Source: a virus. Taken from it: a DNA stretch of 39,016 nt. How positions within the stretch are numbered: the stretch's first letter is position 1; the number at the start of each line of letters is the position of its first letter. The stretch is from the IMG/VR virus record IMGVR_UViG_3300006734_000017, positions 1 through 39,016 of that record. One strand, written 5' to 3'. The position numbers were made by a program, and so were the translations under genes. Shown one piece after another: positions 1 to 39,016 of the stretch. Under the pieces are notes generated by a model. It was given only the letters and a program-made list of their open reading frames with translations, made no database searches and was not told the DNA's origin.

Positions 1-1111
1 ACATTTCAGCTCCATCGGATTTGAAGAATAAACCAGTGGGATTTGTATCCTGTCCAGTTACCGAAAAACTTTGCGTATATGATGCAGTATGTATTGCCCA
101 AGCAGTAGATAATAAGTACTCATTTACATCATCTCCATTGGCGCCAATGATATACATTTTTGTGCCGTCGTCCTTAAAGTAAATGTCATTGGCTACAGTT
201 TCTTCTGTGGCAACGCTAAAATAGTCAGTCGAAGGATAATTAAAGGAACCTGTACTAATGCTCCAGGCGGTACTCAGGTCGATGCTATAGATATTATCGT
301 ATTCACCATCTGCCATATATGCTACAGTTCCGTCACTTTTCAAAAACACACCTCTAGAAAGGGTGTTCGCAATTTGCGTTCCAATGTTGAAAAAGCCTGT
401 GTAGCTAGCCGTTGAAATATCCCAAGCGGTAGACAAAGAGTACTGTTGGATGCGATTGCCACTGTTTCCTATGATATACATTTCTGTGCCGTCATTCTTG
501 AAAAACAAATCTTGCACACCTGTTTGTTGCGCTGATACAGAAAAAGACTGCGAGAAGCTGGCTGTTGAAATATCCCAAGCGGTAGTCAAAGTGTACTCAT
601 TTACGCTGTCACTTTGGTTGCCACAGACGAACATCTTTAATCCATCTGTTTTGAAAAAAACTCCGTTTGGGGTGTTTTCTTGTGTTGACACCGAAAAACT
701 TTGCGTATAGCTAGCGGTAGATAAATCCCAAGCCGTCGTTAGGTCGTACTGGTAAACGCTATCTCCAGTGGCACCTACCACGTAAAGCACATCTCCGTTT
801 GCGCTAAAAGTTAATCCGACAGGTGTCACATCTTGGCCGCTAACGTCAAGACTTTGGACATAGCTAGCTGTTCGTATTACCCAAGCTGTAGATAGAGTGT
901 ACTCATACACATTGTCGTTATTGATACCTACCGTGAACATCTTTGTCCCGTCCGATTTAAAAGTAACTCCGTGAATATTGTTATCCTGTGCTTCGACATT
1001 AAACCAGTTTATCGGTGTCCCAGTAAAAGAGGCGTAGCCAATGTCCCAGGGATTTGCAGGGCCTCCGCCCCCGCTGCCTGCTGCTGCCCTAAGTCCTAGA
1101 GGAATCCTCAT
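1..1111 (-). CDS. Beta-propeller repeat protein, partial (C-terminus off the left edge)
   Basis: An open minus-strand frame starts at ATG 1111 and continues past base 1 with no stop, so only about 370 N-terminal residues are visible. After a short Gly/Ala-rich stretch it consists of about 50-residue repeats of the pattern G(V/L)xFKxDGTKMYxxG...YxLSTAWDISTASYxQSFSV. Six full units and the start of a seventh are present. Repeats of this kind are known from phage and environmental proteins and are expected to form beta-propeller blades. The N-terminus begins with the second half of a repeat, which suggests closure of the ring with C-terminal strands lying outside the window. Its ATG overlaps the TGA of the fibre gene (ATGA), so the two are translationally coupled. 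A virion adhesin or fibre-associated role is inferred from position only. Confidence 0.8.
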   Translation of the reverse strand, partial: MRIPLGLRAAAGSGGGGPANPWDIGYASFTGTPINWFNVEAQDNNIHGVTFKSDGTKMFTVGINNDNVYEYTLSTAWVIRTASYVQSLDVSGQDVTPVGLTFSANGDVLYVVGATGDSVYQYDLTTAWDLSTASYTQSFSVSTQENTPNGVFFKTDGLKMFVCGNQSDSVNEYTLTTAWDISTASFSQSFSVSAQQTGVQDLFFKNDGTEMYIIGNSGNRIQQYSLSTAWDISTASYTGFFNIGTQIANTLSRGVFLKSDGTVAYMADGEYDNIYSIDLSTAWSISTGSFNYPSTDYFSVATEETVANDIYFKDDGTKMYIIGANGDDVNEYLLSTAWAIHTASYTQSFSVTGQDTNPTGLFFKSDGAEM

Positions 1112-4100
1112 GCTGCATCTCCTACATAAGCGCCGTACACTTGGCTTCCAACTTTCCAAAACTGCACGACCGTATATCCAGTTGTTGCAAGTGTAGGCGC
1201 ACTGCCGCCAGTCCAAATAACTCCTGTTGTACCCCAAGTCGCATCTGTCCATGTCAGGGTATAGGCAGTGCCATCATCAATCATCATGGTGACGGCTTCA
1301 CCAGCGGCGAAGTTTGTTGCTTTAGGTGTGCGGTTGGCGCCGAGCGTGATCAGCTGAACACTTCCATTACCAGGATCTACTTCAAACGCTGCGCCATCAC
1401 TGATGGTGTAGACATCCTCAAGGATCGTACCGACGATCGCAGGATCGGTCAGCGTTTGTACTGCTGTAAATGTTTGAGCTACATCAAGTTTTGCCGTATC
1501 TGCGTCGTAAGCCTGGACGGTTGAGCCAATGTCGCTGTCAACGAGAACATTGGACCCACCGTTCTGCAACGTGCCAGTAAAGTTGGCTGTTGTGTCGTCA
1601 TACTTAGCTGTATCAGCATCATATGCTTGAACGGTTGATCCGATGTCTGTATCTACTAGAACATTGGATCCACCGTTCTGCAGTGTGCCGGTAAAGTTCG
1701 CTGTTGCAGCATCATATTTAGCTGTATCTGCGTCGTATGCTTGAACATTGACACCAATATCACTGTCAACGAGAACGTTAGACCCACCATTTTGCAAGGT
1801 GCCGGTAAAGTTGGCAGTAGTTGCGTCATACTTTGCGGTATCCGCATCATACGCTTGAACTGTTGATCCAATATCAGTGTCTACAAGAACATTGCTTCCG
1901 CCGTTTTGAAGTGTGCCAGTAAAGTTTGCCGTGATGTCGTCATACTTAGCTGTATCAGCGTCGTAACCCTGAACAGTAACACCCACATCCCCGTCGACTA
2001 AGATTGTATTGCCTGCCGGCAAGTTTGGGTCATATGCTTGAACATCAGTCCCGATGACCAATCCAAGTGTTAAACGTTGAGCTGCTGTATCAGCATCGTC
2101 AAGCAATGCTTTGCCCGCTGTTGTAATGTCTCCACCAAGCTGCGCAGTTGTTACAACACCTGAATCAATAGTCCAAACTGTTCCGCCACCGCTGACTGTA
2201 ATGTCACCTTTGTCTCCATCTGTCAAAGAAACAGGTGGTGTTATCCAACTTGTTGTTCCGTCTGAATTTGTACTTAAAATATAACCTGATATTCCAGTTG
2301 CATTTGGAAAACTATATAAACCGTAAGGTTTAATATCTCCCAGTCCACTGACAATAATTACTCCCCCGCTTGCATAGTATGTATTGCCAGAAATAACTCC
2401 TGTTGTAAAAACACCTGATCCAAAAAAACCGCTTCCACTTGCGGAGATATTACCTGTTGTGGTTTGCGTGAAGTTTGCAACGGTAAAGTTACCTGTTGCA
2501 GCTGTTACAGTAACTGCTTCAATTAAAGTTCCAGTGATATAAGCGCCAGAAACACGAGTTGTAAATGTACCGGATATTCCTGTTAAATTTGTAAATCGTC
2601 CAATATTTCCGGTAACCGTGCCGCCAGATACTACGCCTCCTTCAACACGAGTGCTTCCAGTAACATAATTAAAAGTGCCGTTTTCAGCTACAACATTAAA
2701 ACCTGATAGTTCACTTGTGAAAACACCAGTTACGCCTGTAATTCGATTGAAAACACCAGTTTGTCCTGTAATGGTTTGACCTGAAACACGTGTTGTAAAT
2801 ACACCAGAAATGGCGTTTACATTGGTAAAAGATCCCGTGGCACCGGTAAGTGTTAAGCCGGATATTTGACTTGTAAAAATTCCATTTACCCCGGTTACGG
2901 ATGTAAAACTTCCTGCGTCACCCGTTACAATTGCTCCGGAAACACGATCAGTAAATACGCCAGTAACACTGGTTAAGTTGCTAAATAAACCACTTTGACC
3001 TGTTATTGTTTGTCCTGAAACACGATTTGTAAAAGTACCAGTAAGCGCCGTCAGGTTTGAAAATAATCCTGTAACGCCTGTGATTACATTTCCAGATAAG
3101 TTTGTAAACGTTCCTGTTGCAAACGTGCCAGTCGTTGCGTTTAAGGTTTGACCTGTAATTAACGCACCGCTAACCGATGTTGTAAAAACCCCAGTTAATG
3201 CTTGTACGCGAGTAAAAAGTCCTGAGGCACCGGTAATGGTGACTCCTGATATAGAAGTTAAACCAAAGATTTCGTTGCCCGTCAGGTTTCCAAATTCTCC
3301 AGTAATCCCTGTAACCGTGTTGCCGGAAATAGTGCCGCTTACAACTAACCCAGAAGAAATCGTACCGCTGCCACTGATGGTTAAATTACCTGCAGCCTCA
3401 ATATTTCCTGTCGTTGCAATCGAGGGAATAACAAGTGTATCAGTAAAAACACCTGTAAGTGCTTCTACTCTTTGGAAGAAACCACTAATACCTGTAATGG
3501 TTTGTCCTGAAATCTGATTGGTAAAAGTTCCGGAAACACCTGTAAGGTTTGTGAATAGACCAGTATTTCCCGTTACGGTTGTACCAGAAAGGTTTGCGGT
3601 AAATATACCAGTAACTCCGGTAAGTTGTGTTGCTTGAACAGTATCTCCCGTAATAACCGCACCGGATAATTGCGTTGTAAACCGACCAATACCAGCATTA
3701 ATGTTTGCAAAGAGACCGGTTTGACCTGTTACTGTTAAACCTGAAACTCGCGTCGTAAATGTTCCAGAAACACCCGTTAAATTTGTAATTAGTCCTGTGT
3801 TTCCAGTGATTGTCTGACCGGATAAGTTGTTGGTGAAAACACCAGAAACACCTGTTAAATTGCTAAATTTACCCGTATTGCCTGTGACTGTTTGACCAGA
3901 AACAGTTGTGGTAAATATACCAGTAACACCAGTTAAATTATTGAAGTTACCAGCATCACCTGTAACATTTGCTCCAGAAACAGTTGTGGTTCCGACGATA
4001 TTTACACCGGTAATATTGGTTCCCGTTAAAGAACTAAATAGACCCGTAGCACCAGTGATTGTCTGTCCGGTGATCGTACTAAAAAGGCCGGTTTGACCTG

Positions 4101-4551
4101 TAATAGTAATTCCACTGATTCGAGTAAAATTACCAGTACCTACCGTTTGTGTTCCGACTGTTAACTGTGTAATATTTCCGGTTGTTCCGTTAACATTTAA
4201 ACCATTTAATTGTGTACCCGTAATAATTGTGCCACTTACGTTGCCACTAAAAGAAGAGTTTCCGGTAACAATAAGCGAACCAAAAGTACTGACTCCCGTA
4301 ATGTTAAGAGAGCCAAGAGTAAAGGAGCCTGAAACGTCTAGGTTGTTAGCAACAACCAATGATCCGGCGACGGTGCCGCCCGTCAGTTCAAGATAATAAC
4401 CGTTAAAGTATTCTTTGGTTGTTGCAAAAGTAAGTTTTTTATTTTTTAAGCCGGGATCAACCTCGGCAACATCAACAATTGCCAATAGGTCTTCATCGTT
4501 TATATTGCCAGCTGTAATAGCTGGCAGCTCAGAGATGCGCCTGTTAGCCAC
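1108..4551 (-). CDS. Repetitive tail fibre / receptor-contact protein
   Basis: 1147 residues. The N-terminus (MANRRISELPAI, then DLLAIVDVAEVDP and LKNKKLTF) matches the start typical of cyanophage tail-fibre and structural proteins, presumably the virion-attachment end. Residues from about 60 to 770 are some two dozen approximately 26-residue repeats rich in TG, SG and VF (type GQTITGxTGLFSNLTGVSG), expected to form an elongated beta-structure. A TDGDKGDITVSGGGTVWTID segment, common in phage fibres, follows. Then come 38-residue repeats containing VQAYDADTAKYD and GTLQNGGSNVLVD, and a compact C-terminal domain of about 100 residues. The start ATG has no upstream alternative. It lies downstream of the small membrane-protein gene and is coupled to the propeller gene. 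The fibre role is well supported; the receptor is unknown. Confidence 0.85.
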   Translation of the reverse strand: MANRRISELPAITAGNINDEDLLAIVDVAEVDPGLKNKKLTFATTKEYFNGYYLELTGGTVAGSLVVANNLDVSGSFTLGSLNITGVSTFGSLIVTGNSSFSGNVSGTIITGTQLNGLNVNGTTGNITQLTVGTQTVGTGNFTRISGITITGQTGLFSTITGQTITGATGLFSSLTGTNITGVNIVGTTTVSGANVTGDAGNFNNLTGVTGIFTTTVSGQTVTGNTGKFSNLTGVSGVFTNNLSGQTITGNTGLITNLTGVSGTFTTRVSGLTVTGQTGLFANINAGIGRFTTQLSGAVITGDTVQATQLTGVTGIFTANLSGTTVTGNTGLFTNLTGVSGTFTNQISGQTITGISGFFQRVEALTGVFTDTLVIPSIATTGNIEAAGNLTISGSGTISSGLVVSGTISGNTVTGITGEFGNLTGNEIFGLTSISGVTITGASGLFTRVQALTGVFTTSVSGALITGQTLNATTGTFATGTFTNLSGNVITGVTGLFSNLTALTGTFTNRVSGQTITGQSGLFSNLTSVTGVFTDRVSGAIVTGDAGSFTSVTGVNGIFTSQISGLTLTGATGSFTNVNAISGVFTTRVSGQTITGQTGVFNRITGVTGVFTSELSGFNVVAENGTFNYVTGSTRVEGGVVSGGTVTGNIGRFTNLTGISGTFTTRVSGAYITGTLIEAVTVTAATGNFTVANFTQTTTGNISASGSGFFGSGVFTTGVISGNTYYASGGVIIVSGLGDIKPYGLYSFPNATGISGYILSTNSDGTTSWITPPVSLTDGDKGDITVSGGGTVWTIDSGVVTTAQLGGDITTAGKALLDDADTAAQRLTLGLVIGTDVQAYDPNLPAGNTILVDGDVGVTVQGYDADTAKYDDITANFTGTLQNGGSNVLVDTDIGSTVQAYDADTAKYDATTANFTGTLQNGGSNVLVDSDIGVNVQAYDADTAKYDAATANFTGTLQNGGSNVLVDTDIGSTVQAYDADTAKYDDTTANFTGTLQNGGSNVLVDSDIGSTVQAYDADTAKLDVAQTFTAVQTLTDPAIVGTILEDVYTISDGAAFEVDPGNGSVQLITLGANRTPKATNFAAGEAVTMMIDDGTAYTLTWTDATWGTTGVIWTGGSAPTLATTGYTVVQFWKVGSQVYGAYVGDAA
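1511..1966 (-). repeat. Four in-frame 114-bp tandem repeats inside the fibre gene
   Basis: Units begin at 1511, 1625, 1739 and 1853, exactly 114 bases apart, each encoding 38 residues. A shortened unit follows from 1967 to about 2036. The copies differ mostly at synonymous third positions, so the protein repeat is maintained while the DNA has diverged. Confidence 0.9.
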
Positions 4552-4567
4552 CTATTCAACCACGTTT

Positions 4568-4587
4568 CTTATAATTAAAATTATAAG
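4568..4587. repeat. Perfect 9-bp inverted repeat between two genes
   Basis: CTTATAATT, two spacer bases, then AATTATAAG, lying between the membrane-protein gene and the fibre gene. Both arms contain TATAAT in opposite orientations. No T-run follows on either strand, so it is not a standard terminator. It could be an operator, a weak hairpin or part of a promoter; I found no convincing -35 box for it. Confidence 0.5.
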
Positions 4588-4600
4588 AGGTCTTCACTTA

Positions 4601-4936
4601 TCATTTTACTTTGATTTCAATTTGTGGTAGTCGACTTGCTGCAAAATTCCAAAGTGCTGGGATTCCAAAGACAATTCCACAAGCGATTGCAAAAACAACA
4701 ATTAGCTCAGCGACTGTTAAGTTACGACGTACGTAAACAATTTCTGGTTTTTGAAAATTTTGCACTGGCACTGGACTTGTCATCCCTTTGCTTGCAAGCA
4801 CTTGCTGTACGGCTAGCTCACGAGCTTGCGCTTTCATTGCTTCAAAATCTGGGTATCCAGACAAAGCAGCGGGGGACGGCACTTGGAAGTCGGGCTGCAA
4901 ATTGGGCGCCTGACTTTCTGGGACTTGCTCTTCCAT
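4601..4936 (-). CDS. Small single-pass membrane protein, unknown function
   Basis: 111 residues. The first 50 are acidic and Pro/Gln-rich with a short helical stretch (FEAMKAQARELAVQQVLASK). One clear transmembrane helix near the C-terminus (about residues 73-93, LTVAELIVVFAIACGIVFGI) is followed by a short basic tail. It lies directly upstream of the fibre gene on the same strand, separated by 49 bases containing the inverted repeat. It diverges from the early plus-strand cluster, so the 54 bases between 4937 and 4990 must hold start signals for both directions. A lysis accessory or virion membrane role is possible but not shown. Confidence 0.6.
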   Translation of the reverse strand: MEEQVPESQAPNLQPDFQVPSPAALSGYPDFEAMKAQARELAVQQVLASKGMTSPVPVQNFQKPEIVYVRRNLTVAELIVVFAIACGIVFGIPALWNFAASRLPQIEIKVK

Positions 4937-4990
4937 GATCTAGCAAAAACTTTGTTTATACATTAGCATTTCTAAAAAGGAAATGCATTG

Positions 4991-5401
4991 ATGGCAAGTT
5001 TTGGTATTAGAAAAGGGCTGGAGGACATTGCCCACGAGCTAAAGGGTATTCGAAACATTCTTTCATCCATGTGGCATAGTCGTTATCAGGATGGCGAAAC
5101 TGACCTCTTAAATCCGGAAGCATTTGCTGACGAATATATTTCGACCGAAGAGTGTGGCAGGCGCTTGGGTGTTTCCGACCAAACGATCAGGAACTGGATC
5201 ATGCTCGGCAGACATAACCCGCAAAAAGGATGGACCGAAGGAATCCACTATGTCAATATAAACCCAAATCAAAGCAAGAAAAGCGTAATTCGAATCCCCT
5301 GGAATCATTTGATCCAATCTTTTGCTAAAAATAAAAAGAGTGAAAGTTCCGACTTCCATAAGGGTGTTTTGTACAAAAGTCTTAATGGGAATAATCAATG
5401 A
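4991..5401 (+). CDS. Helix-turn-helix DNA-binding protein
   Basis: The start is taken at ATG 4991, with AAGGA nine bases upstream; a TTG three bases earlier is in frame but less likely. About 136 residues. The central part (YISTEECGRRLGVSDQTIRNWI, residues about 50-71) is an excisionase/MerR-like winged-helix recognition motif, followed by basic residues and a Lys/Ser-rich tail. It is the first gene of the plus-strand cluster and its stop overlaps the next ATG (ATGA), which fits a regulator transcribed with the cluster. The regulated target is unknown. Confidence 0.65.
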   Translation: MASFGIRKGLEDIAHELKGIRNILSSMWHSRYQDGETDLLNPEAFADEYISTEECGRRLGVSDQTIRNWIMLGRHNPQKGWTEGIHYVNINPNQSKKSVIRIPWNHLIQSFAKNKKSESSDFHKGVLYKSLNGNNQ

Positions 5402-5859
5402 CAAGCCATCGTTTCGAATGTTTGAATATTCATGAGGTAACCCTTGAGAATTATTCTGAAATATTGCCTGCGTCTTTGTGCCAGCAGGTGACGCCCTTCT
5501 TACCGCCTGAAGGATCTTTTGATACCGCTTGCCTGGTGAGGTATCTGGAAAATATTAAAAACTATGAAGAAGAAGATGAGAATTCGAATATGACTTTGGC
5601 CAATCGCCTAAGGATGGCTTTTAAAGATTTGCAGCCAGATACAATTTGTGGCAAATTTCCCTTGGCTGAATTGCCGCTGAAAAGGCGTTTGCGTTGTGTT
5701 GCTGAATATCTAATCCGTTCCGGAGAGTTTGACAAATTAAAAGACGAGAGAGGCAAACTAATTAAAAAAAGAGGTAACCTAGGAAAAATGGTTGTAATCT
5801 ATCAGCCATTGCCTAAACTGCTCGAAGCACTTGTACGTCAAGGATTAGTAGAAAAATGA
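5398..5859 (+). CDS. Conserved-type early protein, unknown function
   Basis: 153 residues, coupled by 4-base overlaps to both neighbours. The N-terminal half is mixed and acidic (NYEEEDENSN near residue 55). The C-terminal half looks like a small winged-helix or helical domain: LKRRLRCVAEYLIRSGEFDK, a Lys/Arg-rich segment (KDERGKLIKKRGNLGK), then VVIYQPLPKLLEALVRQGLVEK. The basic region suggests nucleic-acid contact. I do not recognise the family. Confidence 0.6.
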   Translation: MTSHRFECLNIHEVTLENYSEILPASLCQQVTPFLPPEGSFDTACLVRYLENIKNYEEEDENSNMTLANRLRMAFKDLQPDTICGKFPLAELPLKRRLRCVAEYLIRSGEFDKLKDERGKLIKKRGNLGKMVVIYQPLPKLLEALVRQGLVEK

Positions 5860-6245
5860 ACCGTCGAGAAAAGTTAATCACTTCTGTTATTGGTCCAGAA
5901 ATGGACAAGACAAGTGCGCGGATGCTTTCCAGTACCATCAAACTAATTCTTGGTGATATGGGCCAGCACTACTACAAAATGTGGGAAGCAGAGGGTCCGG
6001 GAATCATGGTGTTTCAACCCGAAGATAAAGAGCGTTCTATGTTCTTTTGGACTTTAGAAGAAATTCATTCGGCACAAGAAAAATGTGAAGGCGAGAACAA
6101 CGGTGACCTTGCTGAAACTTTTCGTCGCGTACTAGAGGCAGCCCAGAAAATCGATCCTAAAGAAAAAGCTGGGTATTTAATTAACGACAAAGAAGGAATT
6201 CGGTACCTTGAAGTTGACTACAACAAAAAAGCGGAAGAAAAATGA
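5856..6245 (+). CDS. Small early protein, unknown function
   Basis: 129 residues. The start ATG overlaps the preceding stop by 4 bases, and its own stop overlaps the next start by 4 bases, placing it firmly in the same operon. The protein is charged and mostly helical in appearance (LEEIHSAQEKCEGENNGDLA, then ETFRRVLEAAQKIDPKEKAG), with a short Lys/Glu-rich C-terminus. There is no signal peptide, membrane segment or recognisable catalytic motif. Its place between a possible nucleic-acid-binding protein and a methyltransferase-like protein suggests a role in DNA metabolism or regulation, but this is only context. Confidence 0.55.
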   Translation: MNRREKLITSVIGPEMDKTSARMLSSTIKLILGDMGQHYYKMWEAEGPGIMVFQPEDKERSMFFWTLEEIHSAQEKCEGENNGDLAETFRRVLEAAQKIDPKEKAGYLINDKEGIRYLEVDYNKKAEEK

Positions 6246-6829
6246 GCATTACGGCGCCCGGCTATAAAAAAGAAGACCTGGAGCTTATTACAAACTATGA
6301 TCTTGTATCGTCTGCACACGCTTTGCTAGATGGTATTCAACTAGATGTTGCTAGTTCTATAACAGCAAATTCTTTTGTTGAGGCCGAGCATTTCTATACA
6401 CCAACAGAAGATGGGCTGAATTGCCAGCAATGGTTCGGGCGCGTTTATTTATTTCCTCCAAGTGGCGCTTATTTTTGGGAAGCAAAAAATGAACGCTGGA
6501 AAATGACACGGGCCACGTCTAAAACGTTGCGCTCCTCTCATGCTGTATGGTTCGAAAAGCTATATAAGTCCTGGCTGTCTGGTGAAATCGAACAGGGTTT
6601 ATACTTTTCAAATTGTCCAGACATGATCAGATACGATCAGCGCATTTTTGATTTTCCTGTTTGTTTTTTGAAAACAGCTCCCACCTTAAGAAAAAACACA
6701 AGCAATGGTATCTCTATACATAAAACGTGCACCTCATTCTTGGTTTATCTGCAACCACAAGATCGTGTAGCATCTGCTACTGAGCGATTTATTGACATTT
6801 ATTCAGAAAAAGGCCGCATTCTTCTCTGA
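6242..6829 (+). CDS. Dam-like (phage N6-adenine methyltransferase family) protein with altered motif IV
   Basis: 195 residues. The arrangement follows the phage Dam family (PF05869 type): a LDVASSITANSFVEAEHFYT segment resembling the LDxAA...N..y.t pattern, then DGLNCQQWFGRVYLFPPSG where the family has a tryptophan followed by the NPPY/DPPY catalytic motif, then GAYFWEAK and a substrate-side block ending FPVCFLKTAP. Here the catalytic N/D-PP-Y/W is LFPPSG: the leading Asn/Asp and the aromatic are missing. It may be an inactive relative or a divergent enzyme. It sits upstream of dCTP deaminase in the early cluster, consistent with nucleotide and DNA modification functions. The family link is inferred from motif order, not from an alignment search. 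Confidence 0.6.
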   Translation: MSITAPGYKKEDLELITNYDLVSSAHALLDGIQLDVASSITANSFVEAEHFYTPTEDGLNCQQWFGRVYLFPPSGAYFWEAKNERWKMTRATSKTLRSSHAVWFEKLYKSWLSGEIEQGLYFSNCPDMIRYDQRIFDFPVCFLKTAPTLRKNTSNGISIHKTCTSFLVYLQPQDRVASATERFIDIYSEKGRILL

Positions 6830-6861
6830 ATTGTGTAGAGTAACTTCGATTGAGTTTTGTC

Positions 6862-7449
6862 ATGAGCGTACTAGCTGACTGGGAAATCCGAGAATTGGTT
6901 GAAAAGGAGGGGATGATTGAACCATTTGTCGATCATCTTGTCAACCAAAAAAAGGACAAAAAAATCTTAAGCTATGGGCTCAGTTCTTATGGTTACGATA
7001 TCCGCTTGTCCCCCCAGCAGTGCCTTGTTTTTGGACGCATTTCGGAGGGTGAATGTGATCCAAAGGATTTTAATCCTTCTATTTTGACCTCTTCTGAGCT
7101 TTTAGAAGACGAAAAAGGGCAGTATTTTCTTTTGCCTCCATATGGGTATTGTCTTGGTGTGGCCCAGGAAAAACTAAAGCTTCCACGTGATGTTACTGTC
7201 GTTGCGGTTGGCAAATCAACCTATGCACGCTCTGGGATTTTAGTTAATATCACTCCAGCTGAATCTGGATGGGAAGGATATTTAACACTAGAAATCAGCA
7301 ACTGCACTGGGCTATACAACCGTGTTTATGCTGATGAGGGAGTAACGCAGCTTCTTTTCTATCGAGGCAATCCTTGTGAGGTTACTTACCAGGATCGCAA
7401 AGGCAAGTATCAAAACCAAAAGAAAGAAATAGTTTTTTCTCGTGCTTAA
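6862..7449 (+). CDS. dcd: dCTP deaminase
   Basis: 195 residues from ATG 6862; an in-frame TTG at 6850 is possible but less likely. It deaminates dCTP to dUTP, feeding dTTP synthesis for phage DNA replication. Visible family features are SSYGYDIRL (residues 41-49), the KSTYARSG block (118-125) that binds the triphosphate, GWEGYLTLEISN with the catalytic Glu at about residue 144, and the C-terminal VYADEGVTQLLFYRG core strand. Length matches the family. Whether it is mono-functional or a bifunctional dCTP deaminase/dUTPase cannot be decided by eye. It ends convergent with the next minus-strand gene, sharing the bases TTAA. Confidence 0.92.
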   Translation: MSVLADWEIRELVEKEGMIEPFVDHLVNQKKDKKILSYGLSSYGYDIRLSPQQCLVFGRISEGECDPKDFNPSILTSSELLEDEKGQYFLLPPYGYCLGVAQEKLKLPRDVTVVAVGKSTYARSGILVNITPAESGWEGYLTLEISNCTGLYNRVYADEGVTQLLFYRGNPCEVTYQDRKGKYQNQKKEIVFSRA

Positions 7450-7823
7450 CCAAAGGGTTTTCCAAACTGTGGCAATGGTTTATTAGCATAGTTTGTTCCG
7501 CCTCCCCGACCAAAGCGTTCGCCCAGGTTGGGGAGTACTGTTCCATCAATTAGAAGCTCACTTCTTGGTGTTTTGCCTCTTATTTGTGGATCCATGATAT
7601 TTTTTCTTTGGTTGTAAGCTGCTGCCGTTTTAACCGCTTTAGTAAAACGAGCAACACGATCTTGTTTGTTATTTAAAGAAGAAGCAATATCTCTTTCTTC
7701 TGGATCTAATCGGCGCAAGTCAATGTCATACGCCTGTTCTGGACGAAGATCTGAAACCTCGGCTCCAGAGGTTCCACCAGATCTTTGTCCGGTTTCGTAA
7801 AGTGGGCTGTATATGCTTGCCAT
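7446..7823 (-). CDS. Unknown small protein, possibly virion-associated
   Basis: 125 residues on the minus strand, interrupting an otherwise plus-strand cluster. Its stop overlaps the dCTP deaminase stop (shared TTAA). The composition resembles the small virion-type proteins further right in the window: Gly/Arg/Pro-rich ends (PNLGERFGRGGGTNYANKPL) and a basic helical centre (DRVARFTKAVKTAAAYNQRK). No known domain was recognised. The ATG at 7823 diverges from the next plus-strand gene with only 26 bases between, so a compact bidirectional start region is needed. Confidence 0.6.
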   Translation of the reverse strand: MASIYSPLYETGQRSGGTSGAEVSDLRPEQAYDIDLRRLDPEERDIASSLNNKQDRVARFTKAVKTAAAYNQRKNIMDPQIRGKTPRSELLIDGTVLPNLGERFGRGGGTNYANKPLPQFGKPFG

Positions 7824-7849
7824 GATAATATTGTAAATGAGATAACCCT

Positions 7850-8203
7850 ATGTACATATCAATGCATAACGCAGCTGGATTTCTAGACAGTTTTGTCCAA
7901 GATGAACTGAAGTGTCGTTGTTTAACGGAAGAAGACTTCGGCGGTCCGCTCGATAATGAAGAAAATGATGTACCCTTATATGATATGTACAATCGAGGGT
8001 TGACTTTATGCGAACAAGGGCTGGAGCGGAATCCGTTGAATCTCGAGGGGCAACGTCCTGGAACGACTGGTTTGATCCCATCGATGGAAGAGGGGATGGC
8101 AATGGGGGCAGCACCAAGGCCGAAGACTCTGGTACTGGAGCTGGAAGAGCCAGAGGAGATGGAGAAAGTTCTGTCGGCAAAACGGCGGGGTTTGATGCGC
8201 TAG
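7850..8203 (+). CDS. Acidic small protein overlapping the DUF3310-like gene
   Basis: 117 residues from ATG 7850, which has only a weak Shine-Dalgarno (TGAGAT). The first 50 residues are acidic and look like real protein (LDSFVQDELKCRCLTEEDFG, then PLYDMYNRGLTLCEQGLERN). The last part ends in a charged amphipathic helix (LVLELEEPEEMEKVLSAKRR). Its last 196 bases overlap, in another frame, the start of the DUF3310-like gene. Alternatives are a true overlapping pair, or one gene split by a frameshift near 8010-8200. Unknown function. Confidence 0.5.
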   Translation: MYISMHNAAGFLDSFVQDELKCRCLTEEDFGGPLDNEENDVPLYDMYNRGLTLCEQGLERNPLNLEGQRPGTTGLIPSMEEGMAMGAAPRPKTLVLELEEPEEMEKVLSAKRRGLMR

Positions 8204-8535
8204 ATATTTCTACGCAAGTTCCCGATTACCCTGGTCTAAGTGCGATGACAGAATGTGCTGGTGGTATCTGTCCTGTGCCTTGGGCAGTCAAAGAAGAAGC
8301 GCCCACCATTCAACCAGACGAGGTAAACCATCCTCCGCACTATACCGATGGTGGGATTGAGTGTATTGAAGCTATTGAAGCTTCATTGACGCCGGAAGAA
8401 TTTCGTGGTTATTGCAAGGGTAACCTAATGAAATATGGCTGGCGTGAACGCCTGAAAGGCGGTACTAAATCACTGAAAAAAGCGCAGTGGTATTTAGACC
8501 GTCTTATTGCGTTTGATGAAGCTCAAAAGGGCTGA
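8008..8535 (+). CDS. DUF3310-like phage protein
   Basis: 175 residues. The C-terminal 70 residues match the DUF3310 pattern common in phage early regions: DEVNHPPHYTDGGIECIEAI, LTPEEFRGYCKGNLMKYGWR, then a Lys-rich GGTKSLKKAQWYLDRLI segment. The domain is sometimes annotated as a nucleotide-kinase-like phage protein, but its biochemical role is not settled. The first 100 residues are a low-complexity Gly/Arg/Ser and acidic region. The start at 8008 is favoured by GAGGG eight bases upstream, although it lies inside the previous gene in a different frame. A later ATG at 8245 lacks a Shine-Dalgarno. The gene ends convergent with, and overlapping by 13 bases, the NblA-like gene. Confidence 0.75.
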   Translation: MRTRAGAESVESRGATSWNDWFDPIDGRGDGNGGSTKAEDSGTGAGRARGDGESSVGKTAGFDALDISTQVPDYPGLSAMTECAGGICPVPWAVKEEAPTIQPDEVNHPPHYTDGGIECIEAIEASLTPEEFRGYCKGNLMKYGWRERLKGGTKSLKKAQWYLDRLIAFDEAQKG

Positions 8536-8822
8536 AGATCTTCGTCATCCTCATCCTCGTCGTCGCAAATAAATGCGGCGGCGAGTTCTGCTAATTCCAG
8601 ATCTGTTGGTATATCGAAATCAATAGAAATATTCTCGTCGGCCAAAATGTCTTTAATTGCAAACCATTCCATCAGCCGTTGGTGATACAGGTTTAATAGA
8701 GCAGCATAAAGCTGTTCCCATGTCATCTCTTGGGCTTCAAGCTCGGCTCGCCGCATGGAAAACTGTAATTCCAAAGGAAGCTCAAACTGTCGAGATTCCA
8801 CTGACTTTTCCATGGTATCCAC
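8523..8822 (-). CDS. nblA: NblA-like phycobilisome-degradation adaptor
   Basis: 99 residues from GTG 8822; an ATG at 8813 is an equally plausible start. Residues about 14-63 align without gaps to cyanobacterial NblA: ELPLELQFSMR corresponds to the family ELSLEQQFSIR, followed by the M...Q, LL.LY.Q and basic IKDIL positions of the two-helix fold. NblA binds phycobiliprotein and a Clp chaperone to dismantle light-harvesting phycobilisomes. Some freshwater cyanophages are known to carry nblA. Unusual here is a C-terminal extension of about 35 residues ending in an Asp/Glu tract (DDEDEDDEDLQPF), longer than the usual roughly 60-residue NblA. It lies downstream of the endolysin on the same strand, suggesting late expression. 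The identification is by visual alignment. Confidence 0.65.
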   Translation of the reverse strand: MDTMEKSVESRQFELPLELQFSMRRAELEAQEMTWEQLYAALLNLYHQRLMEWFAIKDILADENISIDFDIPTDLELAELAAAFICDDEDEDDEDLQPF

Positions 8823-8857
8823 AATTTCTATCAGTTTATTCTACGACCACGCATTAA

Positions 8858-9532
8858 TCAATCCACATAGGTGGAAAAATTCTCAATCGATCCCTCTTCT
8901 CCAAGAAGTTCATCCAGCCACACAACGTTGCTCAACTCAAAAGAGTTGGAAAAATCAGTCAGAACATAGGGGTTGATTGTCTCTTCCAGTTCTTGGATCG
9001 CGTTGATTTGGTTGGGAGTGCCTGAATAACATCTGAAAGCTTTTAACAAAATATTGGAGGAACAATACTGAATTGGATTGATGTCATACAAGAAAAGCCT
9101 TACTTCTTCCTTGCGACGACTTAAGAGCCCACCCGTTGCTTGTCCTTCATGGTCATAGATCCATTTCATCATGCAATCAACAACAGCAGACCAGTCTTCG
9201 TTTTCAATGTCATCTAATAACTCGCTGTAGCGGAAGGGTTCCCAACCAACAGAATGAATAAAAGACAACAAAGATTGCTTCATATGGTAATCAAGTTTTA
9301 TATTCTCTTTTTCCAAGAGGTCGTCAATGATGTTTAACTCGTGTGTTAAATATTCCAATGCTTTGTGTTTTGTGCAGCAATGGCCCTTTAAGACAGGGCT
9401 GCCATCTGGATAATACTGGCTACCAAAACCAAAGGTAAAAGGCGCACCACCGGTCGCTGGATCGGGGTACGCCTTCTCATTGAAGCCCTCGTATTTGCAG
9501 ATTAGTTCAATCGCAAGACAATAATCTTTCAT
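8858..9532 (-). CDS. Endolysin, GH24 (T4-lysozyme-type) muramidase
   Basis: 224 residues from ATG 9532; an in-frame TTG at 9556 would add eight residues. It cleaves the glycan strand of peptidoglycan to release progeny. The GH24 signature is present: ICKYEGFNEKAYPD with Glu15 and Asp24 spaced as in T4 lysozyme (E-x8-D), then APFTFGFGSQYY with Thr33, giving a Glu/Asp/Thr catalytic set. Residues about 95-160 carry the helical lobe (SLLSFIHSVGWEPFRYSELL, then GGLLSRRKEEVRLF). About 60 C-terminal residues have no recognised domain. There is no signal peptide, so a holin is expected; none is certain nearby. A perfect hairpin abuts the start codon (separate entry). The NblA-like gene follows. Confidence 0.88.
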   Translation of the reverse strand: MKDYCLAIELICKYEGFNEKAYPDPATGGAPFTFGFGSQYYPDGSPVLKGHCCTKHKALEYLTHELNIIDDLLEKENIKLDYHMKQSLLSFIHSVGWEPFRYSELLDDIENEDWSAVVDCMMKWIYDHEGQATGGLLSRRKEEVRLFLYDINPIQYCSSNILLKAFRCYSGTPNQINAIQELEETINPYVLTDFSNSFELSNVVWLDELLGEEGSIENFSTYVD

Positions 9533-9554
9533 GGAGATATTCAACAATATCTCC
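9533..9554 (-). promoter_or_regulatory. Perfect 9-bp hairpin abutting the endolysin start codon
   Basis: On the minus strand GGAGATATT, a GTTG loop and AATATCTCC are immediately followed by the endolysin ATG. The only Shine-Dalgarno-like element (GGAG) is in the 5' arm, so folding would hide it. No T-run follows, so it is not a terminator. An ATG at 9560 also opens a 17-codon overlapping leader frame. In T4, the lysozyme gene e is known to be controlled by a hairpin hiding its ribosome-binding site; a similar role here is inferred. Confidence 0.5.
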
Positions 9555-9567
9555 AATCATACATAAT

Positions 9568-9693
9568 TTATTTGCCTTGACCACGAGAGAGCTTTCGGCC
9601 ATGATTAGCCTTTGAATGCTTCCCGTCCCCTTGTCGTGTGAGCTTGGGTTTGGACTCAAGCTTAACCATTGAACCTGATTTTGGTTTGGCCAT
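9568..9693 (-). CDS. Small basic protein, 41 residues
   Basis: ATG 9693 to TAA 9568. The protein begins MAKPKSGSMVKLESKP and ends in a Lys/Arg/Gly/His-rich tail (GKHSKANHGRKLSRGQGK). It is strongly basic, with no hydrophobic segment, suggesting nucleic-acid or virion association. Its start lies three bases after the stop of the preceding 95-residue gene, so it is clearly in the operon. Similar tiny Lys/Arg-rich proteins occur in cyanophage genomes, from general knowledge. Function unknown. Confidence 0.65.
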   Translation of the reverse strand: MAKPKSGSMVKLESKPKLTRQGDGKHSKANHGRKLSRGQGK

Positions 9694-9696
9694 GAT

Positions 9697-9984
9697 TTAC
9701 CAGTTGTAGTTACAAGCCCACCATCCGGGAGTCAGTTTGTCTTTCTTCTCGGAGCAGTTGTGGCGTGCCTTAAAATTAGCACGTCTTCCCTCGTCTTTGT
9801 GTTGTAGATAATCTTCGTAACCTCTCGCCCCAAAACGGACAATCGCCTCCTTGCCCCCTTGGCAAGCCTTCACAACATATTTATGTTTATCCCCCTTTGG
9901 TGCTCGTTGAGGCTCATTGCACTTCATGTTTTCTTTCTTATATTTTCCGGCTGCGGCGGCTGCTTTCTTTCTTTTGTCTGACAT
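9697..9984 (-). CDS. Small basic Cys/Trp-containing phage protein (DUF5754-like)
   Basis: 95 residues. A Lys/Ala-rich N-terminus (MSDKRKKAAAAAGKYKKEN) is followed by a compact domain with KYVVKACQGGKEAIVRFGAR, a DYLQHKDEGRRANFKARHNC block and KDKLTPGWWACNYNW at the end. The RFGARG...D..RR..F.ARH.C...P..W.C order resembles small proteins found in cyanophages and large DNA viruses (DUF5754-type); I place it there tentatively. Conserved Cys/His residues could bind a metal. The start codon shares a base with the stop of the 959-residue gene (TAATG), so it is translationally coupled to that virion-type gene. Confidence 0.65.
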   Translation of the reverse strand: MSDKRKKAAAAAGKYKKENMKCNEPQRAPKGDKHKYVVKACQGGKEAIVRFGARGYEDYLQHKDEGRRANFKARHNCSEKKDKLTPGWWACNYNW

Positions 9985-12863
9985 TAGCTAAATCCTTTAA
10001 ACAGTGAAGTAAATTCTTTTAAGAAAGAAGTTGCAGCTTCGCTTTTTTCTGGAACTTCTTCATCGCTTTCAAATATTTTAAAATAAGAAGGTTCGGCTGA
10101 AGTTGTTTCTTCTTCTTGTTTAGATCCGAACAGTTTTATGGCTAAGGGGGATTCTGGGGTTTCGAGGTTTTCGTCATCTGCAAATAAAGTACTAACAGTA
10201 GAAAACGCCTTAAAGGGATCCGTTGCATCAGAAAGAACACTTTCAAACGGAGTGCCTGTTCCTACTTTTGTAACTAATTCTTGTTCGCTGCGATCTAAAT
10301 CTGGGAAGAATTCTGTGTAAAAGGCGTCTTCGGTACCCCCGTAACCCGCATTTTTAAAGAATGTATATAAAGCTGTAGGGTTTTTAGGCTGTTCTTCTTT
10401 GACATCTTCTGGGCGCTCAATATAACTAACCCCAAGAGTCTGTTGATTAATTTTGTCTTGTTGTTCGTTTAAGTATTTAATATTTTCTCGAATATTTCTT
10501 GCTTCTTCAGTACGCAATTGTTCTATCAAATATTCTTTGACCTGTTCAATCGTTATATCCTCACCTTCAAGGCCAACTGTTTTTAAAATTTCATCCCAGC
10601 TTTCTTTGTCTTTTAGTGGGTCAATTGATCCAAGAAGTGCATCAGCATATTCTTCTGGCGTAACAAATTTCATAAAGCCCGCTCCGCCATAGAACTCTCG
10701 CCTTGCCGCCATTTCTACGCCAAAATTTTTAATCTTCTTCTCAAGTTCCTGGTACGGCAAAATGTCTTCGGCTGGATCCAGGAGGAAAGGATTGCCTTCA
10801 GCGTCTGTTACGGCACCTGTGCTTCCTTTTGCTTGATAGTGCAATTTTGCAAACACATCGCGATCGGTTGCATATGTGCCTTCCATTCCATAGCGATAAG
10901 CTTCAATAGCCCAATCAATCCCATCATCACCAACAACACCATTCTTTGCATTTTCAAAGTCAGTAGCGACAAGATCTCGCTGAAGCTCATATTGTTTTAA
11001 TTTTTCAGGCCCAACAAGCTTGCTGTTGTTGGCCACCGGATCAAAGTAAAAAGACGTATCAAAATTTTTAGTGGTTGTTTCTGATGTTTGCAATAAATCA
11101 AGAAAAGATCTAGATCTTAAGTTTGCAATTTCTTTGAGTTTATTGATTGTTGTTTGCGATTGGAAAACATTTTGCTCTTCTTCTTTCACATCTAAATAAC
11201 TAATAAATTCATCCATAGATTTTGATTGGTCAAAACGTGGCTTAAGATAGCCATCAATAAAGTTAGTAACAAATTCTTTTTTGGACTCCATGTCAATATG
11301 GAACATTATTTTTTTAAAATCTTCCATATTGTTAACATCTAAAACCCTGTCCCCCTCCTTATATTTTTCTGCAATATCTAAAAAGATGGGCCTGGGGAGC
11401 GTTGGATCTTTTTCATAAGCAGCAATTTCTTCTTTTGCGTTTGTTTGTAAAGTAGACAGTTCTTCTTCACCGAATTCTTTTGCTTCAATTTCATACTCTT
11501 CATATCTTTTAATCAAAGTTTCATCAAACCATTTTTGCCAGTTATAAATGGTAGTGTTAGAGCTCAGTCCGGTAATTTCTCCAATTCCTTTTTCAATTTG
11601 TTCTGTCGCCTTTTGCCTTGATCCAGAGAGAGACAGAATCCCTCCGATTCCCGTGTCTCCAATAATTGAATTGGCAAGAGTCGTGTTGATATTGAGAATG
11701 TCGTTATATCCTGGTAAACCTTTCATTAAACCCAGATTTGATTCTTCAAGCTTTGCTTTTTTTAATTCATCAATACTGACTTTTAAAAGGTCCTGGGCAA
11801 GTGAGCCGAGTTGTTTTTCTTTTTGGTAATCTTGTGCACTGAGGGTCTGCCCAAATGTTTGCTCAAGTAAGGTATCAATTTCTTCTGTGTTTATTAGATT
11901 ACCTTCTTCGTCAAATTCTGGTGTAGACATTACCACTTTTTCAGCACCAGTGGGATCTGTAACAATGCCCAATACTTGGTCTCTGTACAGTTGTTTTTCA
12001 TAATCTGTCAACACTTCCTGGAATCCATCTGCTTCGTCTGCTGCTTCGGGTGCATTGCCACGGTTTCCTTCTGCTTTACCTTGAGTCGTATAATGCCAAT
12101 GCGCATAATTGCTTTGGCTACCGTAAGTTAATGTAATGTCTAAATCGGGTAAAGAAATGGGCCGAGTGCTTAGTCCTGTGCTGGCAGATCTTTGCGCCCT
12201 AGTCCATCCACTTTTTGCATCTTTTCCTCCATCTGTATTGTCTATGTAATAACTTGAATTAAATGAACCTACCGGTGGCTGCGCTCCACTGGTAACTGGA
12301 TTCCATGGCGTTATGTTTCTTTCTGTATAACTAGCGTTGGTGATGTCAATAATGTTGTTATCAACTAAATCTCTCCACAATAGATTTTGTTGGGTTGAGC
12401 CTCTTACGCCAAGCGCTGGCACAAGCCCACTCATCAATGCTTTATATCCGCCGGCCCTTGCACCGTTAATAGTGCTCACAAGATCTCGGTAGCCATCAAG
12501 CAGTCTCGAGCCAATTAAATTTGTTCCCGTAAGACTAACTGTCCCATTATTATTTAATGCGATTTTTGCTCCTGGCAACATACGTGCCTCATTTCTTCCC
12601 CAATCATTCCAATGATTAAGGCCCCATTGGCTTTTGGTTTGTGTCGGGGGTGCTTTGGGTACGATTCTGCCTTCTGATCGTCCCCATGTATTGTAATGAT
12701 CTTGTCCGTACTGTGCTACACTTCGTCCATTATTATTAACCTGATAATCTGCAACTAAATCTGAATAGCTATTTACATACGCCACAAAATCATCAGGGCC
12801 ACTATTTGCATACGCAGTACGAAGATCGCTATATTGATCAACATAGTCGTCGTAGATTGTCAT
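9984..12863 (-). CDS. Large virion-type protein with N-terminal YxDL/HYxxWGRxEGR repeats
   Basis: 959 residues. The first 100 residues hold repeated YVxxYSDL...AY motifs and a QYGQDHYNTWGRSEGR motif with a second copy (LNHWNDWGRNEARMLP). A degenerate third copy is near residues 253-270 (YAHWHYTTQGKAEGN). The same module opens the 225-residue protein at 29776-30453. The rest is long, acidic and helical with coiled-coil-like stretches, and ends in an acidic tail. There is no catalytic motif. Size and position suggest a structural, internal or tail-associated protein, perhaps acting where a tape measure would, but this is inference. It overlaps the upstream HNH gene by 4 bases and the downstream gene by 1. 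Confidence 0.65.
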   Translation of the reverse strand: MTIYDDYVDQYSDLRTAYANSGPDDFVAYVNSYSDLVADYQVNNNGRSVAQYGQDHYNTWGRSEGRIVPKAPPTQTKSQWGLNHWNDWGRNEARMLPGAKIALNNNGTVSLTGTNLIGSRLLDGYRDLVSTINGARAGGYKALMSGLVPALGVRGSTQQNLLWRDLVDNNIIDITNASYTERNITPWNPVTSGAQPPVGSFNSSYYIDNTDGGKDAKSGWTRAQRSASTGLSTRPISLPDLDITLTYGSQSNYAHWHYTTQGKAEGNRGNAPEAADEADGFQEVLTDYEKQLYRDQVLGIVTDPTGAEKVVMSTPEFDEEGNLINTEEIDTLLEQTFGQTLSAQDYQKEKQLGSLAQDLLKVSIDELKKAKLEESNLGLMKGLPGYNDILNINTTLANSIIGDTGIGGILSLSGSRQKATEQIEKGIGEITGLSSNTTIYNWQKWFDETLIKRYEEYEIEAKEFGEEELSTLQTNAKEEIAAYEKDPTLPRPIFLDIAEKYKEGDRVLDVNNMEDFKKIMFHIDMESKKEFVTNFIDGYLKPRFDQSKSMDEFISYLDVKEEEQNVFQSQTTINKLKEIANLRSRSFLDLLQTSETTTKNFDTSFYFDPVANNSKLVGPEKLKQYELQRDLVATDFENAKNGVVGDDGIDWAIEAYRYGMEGTYATDRDVFAKLHYQAKGSTGAVTDAEGNPFLLDPAEDILPYQELEKKIKNFGVEMAARREFYGGAGFMKFVTPEEYADALLGSIDPLKDKESWDEILKTVGLEGEDITIEQVKEYLIEQLRTEEARNIRENIKYLNEQQDKINQQTLGVSYIERPEDVKEEQPKNPTALYTFFKNAGYGGTEDAFYTEFFPDLDRSEQELVTKVGTGTPFESVLSDATDPFKAFSTVSTLFADDENLETPESPLAIKLFGSKQEEETTSAEPSYFKIFESDEEVPEKSEAATSFLKEFTSLFKGFS

Positions 12864-13201
12864 GAGTAATCACCAAAAATAAAAGTAGCTTCTTGTTTTA
12901 TCCAGGATTCAATCCTATCAAGAGTTTCAACTGAAAAGAAGGATTGTCGCTTAAACCAGCTTTTCATGTCTTCTGATCCTTTGTGAGCATTGCAGCGTCT
13001 ACAACAAGGAATAAGATTGTGCCGATTTGACGAGCCGGATTTAAATCTTGGGATGATATGGTCCAGGCTTGTTGCGCCGTCTCCACAGTAACCACATTTA
13101 TGATTCCATGCTTGATATATACTTTCTCTGAATCTTTTCTTTGCAAGTTTTGGTGTTAATTCAACTAGCAGGGCGAGGGGCTCGTGCTCGTTGCAAAACA
13201 T
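12860..13201 (-). CDS. HNH endonuclease
   Basis: 113 residues with a complete HNH core: CGYC (Cys36, Cys39), SLDHIIPRFKSG with the catalytic His48, HNLIPCCRRC with Asn62 and the second Cys pair, then NAHKG with His73. This is a metal-dependent DNA nuclease. Such genes in phages are either free-standing homing endonucleases or act in packaging. Here the gene is far from the terminase but coupled by ATGA to the 959-residue virion-type gene, so either role is open. It begins a minus-strand block; 136 bases separate it from the divergent helix-turn-helix gene. Confidence 0.88.
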   Translation of the reverse strand: MFCNEHEPLALLVELTPKLAKKRFRESIYQAWNHKCGYCGDGATSLDHIIPRFKSGSSNRHNLIPCCRRCNAHKGSEDMKSWFKRQSFFSVETLDRIESWIKQEATFIFGDYS

Positions 13202-13284
13202 GCTATTTAATTGCCGTTAATTTATTTTAATTTCCCCACACAATTTCCTGGCTTAAACAAACAGATTAAATTTTAATTAAACGT

Positions 13285-13301
13285 ATTGACAGCCTATTGA
13301 C
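13285..13301 (+). promoter_or_regulatory. ATTGAC direct repeat, 11 bp apart, between divergent genes
   Basis: ATTGAC occurs at 13285-13290 and again at 13296-13301, one helical turn apart, upstream of the plus-strand helix-turn-helix gene and the minus-strand HNH gene. It could be an operator or a -35 region. A TATATG lies at 13313, but its distances (21 and 10 bases from the two TTGAC boxes) do not fit a normal sigma-70 promoter. Confidence 0.3.
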
Positions 13302-13337
13302 GAGAGGTAAGGTATATGAGTAATCAATGCCAGTCCA

Positions 13338-13556
13338 ATGGCTAAGCATCCAGGCTGGGTCTCAGCCCAACAAGTTGAAGAGCTTCTTGGGATCGACCGC
13401 AAGACTCTTTTTAAGTATCGCGATGACGGTACTTTGAAACTGGGTCCACACTTTGCCGCCTTTCCGGAAACGCGTTCCCGCGATAGCTATCGTTGGAATG
13501 TAAAGGCGGTCAGGAAACACCTGCAAAAGCAGGGGATGATGCCCGTCGCTGCTTGA
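13338..13556 (+). CDS. Small helix-turn-helix (excisionase-like) DNA-binding protein
   Basis: 72 residues. GWVSAQQVEELLGIDRKTLF is a helix-turn-helix of the excisionase/MerR type, followed by KYRDDGTLKLGPHF, the usual wing, and a basic helix (AVRKHLQKQG). Size and shape fit an excisionase or a small repressor. It converges with and overlaps by 47 bases a short recombinase-like gene, an arrangement that recalls an excision/integration pair, but no attachment site was found. The start ATG lacks a clear Shine-Dalgarno. Confidence 0.7.
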   Translation: MAKHPGWVSAQQVEELLGIDRKTLFKYRDDGTLKLGPHFAAFPETRSRDSYRWNVKAVRKHLQKQGMMPVAA

Positions 13557-13932
13557 GATCGCGGTAGTGGTTTTTACGAAGCCTATGACCAAGAATTAAA
13601 TCCGTGATGTTTAATTCCACGTCTTGAAAAGCCATTGCTTCATAAAGTGCTAAGGAAACTAGATTCCAGCAGTCCTGTATTTTACGGGGCTGCTTTTCTT
13701 TTAAACCAAATAAAGAAACCCACTGTGGATGAAATGGATGAACTGCTCTTTTTTTGCTGGGTACAGAAATAGAAAAATCTGGTTGCCACGCAAAACCCAG
13801 GAGTTCTTCTGGTTTCAAACCATAGGTTGCAACCATGGCATAAAGCCACGCAATTGCTTTTGTTCTTTTGCCAGAAGCCAAGCGAAAATACTCATCTACT
13901 ATTCGCTGGTCCAAAGGGGGCTGATGTGTCAT
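13510..13932 (-). CDS. Short tyrosine-recombinase-like (integrase-like) protein, probably degenerate
   Basis: 140 residues, only about the size of an integrase catalytic domain. TKAIAWLYAMVATYGLKPEE matches the first catalytic block of tyrosine recombinases, but the usual Arg is Lys (GLKPEE). SKKRAVHPFHPQW resembles the beta-hairpin Lys region, and ITDLILGHRLRKNHYRDL resembles the LGH...Y block with a terminal Tyr. A recognisable HxxR box is missing. It is most likely an inactive or repurposed relative rather than a working integrase. Its promoter may be the one predicted upstream of the neighbouring 80-residue gene. It converges on the excisionase-like gene. Confidence 0.5.
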   Translation of the reverse strand: MTHQPPLDQRIVDEYFRLASGKRTKAIAWLYAMVATYGLKPEELLGFAWQPDFSISVPSKKRAVHPFHPQWVSLFGLKEKQPRKIQDCWNLVSLALYEAMAFQDVELNITDLILGHRLRKNHYRDLKQRRASSPAFAGVS

Positions 13933-14042
13933 GAGTCGTATGGGATGAAGTTAACCGCAACCTAAACAAACGTGTGGCCCACGCGCCAGTGCTAAAGGAA
14001 TTCTTAATCAGTCCAACGGGACTAATATAAGTTTACATTATA

Positions 14043-14285
14043 TTAAGCTGGCGGGATTCCACTGGCATATGCCTCCCAGGCCAGGCCTATCGCTTCTATG
14101 GTTGAAACCTCTCCGGACACATACGGAAGATGTACTACATCACCAACATGGTAAACAGTTGGCGAACCCCTATAGGAAACAGTGCTTTCTCCGTAAATTC
14201 TTTTGCCAAACTGTTGTTCAGAATAAATAAAATTAGATTCAACAACGTCCCCAAACTTGGGTTCTAACTCATCTGGCGCTGCCAT
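14043..14285 (-). CDS. Small protein of unknown function
   Basis: 80 residues from ATG 14285; a TTG nine bases upstream is in frame but lacks support. The sequence (FGDVVESNFIYSEQQFGKRI, then GESTVSYRGSPTVYHVGDVV) is beta-rich and soluble, with no signal or membrane segment. It lies between the 520-residue zinc-motif protein and the recombinase-like gene, 110 bases from the latter. A predicted promoter lies directly upstream. The family is not recognised. Confidence 0.55.
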   Translation of the reverse strand: MAAPDELEPKFGDVVESNFIYSEQQFGKRIYGESTVSYRGSPTVYHVGDVVHLPYVSGEVSTIEAIGLAWEAYASGIPPA

Positions 14286-14306
14286 TATAATCAAAAATTA
14301 TAGTTA

Positions 14307-14336
14307 ATTTTAACTCTAACGCTTACTGACGGTCAA
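14307..14336 (-). promoter_or_regulatory. Predicted sigma-70-type promoter, minus strand
   Basis: On the minus strand TTGACC (14336-14331), an 18-base spacer and TAAAAT (14312-14307) match the bacterial consensus at 5 of 6 positions each. It lies between the 520-residue gene and the 80-residue gene and would drive the latter and perhaps the recombinase-like gene separately from the structural operon. A TATAAT also lies at 14302-14297. Confidence 0.45.
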
Positions 14337-14350
14337 TTCATCTTTACATT

Positions 14351-15913
14351 TTAAGAAGAGGGCAGCTCGCCAGATGCTGGTATATACGTATTGCCGCTCT
14401 TGTCAAACATGGTGAACCCGGCCATCTTGATAAAAGTAGAGGGAACATTGAATAGCTTCTGCATCATTGGCATCATCATTGGAGCCTGACAATTGTAAGG
14501 AGGTACATCCATCAAGGACAAAGAAATTCTTTGTTGATTTGCTGCTCTTGCTTCGAGTTGATCGCTTTCTGTTTTTTGGACAAGGTCTTGTTCCCAAGCC
14601 GCCATGCTTTCTATTCCAACGGGAAAATCAGAAGGCTCTGGAGGAAATACACCTTCTTCATATTTCATCGCATAGATATGTTTGCAGTAACGCATCTCAT
14701 CTAGTAGAGGTGTCCATGTATCGGTAAGGGATACAATTACATTTCCTTCTGCTGCGTAATCACCGTAAGAAGGCATTCCTTCTGACTTTGCGCCAGGTAA
14801 AGATGGGTCTGTTGTGCTTCTTAAATACATTGAACCAAAGTCTCTAAAAACACCTGGATTATCTCTGTTTGCGCCTGTTTTTGTTGATGTAGTTGGAGTA
14901 ATAGTTGGCGGAACGTTATATTCAGGAGCAGGCGAGATAATCCGCATATCTCTGTTTGTTGTTGCGCTAGTCATTGCCGCATTATTGACGACACCATTTT
15001 CTGTCAATACTTCGTAACGTCCTGGCTTTAAAACAGCAATGTTTGTTCTCGGGAATTTACTTTTTAGCGAATTTGATACTTTGTTCAAAGAAGAAACAAA
15101 TGCGTAATCCCTTCTATTGAAGTCTTGACAAGAACAGCAATATCGTGTTCCCGTCATTAAAAAGCGGCTCACATCTGGAGGTTTAGTGGCAGGCGTCACT
15201 AAAGTTCTATCGGGAGTGGCTTCAACCGAACCGGCCTTTTGTAACTTAAGAATCCCATTGAATGGATCTGTATCTACAAGAACAGCAGATACATAACCAT
15301 ATCTTTTTTGTGTCGCCGGATTAATTGTATTCCGATCAATAGGCACCCCACCTGCGCTGATAATTCTATCTTCTAGGATTTCTCCGTTAATAGCCTTTAG
15401 GCCTCCTGGAACTCCTGGAATCGGTACATATAGTGGAGGTGGCAAAGGATTAAGGGCGCTCCATGAACCAGAAAGTTGTACGTACCAGAAGCTATCATCC
15501 TCTGTAACAGAGGCGATTGAAGCGGGTGTTCCACTTGTATCTTCTATGTTGTCTAAACGCAAGCTACCGGCAACACGTACGCCAGCCCAATGCATTCCAA
15601 ATTCCTTGTTTTTAGTTGGAAAGCCTTTAAAGACCCCAGGAATCTTAGGCTGATTTCCATTGGAGGGTGGTAGCCCTGGTGGTAAGGGTATTGTATAAGT
15701 AAAAGGATAATCGTAAGAGTTATCATAAAAAGCAGCGGTCGCAAGTTCATACCCTCTGCGCCAACGAGACCATGCCGCTTCTCGGTTAACTGTATAGATA
15801 GAATCTGGGACAGAGCCTTTTGAAAACTCAGTCGTAATTGGCTTTACAGCACGAGGAATAAAAACTTCTTTCCTACTGAAATTTCCAAAAGAGCTACCAC
15901 TCTTTTTGGCCAT
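14351..15913 (-). CDS. Virion-type protein with a split SWIM-like zinc motif
   Basis: 520 residues. A Pro/Gly-rich, beta-type N-terminal 250 residues include PLPPGLPPSNG and a block at about 130-230. Then comes TRYCCSCQDFNRRDYAF with Cys260 and Cys262, and much later DEMRYCKHIYAMKYEEG with Cys410 and His412. Together these read as a SWIM zinc motif (CxC...CxH), whose two halves normally lie close together but are here about 147 residues apart. The C-terminus has a Met/Pro-rich segment (CQAPMMMPMMQKLF). It lies two bases after the upstream 259-residue gene in the structural operon, so a tail or adsorption-apparatus role is likely but not shown. Confidence 0.6.
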   Translation of the reverse strand: MAKKSGSSFGNFSRKEVFIPRAVKPITTEFSKGSVPDSIYTVNREAAWSRWRRGYELATAAFYDNSYDYPFTYTIPLPPGLPPSNGNQPKIPGVFKGFPTKNKEFGMHWAGVRVAGSLRLDNIEDTSGTPASIASVTEDDSFWYVQLSGSWSALNPLPPPLYVPIPGVPGGLKAINGEILEDRIISAGGVPIDRNTINPATQKRYGYVSAVLVDTDPFNGILKLQKAGSVEATPDRTLVTPATKPPDVSRFLMTGTRYCCSCQDFNRRDYAFVSSLNKVSNSLKSKFPRTNIAVLKPGRYEVLTENGVVNNAAMTSATTNRDMRIISPAPEYNVPPTITPTTSTKTGANRDNPGVFRDFGSMYLRSTTDPSLPGAKSEGMPSYGDYAAEGNVIVSLTDTWTPLLDEMRYCKHIYAMKYEEGVFPPEPSDFPVGIESMAAWEQDLVQKTESDQLEARAANQQRISLSLMDVPPYNCQAPMMMPMMQKLFNVPSTFIKMAGFTMFDKSGNTYIPASGELPSS

Positions 15914-15915
15914 AA

Positions 15916-16695
15916 TCAGAAGAAGCCGCCTTGTGCCGTAATGTGAACGCCAGGGGTATAGCCGGAAATATTAGCGCCATCAGGGAAAACCCCAACGTAA
16001 ATACGATCGCCACGTTCCAGGTAGATTCCTTTGTTTCGGAGTGGGGCGCTGGCACCAAGGCCATTAGTATTGCCTGCTTGAACTGTGGGAGTAGCAAGTT
16101 GAGGCATGACATCGGAGCAATCAACTATGCCGCTGTTTGCGGGTACAGTCTTTGCAAAAAGAACTCGATAATCACCAGATGCTGGAACTGGGGTTGTTGT
16201 TCCACGAGTCTGGTAAAACACAAAAGTTACGGCTGGTTTATAGCCATATGCAGAACCGTTGTAAGTAAATCCGCTCGATGTACCGCCTGAATAAATTAGA
16301 GAAGTATTAACACCTGTGAGAGTTGTTGCGCCGGTATATGTGTAATAACCATAGCCACTCTCTGCAGCAGTGCCTAAGACCCCAGTGGCAGAAATAAAAA
16401 CAATCTGACCACTGACAAGAGATATAACAGTGCCAGAAGTCGAAACGTTAACTGTGTAATCTGGGTCACGGTGAAAGTCATTGCGGGCAATAGTAATAGA
16501 ATCTACAACCCCGCCATTGTTATTGTCTTCGCTTAATTCAGCGTCCATGTCAACCAGGATGGACGGCGCTTGTCCACCCTGAACAAATAAGGTATTGGAT
16601 GCTGCACTGCCAACAGTCTGCGTTGTTACTCGAACGGAGTCGAATAACGGACGATCAACCAGCAGCGGCTGCTTGTTTGTAGAGGTTGACGACAA
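15916..16695 (-). CDS. Beta-rich virion-type protein, TTG start
   Basis: 259 residues. The TTG at 16695 is the chosen start because AAGG lies nine bases upstream and no in-frame ATG fits. The protein is Gly/Thr/Ser/Val-rich and looks like all beta-strand (YTVNVSTSGTVISLVSGQIV, YGYYTYTGATTLTGVNTSLI), ending GVHITAQGGFF. There are no catalytic residues or signals. Composition and its place in the structural operon suggest a capsid-decoration, tail-surface or similar virion protein. Confidence 0.6.
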   Translation of the reverse strand: MSSTSTNKQPLLVDRPLFDSVRVTTQTVGSAASNTLFVQGGQAPSILVDMDAELSEDNNNGGVVDSITIARNDFHRDPDYTVNVSTSGTVISLVSGQIVFISATGVLGTAAESGYGYYTYTGATTLTGVNTSLIYSGGTSSGFTYNGSAYGYKPAVTFVFYQTRGTTTPVPASGDYRVLFAKTVPANSGIVDCSDVMPQLATPTVQAGNTNGLGASAPLRNKGIYLERGDRIYVGVFPDGANISGYTPGVHITAQGGFF

Positions 16696-16720
16696 TGTTC
16701 TATACCTTGTTTTTTATTTA

Positions 16721-17395
16721 TTATAATCCTGGCAATCGAGCGGTGCTAGTTAATGCCGATAGATAAGGACTAACTGGTGTTAAAGATTGGGCAGAAAACG
16801 CATCACGCTGTACAGGTGACATTTGTTTCATTGCAAGGTTCAGCACAGAACCTTGTAATGCAGGAGAATTCAAAAGCAGTTCTCCTGTAAACGCAGCAAG
16901 TAAGCTTTGTGGATCAATGAGTGATCTAGATGCGGCCTGTTGTGTGGGTTGATCTAGAGTGCCGAGTTTTTCATAAATTGCTCTGGCAGCTTTTTGGCGA
17001 GCTTCCGTTTTGGGGATGCCTGCACGCTCGTAATCGGTAACGAAACGCCTTGCCGCCTCTTCTGGGGAAACAGCACCACGCAACGATTGTCCAGCAGCTT
17101 TCTCTGGCCCTTGAAGCTCATGGATAAGAAAGTCGGCTTGTGCTTCAACGCTGCCAGGATCTAGTCCTTTTTGTTTGGCAAAGTTAATCAAAGCATTTTG
17201 ACGCCCACCCGTCCACTGCGCTAAGCCAAAACCACCTACACCTAAGGGTGCGCCAACCTTACCACCCTCATTGATGCGAGGATTGAAGCCGGATTCCAGC
17301 TGGAAATTACCAAGGGCGCCTGCGATTTGACCGCGTGAATACCCAGCCGCTTGCATGCGCTTGGCAACAATAAGAGCGTTGGGATCTAACGACAT
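16721..17395 (-). CDS. Tail-lysozyme-like peptidoglycan hydrolase
   Basis: 224 residues. The first 150 match the phage tail lysozyme type (Phage_lysozyme2-like): AAGYSRGQIAGALGNFQLES with the likely catalytic Glu34, GFNPRINEGG, then FGLAQWTGGRQNALINFAKQ and a helical C-terminal part of the domain ending RAIYEKLG. The remaining 70 residues are helical and probably anchor it to the virion. It is distinct from the GH24 endolysin and likely acts on the wall at DNA entry. It sits in the structural operon downstream of probable connector genes. Confidence 0.8.
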   Translation of the reverse strand: MSLDPNALIVAKRMQAAGYSRGQIAGALGNFQLESGFNPRINEGGKVGAPLGVGGFGLAQWTGGRQNALINFAKQKGLDPGSVEAQADFLIHELQGPEKAAGQSLRGAVSPEEAARRFVTDYERAGIPKTEARQKAARAIYEKLGTLDQPTQQAASRSLIDPQSLLAAFTGELLLNSPALQGSVLNLAMKQMSPVQRDAFSAQSLTPVSPYLSALTSTARLPGL

Positions 17396-17402
17396 GGCTG
17401 CA

Positions 17403-17525
17403 TTAGCTTTGTTCTCCTACCCAATTTGAACTTGCCTTGAGACCAGGAACAAAAATGGTTTGTAGCGCCAGGGTTGTAGCCAGGTACGCAAGGGTGCGTT
17501 TAACAAAATTAGGGCAGAGAATCAT
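17403..17525 (-). CDS. Candidate 40-residue exported peptide
   Basis: ATG 17525 to TAA 17403. The sequence MILCPNFVKRTLAYLATTLA followed by LQTIFVPGLKASSNWVGEQS has the layout of a signal peptide: Lys/Arg, a hydrophobic stretch and a possible cleavage site after LKA. It directly precedes the lysozyme-like gene. A strong GGAGG lies about 20 bases before the ATG, which is farther than ideal. The same frame stays open upstream to an ATG immediately followed by TAA at 17591-17586, so the true start is uncertain or the gene is damaged. Confidence 0.4.
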   Translation of the reverse strand: MILCPNFVKRTLAYLATTLALQTIFVPGLKASSNWVGEQS

Positions 17526-17611
17526 TGGTTTAAAGCAACAACACTGGCCTCCGTGAATCAAAGATTCGTATCCAGCTGGTTGGACTTACATGCTAAGCAA
17601 CGCCAAGTATA

Positions 17612-18427
17612 TTATTTTTGGGCAAAAATACGTGCAAGCATTGCTTGTTTTTCTGCTTCAGCAAGTTCTTGCGCTTGTAACTGAGGAGTCATAAAAGCTT
17701 GTTGTTGTGGCATTGGAGTAAAGGCTGCACCATTGCCAATAACTGCTTGATACATTGCATCAGATGCAGTACCGAATGCAGGCAGTTGTCCAGGCATTGG
17801 CGTTACATCGGGACGAATACCTGTGGCATCGACTGGCGCAATCGCATTAAGCATTGCTTCTGATTCAGCGGGGAGTGCAGGAAGAGGAGCGCCCCCTGGG
17901 TACAAGGCTCTCTGAATCGCTTCGTAGCCAACCTGGCCGGGTTTTACTTTCTTGGCTAATTCTGGATTTTTCTGCGCCCAGATTGCCATCCCCTGGTCAC
18001 GCACAGCATCCATCCTGGCTTGATCGCCAGAAGCTACGGCTGCTGCACTATCACGCTCGTACTGAGATAAACGCGGATCCTTAGCTACTTGTTGAGCAAT
18101 AGCCGCTTTATCTGACTGGTAAGCACGTTCTGCTGCGGGAAAAGAAAAGGGAGTCACGGAGTAACCGGCATTACCACCGCCACCGCCTCCTCCGCCGGGG
18201 CGTGCTGCATCTGCCAGGCGCAATTCGGCACGACGATAAGATTCCCCCCTGGCACTAGGAGGGATGTTACCGACTCCAGTAAAGCTGGTTCCGTAAGGGC
18301 GTCCTTGAATTAAATTCCCTACACCAGTCATAAGTTGACCAAGGGGACCAAGAATATTCGGGTTATAGCCAGGCTGTTGTTTGCGTGCCTGAATAACACG
18401 GTCCATCATTCCGCCAGGAATTGCCAT
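17612..18427 (-). CDS. Gly/Ala/Pro-rich virion-type protein, unknown function
   Basis: 271 residues. ATG 18427 is chosen because GGAGG lies six bases upstream; an in-frame TTG at 18439 would leave no Shine-Dalgarno. A GGGGGGGG tract near residue 80 separates a compact N-terminal part (GPLGQLMTGVGNLIQGRPYG) from a helical central region (ERDSAAAVASGDQARMDAVR). The Gln/Ala-rich C-terminus (QLQAQELAEAEKQAMLARIF) is probably a coiled coil. It follows the possible connector gene in the structural operon. No family is recognised. Confidence 0.6.
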   Translation of the reverse strand: MAIPGGMMDRVIQARKQQPGYNPNILGPLGQLMTGVGNLIQGRPYGTSFTGVGNIPPSARGESYRRAELRLADAARPGGGGGGGGNAGYSVTPFSFPAAERAYQSDKAAIAQQVAKDPRLSQYERDSAAAVASGDQARMDAVRDQGMAIWAQKNPELAKKVKPGQVGYEAIQRALYPGGAPLPALPAESEAMLNAIAPVDATGIRPDVTPMPGQLPAFGTASDAMYQAVIGNGAAFTPMPQQQAFMTPQLQAQELAEAEKQAMLARIFAQK

Positions 18428-18429
18428 AA

Positions 18430-18891
18430 CTACCTCCAAACCTCATGTAAATAAAGACGAGAACCAACAGCTGTGTCGGCGGGACCAGGTAATGCCTGGA
18501 TGAATTCGGCACCAGAGCGTTCGTAACGGTAACGAGCCTGGAACGGATCCTTGTAGTTTGGAACGTAAAGGATACCGGCTAAACGGTTGGTCTCATAGAG
18601 ATAAATCTCATCCCAGACCTTAAGCGCCTCCTTAGCGTTGCTAGAGCGAATCGTACGATCCACATCACCAGCAATACTCTCAAGGCGAGTGGAAGGAGAA
18701 GTCGCAACCTCTGTCTTCTTCTCAGCAGTATCACAGCGACCAATCTGAATAATGATCTTATCGTAAAAATACGAATCTGGGACCGTATTCATGGCCTCTT
18801 CCAAGCGAGCATAGTCGCCCGCTGGCACGGAAACCGTGAAGTAGCCCAGGTGATACCGGACCCTGCTTTTGTCAAAATCAGACAGCTGCAC
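18430..18891 (-). CDS. Possible head-tail connector or neck protein
   Basis: 153 residues, starting MQLSDFDKSRVRYHLGYF, then a helix (GDYARLEEAMNTVPDSYFYD), a central acidic/basic stretch and an end rich in aromatic residues (RYRYERSGAEFIQ, YLHEVW). Its stop overlaps the ribosome-binding site of the next gene. Phage head-tail connectors of about this size often begin with a similar short helical segment and follow the capsid genes, which is the basis for the call. There is no diagnostic motif, so another structural role is equally possible. Confidence 0.4.
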   Translation of the reverse strand: MQLSDFDKSRVRYHLGYFTVSVPAGDYARLEEAMNTVPDSYFYDKIIIQIGRCDTAEKKTEVATSPSTRLESIAGDVDRTIRSSNAKEALKVWDEIYLYETNRLAGILYVPNYKDPFQARYRYERSGAEFIQALPGPADTAVGSRLYLHEVWR

Positions 18892-18928
18892 AGTCTATTT
18901 CCGTTATGTTATCAATTATAAACGCTAG

Positions 18929-19552
18929 TTATCCGTAGATAATTTCATCCATCGGGCCAGAGTACATGGCCTGCATCAAAGGAGAAGATGAACGCCTGGG
19001 CGACATCGCACTGGCAAGTAAAGATTCTTTTAATTGTTCTTGAACTGTTTTTTGCCTAGGTTGCATTGCATTAAGCAAAGCGCCAAATAAAGTTGCGTTT
19101 GCATTTTGTTCATTAACAGAACCAGGGTTTTCAGATGATACAGTTGGCGCCCCTGGCATGACATCTGTCAATTTGCCTTCCGGTGTTTTATATCGTCCGG
19201 TAGCCAACCACTCAAGCTGTTGGTCCGTTAAATACTTTTTGCCTTCAAGCGCTAAATGCACATGCGTGTCATGTCCTTTATCGCCTGGTCCCAGGGCTTC
19301 GTTAAATACACCTAATTGTTTTGCACGCCAACTCAGTTCACCCGTGCGTTGCTTCCAGGGAATGGGTTTGCCTCCTGCATATGCCGGTGCAACGTCAGGA
19401 CGCCAATCTCTTACGTCAATAGCCAGACCTTTTGGATGGTATCCAGTAGGAGAGTGCCCACCTCCAACACCGCCGAATGCAGGATTTTCACCAATATCTA
19501 AACCAAACTTCTTTAGGTATTTACCTATGTCAACAATAGATCTTTCAGCCAT
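18929..19552 (-). CDS. M15-type (D-Ala-D-Ala carboxypeptidase/endolysin-fold) metallopeptidase
   Basis: 207 residues from ATG 19552; upstream in-frame codons run into the terminator hairpin and are not used. The zinc site of the M15 fold is visible: GYHPKGLAIDVRDW with His39 and Asp46 (H-x6-D) and HDTHVHLAL with His97 or His99. GGHSP (His33) precedes it. It would cut peptide cross-links in the cell wall. The C-terminal 70 residues are Gln/Ser/Pro-rich and may attach it to the virion. It lies in the structural operon, giving the phage a third wall-active enzyme beside the GH24 endolysin and the tail-lysozyme-like protein. Confidence 0.75.
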   Translation of the reverse strand: MAERSIVDIGKYLKKFGLDIGENPAFGGVGGGHSPTGYHPKGLAIDVRDWRPDVAPAYAGGKPIPWKQRTGELSWRAKQLGVFNEALGPGDKGHDTHVHLALEGKKYLTDQQLEWLATGRYKTPEGKLTDVMPGAPTVSSENPGSVNEQNANATLFGALLNAMQPRQKTVQEQLKESLLASAMSPRRSSSPLMQAMYSGPMDEIIYG

Positions 19553-19579
19553 CTTATGTTTTATTTTTATTGTAAAACG

Positions 19580-19603
19580 AAAAAACCCCTGGTCTCCCAG
19601 GGG
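19580..19603 (-). terminator. Rho-independent terminator after the helix-hairpin-helix gene
   Basis: On the minus strand CCCCTGG, a GAGA loop and CCAGGGG are followed by six T. It lies 20 bases beyond the stop of the 136-residue gene. It would end or attenuate the capsid transcript before the peptidase gene. Confidence 0.85.
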
Positions 19604-19623
19604 CATTAATGATAGAAGCCTAA

Positions 19624-20034
19624 TTAAACACGGATTAAGTCTGCTGCAAACACAGCATCCCAATCAACTCTTTTGATTTGTCGCAGCTGCTCAAGATTAT
19701 TAAATCTTTCACCCGATAGTGACATCTGAAGATCTTTTATCTCCCGCGCTGTCTTCAAACCGATACCCTTGATATGATCAGCGATCATCTGCGCAGTAGC
19801 GCCGTTGAGATTCAACCGGTTATCTGGTGGAAAAGTACGTGGCTCTTCCTGCGCAGCTTTGTCTTTAACTTGAAGAGTCTTCACCTTTTTGGTGGCATCT
19901 TCGTCGGGCGTGATTTCGGTTTTATAAGCGGTATAAAGGCGACCGTCCTGATCTTCGACCATAAACCAATCGCCGTTATCCCATTCGCTTACAACCTTGA
20001 CTCGGGCTCCTGTTTTTTTGTGCTGATAAAGCAT
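19624..20034 (-). CDS. Helix-hairpin-helix protein with an SH3-like N-terminus
   Basis: 136 residues. The first 45 (YQHKKTGARVKVVSEWDNGD, then WFMVEDQDGRLYTAYKTEI) resemble a small SH3/KOW-type beta-barrel. A charged linker follows. Residues about 73-121 form a ComEA-type helix-hairpin-helix: LNLNGATAQMIADHIKGIGL with the hairpin KGIGLKTA at 89-96, then NLEQLRQIKRV. This fold binds DNA without sequence preference. Placed just after capsid genes, it could act in DNA packaging or in an ejected DNA-protein complex. The start codon is preceded by one base and an 8-bp hairpin, and a terminator follows. Confidence 0.72.
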   Translation of the reverse strand: MLYQHKKTGARVKVVSEWDNGDWFMVEDQDGRLYTAYKTEITPDEDATKKVKTLQVKDKAAQEEPRTFPPDNRLNLNGATAQMIADHIKGIGLKTAREIKDLQMSLSGERFNNLEQLRQIKRVDWDAVFAADLIRV

Positions 20035-20035
20035 A

Positions 20036-20061
20036 AAGACCAGATTTAAATACCTGGTCTT
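20036..20061 (-). promoter_or_regulatory. 8-bp hairpin one base before the helix-hairpin-helix start codon
   Basis: AAGACCAG, a 10-base loop, CTGGTCTT, then T and the ATG of the 136-residue gene on the minus strand. There is no T-run, so it is not a normal terminator. It could limit translation or mark the 3' end of a processed capsid message. Confidence 0.4.
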
Positions 20062-20073
20062 AGTTTACATTAT

Positions 20074-20871
20074 TCAGCTGACAGTGCGAGCAGGAAGATA
20101 CTCATCCATGTCCTCATAAGCCGGAGCTTCATCAGGCTGGATGTAGCAAACCTCAACAAACAGGTAGCCGGTCAGGCCTGCAGAGGAATCTGCATCAGAG
20201 ATGTAAATACCGCCAGAGGTGCTGGTATCGTTTGCGGCACCCTTGGCAAACACCTTCATGGTGACGGCACCAGTGCTGGTGTAATGCAGTACACTACCAG
20301 ACACACCGGCTGCACCAGTGGCAGTCAGGAATGCATTGCTACCAAAGCCTTGGCTACCACCAGCGAAGAAAATCTTGGTGGCTGCGTCGCCAGAAGTAGT
20401 AGAGGTCAGGTTGGCCTGAACAATAGCTTCGCCTACGCCAGATGCAGCGGTAGGACCACTGGAGTCGCGACCAAAGGAGATCACGTTACCAGTCGCAGCG
20501 TATACGCCAGAAGCGGCGCGGCCATCGCCCCAGCCAGAACCAACGGAAACGGCAGTGCGATACACATATACAGGACGATCAGCTGCACCAGAGATCACCA
20601 TGCCGGTGATATCAGGGCGAGTATCGTCTTGGCGGTAAGGGGAGGGAACGATCACGGTGCCGGTCACCAGTGGTGCACCAGAGGTCTGGGTCACCGCCAC
20701 ATAGCCGCGCTGTTGGAAATAACGATAGCCAGGAACAGCCAGAACAGAAGTAGGGCCGCCCTTGGAAGCGTTATTAGAACCATCATCGGTGGTATCAATG
20801 TTCCTGTACCAACCGTTCAGTGCTTCTACCCAGTTACCTGGATAGATTTTTTTCGAAGATAAATAGGACAT
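20074..20871 (-). CDS. Beta-rich protein downstream of the capsid gene, probable virion protein
   Basis: 265 residues starting MSYLSSKKIYPGNWVEALNG. It is rich in Gly, Ser, Thr, Ala and Val with alternating strand-like segments (YVAVTQTSGAPLVTGTVIVP, ARPVYVYRTAVSVGSG-type) and no catalytic motif. The tail (YEDMDEYLPARTVS) is acidic. It lies 33 bases after the major capsid gene, the usual place for a decoration or head-accessory protein, which is the likely role. Abundance would fit, because the gene shares the strong capsid transcript. Confidence 0.6.
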   Translation of the reverse strand: MSYLSSKKIYPGNWVEALNGWYRNIDTTDDGSNNASKGGPTSVLAVPGYRYFQQRGYVAVTQTSGAPLVTGTVIVPSPYRQDDTRPDITGMVISGAADRPVYVYRTAVSVGSGWGDGRAASGVYAATGNVISFGRDSSGPTAASGVGEAIVQANLTSTTSGDAATKIFFAGGSQGFGSNAFLTATGAAGVSGSVLHYTSTGAVTMKVFAKGAANDTSTSGGIYISDADSSAGLTGYLFVEVCYIQPDEAPAYEDMDEYLPARTVS

Positions 20872-20904
20872 TTATTTTTCCCGTTGTTTTAGAACTAAAA
20901 GTTA

Positions 20905-22068
20905 TCAGATGCTGCCGTCGTCAGACAGGAAGCTGAATGCAGTGGTCACGAAGTCCTTGTTCAGGATCTCGAAGCCAGCATACAGTTGCCAGATCAAGAT
21001 GATGAAACGGCTGAAGTCATCGTTGTTGTTGATCAGCACCTGAGCGTTCGGGCCGCCGATACCAACACCAATCGATTGAGGACCAAAGAAGTAACCTTGT
21101 GCAACTTCTTGGCTGCTGTAAGAAGGAGAATCAGTGAAGCTTGCGCTAATGTTCTTGGTCGGGAAGTTAGTCGACTCGAAGAACTTGACACCTTCAAACT
21201 GGACGCCAGTAGGCATCACGGGCTCACCGGCCAGGAAGTAACCTTGACCAGCTTGTGGACCCATGAAGAAGCTGGCGTTGTTAGGCATCATGGGATTACC
21301 CATGTACATGCCTTGGCCAGGGCTACCAGCGTAACGAGCGATCTCACGGAAGTCAGGATCACGACGCAGGTGCATCATGAAGGTGGGATCGCAGATGCAA
21401 CGATACAGACCATCAGCAAAGGTGGGAACGTTGCGCTTACGCAGATCCTTCACCACTTCCAGGAGGTCAGTGCGCACTTGGAACTGCTGCACTTGAGCGG
21501 CATACTCGGCAGTGGTGTAAGCAATACGACCGGAAGAATCCTTGGTCTTACCGCCAGGGAAGTAGTAACCACCTTGGGTGCTGGAAGCGGCACCATTGGC
21601 TTCGGCTTTGGCGAGTTCATCAATGAACACGCGATCGCGCCAACGACGATAGTCATCAAGCAGCGTCAGGCTACCGATGGACTGGTGGAACATGTTGAGG
21701 TTACCGGTGTCCAGCAGCAGGCGCTGGGCGGTAATCAGAGTTTCACGAGCAATCTTGAAGGTCGAAGGCTGAGTAGGATCGCCCGGATCTGCGGGACCAG
21801 TGTACTCTTTCAGCACAACAAGCACTTTTTCCTTGGTGATGTTGCGGCTGTTGGCGGTACCGATTGTTTGGTCAGCAATACGCTCACGGCTGTCCTTGGT
21901 ACCAGGAGTTCCCCAGAACTTGTAGCGATCAAGCTGAACGGTTTGACCAGGCTGACGGGTGAAGTCGTGGACGACCACAGGCTCCACCGCCATTTCGGCA
22001 ATGTAAGCAGGGTGGGGACGGTAAAGTTCCGCACCTAAAATTTTGGGAAAGTCGTTATCAATGAACAC
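20905..22068 (-). CDS. Major capsid protein
   Basis: 387 residues from GTG 22068, supported by a strong GGAGGA nine bases upstream. It is expected to assemble the HK97-fold shell. It follows terminase, portal and candidate scaffold in the standard order. Visible features are a basic-to-acidic N-terminal arm (VVVHDFTRQPGQTVQLDRYK), a helical spine region (FKIARETLITAQRLLLDTGN), a P-domain-like stretch with YRCICDPTFMMHLRRDPDFR, and a C-terminal block GPNAQVLINNNDDFSRFIIL ending FEILNKDFVTTAFSF. The general style recalls N4- or P22-type capsid proteins, but I cannot assign the subfamily by eye. Confidence 0.8.
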   Translation of the reverse strand: MFIDNDFPKILGAELYRPHPAYIAEMAVEPVVVHDFTRQPGQTVQLDRYKFWGTPGTKDSRERIADQTIGTANSRNITKEKVLVVLKEYTGPADPGDPTQPSTFKIARETLITAQRLLLDTGNLNMFHQSIGSLTLLDDYRRWRDRVFIDELAKAEANGAASSTQGGYYFPGGKTKDSSGRIAYTTAEYAAQVQQFQVRTDLLEVVKDLRKRNVPTFADGLYRCICDPTFMMHLRRDPDFREIARYAGSPGQGMYMGNPMMPNNASFFMGPQAGQGYFLAGEPVMPTGVQFEGVKFFESTNFPTKNISASFTDSPSYSSQEVAQGYFFGPQSIGVGIGGPNAQVLINNNDDFSRFIILIWQLYAGFEILNKDFVTTAFSFLSDDGSI

Positions 22069-22122
22069 TTTGTTTTATCCTCCAGTGTCGCAGGAAGTGT
22101 TTTTTTATCGGGTGAAAGATTC

Positions 22123-22138
22123 AGACATTATTATGTCT
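22123..22138. repeat. Palindrome upstream of the capsid gene
   Basis: AGACAT, four bases, ATGTCT: a perfect 6-bp inverted repeat in the 111-base leader between the 182-residue gene and the capsid gene. It could be an operator or an RNA hairpin. It overlaps a CATAAT that might act as a -10 box on the minus strand, although no good -35 was seen. Confidence 0.35.
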
Positions 22139-22162
22139 TATCTAACACAAATTTTAGCAGTT

Positions 22163-22184
22163 GGTAATTTATTTATTAATTACC
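22163..22184. repeat. AT-rich inverted repeat at the end of the 182-residue gene
   Basis: GGTAATT, eight bases, AATTACC, overlapping the stop codon of the 22180-22728 gene. No T-run follows on either strand. It may be a weak hairpin or an RNA-processing site between that gene and the capsid gene. Confidence 0.35.
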
Positions 22185-22728
22185 TATACTGCATCGTTGT
22201 TGCATACGGACTTACACCGTATTTGGCGTTTGCTGTATTACTAGATCCAGGGGATTCTGGATCGATAGACATACCTTGTTGGAAACCTGGAACACCCATA
22301 GAACCAGGGATAGCGCCAAGTGCTACGCCACCGAGACCAGCGGTAAGTGCAGCGGCAGGTACTAAACCAGCAGCGGCAGCCTTACCAAGACCCCTGGTAA
22401 ATTGCTGCTCCGAAGGAATAGGAATACCTACGGATCTATCGATTAAACCAAGAATGGCATTTTGTCGTTTAGACCCTTCAGGCATTCTGATTGCGGATTC
22501 TAATAAAGATTTCTCTGCAGCAACTTTGCCTTCTTTGGATGCTTTTAAAAGACTTGGGGCATATTTACCGGCAAGAGCCCGCGCACCAAGTAGGCCAGCA
22601 GCACCACCAAGGCCACCAGCTGCAGCAGCAAGTGCGGCAGAGCCTGGATCTTCACCTTGAGAAAGGGCGTACCCACCAACGCCTAAACCGGCGGCGATAG
22701 GTACACCGTATTTAAGAGTGCCACGCAT
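22180..22728 (-). CDS. Gly/Ala-rich protein with glycine-zipper segments
   Basis: 182 residues. GGAG lies seven bases before the ATG and overlaps the scaffold stop. Two long Gly/Ala-rich hydrophobic stretches (VPIAAGLGVGGYALSQG and AALAAAAGGLGGAAGLLGAR; later AAAAGLVPAAALTAGLGGVA) have GxxxG spacing typical of glycine zippers that pack in membranes. A charged helix lies between them. It lies between the candidate scaffold and the capsid gene, so a packaged internal protein that enters the host envelope is plausible. No family is recognised. Confidence 0.55.
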   Translation of the reverse strand: MRGTLKYGVPIAAGLGVGGYALSQGEDPGSAALAAAAGGLGGAAGLLGARALAGKYAPSLLKASKEGKVAAEKSLLESAIRMPEGSKRQNAILGLIDRSVGIPIPSEQQFTRGLGKAAAAGLVPAAALTAGLGGVALGAIPGSMGVPGFQQGMSIDPESPGSSNTANAKYGVSPYATTMQYR

Positions 22729-22732
22729 GGCA

Positions 22733-23689
22733 TCACTCCATCACAAACAGTTTGTTTGCGACAACTTGAGGCTGAGCTTGGTTCAGAAGACGCCAAGCTT
22801 GAGCGGGGTCTACATCCATTTGCTGCTTGAAGCTGCCCCAGAAGTTTTCAGGCTGTTGGGGAGCAGAAGCTGCGGGAGGAGCAGGAAAATCGCCATAAGC
22901 AGCTTGAGCAGGTGCGGTTGGATAACCACGGGTCTCAAGCTGAGCCTCGTTTTCGTAAACAGGGTATGGACCTTCTGGACCAAAGAACTTCAGAGTGTAA
23001 TCACTCAGAACGTCTGGATTGGTCAAAATCTCGTTGTAAGCAAGATTTTCGGTATGCTCAGTAACCGCAAACTCAGCATAATTTTGGATTAAGTTCTGTG
23101 CTTGGTGGCCCCAGGCAACAGCACTATCCAGCATTCCTTCCAGGTTTAGTGCGTACTGGTTTAGAAGGGCTGGAGCCTCCACCCCGAACGCGTCGATCAC
23201 CTGACGGCTTTCCTGGCTCAGACCCAGGTAATCCGCGATTTGCTCCAAGGAGGGATTCGAGGAAGTTTGGGAAGAGCTGGGCGATGAGGCCTGGTTGGTT
23301 GACCAAGTCTGCGCTGCCGAGTTCGGCGTAGGCTGGGCGCTGGGAAGTCCGTAATTCGCCGGGGTATACGCTGTCGTCGGAGCTGACGGTTGACCCTGGA
23401 ACGGGGATTGAACTGGTGCGCTCAGCAGGTTCACCACCTTGTTGAACGCCGATTCCCATGGATTGCTGTTGGTTGCCTCCGATTGGGATTGGGGGGCGTA
23501 CTGAGTAGGGGCGGATTGGTAACTGATATTCGGCTGAGGCGTCGCTGCCTGGTACCCCTGCTGTGCTGCTTGGTACGCCACCGGAGCTGCTTGGTAATTG
23601 CTTGCCGCTGGTGCCACGTAGCTGCTCGGAGCCACCGCCGGTTGTGCGGGGCTCGTCTGTGGGATCGATTGGACGGTAGCGTCCTGCAT
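22733..23689 (-). CDS. Candidate scaffold protein, overlapping the portal gene
   Basis: 318 residues from ATG 23689, with GGAG eight bases upstream. The first 150 residues are Ala/Gln/Pro/Tyr-rich, with YQAA repeats (YQAAPVAYQAAQQGYQAATP). Residues from about 150 form helices (LEQIADYLGLSQESRQVIDA, YALNLEGMLDSAVAWGHQAQ). The end is again Pro/Ala-rich with a short helical tail. Position between portal and capsid, low-complexity N-terminus and helical core suit a scaffold. In the YQAA repeats the bases differ only at third codon positions of this frame, which supports it as the constrained frame. Its first 566 bases also encode the portal C-terminus in another frame. Confidence 0.65.
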   Translation of the reverse strand: MQDATVQSIPQTSPAQPAVAPSSYVAPAASNYQAAPVAYQAAQQGYQAATPQPNISYQSAPTQYAPQSQSEATNSNPWESAFNKVVNLLSAPVQSPFQGQPSAPTTAYTPANYGLPSAQPTPNSAAQTWSTNQASSPSSSQTSSNPSLEQIADYLGLSQESRQVIDAFGVEAPALLNQYALNLEGMLDSAVAWGHQAQNLIQNYAEFAVTEHTENLAYNEILTNPDVLSDYTLKFFGPEGPYPVYENEAQLETRGYPTAPAQAAYGDFPAPPAASAPQQPENFWGSFKQQMDVDPAQAWRLLNQAQPQVVANKLFVME

Positions 23690-25439
23690 AACTCATCTCC
23701 TTTTGTAAGGCTTCTAAAGTTCGATACAGATATGGCGTTAAATCCAATCTTGGATCCGCAGCCATCGGAAGATCCGGAGCTTGCGGGTGAGGAGTCTGCA
23801 TCATGCCCCCCACTAGTTTTGCGAATGCAGAGTAAGCACCCTGCAATTCGTTCACCATCCTGAACGGGAACCCAGATAACATCTCGGCCCGCTCCTCATC
23901 CGTCTTAGACGGAAAGAGGTATTTCAGTGCTTCAATGCTATCAACACCTAATTCCTGGAGATTTCGAACAACAATAGAGTTATTCAAAATATCTTGTGTG
24001 GAATCTTCGTATACAGGTCCCAGCCATCTCCAAAGCATGGTGACATCACCATCTGGAATTAAACCTTGTACACCTGGAGGTATTTGTTGTGCCTCCACAC
24101 AAGCAACCATAAGTTGTTTGATCTGTGCATTGTATTGCTTTAAAGCTTCTTCATAAGCAGCAACCTCTTCCTCTTGTGCTTCACGAGAAGGAGAAATTGG
24201 TTTTTCAATACGTGCAGCCTGAGCGAGACTATCTTTAAAAAGCTGTTCTTCTTGATAAATAATTAGTTCGAGACAACGACAAATACCATGTGTATAAATC
24301 GCATTTGCTTTTTTCTTGGAAGTTGCAGAAACACGTCCAAACAAGGATTTGTATTCTGTTGCCGTTACACCAGCAGAAATGGAAAGCTCATCAACACCGC
24401 CAAGTGATGTACGAATCTCTTCTCTGTACTGACGAGCAAATGCATTTTGGTCGCCGGTGATAGCATCGGGAACGATGTAACCAACTCGGTCATTGGGCTC
24501 CAGGTTTGCAATGATCCGTGGAACACGGAGCTGACCATCAACTCCGCGCATGATTGGATCTGCTTTAAACCGTGATTGACTTAATGCTCCAAGACCAGTA
24601 AAACCTGAGTTGGCAGCAATTGATGGACGTTGTACAGCGGTATCGCCGCCCGCCTCCATCAAATCACTCTTTGGCCTAGACGAAAGAAGGGTTGGATTAC
24701 CAAAGAACTGAACGTTCTTTCGCATAGTGCGGATCATCTCGTCATGAATAACGATGTGATTAGCTAATGAGTCAAATTCACCAACACCCTCGTTGGAGAA
24801 ACCCTTGGGATTGTTAAAGATCTCAACGCATGGAATAAAACCTAAAGTATTTTTGAATGTCTTTGTACGACCCAATGCCGAATAGTTTGTTGTTTCAAAA
24901 GAAAGCTCGCCTTCAGAGTGAGTCTCTTCAATCACATCCGATTTGATTGACAAACGAATATAACGCTTTGCTCCTTGTTCAAATGCAGCACCCCCTGGCC
25001 CAAGCGTGGCGAGATTGATTCCATCTGTGGCGCCAAAACCCTTGCGAACTTTGTAGCTGTAAATAATTACGACTTCATCAAGCTCGCCGTCTACGTTGTA
25101 AAAAGAACGATATTCGTGAGAACGGAAATAATATAGGCGGTAACTGAATTTAGTTGGACGAATGTAGAAAAGACCTTTTCCATCACAAAGAAAATATTCC
25201 CAAATGGAATCGAGTCTTGTGTCTAATTTGTTGTACTTGAGAACACGATCAATAAAGTCTTTCCTTTGGCTACCAAAGTTATCTTGTGATGGAAAAAATT
25301 CAACTCCCTGGCGGATGCCAAAGAGTTTCATCTGTGCAATGTGTGATGCAATGATGCCCGTATCAACAGTCATCGACCCATCTTTTTCAAGATAGGAATC
25401 AATCATCTCCTTGAGACGAAGTTTTGCATCCATTGACAT
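23124..25439 (-). CDS. Portal protein, with a C-terminal tail overlapping the scaffold gene
   Basis: 771 residues. It is expected to form the dodecameric DNA channel at one capsid vertex and to bind the terminase. Position after terminase and before scaffold/capsid supports this, as do portal-like blocks: FIDRVLKYNKLDTRLDSIWE near the start, RKGFGATDG, and the central LGFIPCVEIFNNPKGFSNEG with HIVIHDEMIRTM. Helical segments follow (QEEEVAAYEEALKQYNAQIK). The core is about 583 residues, normal for portals. The last 188 are Ser/Gly/Pro-rich low complexity (LPSSSGGVPSSTAGVPGSD) and are read from the same DNA as the scaffold N-terminus. Confidence 0.75.
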   Translation of the reverse strand: MSMDAKLRLKEMIDSYLEKDGSMTVDTGIIASHIAQMKLFGIRQGVEFFPSQDNFGSQRKDFIDRVLKYNKLDTRLDSIWEYFLCDGKGLFYIRPTKFSYRLYYFRSHEYRSFYNVDGELDEVVIIYSYKVRKGFGATDGINLATLGPGGAAFEQGAKRYIRLSIKSDVIEETHSEGELSFETTNYSALGRTKTFKNTLGFIPCVEIFNNPKGFSNEGVGEFDSLANHIVIHDEMIRTMRKNVQFFGNPTLLSSRPKSDLMEAGGDTAVQRPSIAANSGFTGLGALSQSRFKADPIMRGVDGQLRVPRIIANLEPNDRVGYIVPDAITGDQNAFARQYREEIRTSLGGVDELSISAGVTATEYKSLFGRVSATSKKKANAIYTHGICRCLELIIYQEEQLFKDSLAQAARIEKPISPSREAQEEEVAAYEEALKQYNAQIKQLMVACVEAQQIPPGVQGLIPDGDVTMLWRWLGPVYEDSTQDILNNSIVVRNLQELGVDSIEALKYLFPSKTDEERAEMLSGFPFRMVNELQGAYSAFAKLVGGMMQTPHPQAPDLPMAADPRLDLTPYLYRTLEALQKEMSYAGRYRPIDPTDEPRTTGGGSEQLRGTSGKQLPSSSGGVPSSTAGVPGSDASAEYQLPIRPYSVRPPIPIGGNQQQSMGIGVQQGGEPAERTSSIPVPGSTVSSDDSVYPGELRTSQRPAYAELGSADLVNQPGLIAQLFPNFLESLLGANRGLPGSEPGKPSGDRRVRGGGSSPSKPVRTKPGRNAG

Positions 25440-25473
25440 GAGTTATCTCTCTTTTATTTTTATGATAACAGAT

Positions 25474-26091
25474 TTAGAAACGAGTCATCACGTTCCCTTG
25501 TACTCCATATCCAGGAACTGCATTGGGTAGACCAGGGGTACGCATGATGTTTACATCAAAACCAAAGGTTGGAGTTTGATACCCCAAGCCAAGCTGACCG
25601 CTTTGATCTTGAACGTTGTAATTGCCACCAAAACGAATGGCTTGATTTGCGTCTAAATTGGCGTTAACAGAACCACGTAAATTTTTTACTTTTTCATTTT
25701 CAATATCGACGCCAAACCTAATGGGAGGTCCACCTTGTTGTTGCATTTCCTGCATTTGGCGCTGCATCTGCTCCATATTCATACCGACGCCTCCTCCAAG
25801 TGCACTGGCTCCCAGCGCTCCCCCAGGGGTTTGAGCTTGTGCAACTAAGCTGCCCATGTTGCCAACGGCGCCAGGGAGATTAGCAAACGGCAAACGTGGT
25901 CCCGGCTGATTTTGCTGCTCGTAATACTTTTGTAGATCGCCGGGACGACTATCCCATTCTTTTAATTTGTTTAATTCTTCCTGTGACATCCCTTTGAAGG
26001 GACTGCGAGGCCCAATTTGAAAACTTGGGCTACCTGCAAATAAATTACCTGGCGCACCAGGGACGTTAGATTCGCCGCCGTAACGTAACAT
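25474..26091 (-). CDS. Gly/Gln/Met-rich protein with a beta-strand C-terminus
   Basis: 205 residues. The N-terminus is Gly/Pro-rich, the middle has a Met/Gln-rich run (MEQMQRQMQEMQQQGG), and the last 80 residues are alternating strand-like segments (IRFGVDIENEKVKNLRGSVN, GGNYNVQDQSGQLGLGYQTP) ending in Phe. The pattern resembles amphipathic beta-hairpins of barrel or fibre proteins, but there is no signal peptide. It lies between the AbrB-like gene and the portal, so a virion or assembly role is likely. Not recognised. Confidence 0.55.
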   Translation of the reverse strand: MLRYGGESNVPGAPGNLFAGSPSFQIGPRSPFKGMSQEELNKLKEWDSRPGDLQKYYEQQNQPGPRLPFANLPGAVGNMGSLVAQAQTPGGALGASALGGGVGMNMEQMQRQMQEMQQQGGPPIRFGVDIENEKVKNLRGSVNANLDANQAIRFGGNYNVQDQSGQLGLGYQTPTFGFDVNIMRTPGLPNAVPGYGVQGNVMTRF

Positions 26092-26117
26092 TTTTTGACT
26101 ACTTCAATCTGTTTATT

Positions 26118-26303
26118 CTACTCTTCTATTACTTCATACCCGGAAGGGTCGTGGACTTTCGATAAAATAATGCCTTCGCCTTTCACATCCCAATTCAAAA
26201 TATCACCTTCTTGCCAGCCAAGATCCTCAATGACCTCATCTGGTAGGGTAATAAAAGGATCTCCGTTTTCGTCTTCTTCAATCTCGATAATGTAGCTGCT
26301 CAT
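26118..26303 (-). CDS. AbrB/SpoVT-like small protein
   Basis: 61 residues. ENGDPFITLPDEVIEDLGWQ, then EGDILNWDVKGEGIILSKV, match the swapped-hairpin AbrB/MazE-type DNA-binding fold (G-x-hydrophobic-x-LP...lGw..GD.l). Similar short proteins are common in phages. It has few basic residues, so it may act through protein contacts rather than as a strong DNA binder. It overlaps the upstream membrane-coiled-coil gene by 4 bases (ATGA). Its placement in the packaging operon is unusual for a regulator. Confidence 0.72.
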   Translation of the reverse strand: MSSYIIEIEEDENGDPFITLPDEVIEDLGWQEGDILNWDVKGEGIILSKVHDPSGYEVIEE

Positions 26304-26593
26304 TTTGACAAAAGCTTTTCCATAAGCTTATCAAGTTTATTGTTGATTTCGCGAAAATTGTCATGCATTTCTTGAATTTCTCTTAAGAAATCAACCTTCA
26401 AAACATATTCCATTGGCATTCGATTAATTTGATCTTCCAGAATATCAATCCGACGTTTTTGAGAACTTGTATAACTAAGCGCATTTTGAATACGTTCTTG
26501 TTGTCGATCTAAAATTTTGTTGGCCACCCAAGAACCGCCTGTTACTGCAGAGATTATAGCGGTTAGGCCAATAGCAAAAAATTCTGGTCCCAC
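26300..26593 (-). CDS. Small membrane-anchored coiled-coil protein, possible lysis protein
   Basis: 97 residues from a GTG start at 26593. One transmembrane helix (residues about 5-25, FFAIGLTAIISAVTGGSWVA) is followed by a long charged helix with heptad-like spacing (DILEDQINRMPMEYVLKVDF, then REIQEMHDNFREINNKLDKL). This arrangement fits an inner-membrane spanin-like or holin-accessory protein, or a membrane tether. It follows the large terminase gene by 29 bases and is coupled to the AbrB-like gene. A holin role is possible but is not proven by one helix. Confidence 0.55.
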   Translation of the reverse strand: MGPEFFAIGLTAIISAVTGGSWVANKILDRQQERIQNALSYTSSQKRRIDILEDQINRMPMEYVLKVDFLREIQEMHDNFREINNKLDKLMEKLLSK

Positions 26594-26622
26594 TGGAATA
26601 AACGTTTTTTCTTATTCTAAAT

Positions 26623-28149
26623 TCAGTAATCAAGTTGTAAATTACTTTTTTTCATTAATCCATTTACGAGCCAAACTAGAGCGTCTACACAATCGTCGTG
26701 GCCGCTTACTCCAAAATTAGTTAGCTCTTCAAACATTGCTGTGAAATTGCGGTAACGATTAAAAATAATTTTTCGATCCTCAAACATTCCCATGATTCCA
26801 CGGAAACGAGCAAGTTTATCAGCACGGAAACCTTTTACAGGATGCCAAAGAATGTTATAAAGACCTTCATTGTTTAAACAGATCCGTTTGAAATCTGCTT
26901 CTAGAGAAGCCTGGTACTGAACTGCTTCTGACCAAACATCACAAGTGGAAAAGGTTGGAAAATAATTTCCATTTTCATCTTTGCCAATAATAGACCAATC
27001 GTTCATTAATTCTTTGAGGGCATCTAGCTTTTCAAGATTACCCATGACACGCATGCGTCGATAATCAATGATATGGATTTTGTCTTCGATTCTGCCACCA
27101 AGAACGAACACCGTGTAATCATTCTTTTCTTTTGTTCCAGCGGAAAGGTCTACGCCGATTCCAAGCGTATCAAATTCCGTCGAAATTTCTGCTTTAACAA
27201 TTAACTCAGGCGCAAGAGAAAGCTCATTTTGCCTGATAATTTTATTCATGTATTGGAAAGAGAAAGCAATAGGGGCTTGCCTTTTCTTTTCTTTTAAGTA
27301 ATCCAATGACCACATCTCTGGCCAATAAGACATTTCTTCCCCGGTTTTAGGATCTGAACTGATTGCTGACAAAACAATTTGGGTCCAGTTGTTTTGTTCA
27401 TTAAACGTGGTTGCGTGAATGTCATCATGCCTAAAGCGAGTACCAAGACAGATAGCACGTGCACCTTCAAACATTGTTGGTGCAATCACCGCGTTCCAGT
27501 TTTCTTGCATCTGTTTGCGGATGTCTGGGTTGGCGATATCCGCAGCAGATTTGATGGCGTCATCAATCATCACCAGATGAGAACGCTTGGAAGTCACCGA
27601 ACCTTTTAGACCTGCAGCACAGAGTGTGAATTGTTCTTCACCAGTGGTGTCAATGCCTGCAAACTTGTGGTCAATAGACCAATACTCATTACTAGTAACG
27701 TTTTTCAGCAGACGGACTGTAGGGAAGACTTCTTGATATCGTTTGCTTTCAATAATTCGTTTGATGGTTGCAGACTTGGAACGTGCAATATCAACGGTGT
27801 AGGACAAATAAAGAATCTGCAGGGGAAGCTTGGCAGCGGTATGGATGCCAATTGCCCATGCCGTCAAAAGGCCCAGTACGGTGCTCTTGGCTGAACCACG
27901 AGGGGCAAGCAGGTCAATATTAGGCCCAGCAATTTTAATCAAGCATGAGCTGTCTTCGTTAGTGACAAAATGACGATGCCAGTCCCTATGGTGCTCTGCC
28001 GGAGGTTTATCTGCGACGTACTCACAAAAGAAGGCAAAATCTTCTCTGGCCTTCTGAAGAAGTTCTAAATTCCGTGGCTTCTTAATCTGCTGGTTTTGTG
28101 CTGCCGCTTTGGCGTTACGGCGATGCGCAAGATAAAGATAAGAAGGCAC
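26623..28149 (-). CDS. Terminase large subunit
   Basis: 508 residues from a GTG start. It is the ATP-driven motor and nuclease that packages DNA through the portal. The ATPase domain has Walker A APRGSAKST (82-90) and Walker B LVMIDD (192-197), followed by a coupling-type GTRFRHDDIH segment. The C-terminal RNase-H-like nuclease has GIGVDLSAGTK with Asp334, TCDVWSEAV with Asp404, and SGHDDCVDALVWL with Asp485, Asp486 and Asp489. Length is typical of headful or cos-type large terminases; the packaging mode cannot be told by eye. The candidate small subunit lies upstream, separated by two very small genes. Confidence 0.95.
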   Translation of the reverse strand: MPSYLYLAHRRNAKAAAQNQQIKKPRNLELLQKAREDFAFFCEYVADKPPAEHHRDWHRHFVTNEDSSCLIKIAGPNIDLLAPRGSAKSTVLGLLTAWAIGIHTAAKLPLQILYLSYTVDIARSKSATIKRIIESKRYQEVFPTVRLLKNVTSNEYWSIDHKFAGIDTTGEEQFTLCAAGLKGSVTSKRSHLVMIDDAIKSAADIANPDIRKQMQENWNAVIAPTMFEGARAICLGTRFRHDDIHATTFNEQNNWTQIVLSAISSDPKTGEEMSYWPEMWSLDYLKEKKRQAPIAFSFQYMNKIIRQNELSLAPELIVKAEISTEFDTLGIGVDLSAGTKEKNDYTVFVLGGRIEDKIHIIDYRRMRVMGNLEKLDALKELMNDWSIIGKDENGNYFPTFSTCDVWSEAVQYQASLEADFKRICLNNEGLYNILWHPVKGFRADKLARFRGIMGMFEDRKIIFNRYRNFTAMFEELTNFGVSGHDDCVDALVWLVNGLMKKSNLQLDY

Positions 28150-28178
28150 AAGAAATAAGCAGCTAATAAAATACTAAC

Positions 28179-28319
28179 TTATTTTTGTTTTTTTGTTTTT
28201 TGGTATTGACGAGCCTTTTCCAGTGCGGCTTTACGCTTATCTTTATCCGTACTTTTGTCGTCCTCGGAGTTTTTAGATTTAAAGTGTGCCAGGATTTCTG
28301 GCGGCATTTTATTGGCCAT
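28179..28319 (-). CDS. Small charged protein, 46 residues
   Basis: ATG 28319 to TAA 28179. MANKMPPEILAHFKSKNSED is followed by a Lys/Asp-rich helix (DKSTDKDKRKAALEKARQYQ) and a Lys/Gln end (KTKKQK). It is strongly basic at the C-terminus and soluble. It overlaps the end of the 60-residue gene by 11 bases and precedes the large terminase by 29 bases, so it is transcribed with packaging genes. Function unknown; a terminase accessory or DNA-binding role is only context. Confidence 0.55.
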   Translation of the reverse strand: MANKMPPEILAHFKSKNSEDDKSTDKDKRKAALEKARQYQKTKKQK

Positions 28320-28491
28320 TGTTTTCGGTATTACCGTTAAGTTTGTTTAGGTTTGCAAGCTGAAATTCTTTTGTGCCTGCTACGTTTTGCTTTGGCCCAG
28401 GTATTGACCTGCCCATGCGATTACGCTGAATTTCTCGCACAATCAAGGGCAATCTTTCAGCAAAATCTCCAGCGTCTACGTTGGCTCCCAT
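28309..28491 (-). CDS. Small protein between the terminase subunits, 60 residues
   Basis: MGANVDAGDFAERLPLIVRE is followed by a basic stretch (IQRNRMGRSIPGPKQNVAG) and a Gln/Asn-rich end. The ATG at 28491 follows a GGATT-type weak Shine-Dalgarno. It sits between the candidate small terminase and the 46-residue gene on the same strand and is probably translated with them. There is no known domain. Small proteins in this position in phages can be packaging accessories, but nothing in the sequence proves it. Confidence 0.55.
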   Translation of the reverse strand: MGANVDAGDFAERLPLIVREIQRNRMGRSIPGPKQNVAGTKEFQLANLNKLNGNTENNGQ

Positions 28492-28525
28492 TTGAATCCA
28501 GTATTTAATTTTTATTCTAGTTTGT

Positions 28526-29143
28526 TTATTCTTCTAATTGCATGCGTGCCCATACACTCATAGATGCTTCATGCAGGGGTGATTCAATTGGATCGTCTTT
28601 AAAAATAAACATTAGTTCACGAATGGCGCGATCGGCTCCTGCCATCAACAAACCTTTTCGGTCTTTTGTAGAAGTATATTGTTCAATTTGTTGAATTGTT
28701 CCGCGTAATTCTTTTTGCATTGAAGCAATGCGAGCCACGCCAGCATCACGTTTTACGATGCCATCTTCCACATCGTTACGCAGTTTTCTGATGTCCTCTC
28801 GCATCTCTTCAATCTCAAAGAGCAGTACCTTCCGATGATCAGGCTTTGGATAATGTTTATTAATCCAAAGGTCACACGCAGTAATGCTTCCTCGATAATC
28901 AAGAAATCGAGCATAAAGAAAACATTCAATAACTGAATAGTTTTCTGAACAAAAAGATGTAAAAGATTCTTGAGAAGCAGAGTCTAGATTGTCGACCCAA
29001 GTATCAAAAACCTCAATATCGATAAGCTCGTTGCGCCTGGTTGTAGTCGCGGGCTTCGTCGCTTTCACTGAAGCGCTGCGATTGCTCTGCCCCCTTGCGC
29101 TGCTCTTCTGCGCCTCGGGTAATGGTTTCACGTTCTTGTTCAC
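28526..29143 (-). CDS. Candidate terminase small subunit
   Basis: 205 residues from GTG 29143, with GAGGG six bases upstream. The call rests on position directly before the large subunit and on architecture: a basic N-terminal tail (PEAQKSSARGQSNRSASVKA), a helical domain from about residue 38 (LIDIEVFDTWVDNLDSASQE, then CFLYARFLDYRGSITACDLW), a long coiled-coil (EIEEMREDIRKLRNDVEDGI) and a short end. The small subunit recognises the packaging site and recruits the large one. The first 131 bases overlap the preceding gene in a different frame. Confidence 0.55.
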   Translation of the reverse strand: MNKNVKPLPEAQKSSARGQSNRSASVKATKPATTTRRNELIDIEVFDTWVDNLDSASQESFTSFCSENYSVIECFLYARFLDYRGSITACDLWINKHYPKPDHRKVLLFEIEEMREDIRKLRNDVEDGIVKRDAGVARIASMQKELRGTIQQIEQYTSTKDRKGLLMAGADRAIRELMFIFKDDPIESPLHEASMSVWARMQLEE

Positions 29144-29285
29144 CAGATTCCCTCATTTTTTCTTTGCTGGAACCAACAGAAACATCTTGAAAGATCTTTA
29201 CAGCAGCAGCAGCCTTACGGGCTTTGTCTTCATCAAACAAAAACCCATACGGATCAGATTCTAAACCAAGGAGATCATCTTCCAT
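29013..29285 (-). CDS. Small charged helical protein overlapping the small-terminase gene
   Basis: 90 residues. An acidic start (MEDDLLGLESDPYGFLFDED) is followed by a highly charged helix (KEKMRESGEQERETITRGAE) and a Gln/Arg/Tyr-rich end. There is no membrane or catalytic feature. Its last 131 bases overlap out of frame with the candidate small terminase, whose GTG lies inside it with a good Shine-Dalgarno. The acidic N-terminus appears genuine, so both frames may be used. Function unknown. Confidence 0.5.
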   Translation of the reverse strand: MEDDLLGLESDPYGFLFDEDKARKAAAAVKIFQDVSVGSSKEKMRESGEQERETITRGAEEQRKGAEQSQRFSESDEARDYNQAQRAYRY

Positions 29286-29299
29286 CTTATTTCATTTAT

Positions 29300-29464
29300 T
29301 TAAAAATCTTTTGTGGTTTCATCGAAGGGAGACTTTTCTTCTTTTGTTTCTGCTGTTGCTTTACCTTTTGCGTATTGATAAGCAATATCTGCAGCCTGCT
29401 TGTAAAGATTCAAGTCAGCTTTTAAAGATGAATCATTTTGTTGTGGCGCAGAATCGTTGGCCAT
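29300..29464 (-). CDS. Small protein, 54 residues
   Basis: ATG 29464 to TAA 29300. MANDSAPQQNDSSLKADLNL is followed by a helix (YKQAADIAYQYAKGKATAET) and a charged end. It lies 10 bases after the 84-residue gene and 14 bases before the next gene, on the same strand. It is soluble and mostly helical, with no recognised family. The spacing and the protein-like composition are why it is called. Confidence 0.55.
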   Translation of the reverse strand: MANDSAPQQNDSSLKADLNLYKQAADIAYQYAKGKATAETKEEKSPFDETTKDF

Positions 29465-29474
29465 CACAAAAAGA

Positions 29475-29729
29475 TCAGAAGTTGCTCATCATGGACGCCA
29501 GGCCTTGGCTCATGATGTCACGGCGACCCTCAACACTCTTTTGACGTTGTTGGCGAACCTTGGAACCTTCAAGACGGCTAAGCAAATCTTCAAACTCACC
29601 GATGTTAAAAGATTTAGCGCCAAACTCGCCTTCTGCTGCTTGCTTTTTCAGCTCAGCAGCCGTGGCTGCATCAATTTCACCACGAGCAAGGGCTGAGTCG
29701 ATTCCGGCAATGGTGTCTGCGTATGCCAT
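29475..29729 (-). CDS. Small helical protein, 84 residues
   Basis: A helical and charged protein (ADTIAGIDSALARGEIDAAT, then AELKKQAAEGEFGAKSFNIG, GEFEDLLSRLEGSKVRQQRQ) ending MSQGLASMMSNF. It has no transmembrane segment. It follows the 225-residue YxDL-module protein by 46 bases and precedes the packaging genes. Function unknown; a virion or assembly role is suggested only by position. Confidence 0.55.
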   Translation of the reverse strand: MAYADTIAGIDSALARGEIDAATAAELKKQAAEGEFGAKSFNIGEFEDLLSRLEGSKVRQQRQKSVEGRRDIMSQGLASMMSNF

Positions 29730-29775
29730 TTGGTAGAAAAACTGGCTTTATTAGATTATTTTAACTCGAATTGAT

Positions 29776-30453
29776 TTAAAAAGCAAAAGCACCAATTAGT
29801 GCATTACGGAAACTTGTTTCAGAACCAAGTTTTGCAATGTCTTTTTGACCCTTTTGACGTTCAGTCTCTTGTTTAATTCCATATTCACCCTGCAATGTGG
29901 CAACATCTCGCTCAGTTGTGCCACGAATATTCTCAACCTCTTGTAAACCCGTATTAATAATGCCTTGTAAATCAATGCGATTTTGACCTTCGATTTCTGC
30001 GACACGTGTTCCTTTCAACAAATCTTGATCAGCAATATATCTGCGTGCTTCTGCATCACGATCTGCCATATACCGAGAGGCAGCCGCAGTAATCTCCGAA
30101 GTTTTAACACTATAGCCACCTTGAATATTGGCAACATTAGCAGCTGATTGACCCTGAATTGCTGCAAGTTCTTTTTGAATATCTCCATTCAATTGCGTTA
30201 AGATCCCCGCACTTAAAACGTTGAACTCTGCTTCCGAGTAAGCGCCAGCAGCAATATTATACTTACCAATAGAAACACCCGGAGTATAATTCTGTCCAGC
30301 GGAAGGCAGGTTGCGTCCCTCCTTGGATCCCCATTGGGCGTAATGCTTGGCGCCAAATTGCTCAATTGACTGGGTTCCGCCTTTATTCCCCCAATCGTTA
30401 TATGCTGCGATTAGATCAGGGTAACTTTTTACATAAGCGGTATAATTTGCCAT
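29776..30453 (-). CDS. Virion-type protein with YxDL/HYxxWGxxEGR module
   Basis: 225 residues. The N-terminus (YTAYVKSYPDLIAAYNDWGN, then FGAKHYAQWGSKEGRNLP) is the same module found in the 959-residue protein at 9984-12863. The remainder is a long helical region with Ala/Gln/Glu heptad-like composition (LTQLNGDIQKELAAIQGQSA, and RGTTERDVATLQGEYG), probably a coiled coil. No catalytic residues. A promoter is predicted just upstream. The shared module suggests the two proteins have the same partner or the same location in the virion. Confidence 0.6.
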   Translation of the reverse strand: MANYTAYVKSYPDLIAAYNDWGNKGGTQSIEQFGAKHYAQWGSKEGRNLPSAGQNYTPGVSIGKYNIAAGAYSEAEFNVLSAGILTQLNGDIQKELAAIQGQSAANVANIQGGYSVKTSEITAAASRYMADRDAEARRYIADQDLLKGTRVAEIEGQNRIDLQGIINTGLQEVENIRGTTERDVATLQGEYGIKQETERQKGQKDIAKLGSETSFRNALIGAFAF

Positions 30454-30474
30454 GACTAATACATTAATAAAAAC

Positions 30475-30504
30475 ATTATAAATTAAAGGGTTTTAGATGG
30501 GCAA
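30475..30504 (-). promoter_or_regulatory. Predicted sigma-70-type promoter, minus strand
   Basis: On the minus strand TTGCCC (30504-30499), an 18-base spacer and a perfect TATAAT (30480-30475), with the 225-residue gene starting 22 bases beyond. It would add transcription of the packaging and capsid genes independent of the cassette to the right. Confidence 0.45.
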
Positions 30505-30514
30505 ACATTTAAAA

Positions 30515-31171
30515 TTACCCACCTAGCATTGTCATGTATTCTTGTAGGGTTGGACCAGTTTTAGCTGCTTGGATACCTTCCATAACTTTGCTGGGATTGA
30601 ATACAACTGCCTTGCTCTTATACTCTGGACTTGACATAATGGTTTTACCAAGGAAATCTTGGAAAGCTTGTCCGCTGTTGATACCTAATCCTTGTGCAGC
30701 ACTGACTAAATTTTGGTACTCAGGATCAGAGATAGTGCGTCCTAATAATTGTTCGTAGGCTAATGAAGCTGCTGGTTTATATCGATCGTAACTTTGTGTA
30801 GAAGGCATGCCCATTGGCAAGGATCCTAATTGATCGGCTTGCTTGAGGCCTTCTTTAATGTCACCACCAGTTGAACGAACAAGATCAAAAAAGGAACTGC
30901 GAGCTTCCTCTGGAGTCAGATTGCCACTAGCGATACGTGCTATATAAGACTCAAAAAAATCTGGAAGAGCTTTTTTTGTCGCTGTCTCCGCTTCCTTGCC
31001 TTGACCTACATAATAACGACCAATGTCAACGGGGTCTTTGGGAACCTTATTTTTGATGTCCTCACCGGAAAAATACTGAGTGAGTTCGTCAAGCTTTTTA
31101 GATACAGAATCTAAAGTTACCGTTTCTTTTCTTCCATAAGGGGACCATGATCCCCATTTAACATCTGACAT
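30515..31171 (-). CDS. Helical protein, weak DUF4214-like C-terminal part
   Basis: 218 residues. The C-terminal 80 (AYEQLLGRTISDPEYQNLVS, then AFQDFLGKTIMSSPEYKSK) carry the LGR...D...F..S.EY pattern of DUF4214-type modules of surface and secreted proteins; this resemblance is weak. The N-terminal part is charged and helical (DSVSKKLDELTQYFSGEDIK). No membrane segment. It belongs to the 30-38 kb cassette of small virion-type genes. Confidence 0.5.
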   Translation of the reverse strand: MSDVKWGSWSPYGRKETVTLDSVSKKLDELTQYFSGEDIKNKVPKDPVDIGRYYVGQGKEAETATKKALPDFFESYIARIASGNLTPEEARSSFFDLVRSTGGDIKEGLKQADQLGSLPMGMPSTQSYDRYKPAASLAYEQLLGRTISDPEYQNLVSAAQGLGINSGQAFQDFLGKTIMSSPEYKSKAVVFNPSKVMEGIQAAKTGPTLQEYMTMLGG

Positions 31172-31201
31172 TGGTGGCCCTCATGTTGATTATATTTTAC
31201 T

Positions 31202-31672
31202 TTAAATAAACCTGCTGAATGGATCCATCTCTTTACCATATGCTTGTTGACGGATTCCAGCAAGTTCTCTCGATAACTGTAAACGTTGTCTTGCTAAAGC
31301 ATTTGGGCTAAATGCTAAAGCGCCTTCAAGTTTTGCATCTTCAAAAGCTTTTAGGCGATCCATGGGGCCACCCTTGTATGCATCATATTGTTTGCCTGCT
31401 GCTTCCATCCCAAAACCAATCAGCGGTGCTTCACGGGAAGCTTTTTCGATGGCTTCTGCTTGTGCCTCTGCAGCAGATTTCGCTTTATCGGCTGCTTTTT
31501 TAGAGCCTGATGCACTAGCACCTCCGGCAATTGCGCTACCGCCTGCACTAATTAAACTTGCACCGATTAAGGGATCCATACCTGTACTGCCTGTATAAGA
31601 AACTGGACTACTAAGATTTTTGTAACTGGTATTAGGAATGGAACTTAAGGGTGTTCCAAAACTAGATGACAT
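31202..31672 (-). CDS. Glycine-zipper-containing small protein
   Basis: 156 residues. After a Ser/Thr-rich N-terminus, residues about 35-55 (LIGASLISAGGSAIAGGASA) form a Gly/Ala-rich hydrophobic helix with GxxxG spacing. A charged Ala/Lys/Glu helix follows (KKAADKAKSAAEAQAEAIEK), then an amphipathic stretch with Arg/Gln. A good Shine-Dalgarno (AAGGAG) precedes the ATG. It fits a packaged protein that inserts in a host membrane, by analogy with other phage ejection proteins. Confidence 0.55.
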   Translation of the reverse strand: MSSSFGTPLSSIPNTSYKNLSSPVSYTGSTGMDPLIGASLISAGGSAIAGGASASGSKKAADKAKSAAEAQAEAIEKASREAPLIGFGMEAAGKQYDAYKGGPMDRLKAFEDAKLEGALAFSPNALARQRLQLSRELAGIRQQAYGKEMDPFSRFI

Positions 31673-31689
31673 TATTATAACTCCTTAGA

Positions 31690-32139
31690 TTACGAAATCC
31701 ATTTACGATTGGCGTATGGATTATTTGCATATACACCGGCTAACAATCCTGGTGTGCGGCTAGCAATTTCAATCGCTGCTGCAGGATAAGACAAGCGGGC
31801 AATCGATTCAAACCCTTTAAGAATTTGACCGGGCAATGCAGTTAACATTTTGATTTTAGCTGCCTCTTTCCCTTCTTCCCGTCGTTGTTGGCGTACGCGT
31901 TCCCAATCTTCTAATTGACGCGTCCGTTCACGCTCATCGCGAGACTCCATATAGCGGAATAAACCTGCCATGGAAGGGTCGATTCCAGAAATTGTTGTGT
32001 AATCAAATGTTCCTGTATAACCAGGGGTCATTGGACTGGGTGTGCCAGCAAGCTGTGCCTGGAATGGGGCTGGTGAAGCCAATGAGGGAAGGCTACCCGC
32101 CAATTGAAAACCAGAAGTGGTGAACGTGTAAGGTGCCAT
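31690..32139 (-). CDS. Small virion-type protein with charged helix
   Basis: 149 residues. The first 60 are Pro/Ser/Thr/Ala-rich and flexible; the middle is a strongly charged helix (ESRDERERTRQLEDWERVRQ) that probably forms a coiled coil. The end is Leu/Ile/Ala-rich with Pro (IASRTPGLLAGVYANNP). It lies two bases after the 283-residue glycine-zipper gene. No family is recognised. Confidence 0.5.
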   Translation of the reverse strand: MAPYTFTTSGFQLAGSLPSLASPAPFQAQLAGTPSPMTPGYTGTFDYTTISGIDPSMAGLFRYMESRDERERTRQLEDWERVRQQRREEGKEAAKIKMLTALPGQILKGFESIARLSYPAAAIEIASRTPGLLAGVYANNPYANRKWIS

Positions 32140-32141
32140 GA

Positions 32142-32993
32142 TTATCCAACCGAAACGTTAGGGGCAGCAAGTGCGGTTACATATGGGTTGGTTGCAATTG
32201 CTTGACGCATAAATGCACCGCGCTCACGCTGGGCATCGAGTGTAAGGTTAATGCCACCACCTAAGACCATCTGTTGCATGTAAGCATTGTTTTGTGTATT
32301 GATTAAAGCTTGAGCACGAGCTAAATCATCGTTTTGTTCTTTCTGGACCATGGGGTACATTGCTTGGCGTTGCTTTAAATCTTCTGCGTTAATTTTCTGC
32401 AGCAGATCAATTGTGCCGCCGATGCGTGTTTGAAGAGCATTGCGTTGTTGTGTCTCGCCAAGTTCGCCAAGTTGCTGAAAATACTTCAGCTGTTGAGCAG
32501 AAGCGTTCAGAGGTAAATCACCAAAGGGCGTTGGAATGCTTACGGCTTGGGGGTTTTTCTCCAGAGCAGCCTTGGTGCCTCCAACGATTCCGCCACCGAT
32601 CATTGAACCAATTGCGGTGCCAGCAGCTGCGGTAAATGGTGCGGCTGGTCCGCCAATGGCAGCACCAATACCACCACCAATCAGGCCGCCAACGGTTGTA
32701 CCAGCAGCGCCTGCAATGTCTCCTTGAAGCAACGCAGGGACGCCTGCAAGTACAGCACCGCCACCAACAACAGCACGCTTGGGTACTTTACCAATAGCTG
32801 CGCCTGCAGCTTCTGCACCTGACAGAAGCACTTCGCCAGCTTTTCCGATTTTAACTTTACCTTCTTGGATAAGTTTTTCAAGCTGTTGACGCATATTGGC
32901 GTCGGCAAAAGCATTGGCTCCCGAAGATGAACCGGCGTACAAAGGGCTAGATAAGGGTTGTACTGGCGTTGACCAAGGATCTGGATATGCCAT
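32142..32993 (-). CDS. Glycine-zipper protein with long hydrophobic core
   Basis: 283 residues from ATG 32993; a longer reading from GTG 33041 is open but adds an unlikely N-terminus. Residues about 65-140 are a long Gly/Ala/Ile hydrophobic region (GAAGTTVGGLIGGGIGAAIG, then AAGTAIGSMIGGGIVGG) with repeated GxxxG, the pattern of glycine-zipper membrane proteins. Helical Gln-rich segments follow (LKYFQQLGELGETQQRNALQ). It is a strong candidate for an internal virion protein that forms a channel or embeds in the envelope during DNA entry. This is inference from sequence pattern. Confidence 0.6.
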   Translation of the reverse strand: MAYPDPWSTPVQPLSSPLYAGSSSGANAFADANMRQQLEKLIQEGKVKIGKAGEVLLSGAEAAGAAIGKVPKRAVVGGGAVLAGVPALLQGDIAGAAGTTVGGLIGGGIGAAIGGPAAPFTAAAGTAIGSMIGGGIVGGTKAALEKNPQAVSIPTPFGDLPLNASAQQLKYFQQLGELGETQQRNALQTRIGGTIDLLQKINAEDLKQRQAMYPMVQKEQNDDLARAQALINTQNNAYMQQMVLGGGINLTLDAQRERGAFMRQAIATNPYVTALAAPNVSVG

Positions 32994-33012
32994 TATTAAA
33001 ACGCTTTTATTT

Positions 33013-33897
33013 TTAGATTCTATCAGTACCCAACACACCATACTCAGCGGTGGTTGGAAGTTGTGATCGACTAGAAGAAGAAATTGCTTGATTAATAATA
33101 TTGCCAGTCATAATTCCACCAAGAGACCCAGCAAGTCCGGCAAGTCCTAGGCGTGTTGTCTTCGGTTGCTTAGTTGTACGTGCAGCAACGCCCAATGCAG
33201 CTGCACCACCAGCAACACCTAATGCAGAAGGAAGTGTTATTGGATAACCAAGCAGTCTTGCTTCTGGTACACCTTGTAAGTTTTCTGGTGTTGCTTTTAA
33301 AACACCAAGTAGTCCGCGATCTTGATAGTAACTGCGCAAGAAATTACCATAACGTTGTGGCGTTAAATCTGGGATATCTTTTTTAGCTTCTTCGTAAGCA
33401 AGTGGTCGACCAGTGCGTCCCAAGAAGAAACGTTCAAATGCTTCTTGGACTGGTTGTTCGGTTTCGCGACGATCTTCTGATCCTTTCTCTGCATATGTCT
33501 GTGCAAAACCTTTAGGTCGACCCGCTTCTCCAAGATTTAATAAATCATAGGCACCAGATACAGCCATTGCTGGTGCAAGAGCTGATGTCATAACCAGACC
33601 TGTTTTAAGAGGACCTAGTTTCTCTGCTGTCGTTTTACCAAGCGCCGCACTTGCAGCCATGTCGGCAAGAGCATTGGGATGATTTGCACGCCACCAAACA
33701 GTACGCGTACCGTCGTTGGTTAAATCTGTTAATAAACGTGCAGAATATGCACCCAAAAATTCAACGGGTGTTTGTCGTAAAGTAATCCCTTCTTTTGCAA
33801 GTTGTTTTTTAAAACCCGGATCAGCAACAGAAAGAGTTTGTGTTGTTCTTTTTTTCTGGAGTTCTTCTCCTGCTTTGAAGCCCGAACGATAAGACAT
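33013..33897 (-). CDS. Virion-type protein with a hydrophobic Gly/Ala segment
   Basis: 294 residues. The N-terminal 90 are mixed and basic (GFKAGEELQKKRTTQTLSVA), with WWRANHPNALADMAASAALG. Hydrophobic Gly/Ala segments appear near residues 100-120 (VMTSALAPAMAVSGAYDLL) and 225-265 (LGVAGGAAALGVAARTTKQ and RLGLAGLAGSLGGIMTG). The middle has a charged amphipathic stretch (EKGSEDRRETEQPVQEAFER). Its start shares one base with the upstream stop (TGATG). Not recognised; part of the cassette of probable internal proteins. Confidence 0.55.
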   Translation of the reverse strand: MSYRSGFKAGEELQKKRTTQTLSVADPGFKKQLAKEGITLRQTPVEFLGAYSARLLTDLTNDGTRTVWWRANHPNALADMAASAALGKTTAEKLGPLKTGLVMTSALAPAMAVSGAYDLLNLGEAGRPKGFAQTYAEKGSEDRRETEQPVQEAFERFFLGRTGRPLAYEEAKKDIPDLTPQRYGNFLRSYYQDRGLLGVLKATPENLQGVPEARLLGYPITLPSALGVAGGAAALGVAARTTKQPKTTRLGLAGLAGSLGGIMTGNIINQAISSSSRSQLPTTAEYGVLGTDRI

Positions 33898-34454
33898 CAG
33901 ATTAACCTCATGCCGGTTTGATTTAAAACCTCTTGTACTCTTGCTGGAATTGGCAATTCAGCAGAAGGATTAATGTAATTGTTTAAAAATTCAATACCAG
34001 ACATTTGAAATTGGGTGCCAGGTGAAACCGCCTGTGGTAGCTGCATTTCATTAATTACCTGGCGTTGCAACATTTGGTGGTATAAAGTTTGATCTTGTGA
34101 ACTTACAGTTGGCTCAACTGCCATACCAGGCATCAAGCCAGCAGATAAACCCGCTGACAAAAGAGATCCACCTAAGTTTGAAGCAGTTTCAAAACGAGAA
34201 TACTCAAGTGCTGGCTGATATTGACCTCCAGGTGTGCGTGTGAATTTTGTTGTTGATTGTTTTGGCGGCCTTATTTTTCTTGCCAATGCGGTCAATGGAT
34301 AAGTGACACCGAAATCAATTAACGCGGATCCAATGCCTACGCCAGGTCCACCGACCAAAGTTCCAAAGCCACCGGCCAACACACTACCGGTTCCGACATT
34401 GGCGGCAAGATCTTTATTTGAAGAAAGAAATCTACCTAAACCGGCTAACTTCAC
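33897..34454 (-). CDS. Gly/Ala-rich virion-type protein
   Basis: 185 residues. It begins MKLAGLGRFLSSNKDLAANV and has a Gly/Val-rich hydrophobic segment near residues 20-45 (TGSVLAGGFGTLVGGPGVGI), a basic stretch (LARKIRPPKQSTTKFTRTPG), and a second Gly/Leu/Ala segment (LGGSLLSAGLSAGLMPG). The C-terminus is soluble (EFLNNYINPSAELPIPAR). Stop/start overlap with the next gene indicates one operon. A membrane-active internal virion role is possible; no family was recognised. Confidence 0.55.
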   Translation of the reverse strand: MKLAGLGRFLSSNKDLAANVGTGSVLAGGFGTLVGGPGVGIGSALIDFGVTYPLTALARKIRPPKQSTTKFTRTPGGQYQPALEYSRFETASNLGGSLLSAGLSAGLMPGMAVEPTVSSQDQTLYHQMLQRQVINEMQLPQAVSPGTQFQMSGIEFLNNYINPSAELPIPARVQEVLNQTGMRLI

Positions 34455-34493
34455 TTTATTGCTTTTGACTTAAGTTTATTGTACAAGAAGTTA

Positions 34494-35087
34494 TTATTTT
34501 TTCGCTGCCTTTTTATTTTGTTGGTTGTCTTGTACTGGTACATCTGGAGATGCGCCAAGACTTCCTTTGTTTTTAGAAATTAACTGAGACACTGAAACCT
34601 TACCTTGTTGCTCTGACTCAACTTGATTTGTTGCAGACGCCATAAGGAATCCACGGGGATCTGGATTGCTGGCCCTAGGCATTGGATTTTGAATTTTCTT
34701 GTCTGCTGGAATAGTAGGACTTAAGTTGTAAGTTTCAGACCAAAGAGGATTGTAGCCCGGTTGGATTTCTGGTCTTTGTGTTGTCAATGCTCTTCCATTA
34801 ATAAAGTCATATTCTGTATTGCGATCAAAATTTGGCATTCCAGCAAATACTTCATATTGATCTGCAGTTTTACCAATAAAGTTAAGACGAGGATTCAGCG
34901 CAAGTTTGCGCGTCATCATTTTGCGTAATAAGTCAGACTGAGTAAATCTTGAGGGATTCCAAGGATATTGACCCGCGGTTGAAGGAGACTGAAAAAGTTC
35001 GTCAAAATTAAGTTGTTTCTTTTTTACAAAAGGATCTTTTGTGTAATCAATGTAACGACCTAGATCCAGGCGTGAGTCTTTAGCCAT
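34494..35087 (-). CDS. Soluble virion-type protein, unknown function
   Basis: 197 residues. MAKDSRLDLGRYIDYTKDPF is followed by a basic helical region (SDLLRKMMTRKLALNPRLNF) and a central Asn/Pro/Arg-rich segment, then a polar end with Gln/Asn/Lys (VQDNQQNKKAAKK). No hydrophobic stretch. Its start codon overlaps the stop of the 72-residue gene (shared bases at 35087), so it is in the same operon as the 1023-residue protein. Not recognised. Confidence 0.5.
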   Translation of the reverse strand: MAKDSRLDLGRYIDYTKDPFVKKKQLNFDELFQSPSTAGQYPWNPSRFTQSDLLRKMMTRKLALNPRLNFIGKTADQYEVFAGMPNFDRNTEYDFINGRALTTQRPEIQPGYNPLWSETYNLSPTIPADKKIQNPMPRASNPDPRGFLMASATNQVESEQQGKVSVSQLISKNKGSLGASPDVPVQDNQQNKKAAKK

Positions 35088-35305
35088 TAATCCTTAGCTT
35101 TTTTCTTCTTGTGCAATCCTACCAATGTCTGACGAAGCCGTGCTTGTTTGACTGTTTTTTCGTCATATTGATCAGGATTAGACAAAACATTTTCTTGTAG
35201 TTGGGCAGAAGTAATTCCCCGTCGTTTGGCTTTAGCAGTAAAGGCACCTTCCTTCATCTTCATGCCTTGAATCCACTTTTTATCTTTCTTTTTCTTTTCA
35301 GCCAT
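35087..35305 (-). CDS. Small Lys-rich phage protein
   Basis: 72 residues. MAEKKKKDKKWIQGMKMKEG, AFTAKAKRRGITSAQLQENV, then LSNPDQYDEKTVKQARLRQT and a Lys-rich end. The KWIQ.MKMKEGA...A...G pattern is found in small basic phage proteins of unknown role. It is highly positively charged and likely binds nucleic acid or an acidic surface. It lies between the 1023-residue gene and the 197-residue gene on the same strand. Confidence 0.62.
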   Translation of the reverse strand: MAEKKKKDKKWIQGMKMKEGAFTAKAKRRGITSAQLQENVLSNPDQYDEKTVKQARLRQTLVGLHKKKKAKD

Positions 35306-35307
35306 GA

Positions 35308-38300
35308 TTAGCGATTCCGACGTTTACCAGCGCGACGACCTGCTTGGGCCAGGAGTTGTTGGGTGACTACTTCCAGGTTAGACGGAAGAGGTTCAGAAGA
35401 AATACGTGTTTCTTTAGGTTCAATTTTAGCAATTTGTTCCCTTAATGCTTGCAGTTCAGCGCCAGGTCCTGTTGTTGCTGGTGATAGGCGTTGCTGTAAT
35501 TCTCCTGGGCGACGCGGCGCCAAAACACCAACGTTTGCAACACCTAGAGCTTCCTCGCCAAAGTCTTTGTACTGTTCCCAGTCAGCCTCACCTTCTCCCA
35601 TGCGAGACCACGATTCCATACTCTTAGGAGACTGGCGGATATCTAAGGATGGTGGGCCAACATACTTACGTGAGAGAGAAGGATCAACAACTGAACCACC
35701 TGAAAATCCAAGTTGTTGTGCTTCTTCTCTGGAGAGCGGATACACATCGCCAGTTTTTTGGTTAACAGTCACGAAAGACTTGCGCGATGAGCGGCTGCCA
35801 GGGCGACCGATCACACCTTCGATAAAATCAAAAGCAGTTGGCGAATCGAGCACAGGCAGTGTTACTCCCTTTTGTTCAGCCAGCATGCGATTGGCAAGCG
35901 AGCCAAGTTCTGCGTAATCTTTAATGCCAGTGGCAGTACGCAAACCATTCAGGAAGCCAGCAAGTTCACCACGTTTGATTTGGCCAGTACCACTGATAGT
36001 TTTGCCTGTTTTGGCATCTAATACTTGAAGAGGCGCCTGAACAATTGTTTCAGCTGCTTCATACACATCGCTGGTGAATTGTCCGTATTTACCTTCTCGG
36101 GTAATCTGGCCGACAGGCGGCGCACCTTGTTTTAAGGGACGTTTAACAGACATTGGTTGGGTTGTGATGTACTCAAGTTGTTGGCCAGGAGAAACAACAA
36201 GTTCTGCACCTGTTGCATCTTTTGCAATACCAATTTGATTGAGTTGGGTTAAGTCGGTAATCCCAAGTTCACCAACATTGCCGTTTTCGTCAAGCACCTG
36301 TGTTTTATTAACAAGGATTTTGTTTCCTGCCTTGGTCGTGTGTGGTGCATAGTAAAGGTTATACACAGGTTCCTGTACAAGTTCTTCTGCAACGCCACCA
36401 ACTAAACGGCCTTTTTGTGAGCCACGACCAAAACCAGGGGTCACATCAAGTTGCCCTTCAGGATTGACTGCACGCTGGAAATAAGCCGTTTCCCGTAGAT
36501 CCGCCATGAACTGATCATCGGCATAGGGACCAACAATCTTTTGGTGTGCACGTACTAGGGCACGGCCTGTCGCTTTGTATTGCTCCGCGTTCAAACGATT
36601 CTGAACAGTTGGATTGGCTTCTGCAACAGCAATGGCCCTGTTTTTATCGACCAAGAATGGTACGTCAAGGTTCATCTGCTCACCACGTTCAATTGCCTCC
36701 ACTGTTTCCTGAGGTAATACATCGCGGTACAAGACGGTTTCAGTTGTTTTCACCAGGTCGCCAGCTTCGTTTCGTGTTTCCACGTTACGCAGACGCACCG
36801 GCATGTCTAGGTCATAACTGTCAACCAAACGATTACGGCGTGCTGGACGCGTGATGCTGGATTGTTCGCCTGCAAGATGAGCACGAACTTGGTCGTCCCA
36901 GTAACCACGGAAATTGTTGATTGCTTCTTGGTATTGTTCAGACTGCATCAATGGCACAGCAGCTGTACTAACGCCACCCGTTAGACCAGTCAGTGCTTCA
37001 CTGATAGGTTCCCAAGTTTCTTCGTCATTTTGACTGCGGGTACGAACCGGCCTTGGTTGCTGAGAAGCAAATGCGGAACGTTTAATTTCTCCTTCGGGAA
37101 GAGTGACATATTTGCTTGGCAAAGCAGGACCAGCACTTCTTTTTAATGGTGAACCAGCCACTACTTCTACTGTTTGTGATCCACTGGCATACTCACCACC
37201 AATTAACCTACCAGAGCGATCAAATTCCGCTGCATTAACATCGAGTGTGCGTGCAAAGTTTTCGGGGCCAACAGTTGCAGAGTTATAGTTGGGATCCAGG
37301 AATTCTGGTTTGTTGTATTGAGCAAACGCATTAATACGCGCGTTGATTTCAAAATCATCAAGACCAGCATCATATAGTTTTTGCAGTGCAGGAGAAGTCT
37401 CCGCTGTTTGCGACCGAAACAACGAAGTTGTTTTACGACGTGCGCGTTGAGTAACTTGATCTTCCCCTGCTTCAACAGCATTGACTTGTTGATTGCGAGC
37501 TTGATTTAAAAGCTGGTCCTGAATGGAAGTAAGGTCAGTAAATGCACCAGGTTGATTGGCGCGTGTTGGGAGCGCCGTCGATGGAGCTTCCCTTTCAGGA
37601 AACTGGCCAGAACGCAATTGTTCAAAAAACTCTGCCCCAAGGACACGTTTTTCTTTTACGTCTTCTGCAGAAACTAGACGACGATATAAACCTTCGTTCT
37701 CTTTTAGGAATTGATCGACATTAAATTCACGGGCAGGAGCAGATGGCTCTGAGCGAATTTGCTCAAGCACATCATCAATTAAGGCTTCATTACCTTTGGC
37801 AATCCGTGATTGACGCGAAAGTTCAGCACCATACTCAAATGGGGCAGCACGTTCGTAATCAGCTCGATATTTCTCAATTAATTTGTCGGCAACATCAACA
37901 GTTGCCTCTGGAATTGCAGCTGCCGTGCGTTGAACAGAGGAAGCAGGTACCATTCGCCCGTGACGACGTACCATCCGCTCTTGCTTGGGTAAAGGAGAAG
38001 GTAAATCAACAGTTGCCTGGGGAATTGCTGCAACTTTTGAAGGTGCAACAGGAGCTGGCACCCCTTCTCGCCGGATTTGCTCTACAGCACCGGTTGGAAT
38101 CTTTGTTACTTGCGTCCCAGGGGCAGCAGAAGTGGTTTTTACGCCGCCACCACGCAACATACGATTACCAGCCAGGCCAGCACCAACAAGTGTGCCTAGC
38201 CCCAAGGCTGCAATACCCAAAGTTTCCAGTAAATTGGAGCTTTCTTGCGGTTGACGGACCTGATTACGCCGAAATTCCGCCACTTCCGGGGCTAATTGTG

Positions 38301-38379
38301 CCCTTTCTTCCGGATCTTCTGGGTATGGAGTCCCAGTTGCACGACTATATGCAGCAAAATCCAAGGGGGAAAGGGCCAT
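35308..38379 (-). CDS. Large virion-type protein with an N-terminal membrane-like segment
   Basis: 1023 residues, beginning MALSPLDFAAYSRATGTPYP. A Gly/Leu/Ala hydrophobic helix near residues 50-70 (LLETLGIAALGLGTLVGAGL) could cross a membrane. The rest is long, mostly soluble, charged and Gln/Pro-rich, with no catalytic motif and no clear repeats; internal stretches such as ALVRAHQKIVGPYADDQFMA appear helical. It is the first gene of the minus-strand operon. Size and position suggest an internal, ejected or structural protein. Alternatives include a tape-measure-type protein, but it lacks the usual long coiled-coil. Not recognised. Confidence 0.55.
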   Translation of the reverse strand: MALSPLDFAAYSRATGTPYPEDPEERAQLAPEVAEFRRNQVRQPQESSNLLETLGIAALGLGTLVGAGLAGNRMLRGGGVKTTSAAPGTQVTKIPTGAVEQIRREGVPAPVAPSKVAAIPQATVDLPSPLPKQERMVRRHGRMVPASSVQRTAAAIPEATVDVADKLIEKYRADYERAAPFEYGAELSRQSRIAKGNEALIDDVLEQIRSEPSAPAREFNVDQFLKENEGLYRRLVSAEDVKEKRVLGAEFFEQLRSGQFPEREAPSTALPTRANQPGAFTDLTSIQDQLLNQARNQQVNAVEAGEDQVTQRARRKTTSLFRSQTAETSPALQKLYDAGLDDFEINARINAFAQYNKPEFLDPNYNSATVGPENFARTLDVNAAEFDRSGRLIGGEYASGSQTVEVVAGSPLKRSAGPALPSKYVTLPEGEIKRSAFASQQPRPVRTRSQNDEETWEPISEALTGLTGGVSTAAVPLMQSEQYQEAINNFRGYWDDQVRAHLAGEQSSITRPARRNRLVDSYDLDMPVRLRNVETRNEAGDLVKTTETVLYRDVLPQETVEAIERGEQMNLDVPFLVDKNRAIAVAEANPTVQNRLNAEQYKATGRALVRAHQKIVGPYADDQFMADLRETAYFQRAVNPEGQLDVTPGFGRGSQKGRLVGGVAEELVQEPVYNLYYAPHTTKAGNKILVNKTQVLDENGNVGELGITDLTQLNQIGIAKDATGAELVVSPGQQLEYITTQPMSVKRPLKQGAPPVGQITREGKYGQFTSDVYEAAETIVQAPLQVLDAKTGKTISGTGQIKRGELAGFLNGLRTATGIKDYAELGSLANRMLAEQKGVTLPVLDSPTAFDFIEGVIGRPGSRSSRKSFVTVNQKTGDVYPLSREEAQQLGFSGGSVVDPSLSRKYVGPPSLDIRQSPKSMESWSRMGEGEADWEQYKDFGEEALGVANVGVLAPRRPGELQQRLSPATTGPGAELQALREQIAKIEPKETRISSEPLPSNLEVVTQQLLAQAGRRAGKRRNR

Positions 38380-38506
38380 GAGAATAAATATGTTTGATAT
38401 TGCTTGTTATTTTTATTTTAAAGGCAAGAATTTAAAAAAATAAGTGTTATAGACTTAAAACAAGCCCGAGTTTTACCTCCGATTAGGGGGAAAATAAAAT
38501 TAAGCC

Positions 38507-38713
38507 ATGGACGAAAAAGACAGAATGCAACGGGTCATTGGCCTGGAAGCAATTAAATCAAAAGCAGAAGAATTAATAGACCAGGGCAAAGAACCTTTTG
38601 AGGTACAAACGTTTGTCTCTGCAGCAAGAGGCGAGTTAGCGCGTCAAAAACCCGACTGGCAGCAATATGCCTCTGCTTTAAAAGCATCGCAAAAAGCACA
38701 AAATACATTCTAA
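38507..38713 (+). CDS. Small helical protein, unknown function
   Basis: 68 residues on the plus strand, divergent from the 1023-residue gene. MDEKDRMQRVIGLEAIKSKA, EELIDQGKEPFEVQTFVSAA, then an amphipathic, soluble end (DWQQYASALKASQKAQ). No known family. The upstream 127-base gap carries starts for both directions. A strong terminator 26 bases after the stop supports it as a transcribed gene. The role may be regulatory or early, which is guesswork. Confidence 0.6.
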   Translation: MDEKDRMQRVIGLEAIKSKAEELIDQGKEPFEVQTFVSAARGELARQKPDWQQYASALKASQKAQNTF

Positions 38714-38739
38714 AGACGTATTTTAAATTTTAATTGGTT

Positions 38740-38766
38740 ACCGGGGGTAAAACCCCGGTTTTTTGT
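38740..38766 (+). terminator. Rho-independent terminator, plus strand
   Basis: ACCGGGG, a 6-base loop and CCCCGGT, immediately followed by a T-run, 26 bases after the stop of the small plus-strand gene. The minus-strand reading has no T-run, so it acts in one direction only. Confidence 0.9.
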
Positions 38767-39016
38767 TGGAATTTTGGGGTTAATTAGGAAAATTACATAC
38801 AAAAATACAATGTAAATTACAAAAATAGGTATTTATTACTACAAAGAGGGGCCTTATATAGGGCAAATAGGGTACAAAATTACCTGACGCTTCTCCAACA
38901 CCCTGACCGAATTGGATCCTGTATAGAAAAAAAGAAAGGTGGAGGGGTTTGATATAGATAGCGGGGGCTGCGCATCCGTACCACGCAGAGTACCACTGCA
39001 TACCATACCATGCAAG
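38767..39016. other. Right-end stretch with no supported gene
   Basis: About 250 bases after the terminator. They are AT-rich at first with short repeats (attaca/aaaaata, at 38790-38830) and G-rich later (ggtggaggggtttgata near 38938). A minus-strand reading of 73 residues exists but has no Shine-Dalgarno and a composition unlike its neighbours. I see no gene, tRNA or attachment site. It may hold a promoter or the next plus-strand or minus-strand signal beyond the window. Confidence 0.6.

Follow-up and report, generated by a model that had tools for sequence, protein, structure and literature searches.

The endolysin-nblA locus

The window, that is, the whole stretch of DNA analysed here, is the 39,016-base virus record IMGVR_UViG_3300006734_000017 of IMG/VR. 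Its minus strand contains a 99-codon ORF that starts with GTG (8523-8822) and whose product ends in ...FICDDEDEDDEDLQPF. The homologues of this NblA-like ORF share an ATG at position 8813, and the protein therefore most likely comprises 96 residues. The features of the locus are as follows.

6850..7449, plus strand: dCTP deaminase gene, the independent anchor of the linkage test
8008..8535, plus strand: convergent DUF3310 gene, whose 3' end overlaps the end of nblA by 13 nt
8523..8813, minus strand: NblA-like coding sequence, 96 aa when read from the conserved ATG (99 aa for the GTG ORF, 8523-8822)
8526..8564, minus strand: acidic tail, residues 84-96, ending DEDLQPF, similar to the C-terminal tip of SSB; low-confidence in the model and probably disordered
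8565..8603, minus strand: third predicted helix of the C-terminal extension, residues 71-83; the cellular NblAs matched end earlier
8643..8783, minus strand: NblA domain PF04485, predicted to fold as a hairpin of two helices (residues 14-28 and 32-59 of the 96), from profile search and structure prediction
8837..8843, minus strand: TAGAATA, candidate -10 element of a promoter, 30 nt 5' of the nblA ATG
8858..9532, minus strand: GH24 endolysin gene (Phage_lysozyme, PF00959), directly 5' of nblA

The endolysin matched PF00959 at 66.4 bits (E 4e-18) in a Pfam search, and its gene lies 44 nt 5' of the nblA ATG. A second lysozyme encoded in the window (16721-17395, minus strand) is of the tail type, matched Phage_lysozyme2 at 124.6 bits, and is distinct from the endolysin.

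Within the phage collection, a strong match to the NblA-like protein came from Synechococcus phage S-EIV1 alone (protein AHV82245; 67.9% identity over residues 4-81), where the gene is annotated as 'hypothetical protein' and lies directly behind 'lysozyme'. A prophage resembling S-EIV1 has been described in Synechococcus elongatus UTEX 3055 (PMC9239245). The gene order endolysin-nblA-DUF3310-ORF125-dCTP deaminase was common to the window and S-EIV1 (KJ410740). In IMG/VR, 147 stretches were confirmed with a single sequence as query and at least 503 with an alignment. We examined the loci of the best 80 of the 147, the best 80 of 430 found with dCTP deaminase, and the best 80 of the at least 503; since each set consists of the best 80, the distant members of the lineage were seen solely through S-EIV1 and two records found by SSB.

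Among the loci found by nblA (the best 80 of 147 plus S-EIV1), the endolysin gene was directly 5' of nblA in 78 of 81, and the remaining three contigs start 12-138 nt 5' of nblA. When the loci were anchored on dCTP deaminase (the best 80 of 430), nblA was present in 77 and adjoined the endolysin gene in 75, the five exceptions being contig ends. The alignment scan contributed 69 further loci, 68 of which had the pair; the other contig starts 129 nt before nblA. These three sets share contigs and are not independent of one another. The gene was also present in all 10 records of 76-85 kb, of which four had been found by nblA, four by dCTP deaminase, and two by SSB alone. The position behind a GH24 endolysin, which the preliminary description had reported for the window, is thus fixed in all of the lineage members examined; since the pair occurred in every member that was sufficiently long, it is not peculiar to the window.

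Promoter-like elements and timing

A -10-like sequence, TA[GA]AAT, was present in all 21 distinct endolysin-nblA gaps. The window contains four copies of TAGAATA, at 8843, 26120, 26619, and 28519. Every copy is on the strand of the structural genes, and by subtraction the four lie 30, 29, 26, and 28 nt 5' of the starts at 8813, 26091, 26593 (GTG), and 28491, respectively. Across six related genomes, 18 of 47 TAGAATA copies were located 21-36 nt 5' of an ATG, against an expected 2.3%, and 12 of 41 were so located when the six nblA sites were excluded. Of the 15,746 7-mers present in 15 or more copies, TAGAATA ranked third, and it came first among its 105 permutations. In S-EIV1, TAGAATA and the variant TAAAATA precede several genes on the structural side; the element also precedes two replication-strand genes, and some copies precede no gene. 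These patterns suggest that TAGAATA is likely a lineage-wide, late-type -10 promoter element.

The preliminary description proposed that nblA is expressed late, together with lysis. Its first part is supported, in that strand, position, and promoter type all point to probable late expression. The second part, co-transcription with the endolysin gene, is not established, as nblA has a promoter-like element of its own. Because TA[GA]AAT occurs in every distinct gap and TAGAATA is enriched 5' of genes, nblA probably has its own transcription start; with TAGAATA read as a late-type -10 element, expression would be late and would come from this start in addition to read-through. A bicistronic endolysin-nblA message as the sole source of nblA transcripts was set aside in view of the promoter-like element.

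Several other sites were observed in the course of this comparison. At S-EIV1 positions 742 (plus strand) and 13602 (minus strand), TAGAATA lies 26-30 nt 5' of gene starts. In five of the loci (L002, L004, L005, L020, and L050), the TAG stop codon of the endolysin gene doubles as the start of the TAGAAT element. The window gene that follows the TAGAATA copy at 26619 (26300-26593, minus strand; 26 nt between element and start) encodes a protein of 97 aa that is hydrophobic at its N-terminus, charged elsewhere, and holin-like by eye; a Pfam search with it gave no match. A different sequence was found on the replication side of S-EIV1, where TTAAACTGC precedes SSB and one other gene and CTAAACTGC precedes a third. 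At positions 30498, 33587, and 42996 (minus strand), GTCC(C/T)AAGCATGAC is closely followed by TTAAACTGC (once by CTAAACTGC), and this element lies approximately 32-39 nt 5' of three replication-side genes, one of which is SSB. It is probably another promoter class.

Relationship to cellular and viral NblA proteins

Positions 1-47 of the PF04485 profile aligned without gaps to residues 14-60 of the window protein, with a score of 26.7 bits (E 8e-6), above the gathering score of 25. The gapless NblA alignment over about 50 residues that the preliminary description noted was therefore reproduced by the profile. Fifteen of 16 family members matched PF04485 at E<=0.01, and the S-EIV1 copy scored 17.4 bits, which is under the cut-off. 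A sequence search of the PDB returned five weak matches, the best of which, and the only NblA, was 1OJH from Nostoc (49 residues without gaps, E 0.027). The identity of the protein to six cellular NblAs was 25-35%.

The relationship was also recovered in the opposite direction. When a profile built from the viral family only was searched in 386 cyanobacterial genomes, it matched 24 places in 23 of them. The PF04485 search also covered 18 of these 23, and all 19 places within those 18 were PF04485 NblA genes. The remaining five genomes fall outside the 291-genome PF04485 sample, in which PF04485 itself matched 103 genomes, the viral profile being far less sensitive and missing most cellular NblAs. 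An HMM made from 52 distinct cellular NblAs, searched against the reading frames of the loci, recovered the S-EIV1 protein (E 1.8e-5). In a tree of 56 rows, the nine viral rows formed one group (100/98), with few columns and long branches. A tblastn search of the phage collection with a Nostoc NblA fragment returned nothing, which we read as a limit of sensitivity because PF04485 finds NblA in Ma-LMM01 and PaV-LD. A genome_contigs search with the window protein gave 48 pattern matches and no confirmed relatives. The window protein also matched DUF4030 weakly (E 0.0023, under its cut-off), and a DUF4030 match was seen in seven of the 16 family members; it was treated as chance. Judged by these sequence comparisons, the ORF encodes a true but divergent NblA homologue.

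The two-helix fold that an NblA should have was returned by AlphaFold, which predicted a hairpin with helices at residues 14-28 and 32-59, followed by a third helix (71-83) and a low-confidence tail. The confidence of this model was moderate (mean pLDDT 72.5, pTM 0.46). A cellular NblA predicted as a control had helices at 9-22 and 27-55, and the limits of the two models agreed within approximately one residue at the alignment offset of 5. A search with the viral model by Foldseek and VIA-align gave no PDB match; this null result says little, since a Foldseek search with the cellular control also missed 1OJH.

The viral protein is thus like cellular NblAs (PF04485, e.g. 1OJH) in its gapless 47-residue domain and predicted two-helix pattern, and it largely keeps the L-x-L-E-x-Q-F motif that they share. 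It differs from them in having lost the basic residue at position 53 and gained an extension of approximately 35 residues with a third predicted helix. As the preliminary description stated, nblA is carried by some freshwater cyanophages, and PF04485 found the NblAs of Ma-LMM01 and PaV-LD. These two proteins showed only 24% and 15% identity, respectively, to the S-EIV1-type protein; they retain K or R at position 53 and have no acidic -PF tail. Neither gene lies beside an endolysin gene, as Ma-LMM01 nblA adjoins nrdA and PaV-LD nblA adjoins a thymidine kinase gene. The timing may differ as well, since S-EIV1-type nblA is likely late, whereas the neighbour of Ma-LMM01 nblA, nrdA, is described as an early gene (PMC4103541).

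The NblA of S-SCSM1 is 54 aa long, is 10% identical in the alignment, and stops before position 53; its gene follows a virion gene. A PF04485 search of the S-SCSM1 and S-TIM5 records gave no match. The marine viral NblAs (S-SCSM1, S-TIM5, and those of cyanopodoviruses) are likewise phage-borne and divergent, and they were reportedly treated by Nadel et al. in 2019 and 2025. One paper lists phage NblAs for Ma-LMM01, MaMV-DC, PaV-LD, S-TIM5, S-SCSM1, and cyanopodoviruses (PMC9602691). Table 2 of another gives photosynthesis genes by cyanophage group and lists nblA for groups other than that of S-EIV1 (PMC5332604). We found no report of nblA in S-EIV1 in the literature searched, which was represented partly by excerpts and did not include the S-EIV1 genome paper or the two reports of Nadel et al.

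Client-binding end, C-terminal tail, and possible function

In Nostoc NblA, phycobilisome binding is attributed to Leu51 and Lys53. The position equivalent to Lys53 was basic in none of the 78 distinct S-EIV1-type proteins (71 parsed and seven read by eye), which have A, E, D, or V instead. In 80 distinct NblAs from cells, Ma-LMM01, and PaV-LD, mostly Nostocales and relatives, it was K in 77 and R in three, and none of these 80 proteins ends in PF. Position 51 is still I or L in the S-EIV1-type proteins. The N-terminal motif (LTMEQ-type; L-x-L-E-x-Q-F) is mostly kept: the window protein retains L-x-L-E and QF, with the LTMEQ-type Q changed to L, and S-EIV1 has M in place of this Q and Q in place of E. 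The N-terminal motif of NblA binds ClpC and the C-terminal motif binds phycobiliproteins (PMC4103541).

The preliminary description linked the gene to the dismantling of phycobilisomes. This link is not established, since the Lys53 equivalent is replaced in 78/78 proteins and the cellular NblAs matched have nothing that corresponds to the extension. We have therefore filed the protein as an NblA homologue rather than as a proven phycobilisome adaptor. The client-binding end appears from these alignments to have been rebuilt, with phycobilisomes still the likeliest client.

The extension of approximately 35 residues comprises the third predicted helix, followed by a tail that is acidic and ends in -PF, and it has no counterpart in cellular NblA, as the best viral-profile matches stay within positions 2-63 of 97. 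The unusual acidity of the C-terminus noted for the window protein extends to the family, in which 6-12 of the last 18 residues are acidic (78 distinct proteins). In 77 of the 78, the acidic run is followed by a C-terminal PF, with tips that include LQPF (54), GVPF (4), AIPF (2), and PIPF (2). The SSB C-terminal tip (SSB-Ct, DDDIPF) is likewise an acidic run followed by hydrophobic-Pro-Phe, and it is described in two papers as a docking motif (PMC5872125, PMC7145534). The phage SSBs themselves end in TDEPF in S-EIV1 and in EDEEMVPF, NADQPF, DANAPF, and LEEQPF in IMG/VR relatives. Of the 662 genes predicted in five long genomes, 16 encode a product ending in PF, and each of the five genomes has both its SSB and its NblA-like protein among these; SSB was identified by Pfam in S-EIV1 (PF00436, 34.7 bits) and by similarity or eye in the others. 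The SSBs of all six IMG/VR SSB loci also end in xPF, three of these loci lying in the same genomes as the set of five. Unlike SSB, the NblA-like protein has no OB-fold, a Pfam search having given no SSB (PF00436) match in it, and its tail is attached to an NblA hairpin. The pN/pS ratio was 0.14 in the core, 0.22 in the linker and third helix, and 0.33 in the tail.

The best explanation, and in our judgement a reasonably probable one, is that the protein acts late, as an NblA-type ClpC adaptor specific to the S-EIV1 lineage of cyanophages, and that its client is still most likely a phycobiliprotein. Its message would arise late in infection, both at the promoter of nblA and through transcription continuing past the endolysin gene. 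The protein would dimerise, hold the host ClpC through its N-terminal motif, and deliver a client for proteolysis. If that client is a phycobiliprotein, its loss would release amino acids and lower light capture before lysis. The C-terminal extension would provide one more contact, possibly with a protein to which the tail of the phage SSB binds as well. If the protein is a working NblA, then proteolysis of the antenna or of other Clp-directed targets would be a fixed step of infection in a common cyanophage lineage, and it would belong with lysis in the infection programme and not with nucleotide metabolism.

The main rival, which we regard as unlikely but worth weighing, is that the adaptor has been retargeted: the hairpin would still bind ClpC, the client end would have been exchanged, and late in infection the SSB-like tail would bring proteins of the SSB network (those acting in replication and repair, of the phage or of the host) to ClpC or block their pocket. 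The near-constant PF end (77/78) with tips such as those given above, its persistence where the last codons have no sense overlap (27 of 28 distinct combinations), the xPF ends of the SSBs of the same genomes (5/5, and 6/6 IMG/VR SSB loci), the docking role of DDDIPF, and the loss of Lys53 all speak for this rival. However, acidic tails are common and PF is two residues only, the tail is under looser constraint than the core (pN/pS 0.33), and some phage SSB tips are weakly acidic (NDANAPF, DNADQPF). In addition, most sampled cyanobacterial SSBs have no PF end, so that partners with a suitable pocket are not assured in the host. By eye, an SSB ending in PF was seen at only one of 30 cyanobacterial loci, with one SSB locus per genome for most, and the partner of the tail may therefore be viral. 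With its SSB-like tail, this one small protein allows retargeting of an adaptor to be tested directly. In a stronger form, which we think improbable, a host Clp adaptor that destroys the antenna would have become a late adaptor for DNA-replication proteins, having lost its phycobilisome contact and copied the phage's own SSB tail as bait; it would remove or block these proteins at the shift to packaging and lysis.

We also consider it rather improbable that the protein is not an NblA in function but a small helical hairpin, either unrelated or put to a wholly new use (for instance as a lysis or virion accessory protein), that resembles NblA in sequence only. The Pfam score is weak and near its cut-off, there is the weak DUF4030 match as well, and the gene adjoins an endolysin gene, all of which would fit such a protein. 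Against this, the reciprocal profile matched only NblA genes in the genomes common to both searches, the cellular-only HMM recovered the S-EIV1 protein, and the predicted helix limits equal those of the cellular control.

That the -PF tip and acidic end are a by-product of the convergent DUF3310 gene overlapping the end of nblA is very improbable and was largely rejected: although 218 of the 232 loci have an opposite ORF of at least 50 aa that overlaps this end (in 211 it is DUF3310) and all six PF nucleotides lie under opposite sense codons in 167, the last codons are free of sense overlap in 65 loci (one near a contig end), and among the other 64 PF is kept in the 27 of 28 distinct end-and-codon combinations mentioned above. 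Since PF persists without the overlap and is encoded by seven codon pairs across all loci, the tip appears to be kept for the sake of the protein.

The sole non-PF variant, present in five of the 232 loci (L300 and four more), ends in DDDPFQVA, which is the same tip plus three residues. In record G388, a 142-aa protein with no significant Pfam family (L443:5880-6308, plus strand) ends in an acidic -LEEIPF, the third SSB-like tail in that genome.

Follow-up and report, generated by a model that had tools for sequence, protein, structure and literature searches.

Short-tailed phages lack a tail tube, sheath, tape measure and baseplate. The closest described relative of the virus studied here is Synechococcus phage S-EIV1 (KJ410740, 79 kb), a freshwater, short-tailed cyanophage from a lineage whose hallmark is a genome of about 80 kb with replication genes for DNA polymerase A and thymidylate synthase; its original description (ISME J, 2015) reportedly says in the abstract that almost no structural genes were recognisable. 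S-EIV1 has been listed as short-tailed or as a member of the Podoviridae (PMC7156551; PMC9382816; PMC8557907). Phages of this kind are frequent in metagenomes, where a single portal query returned at least 596 confirmed relatives, and most of their structural genes are annotated as hypothetical only.

Ejection proteins are known from T7 (gp14, gp15 and gp16) and P22 (gp7, gp16 and gp20); as a class they diverge to 8–19% identity and carry predicted transmembrane helices (PMC8954989). Here we analyse a 39,016-base IMG/VR virus record (the window), in which a cassette of genes upstream of the terminase large subunit gene (TerL) encodes several glycine-zipper proteins and is a candidate source of such ejection proteins.

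Results

Relationship of the window to S-EIV1

In one DNA query and three protein queries, S-EIV1 was the sole phage isolate that the window matched. From 38379 down to 14043, the structural genes on the minus strand have the order and strand found in S-EIV1, in a run that spans the cassette, the TerL, portal-like and capsid genes, the lysozyme gene and the gene for a conserved 520-residue protein (Table 1). The TerL, portal-like and capsid genes are homologous and invariant in order, and every zipper gene of the window is present in S-EIV1, again in the same order and on the same strand. Identity to S-EIV1 is 89% for the capsid protein, 81% for TerL and 75% for the portal-like protein, with 49% for 33013 and 22% for 32142. 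By sequence homology, the window is a fragment of the genome of an S-EIV1-like cyanophage (Caudoviricetes), amounting to about half of a genome of ~80 kb. The two phages differ in that the first cassette protein is 1023 residues long in the window and 693 in S-EIV1 (L001:22222-24303), that a single S-EIV1 gene stands in place of 30515 and 29776, and that the 508-residue TerL of the window lacks the intein (PF14890, residues 202–526) that accounts for the 846-residue length of the S-EIV1 protein (L001:12704-15244). A genome scan for a prophage or host returned two MAG contigs only, both uninformative.

Table 1. Features of the window; genes without a product name are called by their lowest coordinate.
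Gene or product	Coordinates	Strand	Length (aa)	Remarks
35308	35308..38379	-	1023	First cassette gene; one N-terminal hydrophobic Gly/Ala segment, about aa 47-72
35087	35087..35305	-	72	Lys-rich, highly conserved, no hydrophobic segment; phrog_20603
34494	34494..35087	-	197	Conserved, no hydrophobic segment
33897	33897..34454	-	185	Glycine-zipper protein; segment about aa 22-50
33013	33013..33897	-	294	Glycine-zipper protein; most conserved zipper protein inside the cassette
32142	32142..33041	-	299	Glycine-zipper protein; strongest zipper, about aa 99-150
31690	31690..32139	-	149	No zipper
31202	31202..31672	-	156	Hydrophobic small-xxx-small segment, aa 32-57, then Ala/Gln-rich helix; no GxxxG
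30515	30515..31171	-	218	No zipper
29776	29776..30453	-	225	Coiled-coil-like, no zipper; N-terminal ~55-aa repeat
Terminase large subunit	26623..28149	-		phrog_38, PF17289
Portal-like virion protein	23124..25439	-		phrog_20475 4e-281; portal phrog_64 only 0.006
22180	22180..22728	-	182	Glycine-zipper protein, between portal-like and capsid genes
Major capsid protein, HK97 type	20905..22068	-		phrog_1357 2e-16
Peptidoglycan peptidase-like (18929)	18929..19663	-		M15-like motif by eye; several homologues with M23-type N-terminus
Phage tail lysozyme (16721)	16721..17395	-		PF18013 4e-36
14351	14351..15913	-	520	Conserved; candidate tail (nozzle/tip) component
Repetitive fibre-like protein	1108..4551	-		Tandem repeats, 114-bp and 78-bp

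Organisation of the cassette

All open reading frames named in the original prediction are present on the minus strand at the coordinates of Table 1. In the direction of transcription, the cassette runs 35308, 35087, 34494, 33897, 33013, 32142, 31690, 31202, 30515 and 29776, with 35087, 34494, 31690, 30515 and 29776 lacking a zipper feature. The five zipper candidates had been described as lying in a row; instead, three featureless genes (35087, 34494 and 31690) interrupt them, and only 33897, 33013 and 32142 are adjacent. Essentially every locus that has two neighbouring cassette genes carries them in the same orientation and order (for example 88/88, 77/77 and 73/73); the gaps between them have medians of -4 to 31 nt, and in relatives the cassette forms one block with the TerL, portal and capsid genes. 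The exception is the pair 30515/29776, whose order is kept in 47 of 90 loci because both genes map to one longer gene in S-EIV1, among others. Comparison with close relatives indicates purifying selection (Ka/Ks mostly 0.02–0.45) and, being both conserved and under such selection, the cassette ORFs are real. Conservation of 35308 is low outside its N-terminal segment; this putative large ejected or internal protein opens the cassette. For 32142, homologue N-termini suggest that the true start is likely the ATG at 32993, which would give a protein of 283 residues. The ~55-residue repeat at the N-terminus of 29776-30453 (AYVxSYxDL...HYxxWGxxEGR) is shared, at 44% identity, with 9984-12863; outside the window, the motif occurred in two other fetched loci only.

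Glycine-zipper segments and their conservation

GxxxG motifs were tested against within-protein shuffles in 38 genes. The strongest enrichment was in 32142, with 12 GxxxG where 5.1 are expected (0/500 shuffles) and six in its best hydrophobic 25-mer (0/200 shuffles); 33897 has three in one 25-mer (0/200 shuffles). Counts per 25-mer were two for 33013 (p 0.015), one for 35308 (p 0.025) and three for 22180 (p 0.04). Because 38 genes were tested, 32142 and 33897 alone stand by themselves. Glycine-zipper segments are real in 32142, 33897 and 33013, and more weakly in 35308 and 22180; the claimed GxxxG of 31202 was not borne out, its segment holding 11 small-xxx-small pairs and zero GxxxG.

Among non-redundant homologues (92% cut), the segment was counted as conserved if the protein had a hydrophobic 25-mer containing one GxxxG or more. 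The segment is kept in 45/45 homologues of 22180, where its presence had been correctly predicted, and in 50/51 of 33013, 59/61 of 32142 and 41/53 of 33897; in 35308 (17/30) and 31202 (19/42) it is found in about half. A suspected shared C-terminal motif, NPYA, does not hold across homologues.

Homology and structure searches

Pfam and PHROGs searches with single cassette proteins and with whole homologue alignments gave no informative family, and no cassette protein significantly matched a known ejection family by Pfam, PHROGs or profile comparison. One 31202 homologue gave a single match to a 'pilot protein' family (E 0.0065), and some homologues of 32142 weakly matched tail-lysin and tape-measure families; Gly/Ala composition probably explains these matches. 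Profiles of T7, P22 and P-SSP7 structural proteins were also built from viral contigs and compared by hhalign with the window proteins, without a significant match; the T7–P22 positive controls failed too, for most of the counterparts. Among 550 profile pairs, the top-ranking one matched 32142 to the zipper at the C-terminal end of P22 gp7 (E 7e-4), which is not significant after 550 tests.

Structure prediction for helical bundles had been proposed alongside the original prediction; run on 33013, AlphaFold gave a helical model (pLDDT 80.5) with membrane-length helices at residues 88–113, 222–241 and 247–276. Foldseek/VIA-align searches with this model found no solved fold and one viral homologue, the best structural match being a type IV secretion chain (Z 5.2, 127 aligned residues, rmsd 5.4 A) that is unremarkable for a helical protein. 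A PDB sequence search with the 33013 profile gave nothing convincing.

The zipper signature in phages with known ejection proteins

As a control, small-xxx-small pairs (small residues spaced four apart) were counted in hydrophobic stretches of 25 residues in the main structural proteins of T7, P22 and P-SSP7, with four or more pairs as the mark. Those reaching it included T7 gp16, P22 gp7, P22 gp16 and P-SSP7 gp16, all ejection proteins; the only others at four pairs were P22 gp10, which is borderline, and the P22 holin. The signature is neither necessary nor specific, since the ejection proteins T7 gp14, T7 gp15, P22 gp20 and P-SSP7 gp15 are without it. In the window, the mark is reached by 22180, 31202, 32142, 33897, 33013 and 35308, and by the membrane anchor of the spanin-like protein of 26300-26593, a small gene after TerL, present in most relatives, with weak lipoprotein and Rz-like spanin matches.

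Other structural and tail-related genes

Profile searches of the window recognised no tape measure, tube, sheath or baseplate gene, in agreement with the original prediction, and no adaptor or nozzle gene, while a portal-like gene was found; nor was a long coiled-coil protein of tape-measure type recognised with tube genes nearby. In control comparisons, the adaptors, nozzles, portals and capsids of T7 and P-SSP7 find each other, whereas the adaptors, nozzles and portals of T7 and P22 do not, and for this reason an unrecognised adaptor or nozzle in the window carries no weight.

The lysozyme gene 16721 and the peptidase-like gene 18929 share an operon with the cassette. Tape-measure-labelled matches of 16721 were traced to its tail-lysozyme domain. 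Among relatives of 18929 the N-terminus is swapped and the C-terminal part shared; one homologue scores above the cut-off for Pfam M23, and M23 is also the annotation of the S-EIV1 counterpart, while the window version looks M15-like by motif. The AlphaFold model of 14351 is poor (pLDDT 56.5), and its barrel at residues 114–258 matched many unrelated proteins (Z 5.7 or less). PDB sequence searches with profiles of 14351, 15916, 20074 and the portal-like protein, and with the single sequences of 18430 and 19624, returned nothing convincing. No structural protein of the lineage is better conserved than the product of 18430-18891 (88–100% identity, about capsid level or above), a candidate head-tail connector. 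The fibre-like protein had no homologue in the fetched relatives, and is therefore probably a variable tail fibre. A long ORF at 22733-23689 overlaps, in a different frame, the 3' end of the portal-like gene and is also open in S-EIV1, where the annotation covers its last 133 codons only; the probable explanations are a scaffold gene that starts internally or a genuine overlap.

Discussion

By analogy with T7 and P22, we consider it reasonably probable that the window derives from an S-EIV1-like short-tailed phage in which 22180 and the genes of the cassette upstream of TerL code for internal virion ('ejection') proteins. The suggestion that these are internal or ejected proteins survives as the best inference because fixed gene order within a structural operon, conserved membrane-type segments and the podovirus signature coincide, with the qualification that no known ejection family was matched. 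Most likely, several of the cassette proteins are ejected internal proteins that would form a membrane channel. We infer a sequence of events in which the cassette proteins and 22180 would be packaged in the head near the portal and, on attachment, would leave through the portal and short tail ahead of the DNA, aided by the virion-associated tail lysozyme 16721 and the peptidase 18929. Their Gly/Ala-zipper helices may then insert into host membranes and oligomerise by helix packing to give a channel for DNA, working in the manner of T7 gp14/gp15/gp16 or P22 gp7/gp16/gp20.

The likeness to these systems is partial. T7 gp16 has a Gly/Ala hydrophobic segment like those of the window and would be expected to play a comparable role, but it is one large multi-domain protein, whereas the window distributes such segments among several proteins, most of them smaller, and encodes its hydrolases separately. 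The hydrophobic small-residue segments of P22 gp7 and gp16 are likewise comparable to those of the zipper proteins, although gp7, gp16 and gp20 show no significant homology to the cassette; the profile of 32142 matches the zipper of gp7 weakly. Ejection genes come after the tail genes in both T7 and P22, whereas the cassette lies upstream of TerL. This position counts against the ejection-protein reading, as do the lack of a match to a known ejection family, the number of zipper proteins (more than the usual one or two) and the fact that holins and tape measures can carry the signature; some cassette members may instead be lysis or capsid proteins.

The zipper proteins could accordingly be a mixture, some being holin-like lysis or membrane proteins, or capsid- or prohead-associated proteins made in the infected cell, with one or two ejected. 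In favour of this, the rest of the window yielded no recognisable holin, the holin of P22 is itself picked up by the zipper metric, and 22180 sits between the portal-like and capsid genes, the usual seat of scaffold or decoration proteins. However, 33013, 32142 and 35308 (283–1023 residues) have long soluble parts, unlike typical holins, and nearly all relatives keep these genes firmly within the structural operon, so that we regard a mixture as somewhat unlikely. A split tape measure or tail-tip pore protein, of which the zipper proteins would be pieces in a phage with a longer non-contractile tail, would fit the Gly-rich hydrophobic segments that tape measures carry and the few 32142 homologues that match tape-measure families; but neither a long coiled-coil tape measure nor a tube protein was recognised, and with S-EIV1 listed as short-tailed (PMC7156551; PMC9382816; PMC8557907) we find this highly improbable.

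The same listing speaks against a phage that is tail-less, or in which a delivery tube of many small zipper proteins replaces adaptor, nozzle and tail. That reading draws on the unrecognised adaptor, nozzle, tube, sheath and tape measure genes, on the many separate zipper genes and on reports of 'tail-less' cyanophages such as PA-SR01 and PaV-LD, yet the window holds a tail lysozyme and a fibre-like gene, and the absences are uninformative in about half of a genome when T7–P22 profile comparison itself fails; we judge it very unlikely. The lack of recognisable tail genes is thus not evidence for a tail-less particle. Absence of tube, sheath, tape measure and baseplate genes is what is expected since S-EIV1 is described as short-tailed, and the proposal of an unusual DNA-delivery system in place of a classic tail is not upheld. 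A new mode of delivery is not indicated; this is a known type of phage, poorly described and unusually rich in zipper proteins.

Within the ejection-protein reading, S-EIV1-like phages, widespread in metagenomes from aquatic habitats, would have a third independent type of ejectosome if their machine consisted of five or six distinct glycine-zipper proteins with no relation to the T7 and P22 sets, a proposal that we hold to be unlikely. The conserved set of probable ejection proteins narrows the candidates for virion proteomics to a few, and offers a model, open to testing, of how these phages may cross the cyanobacterial envelope.
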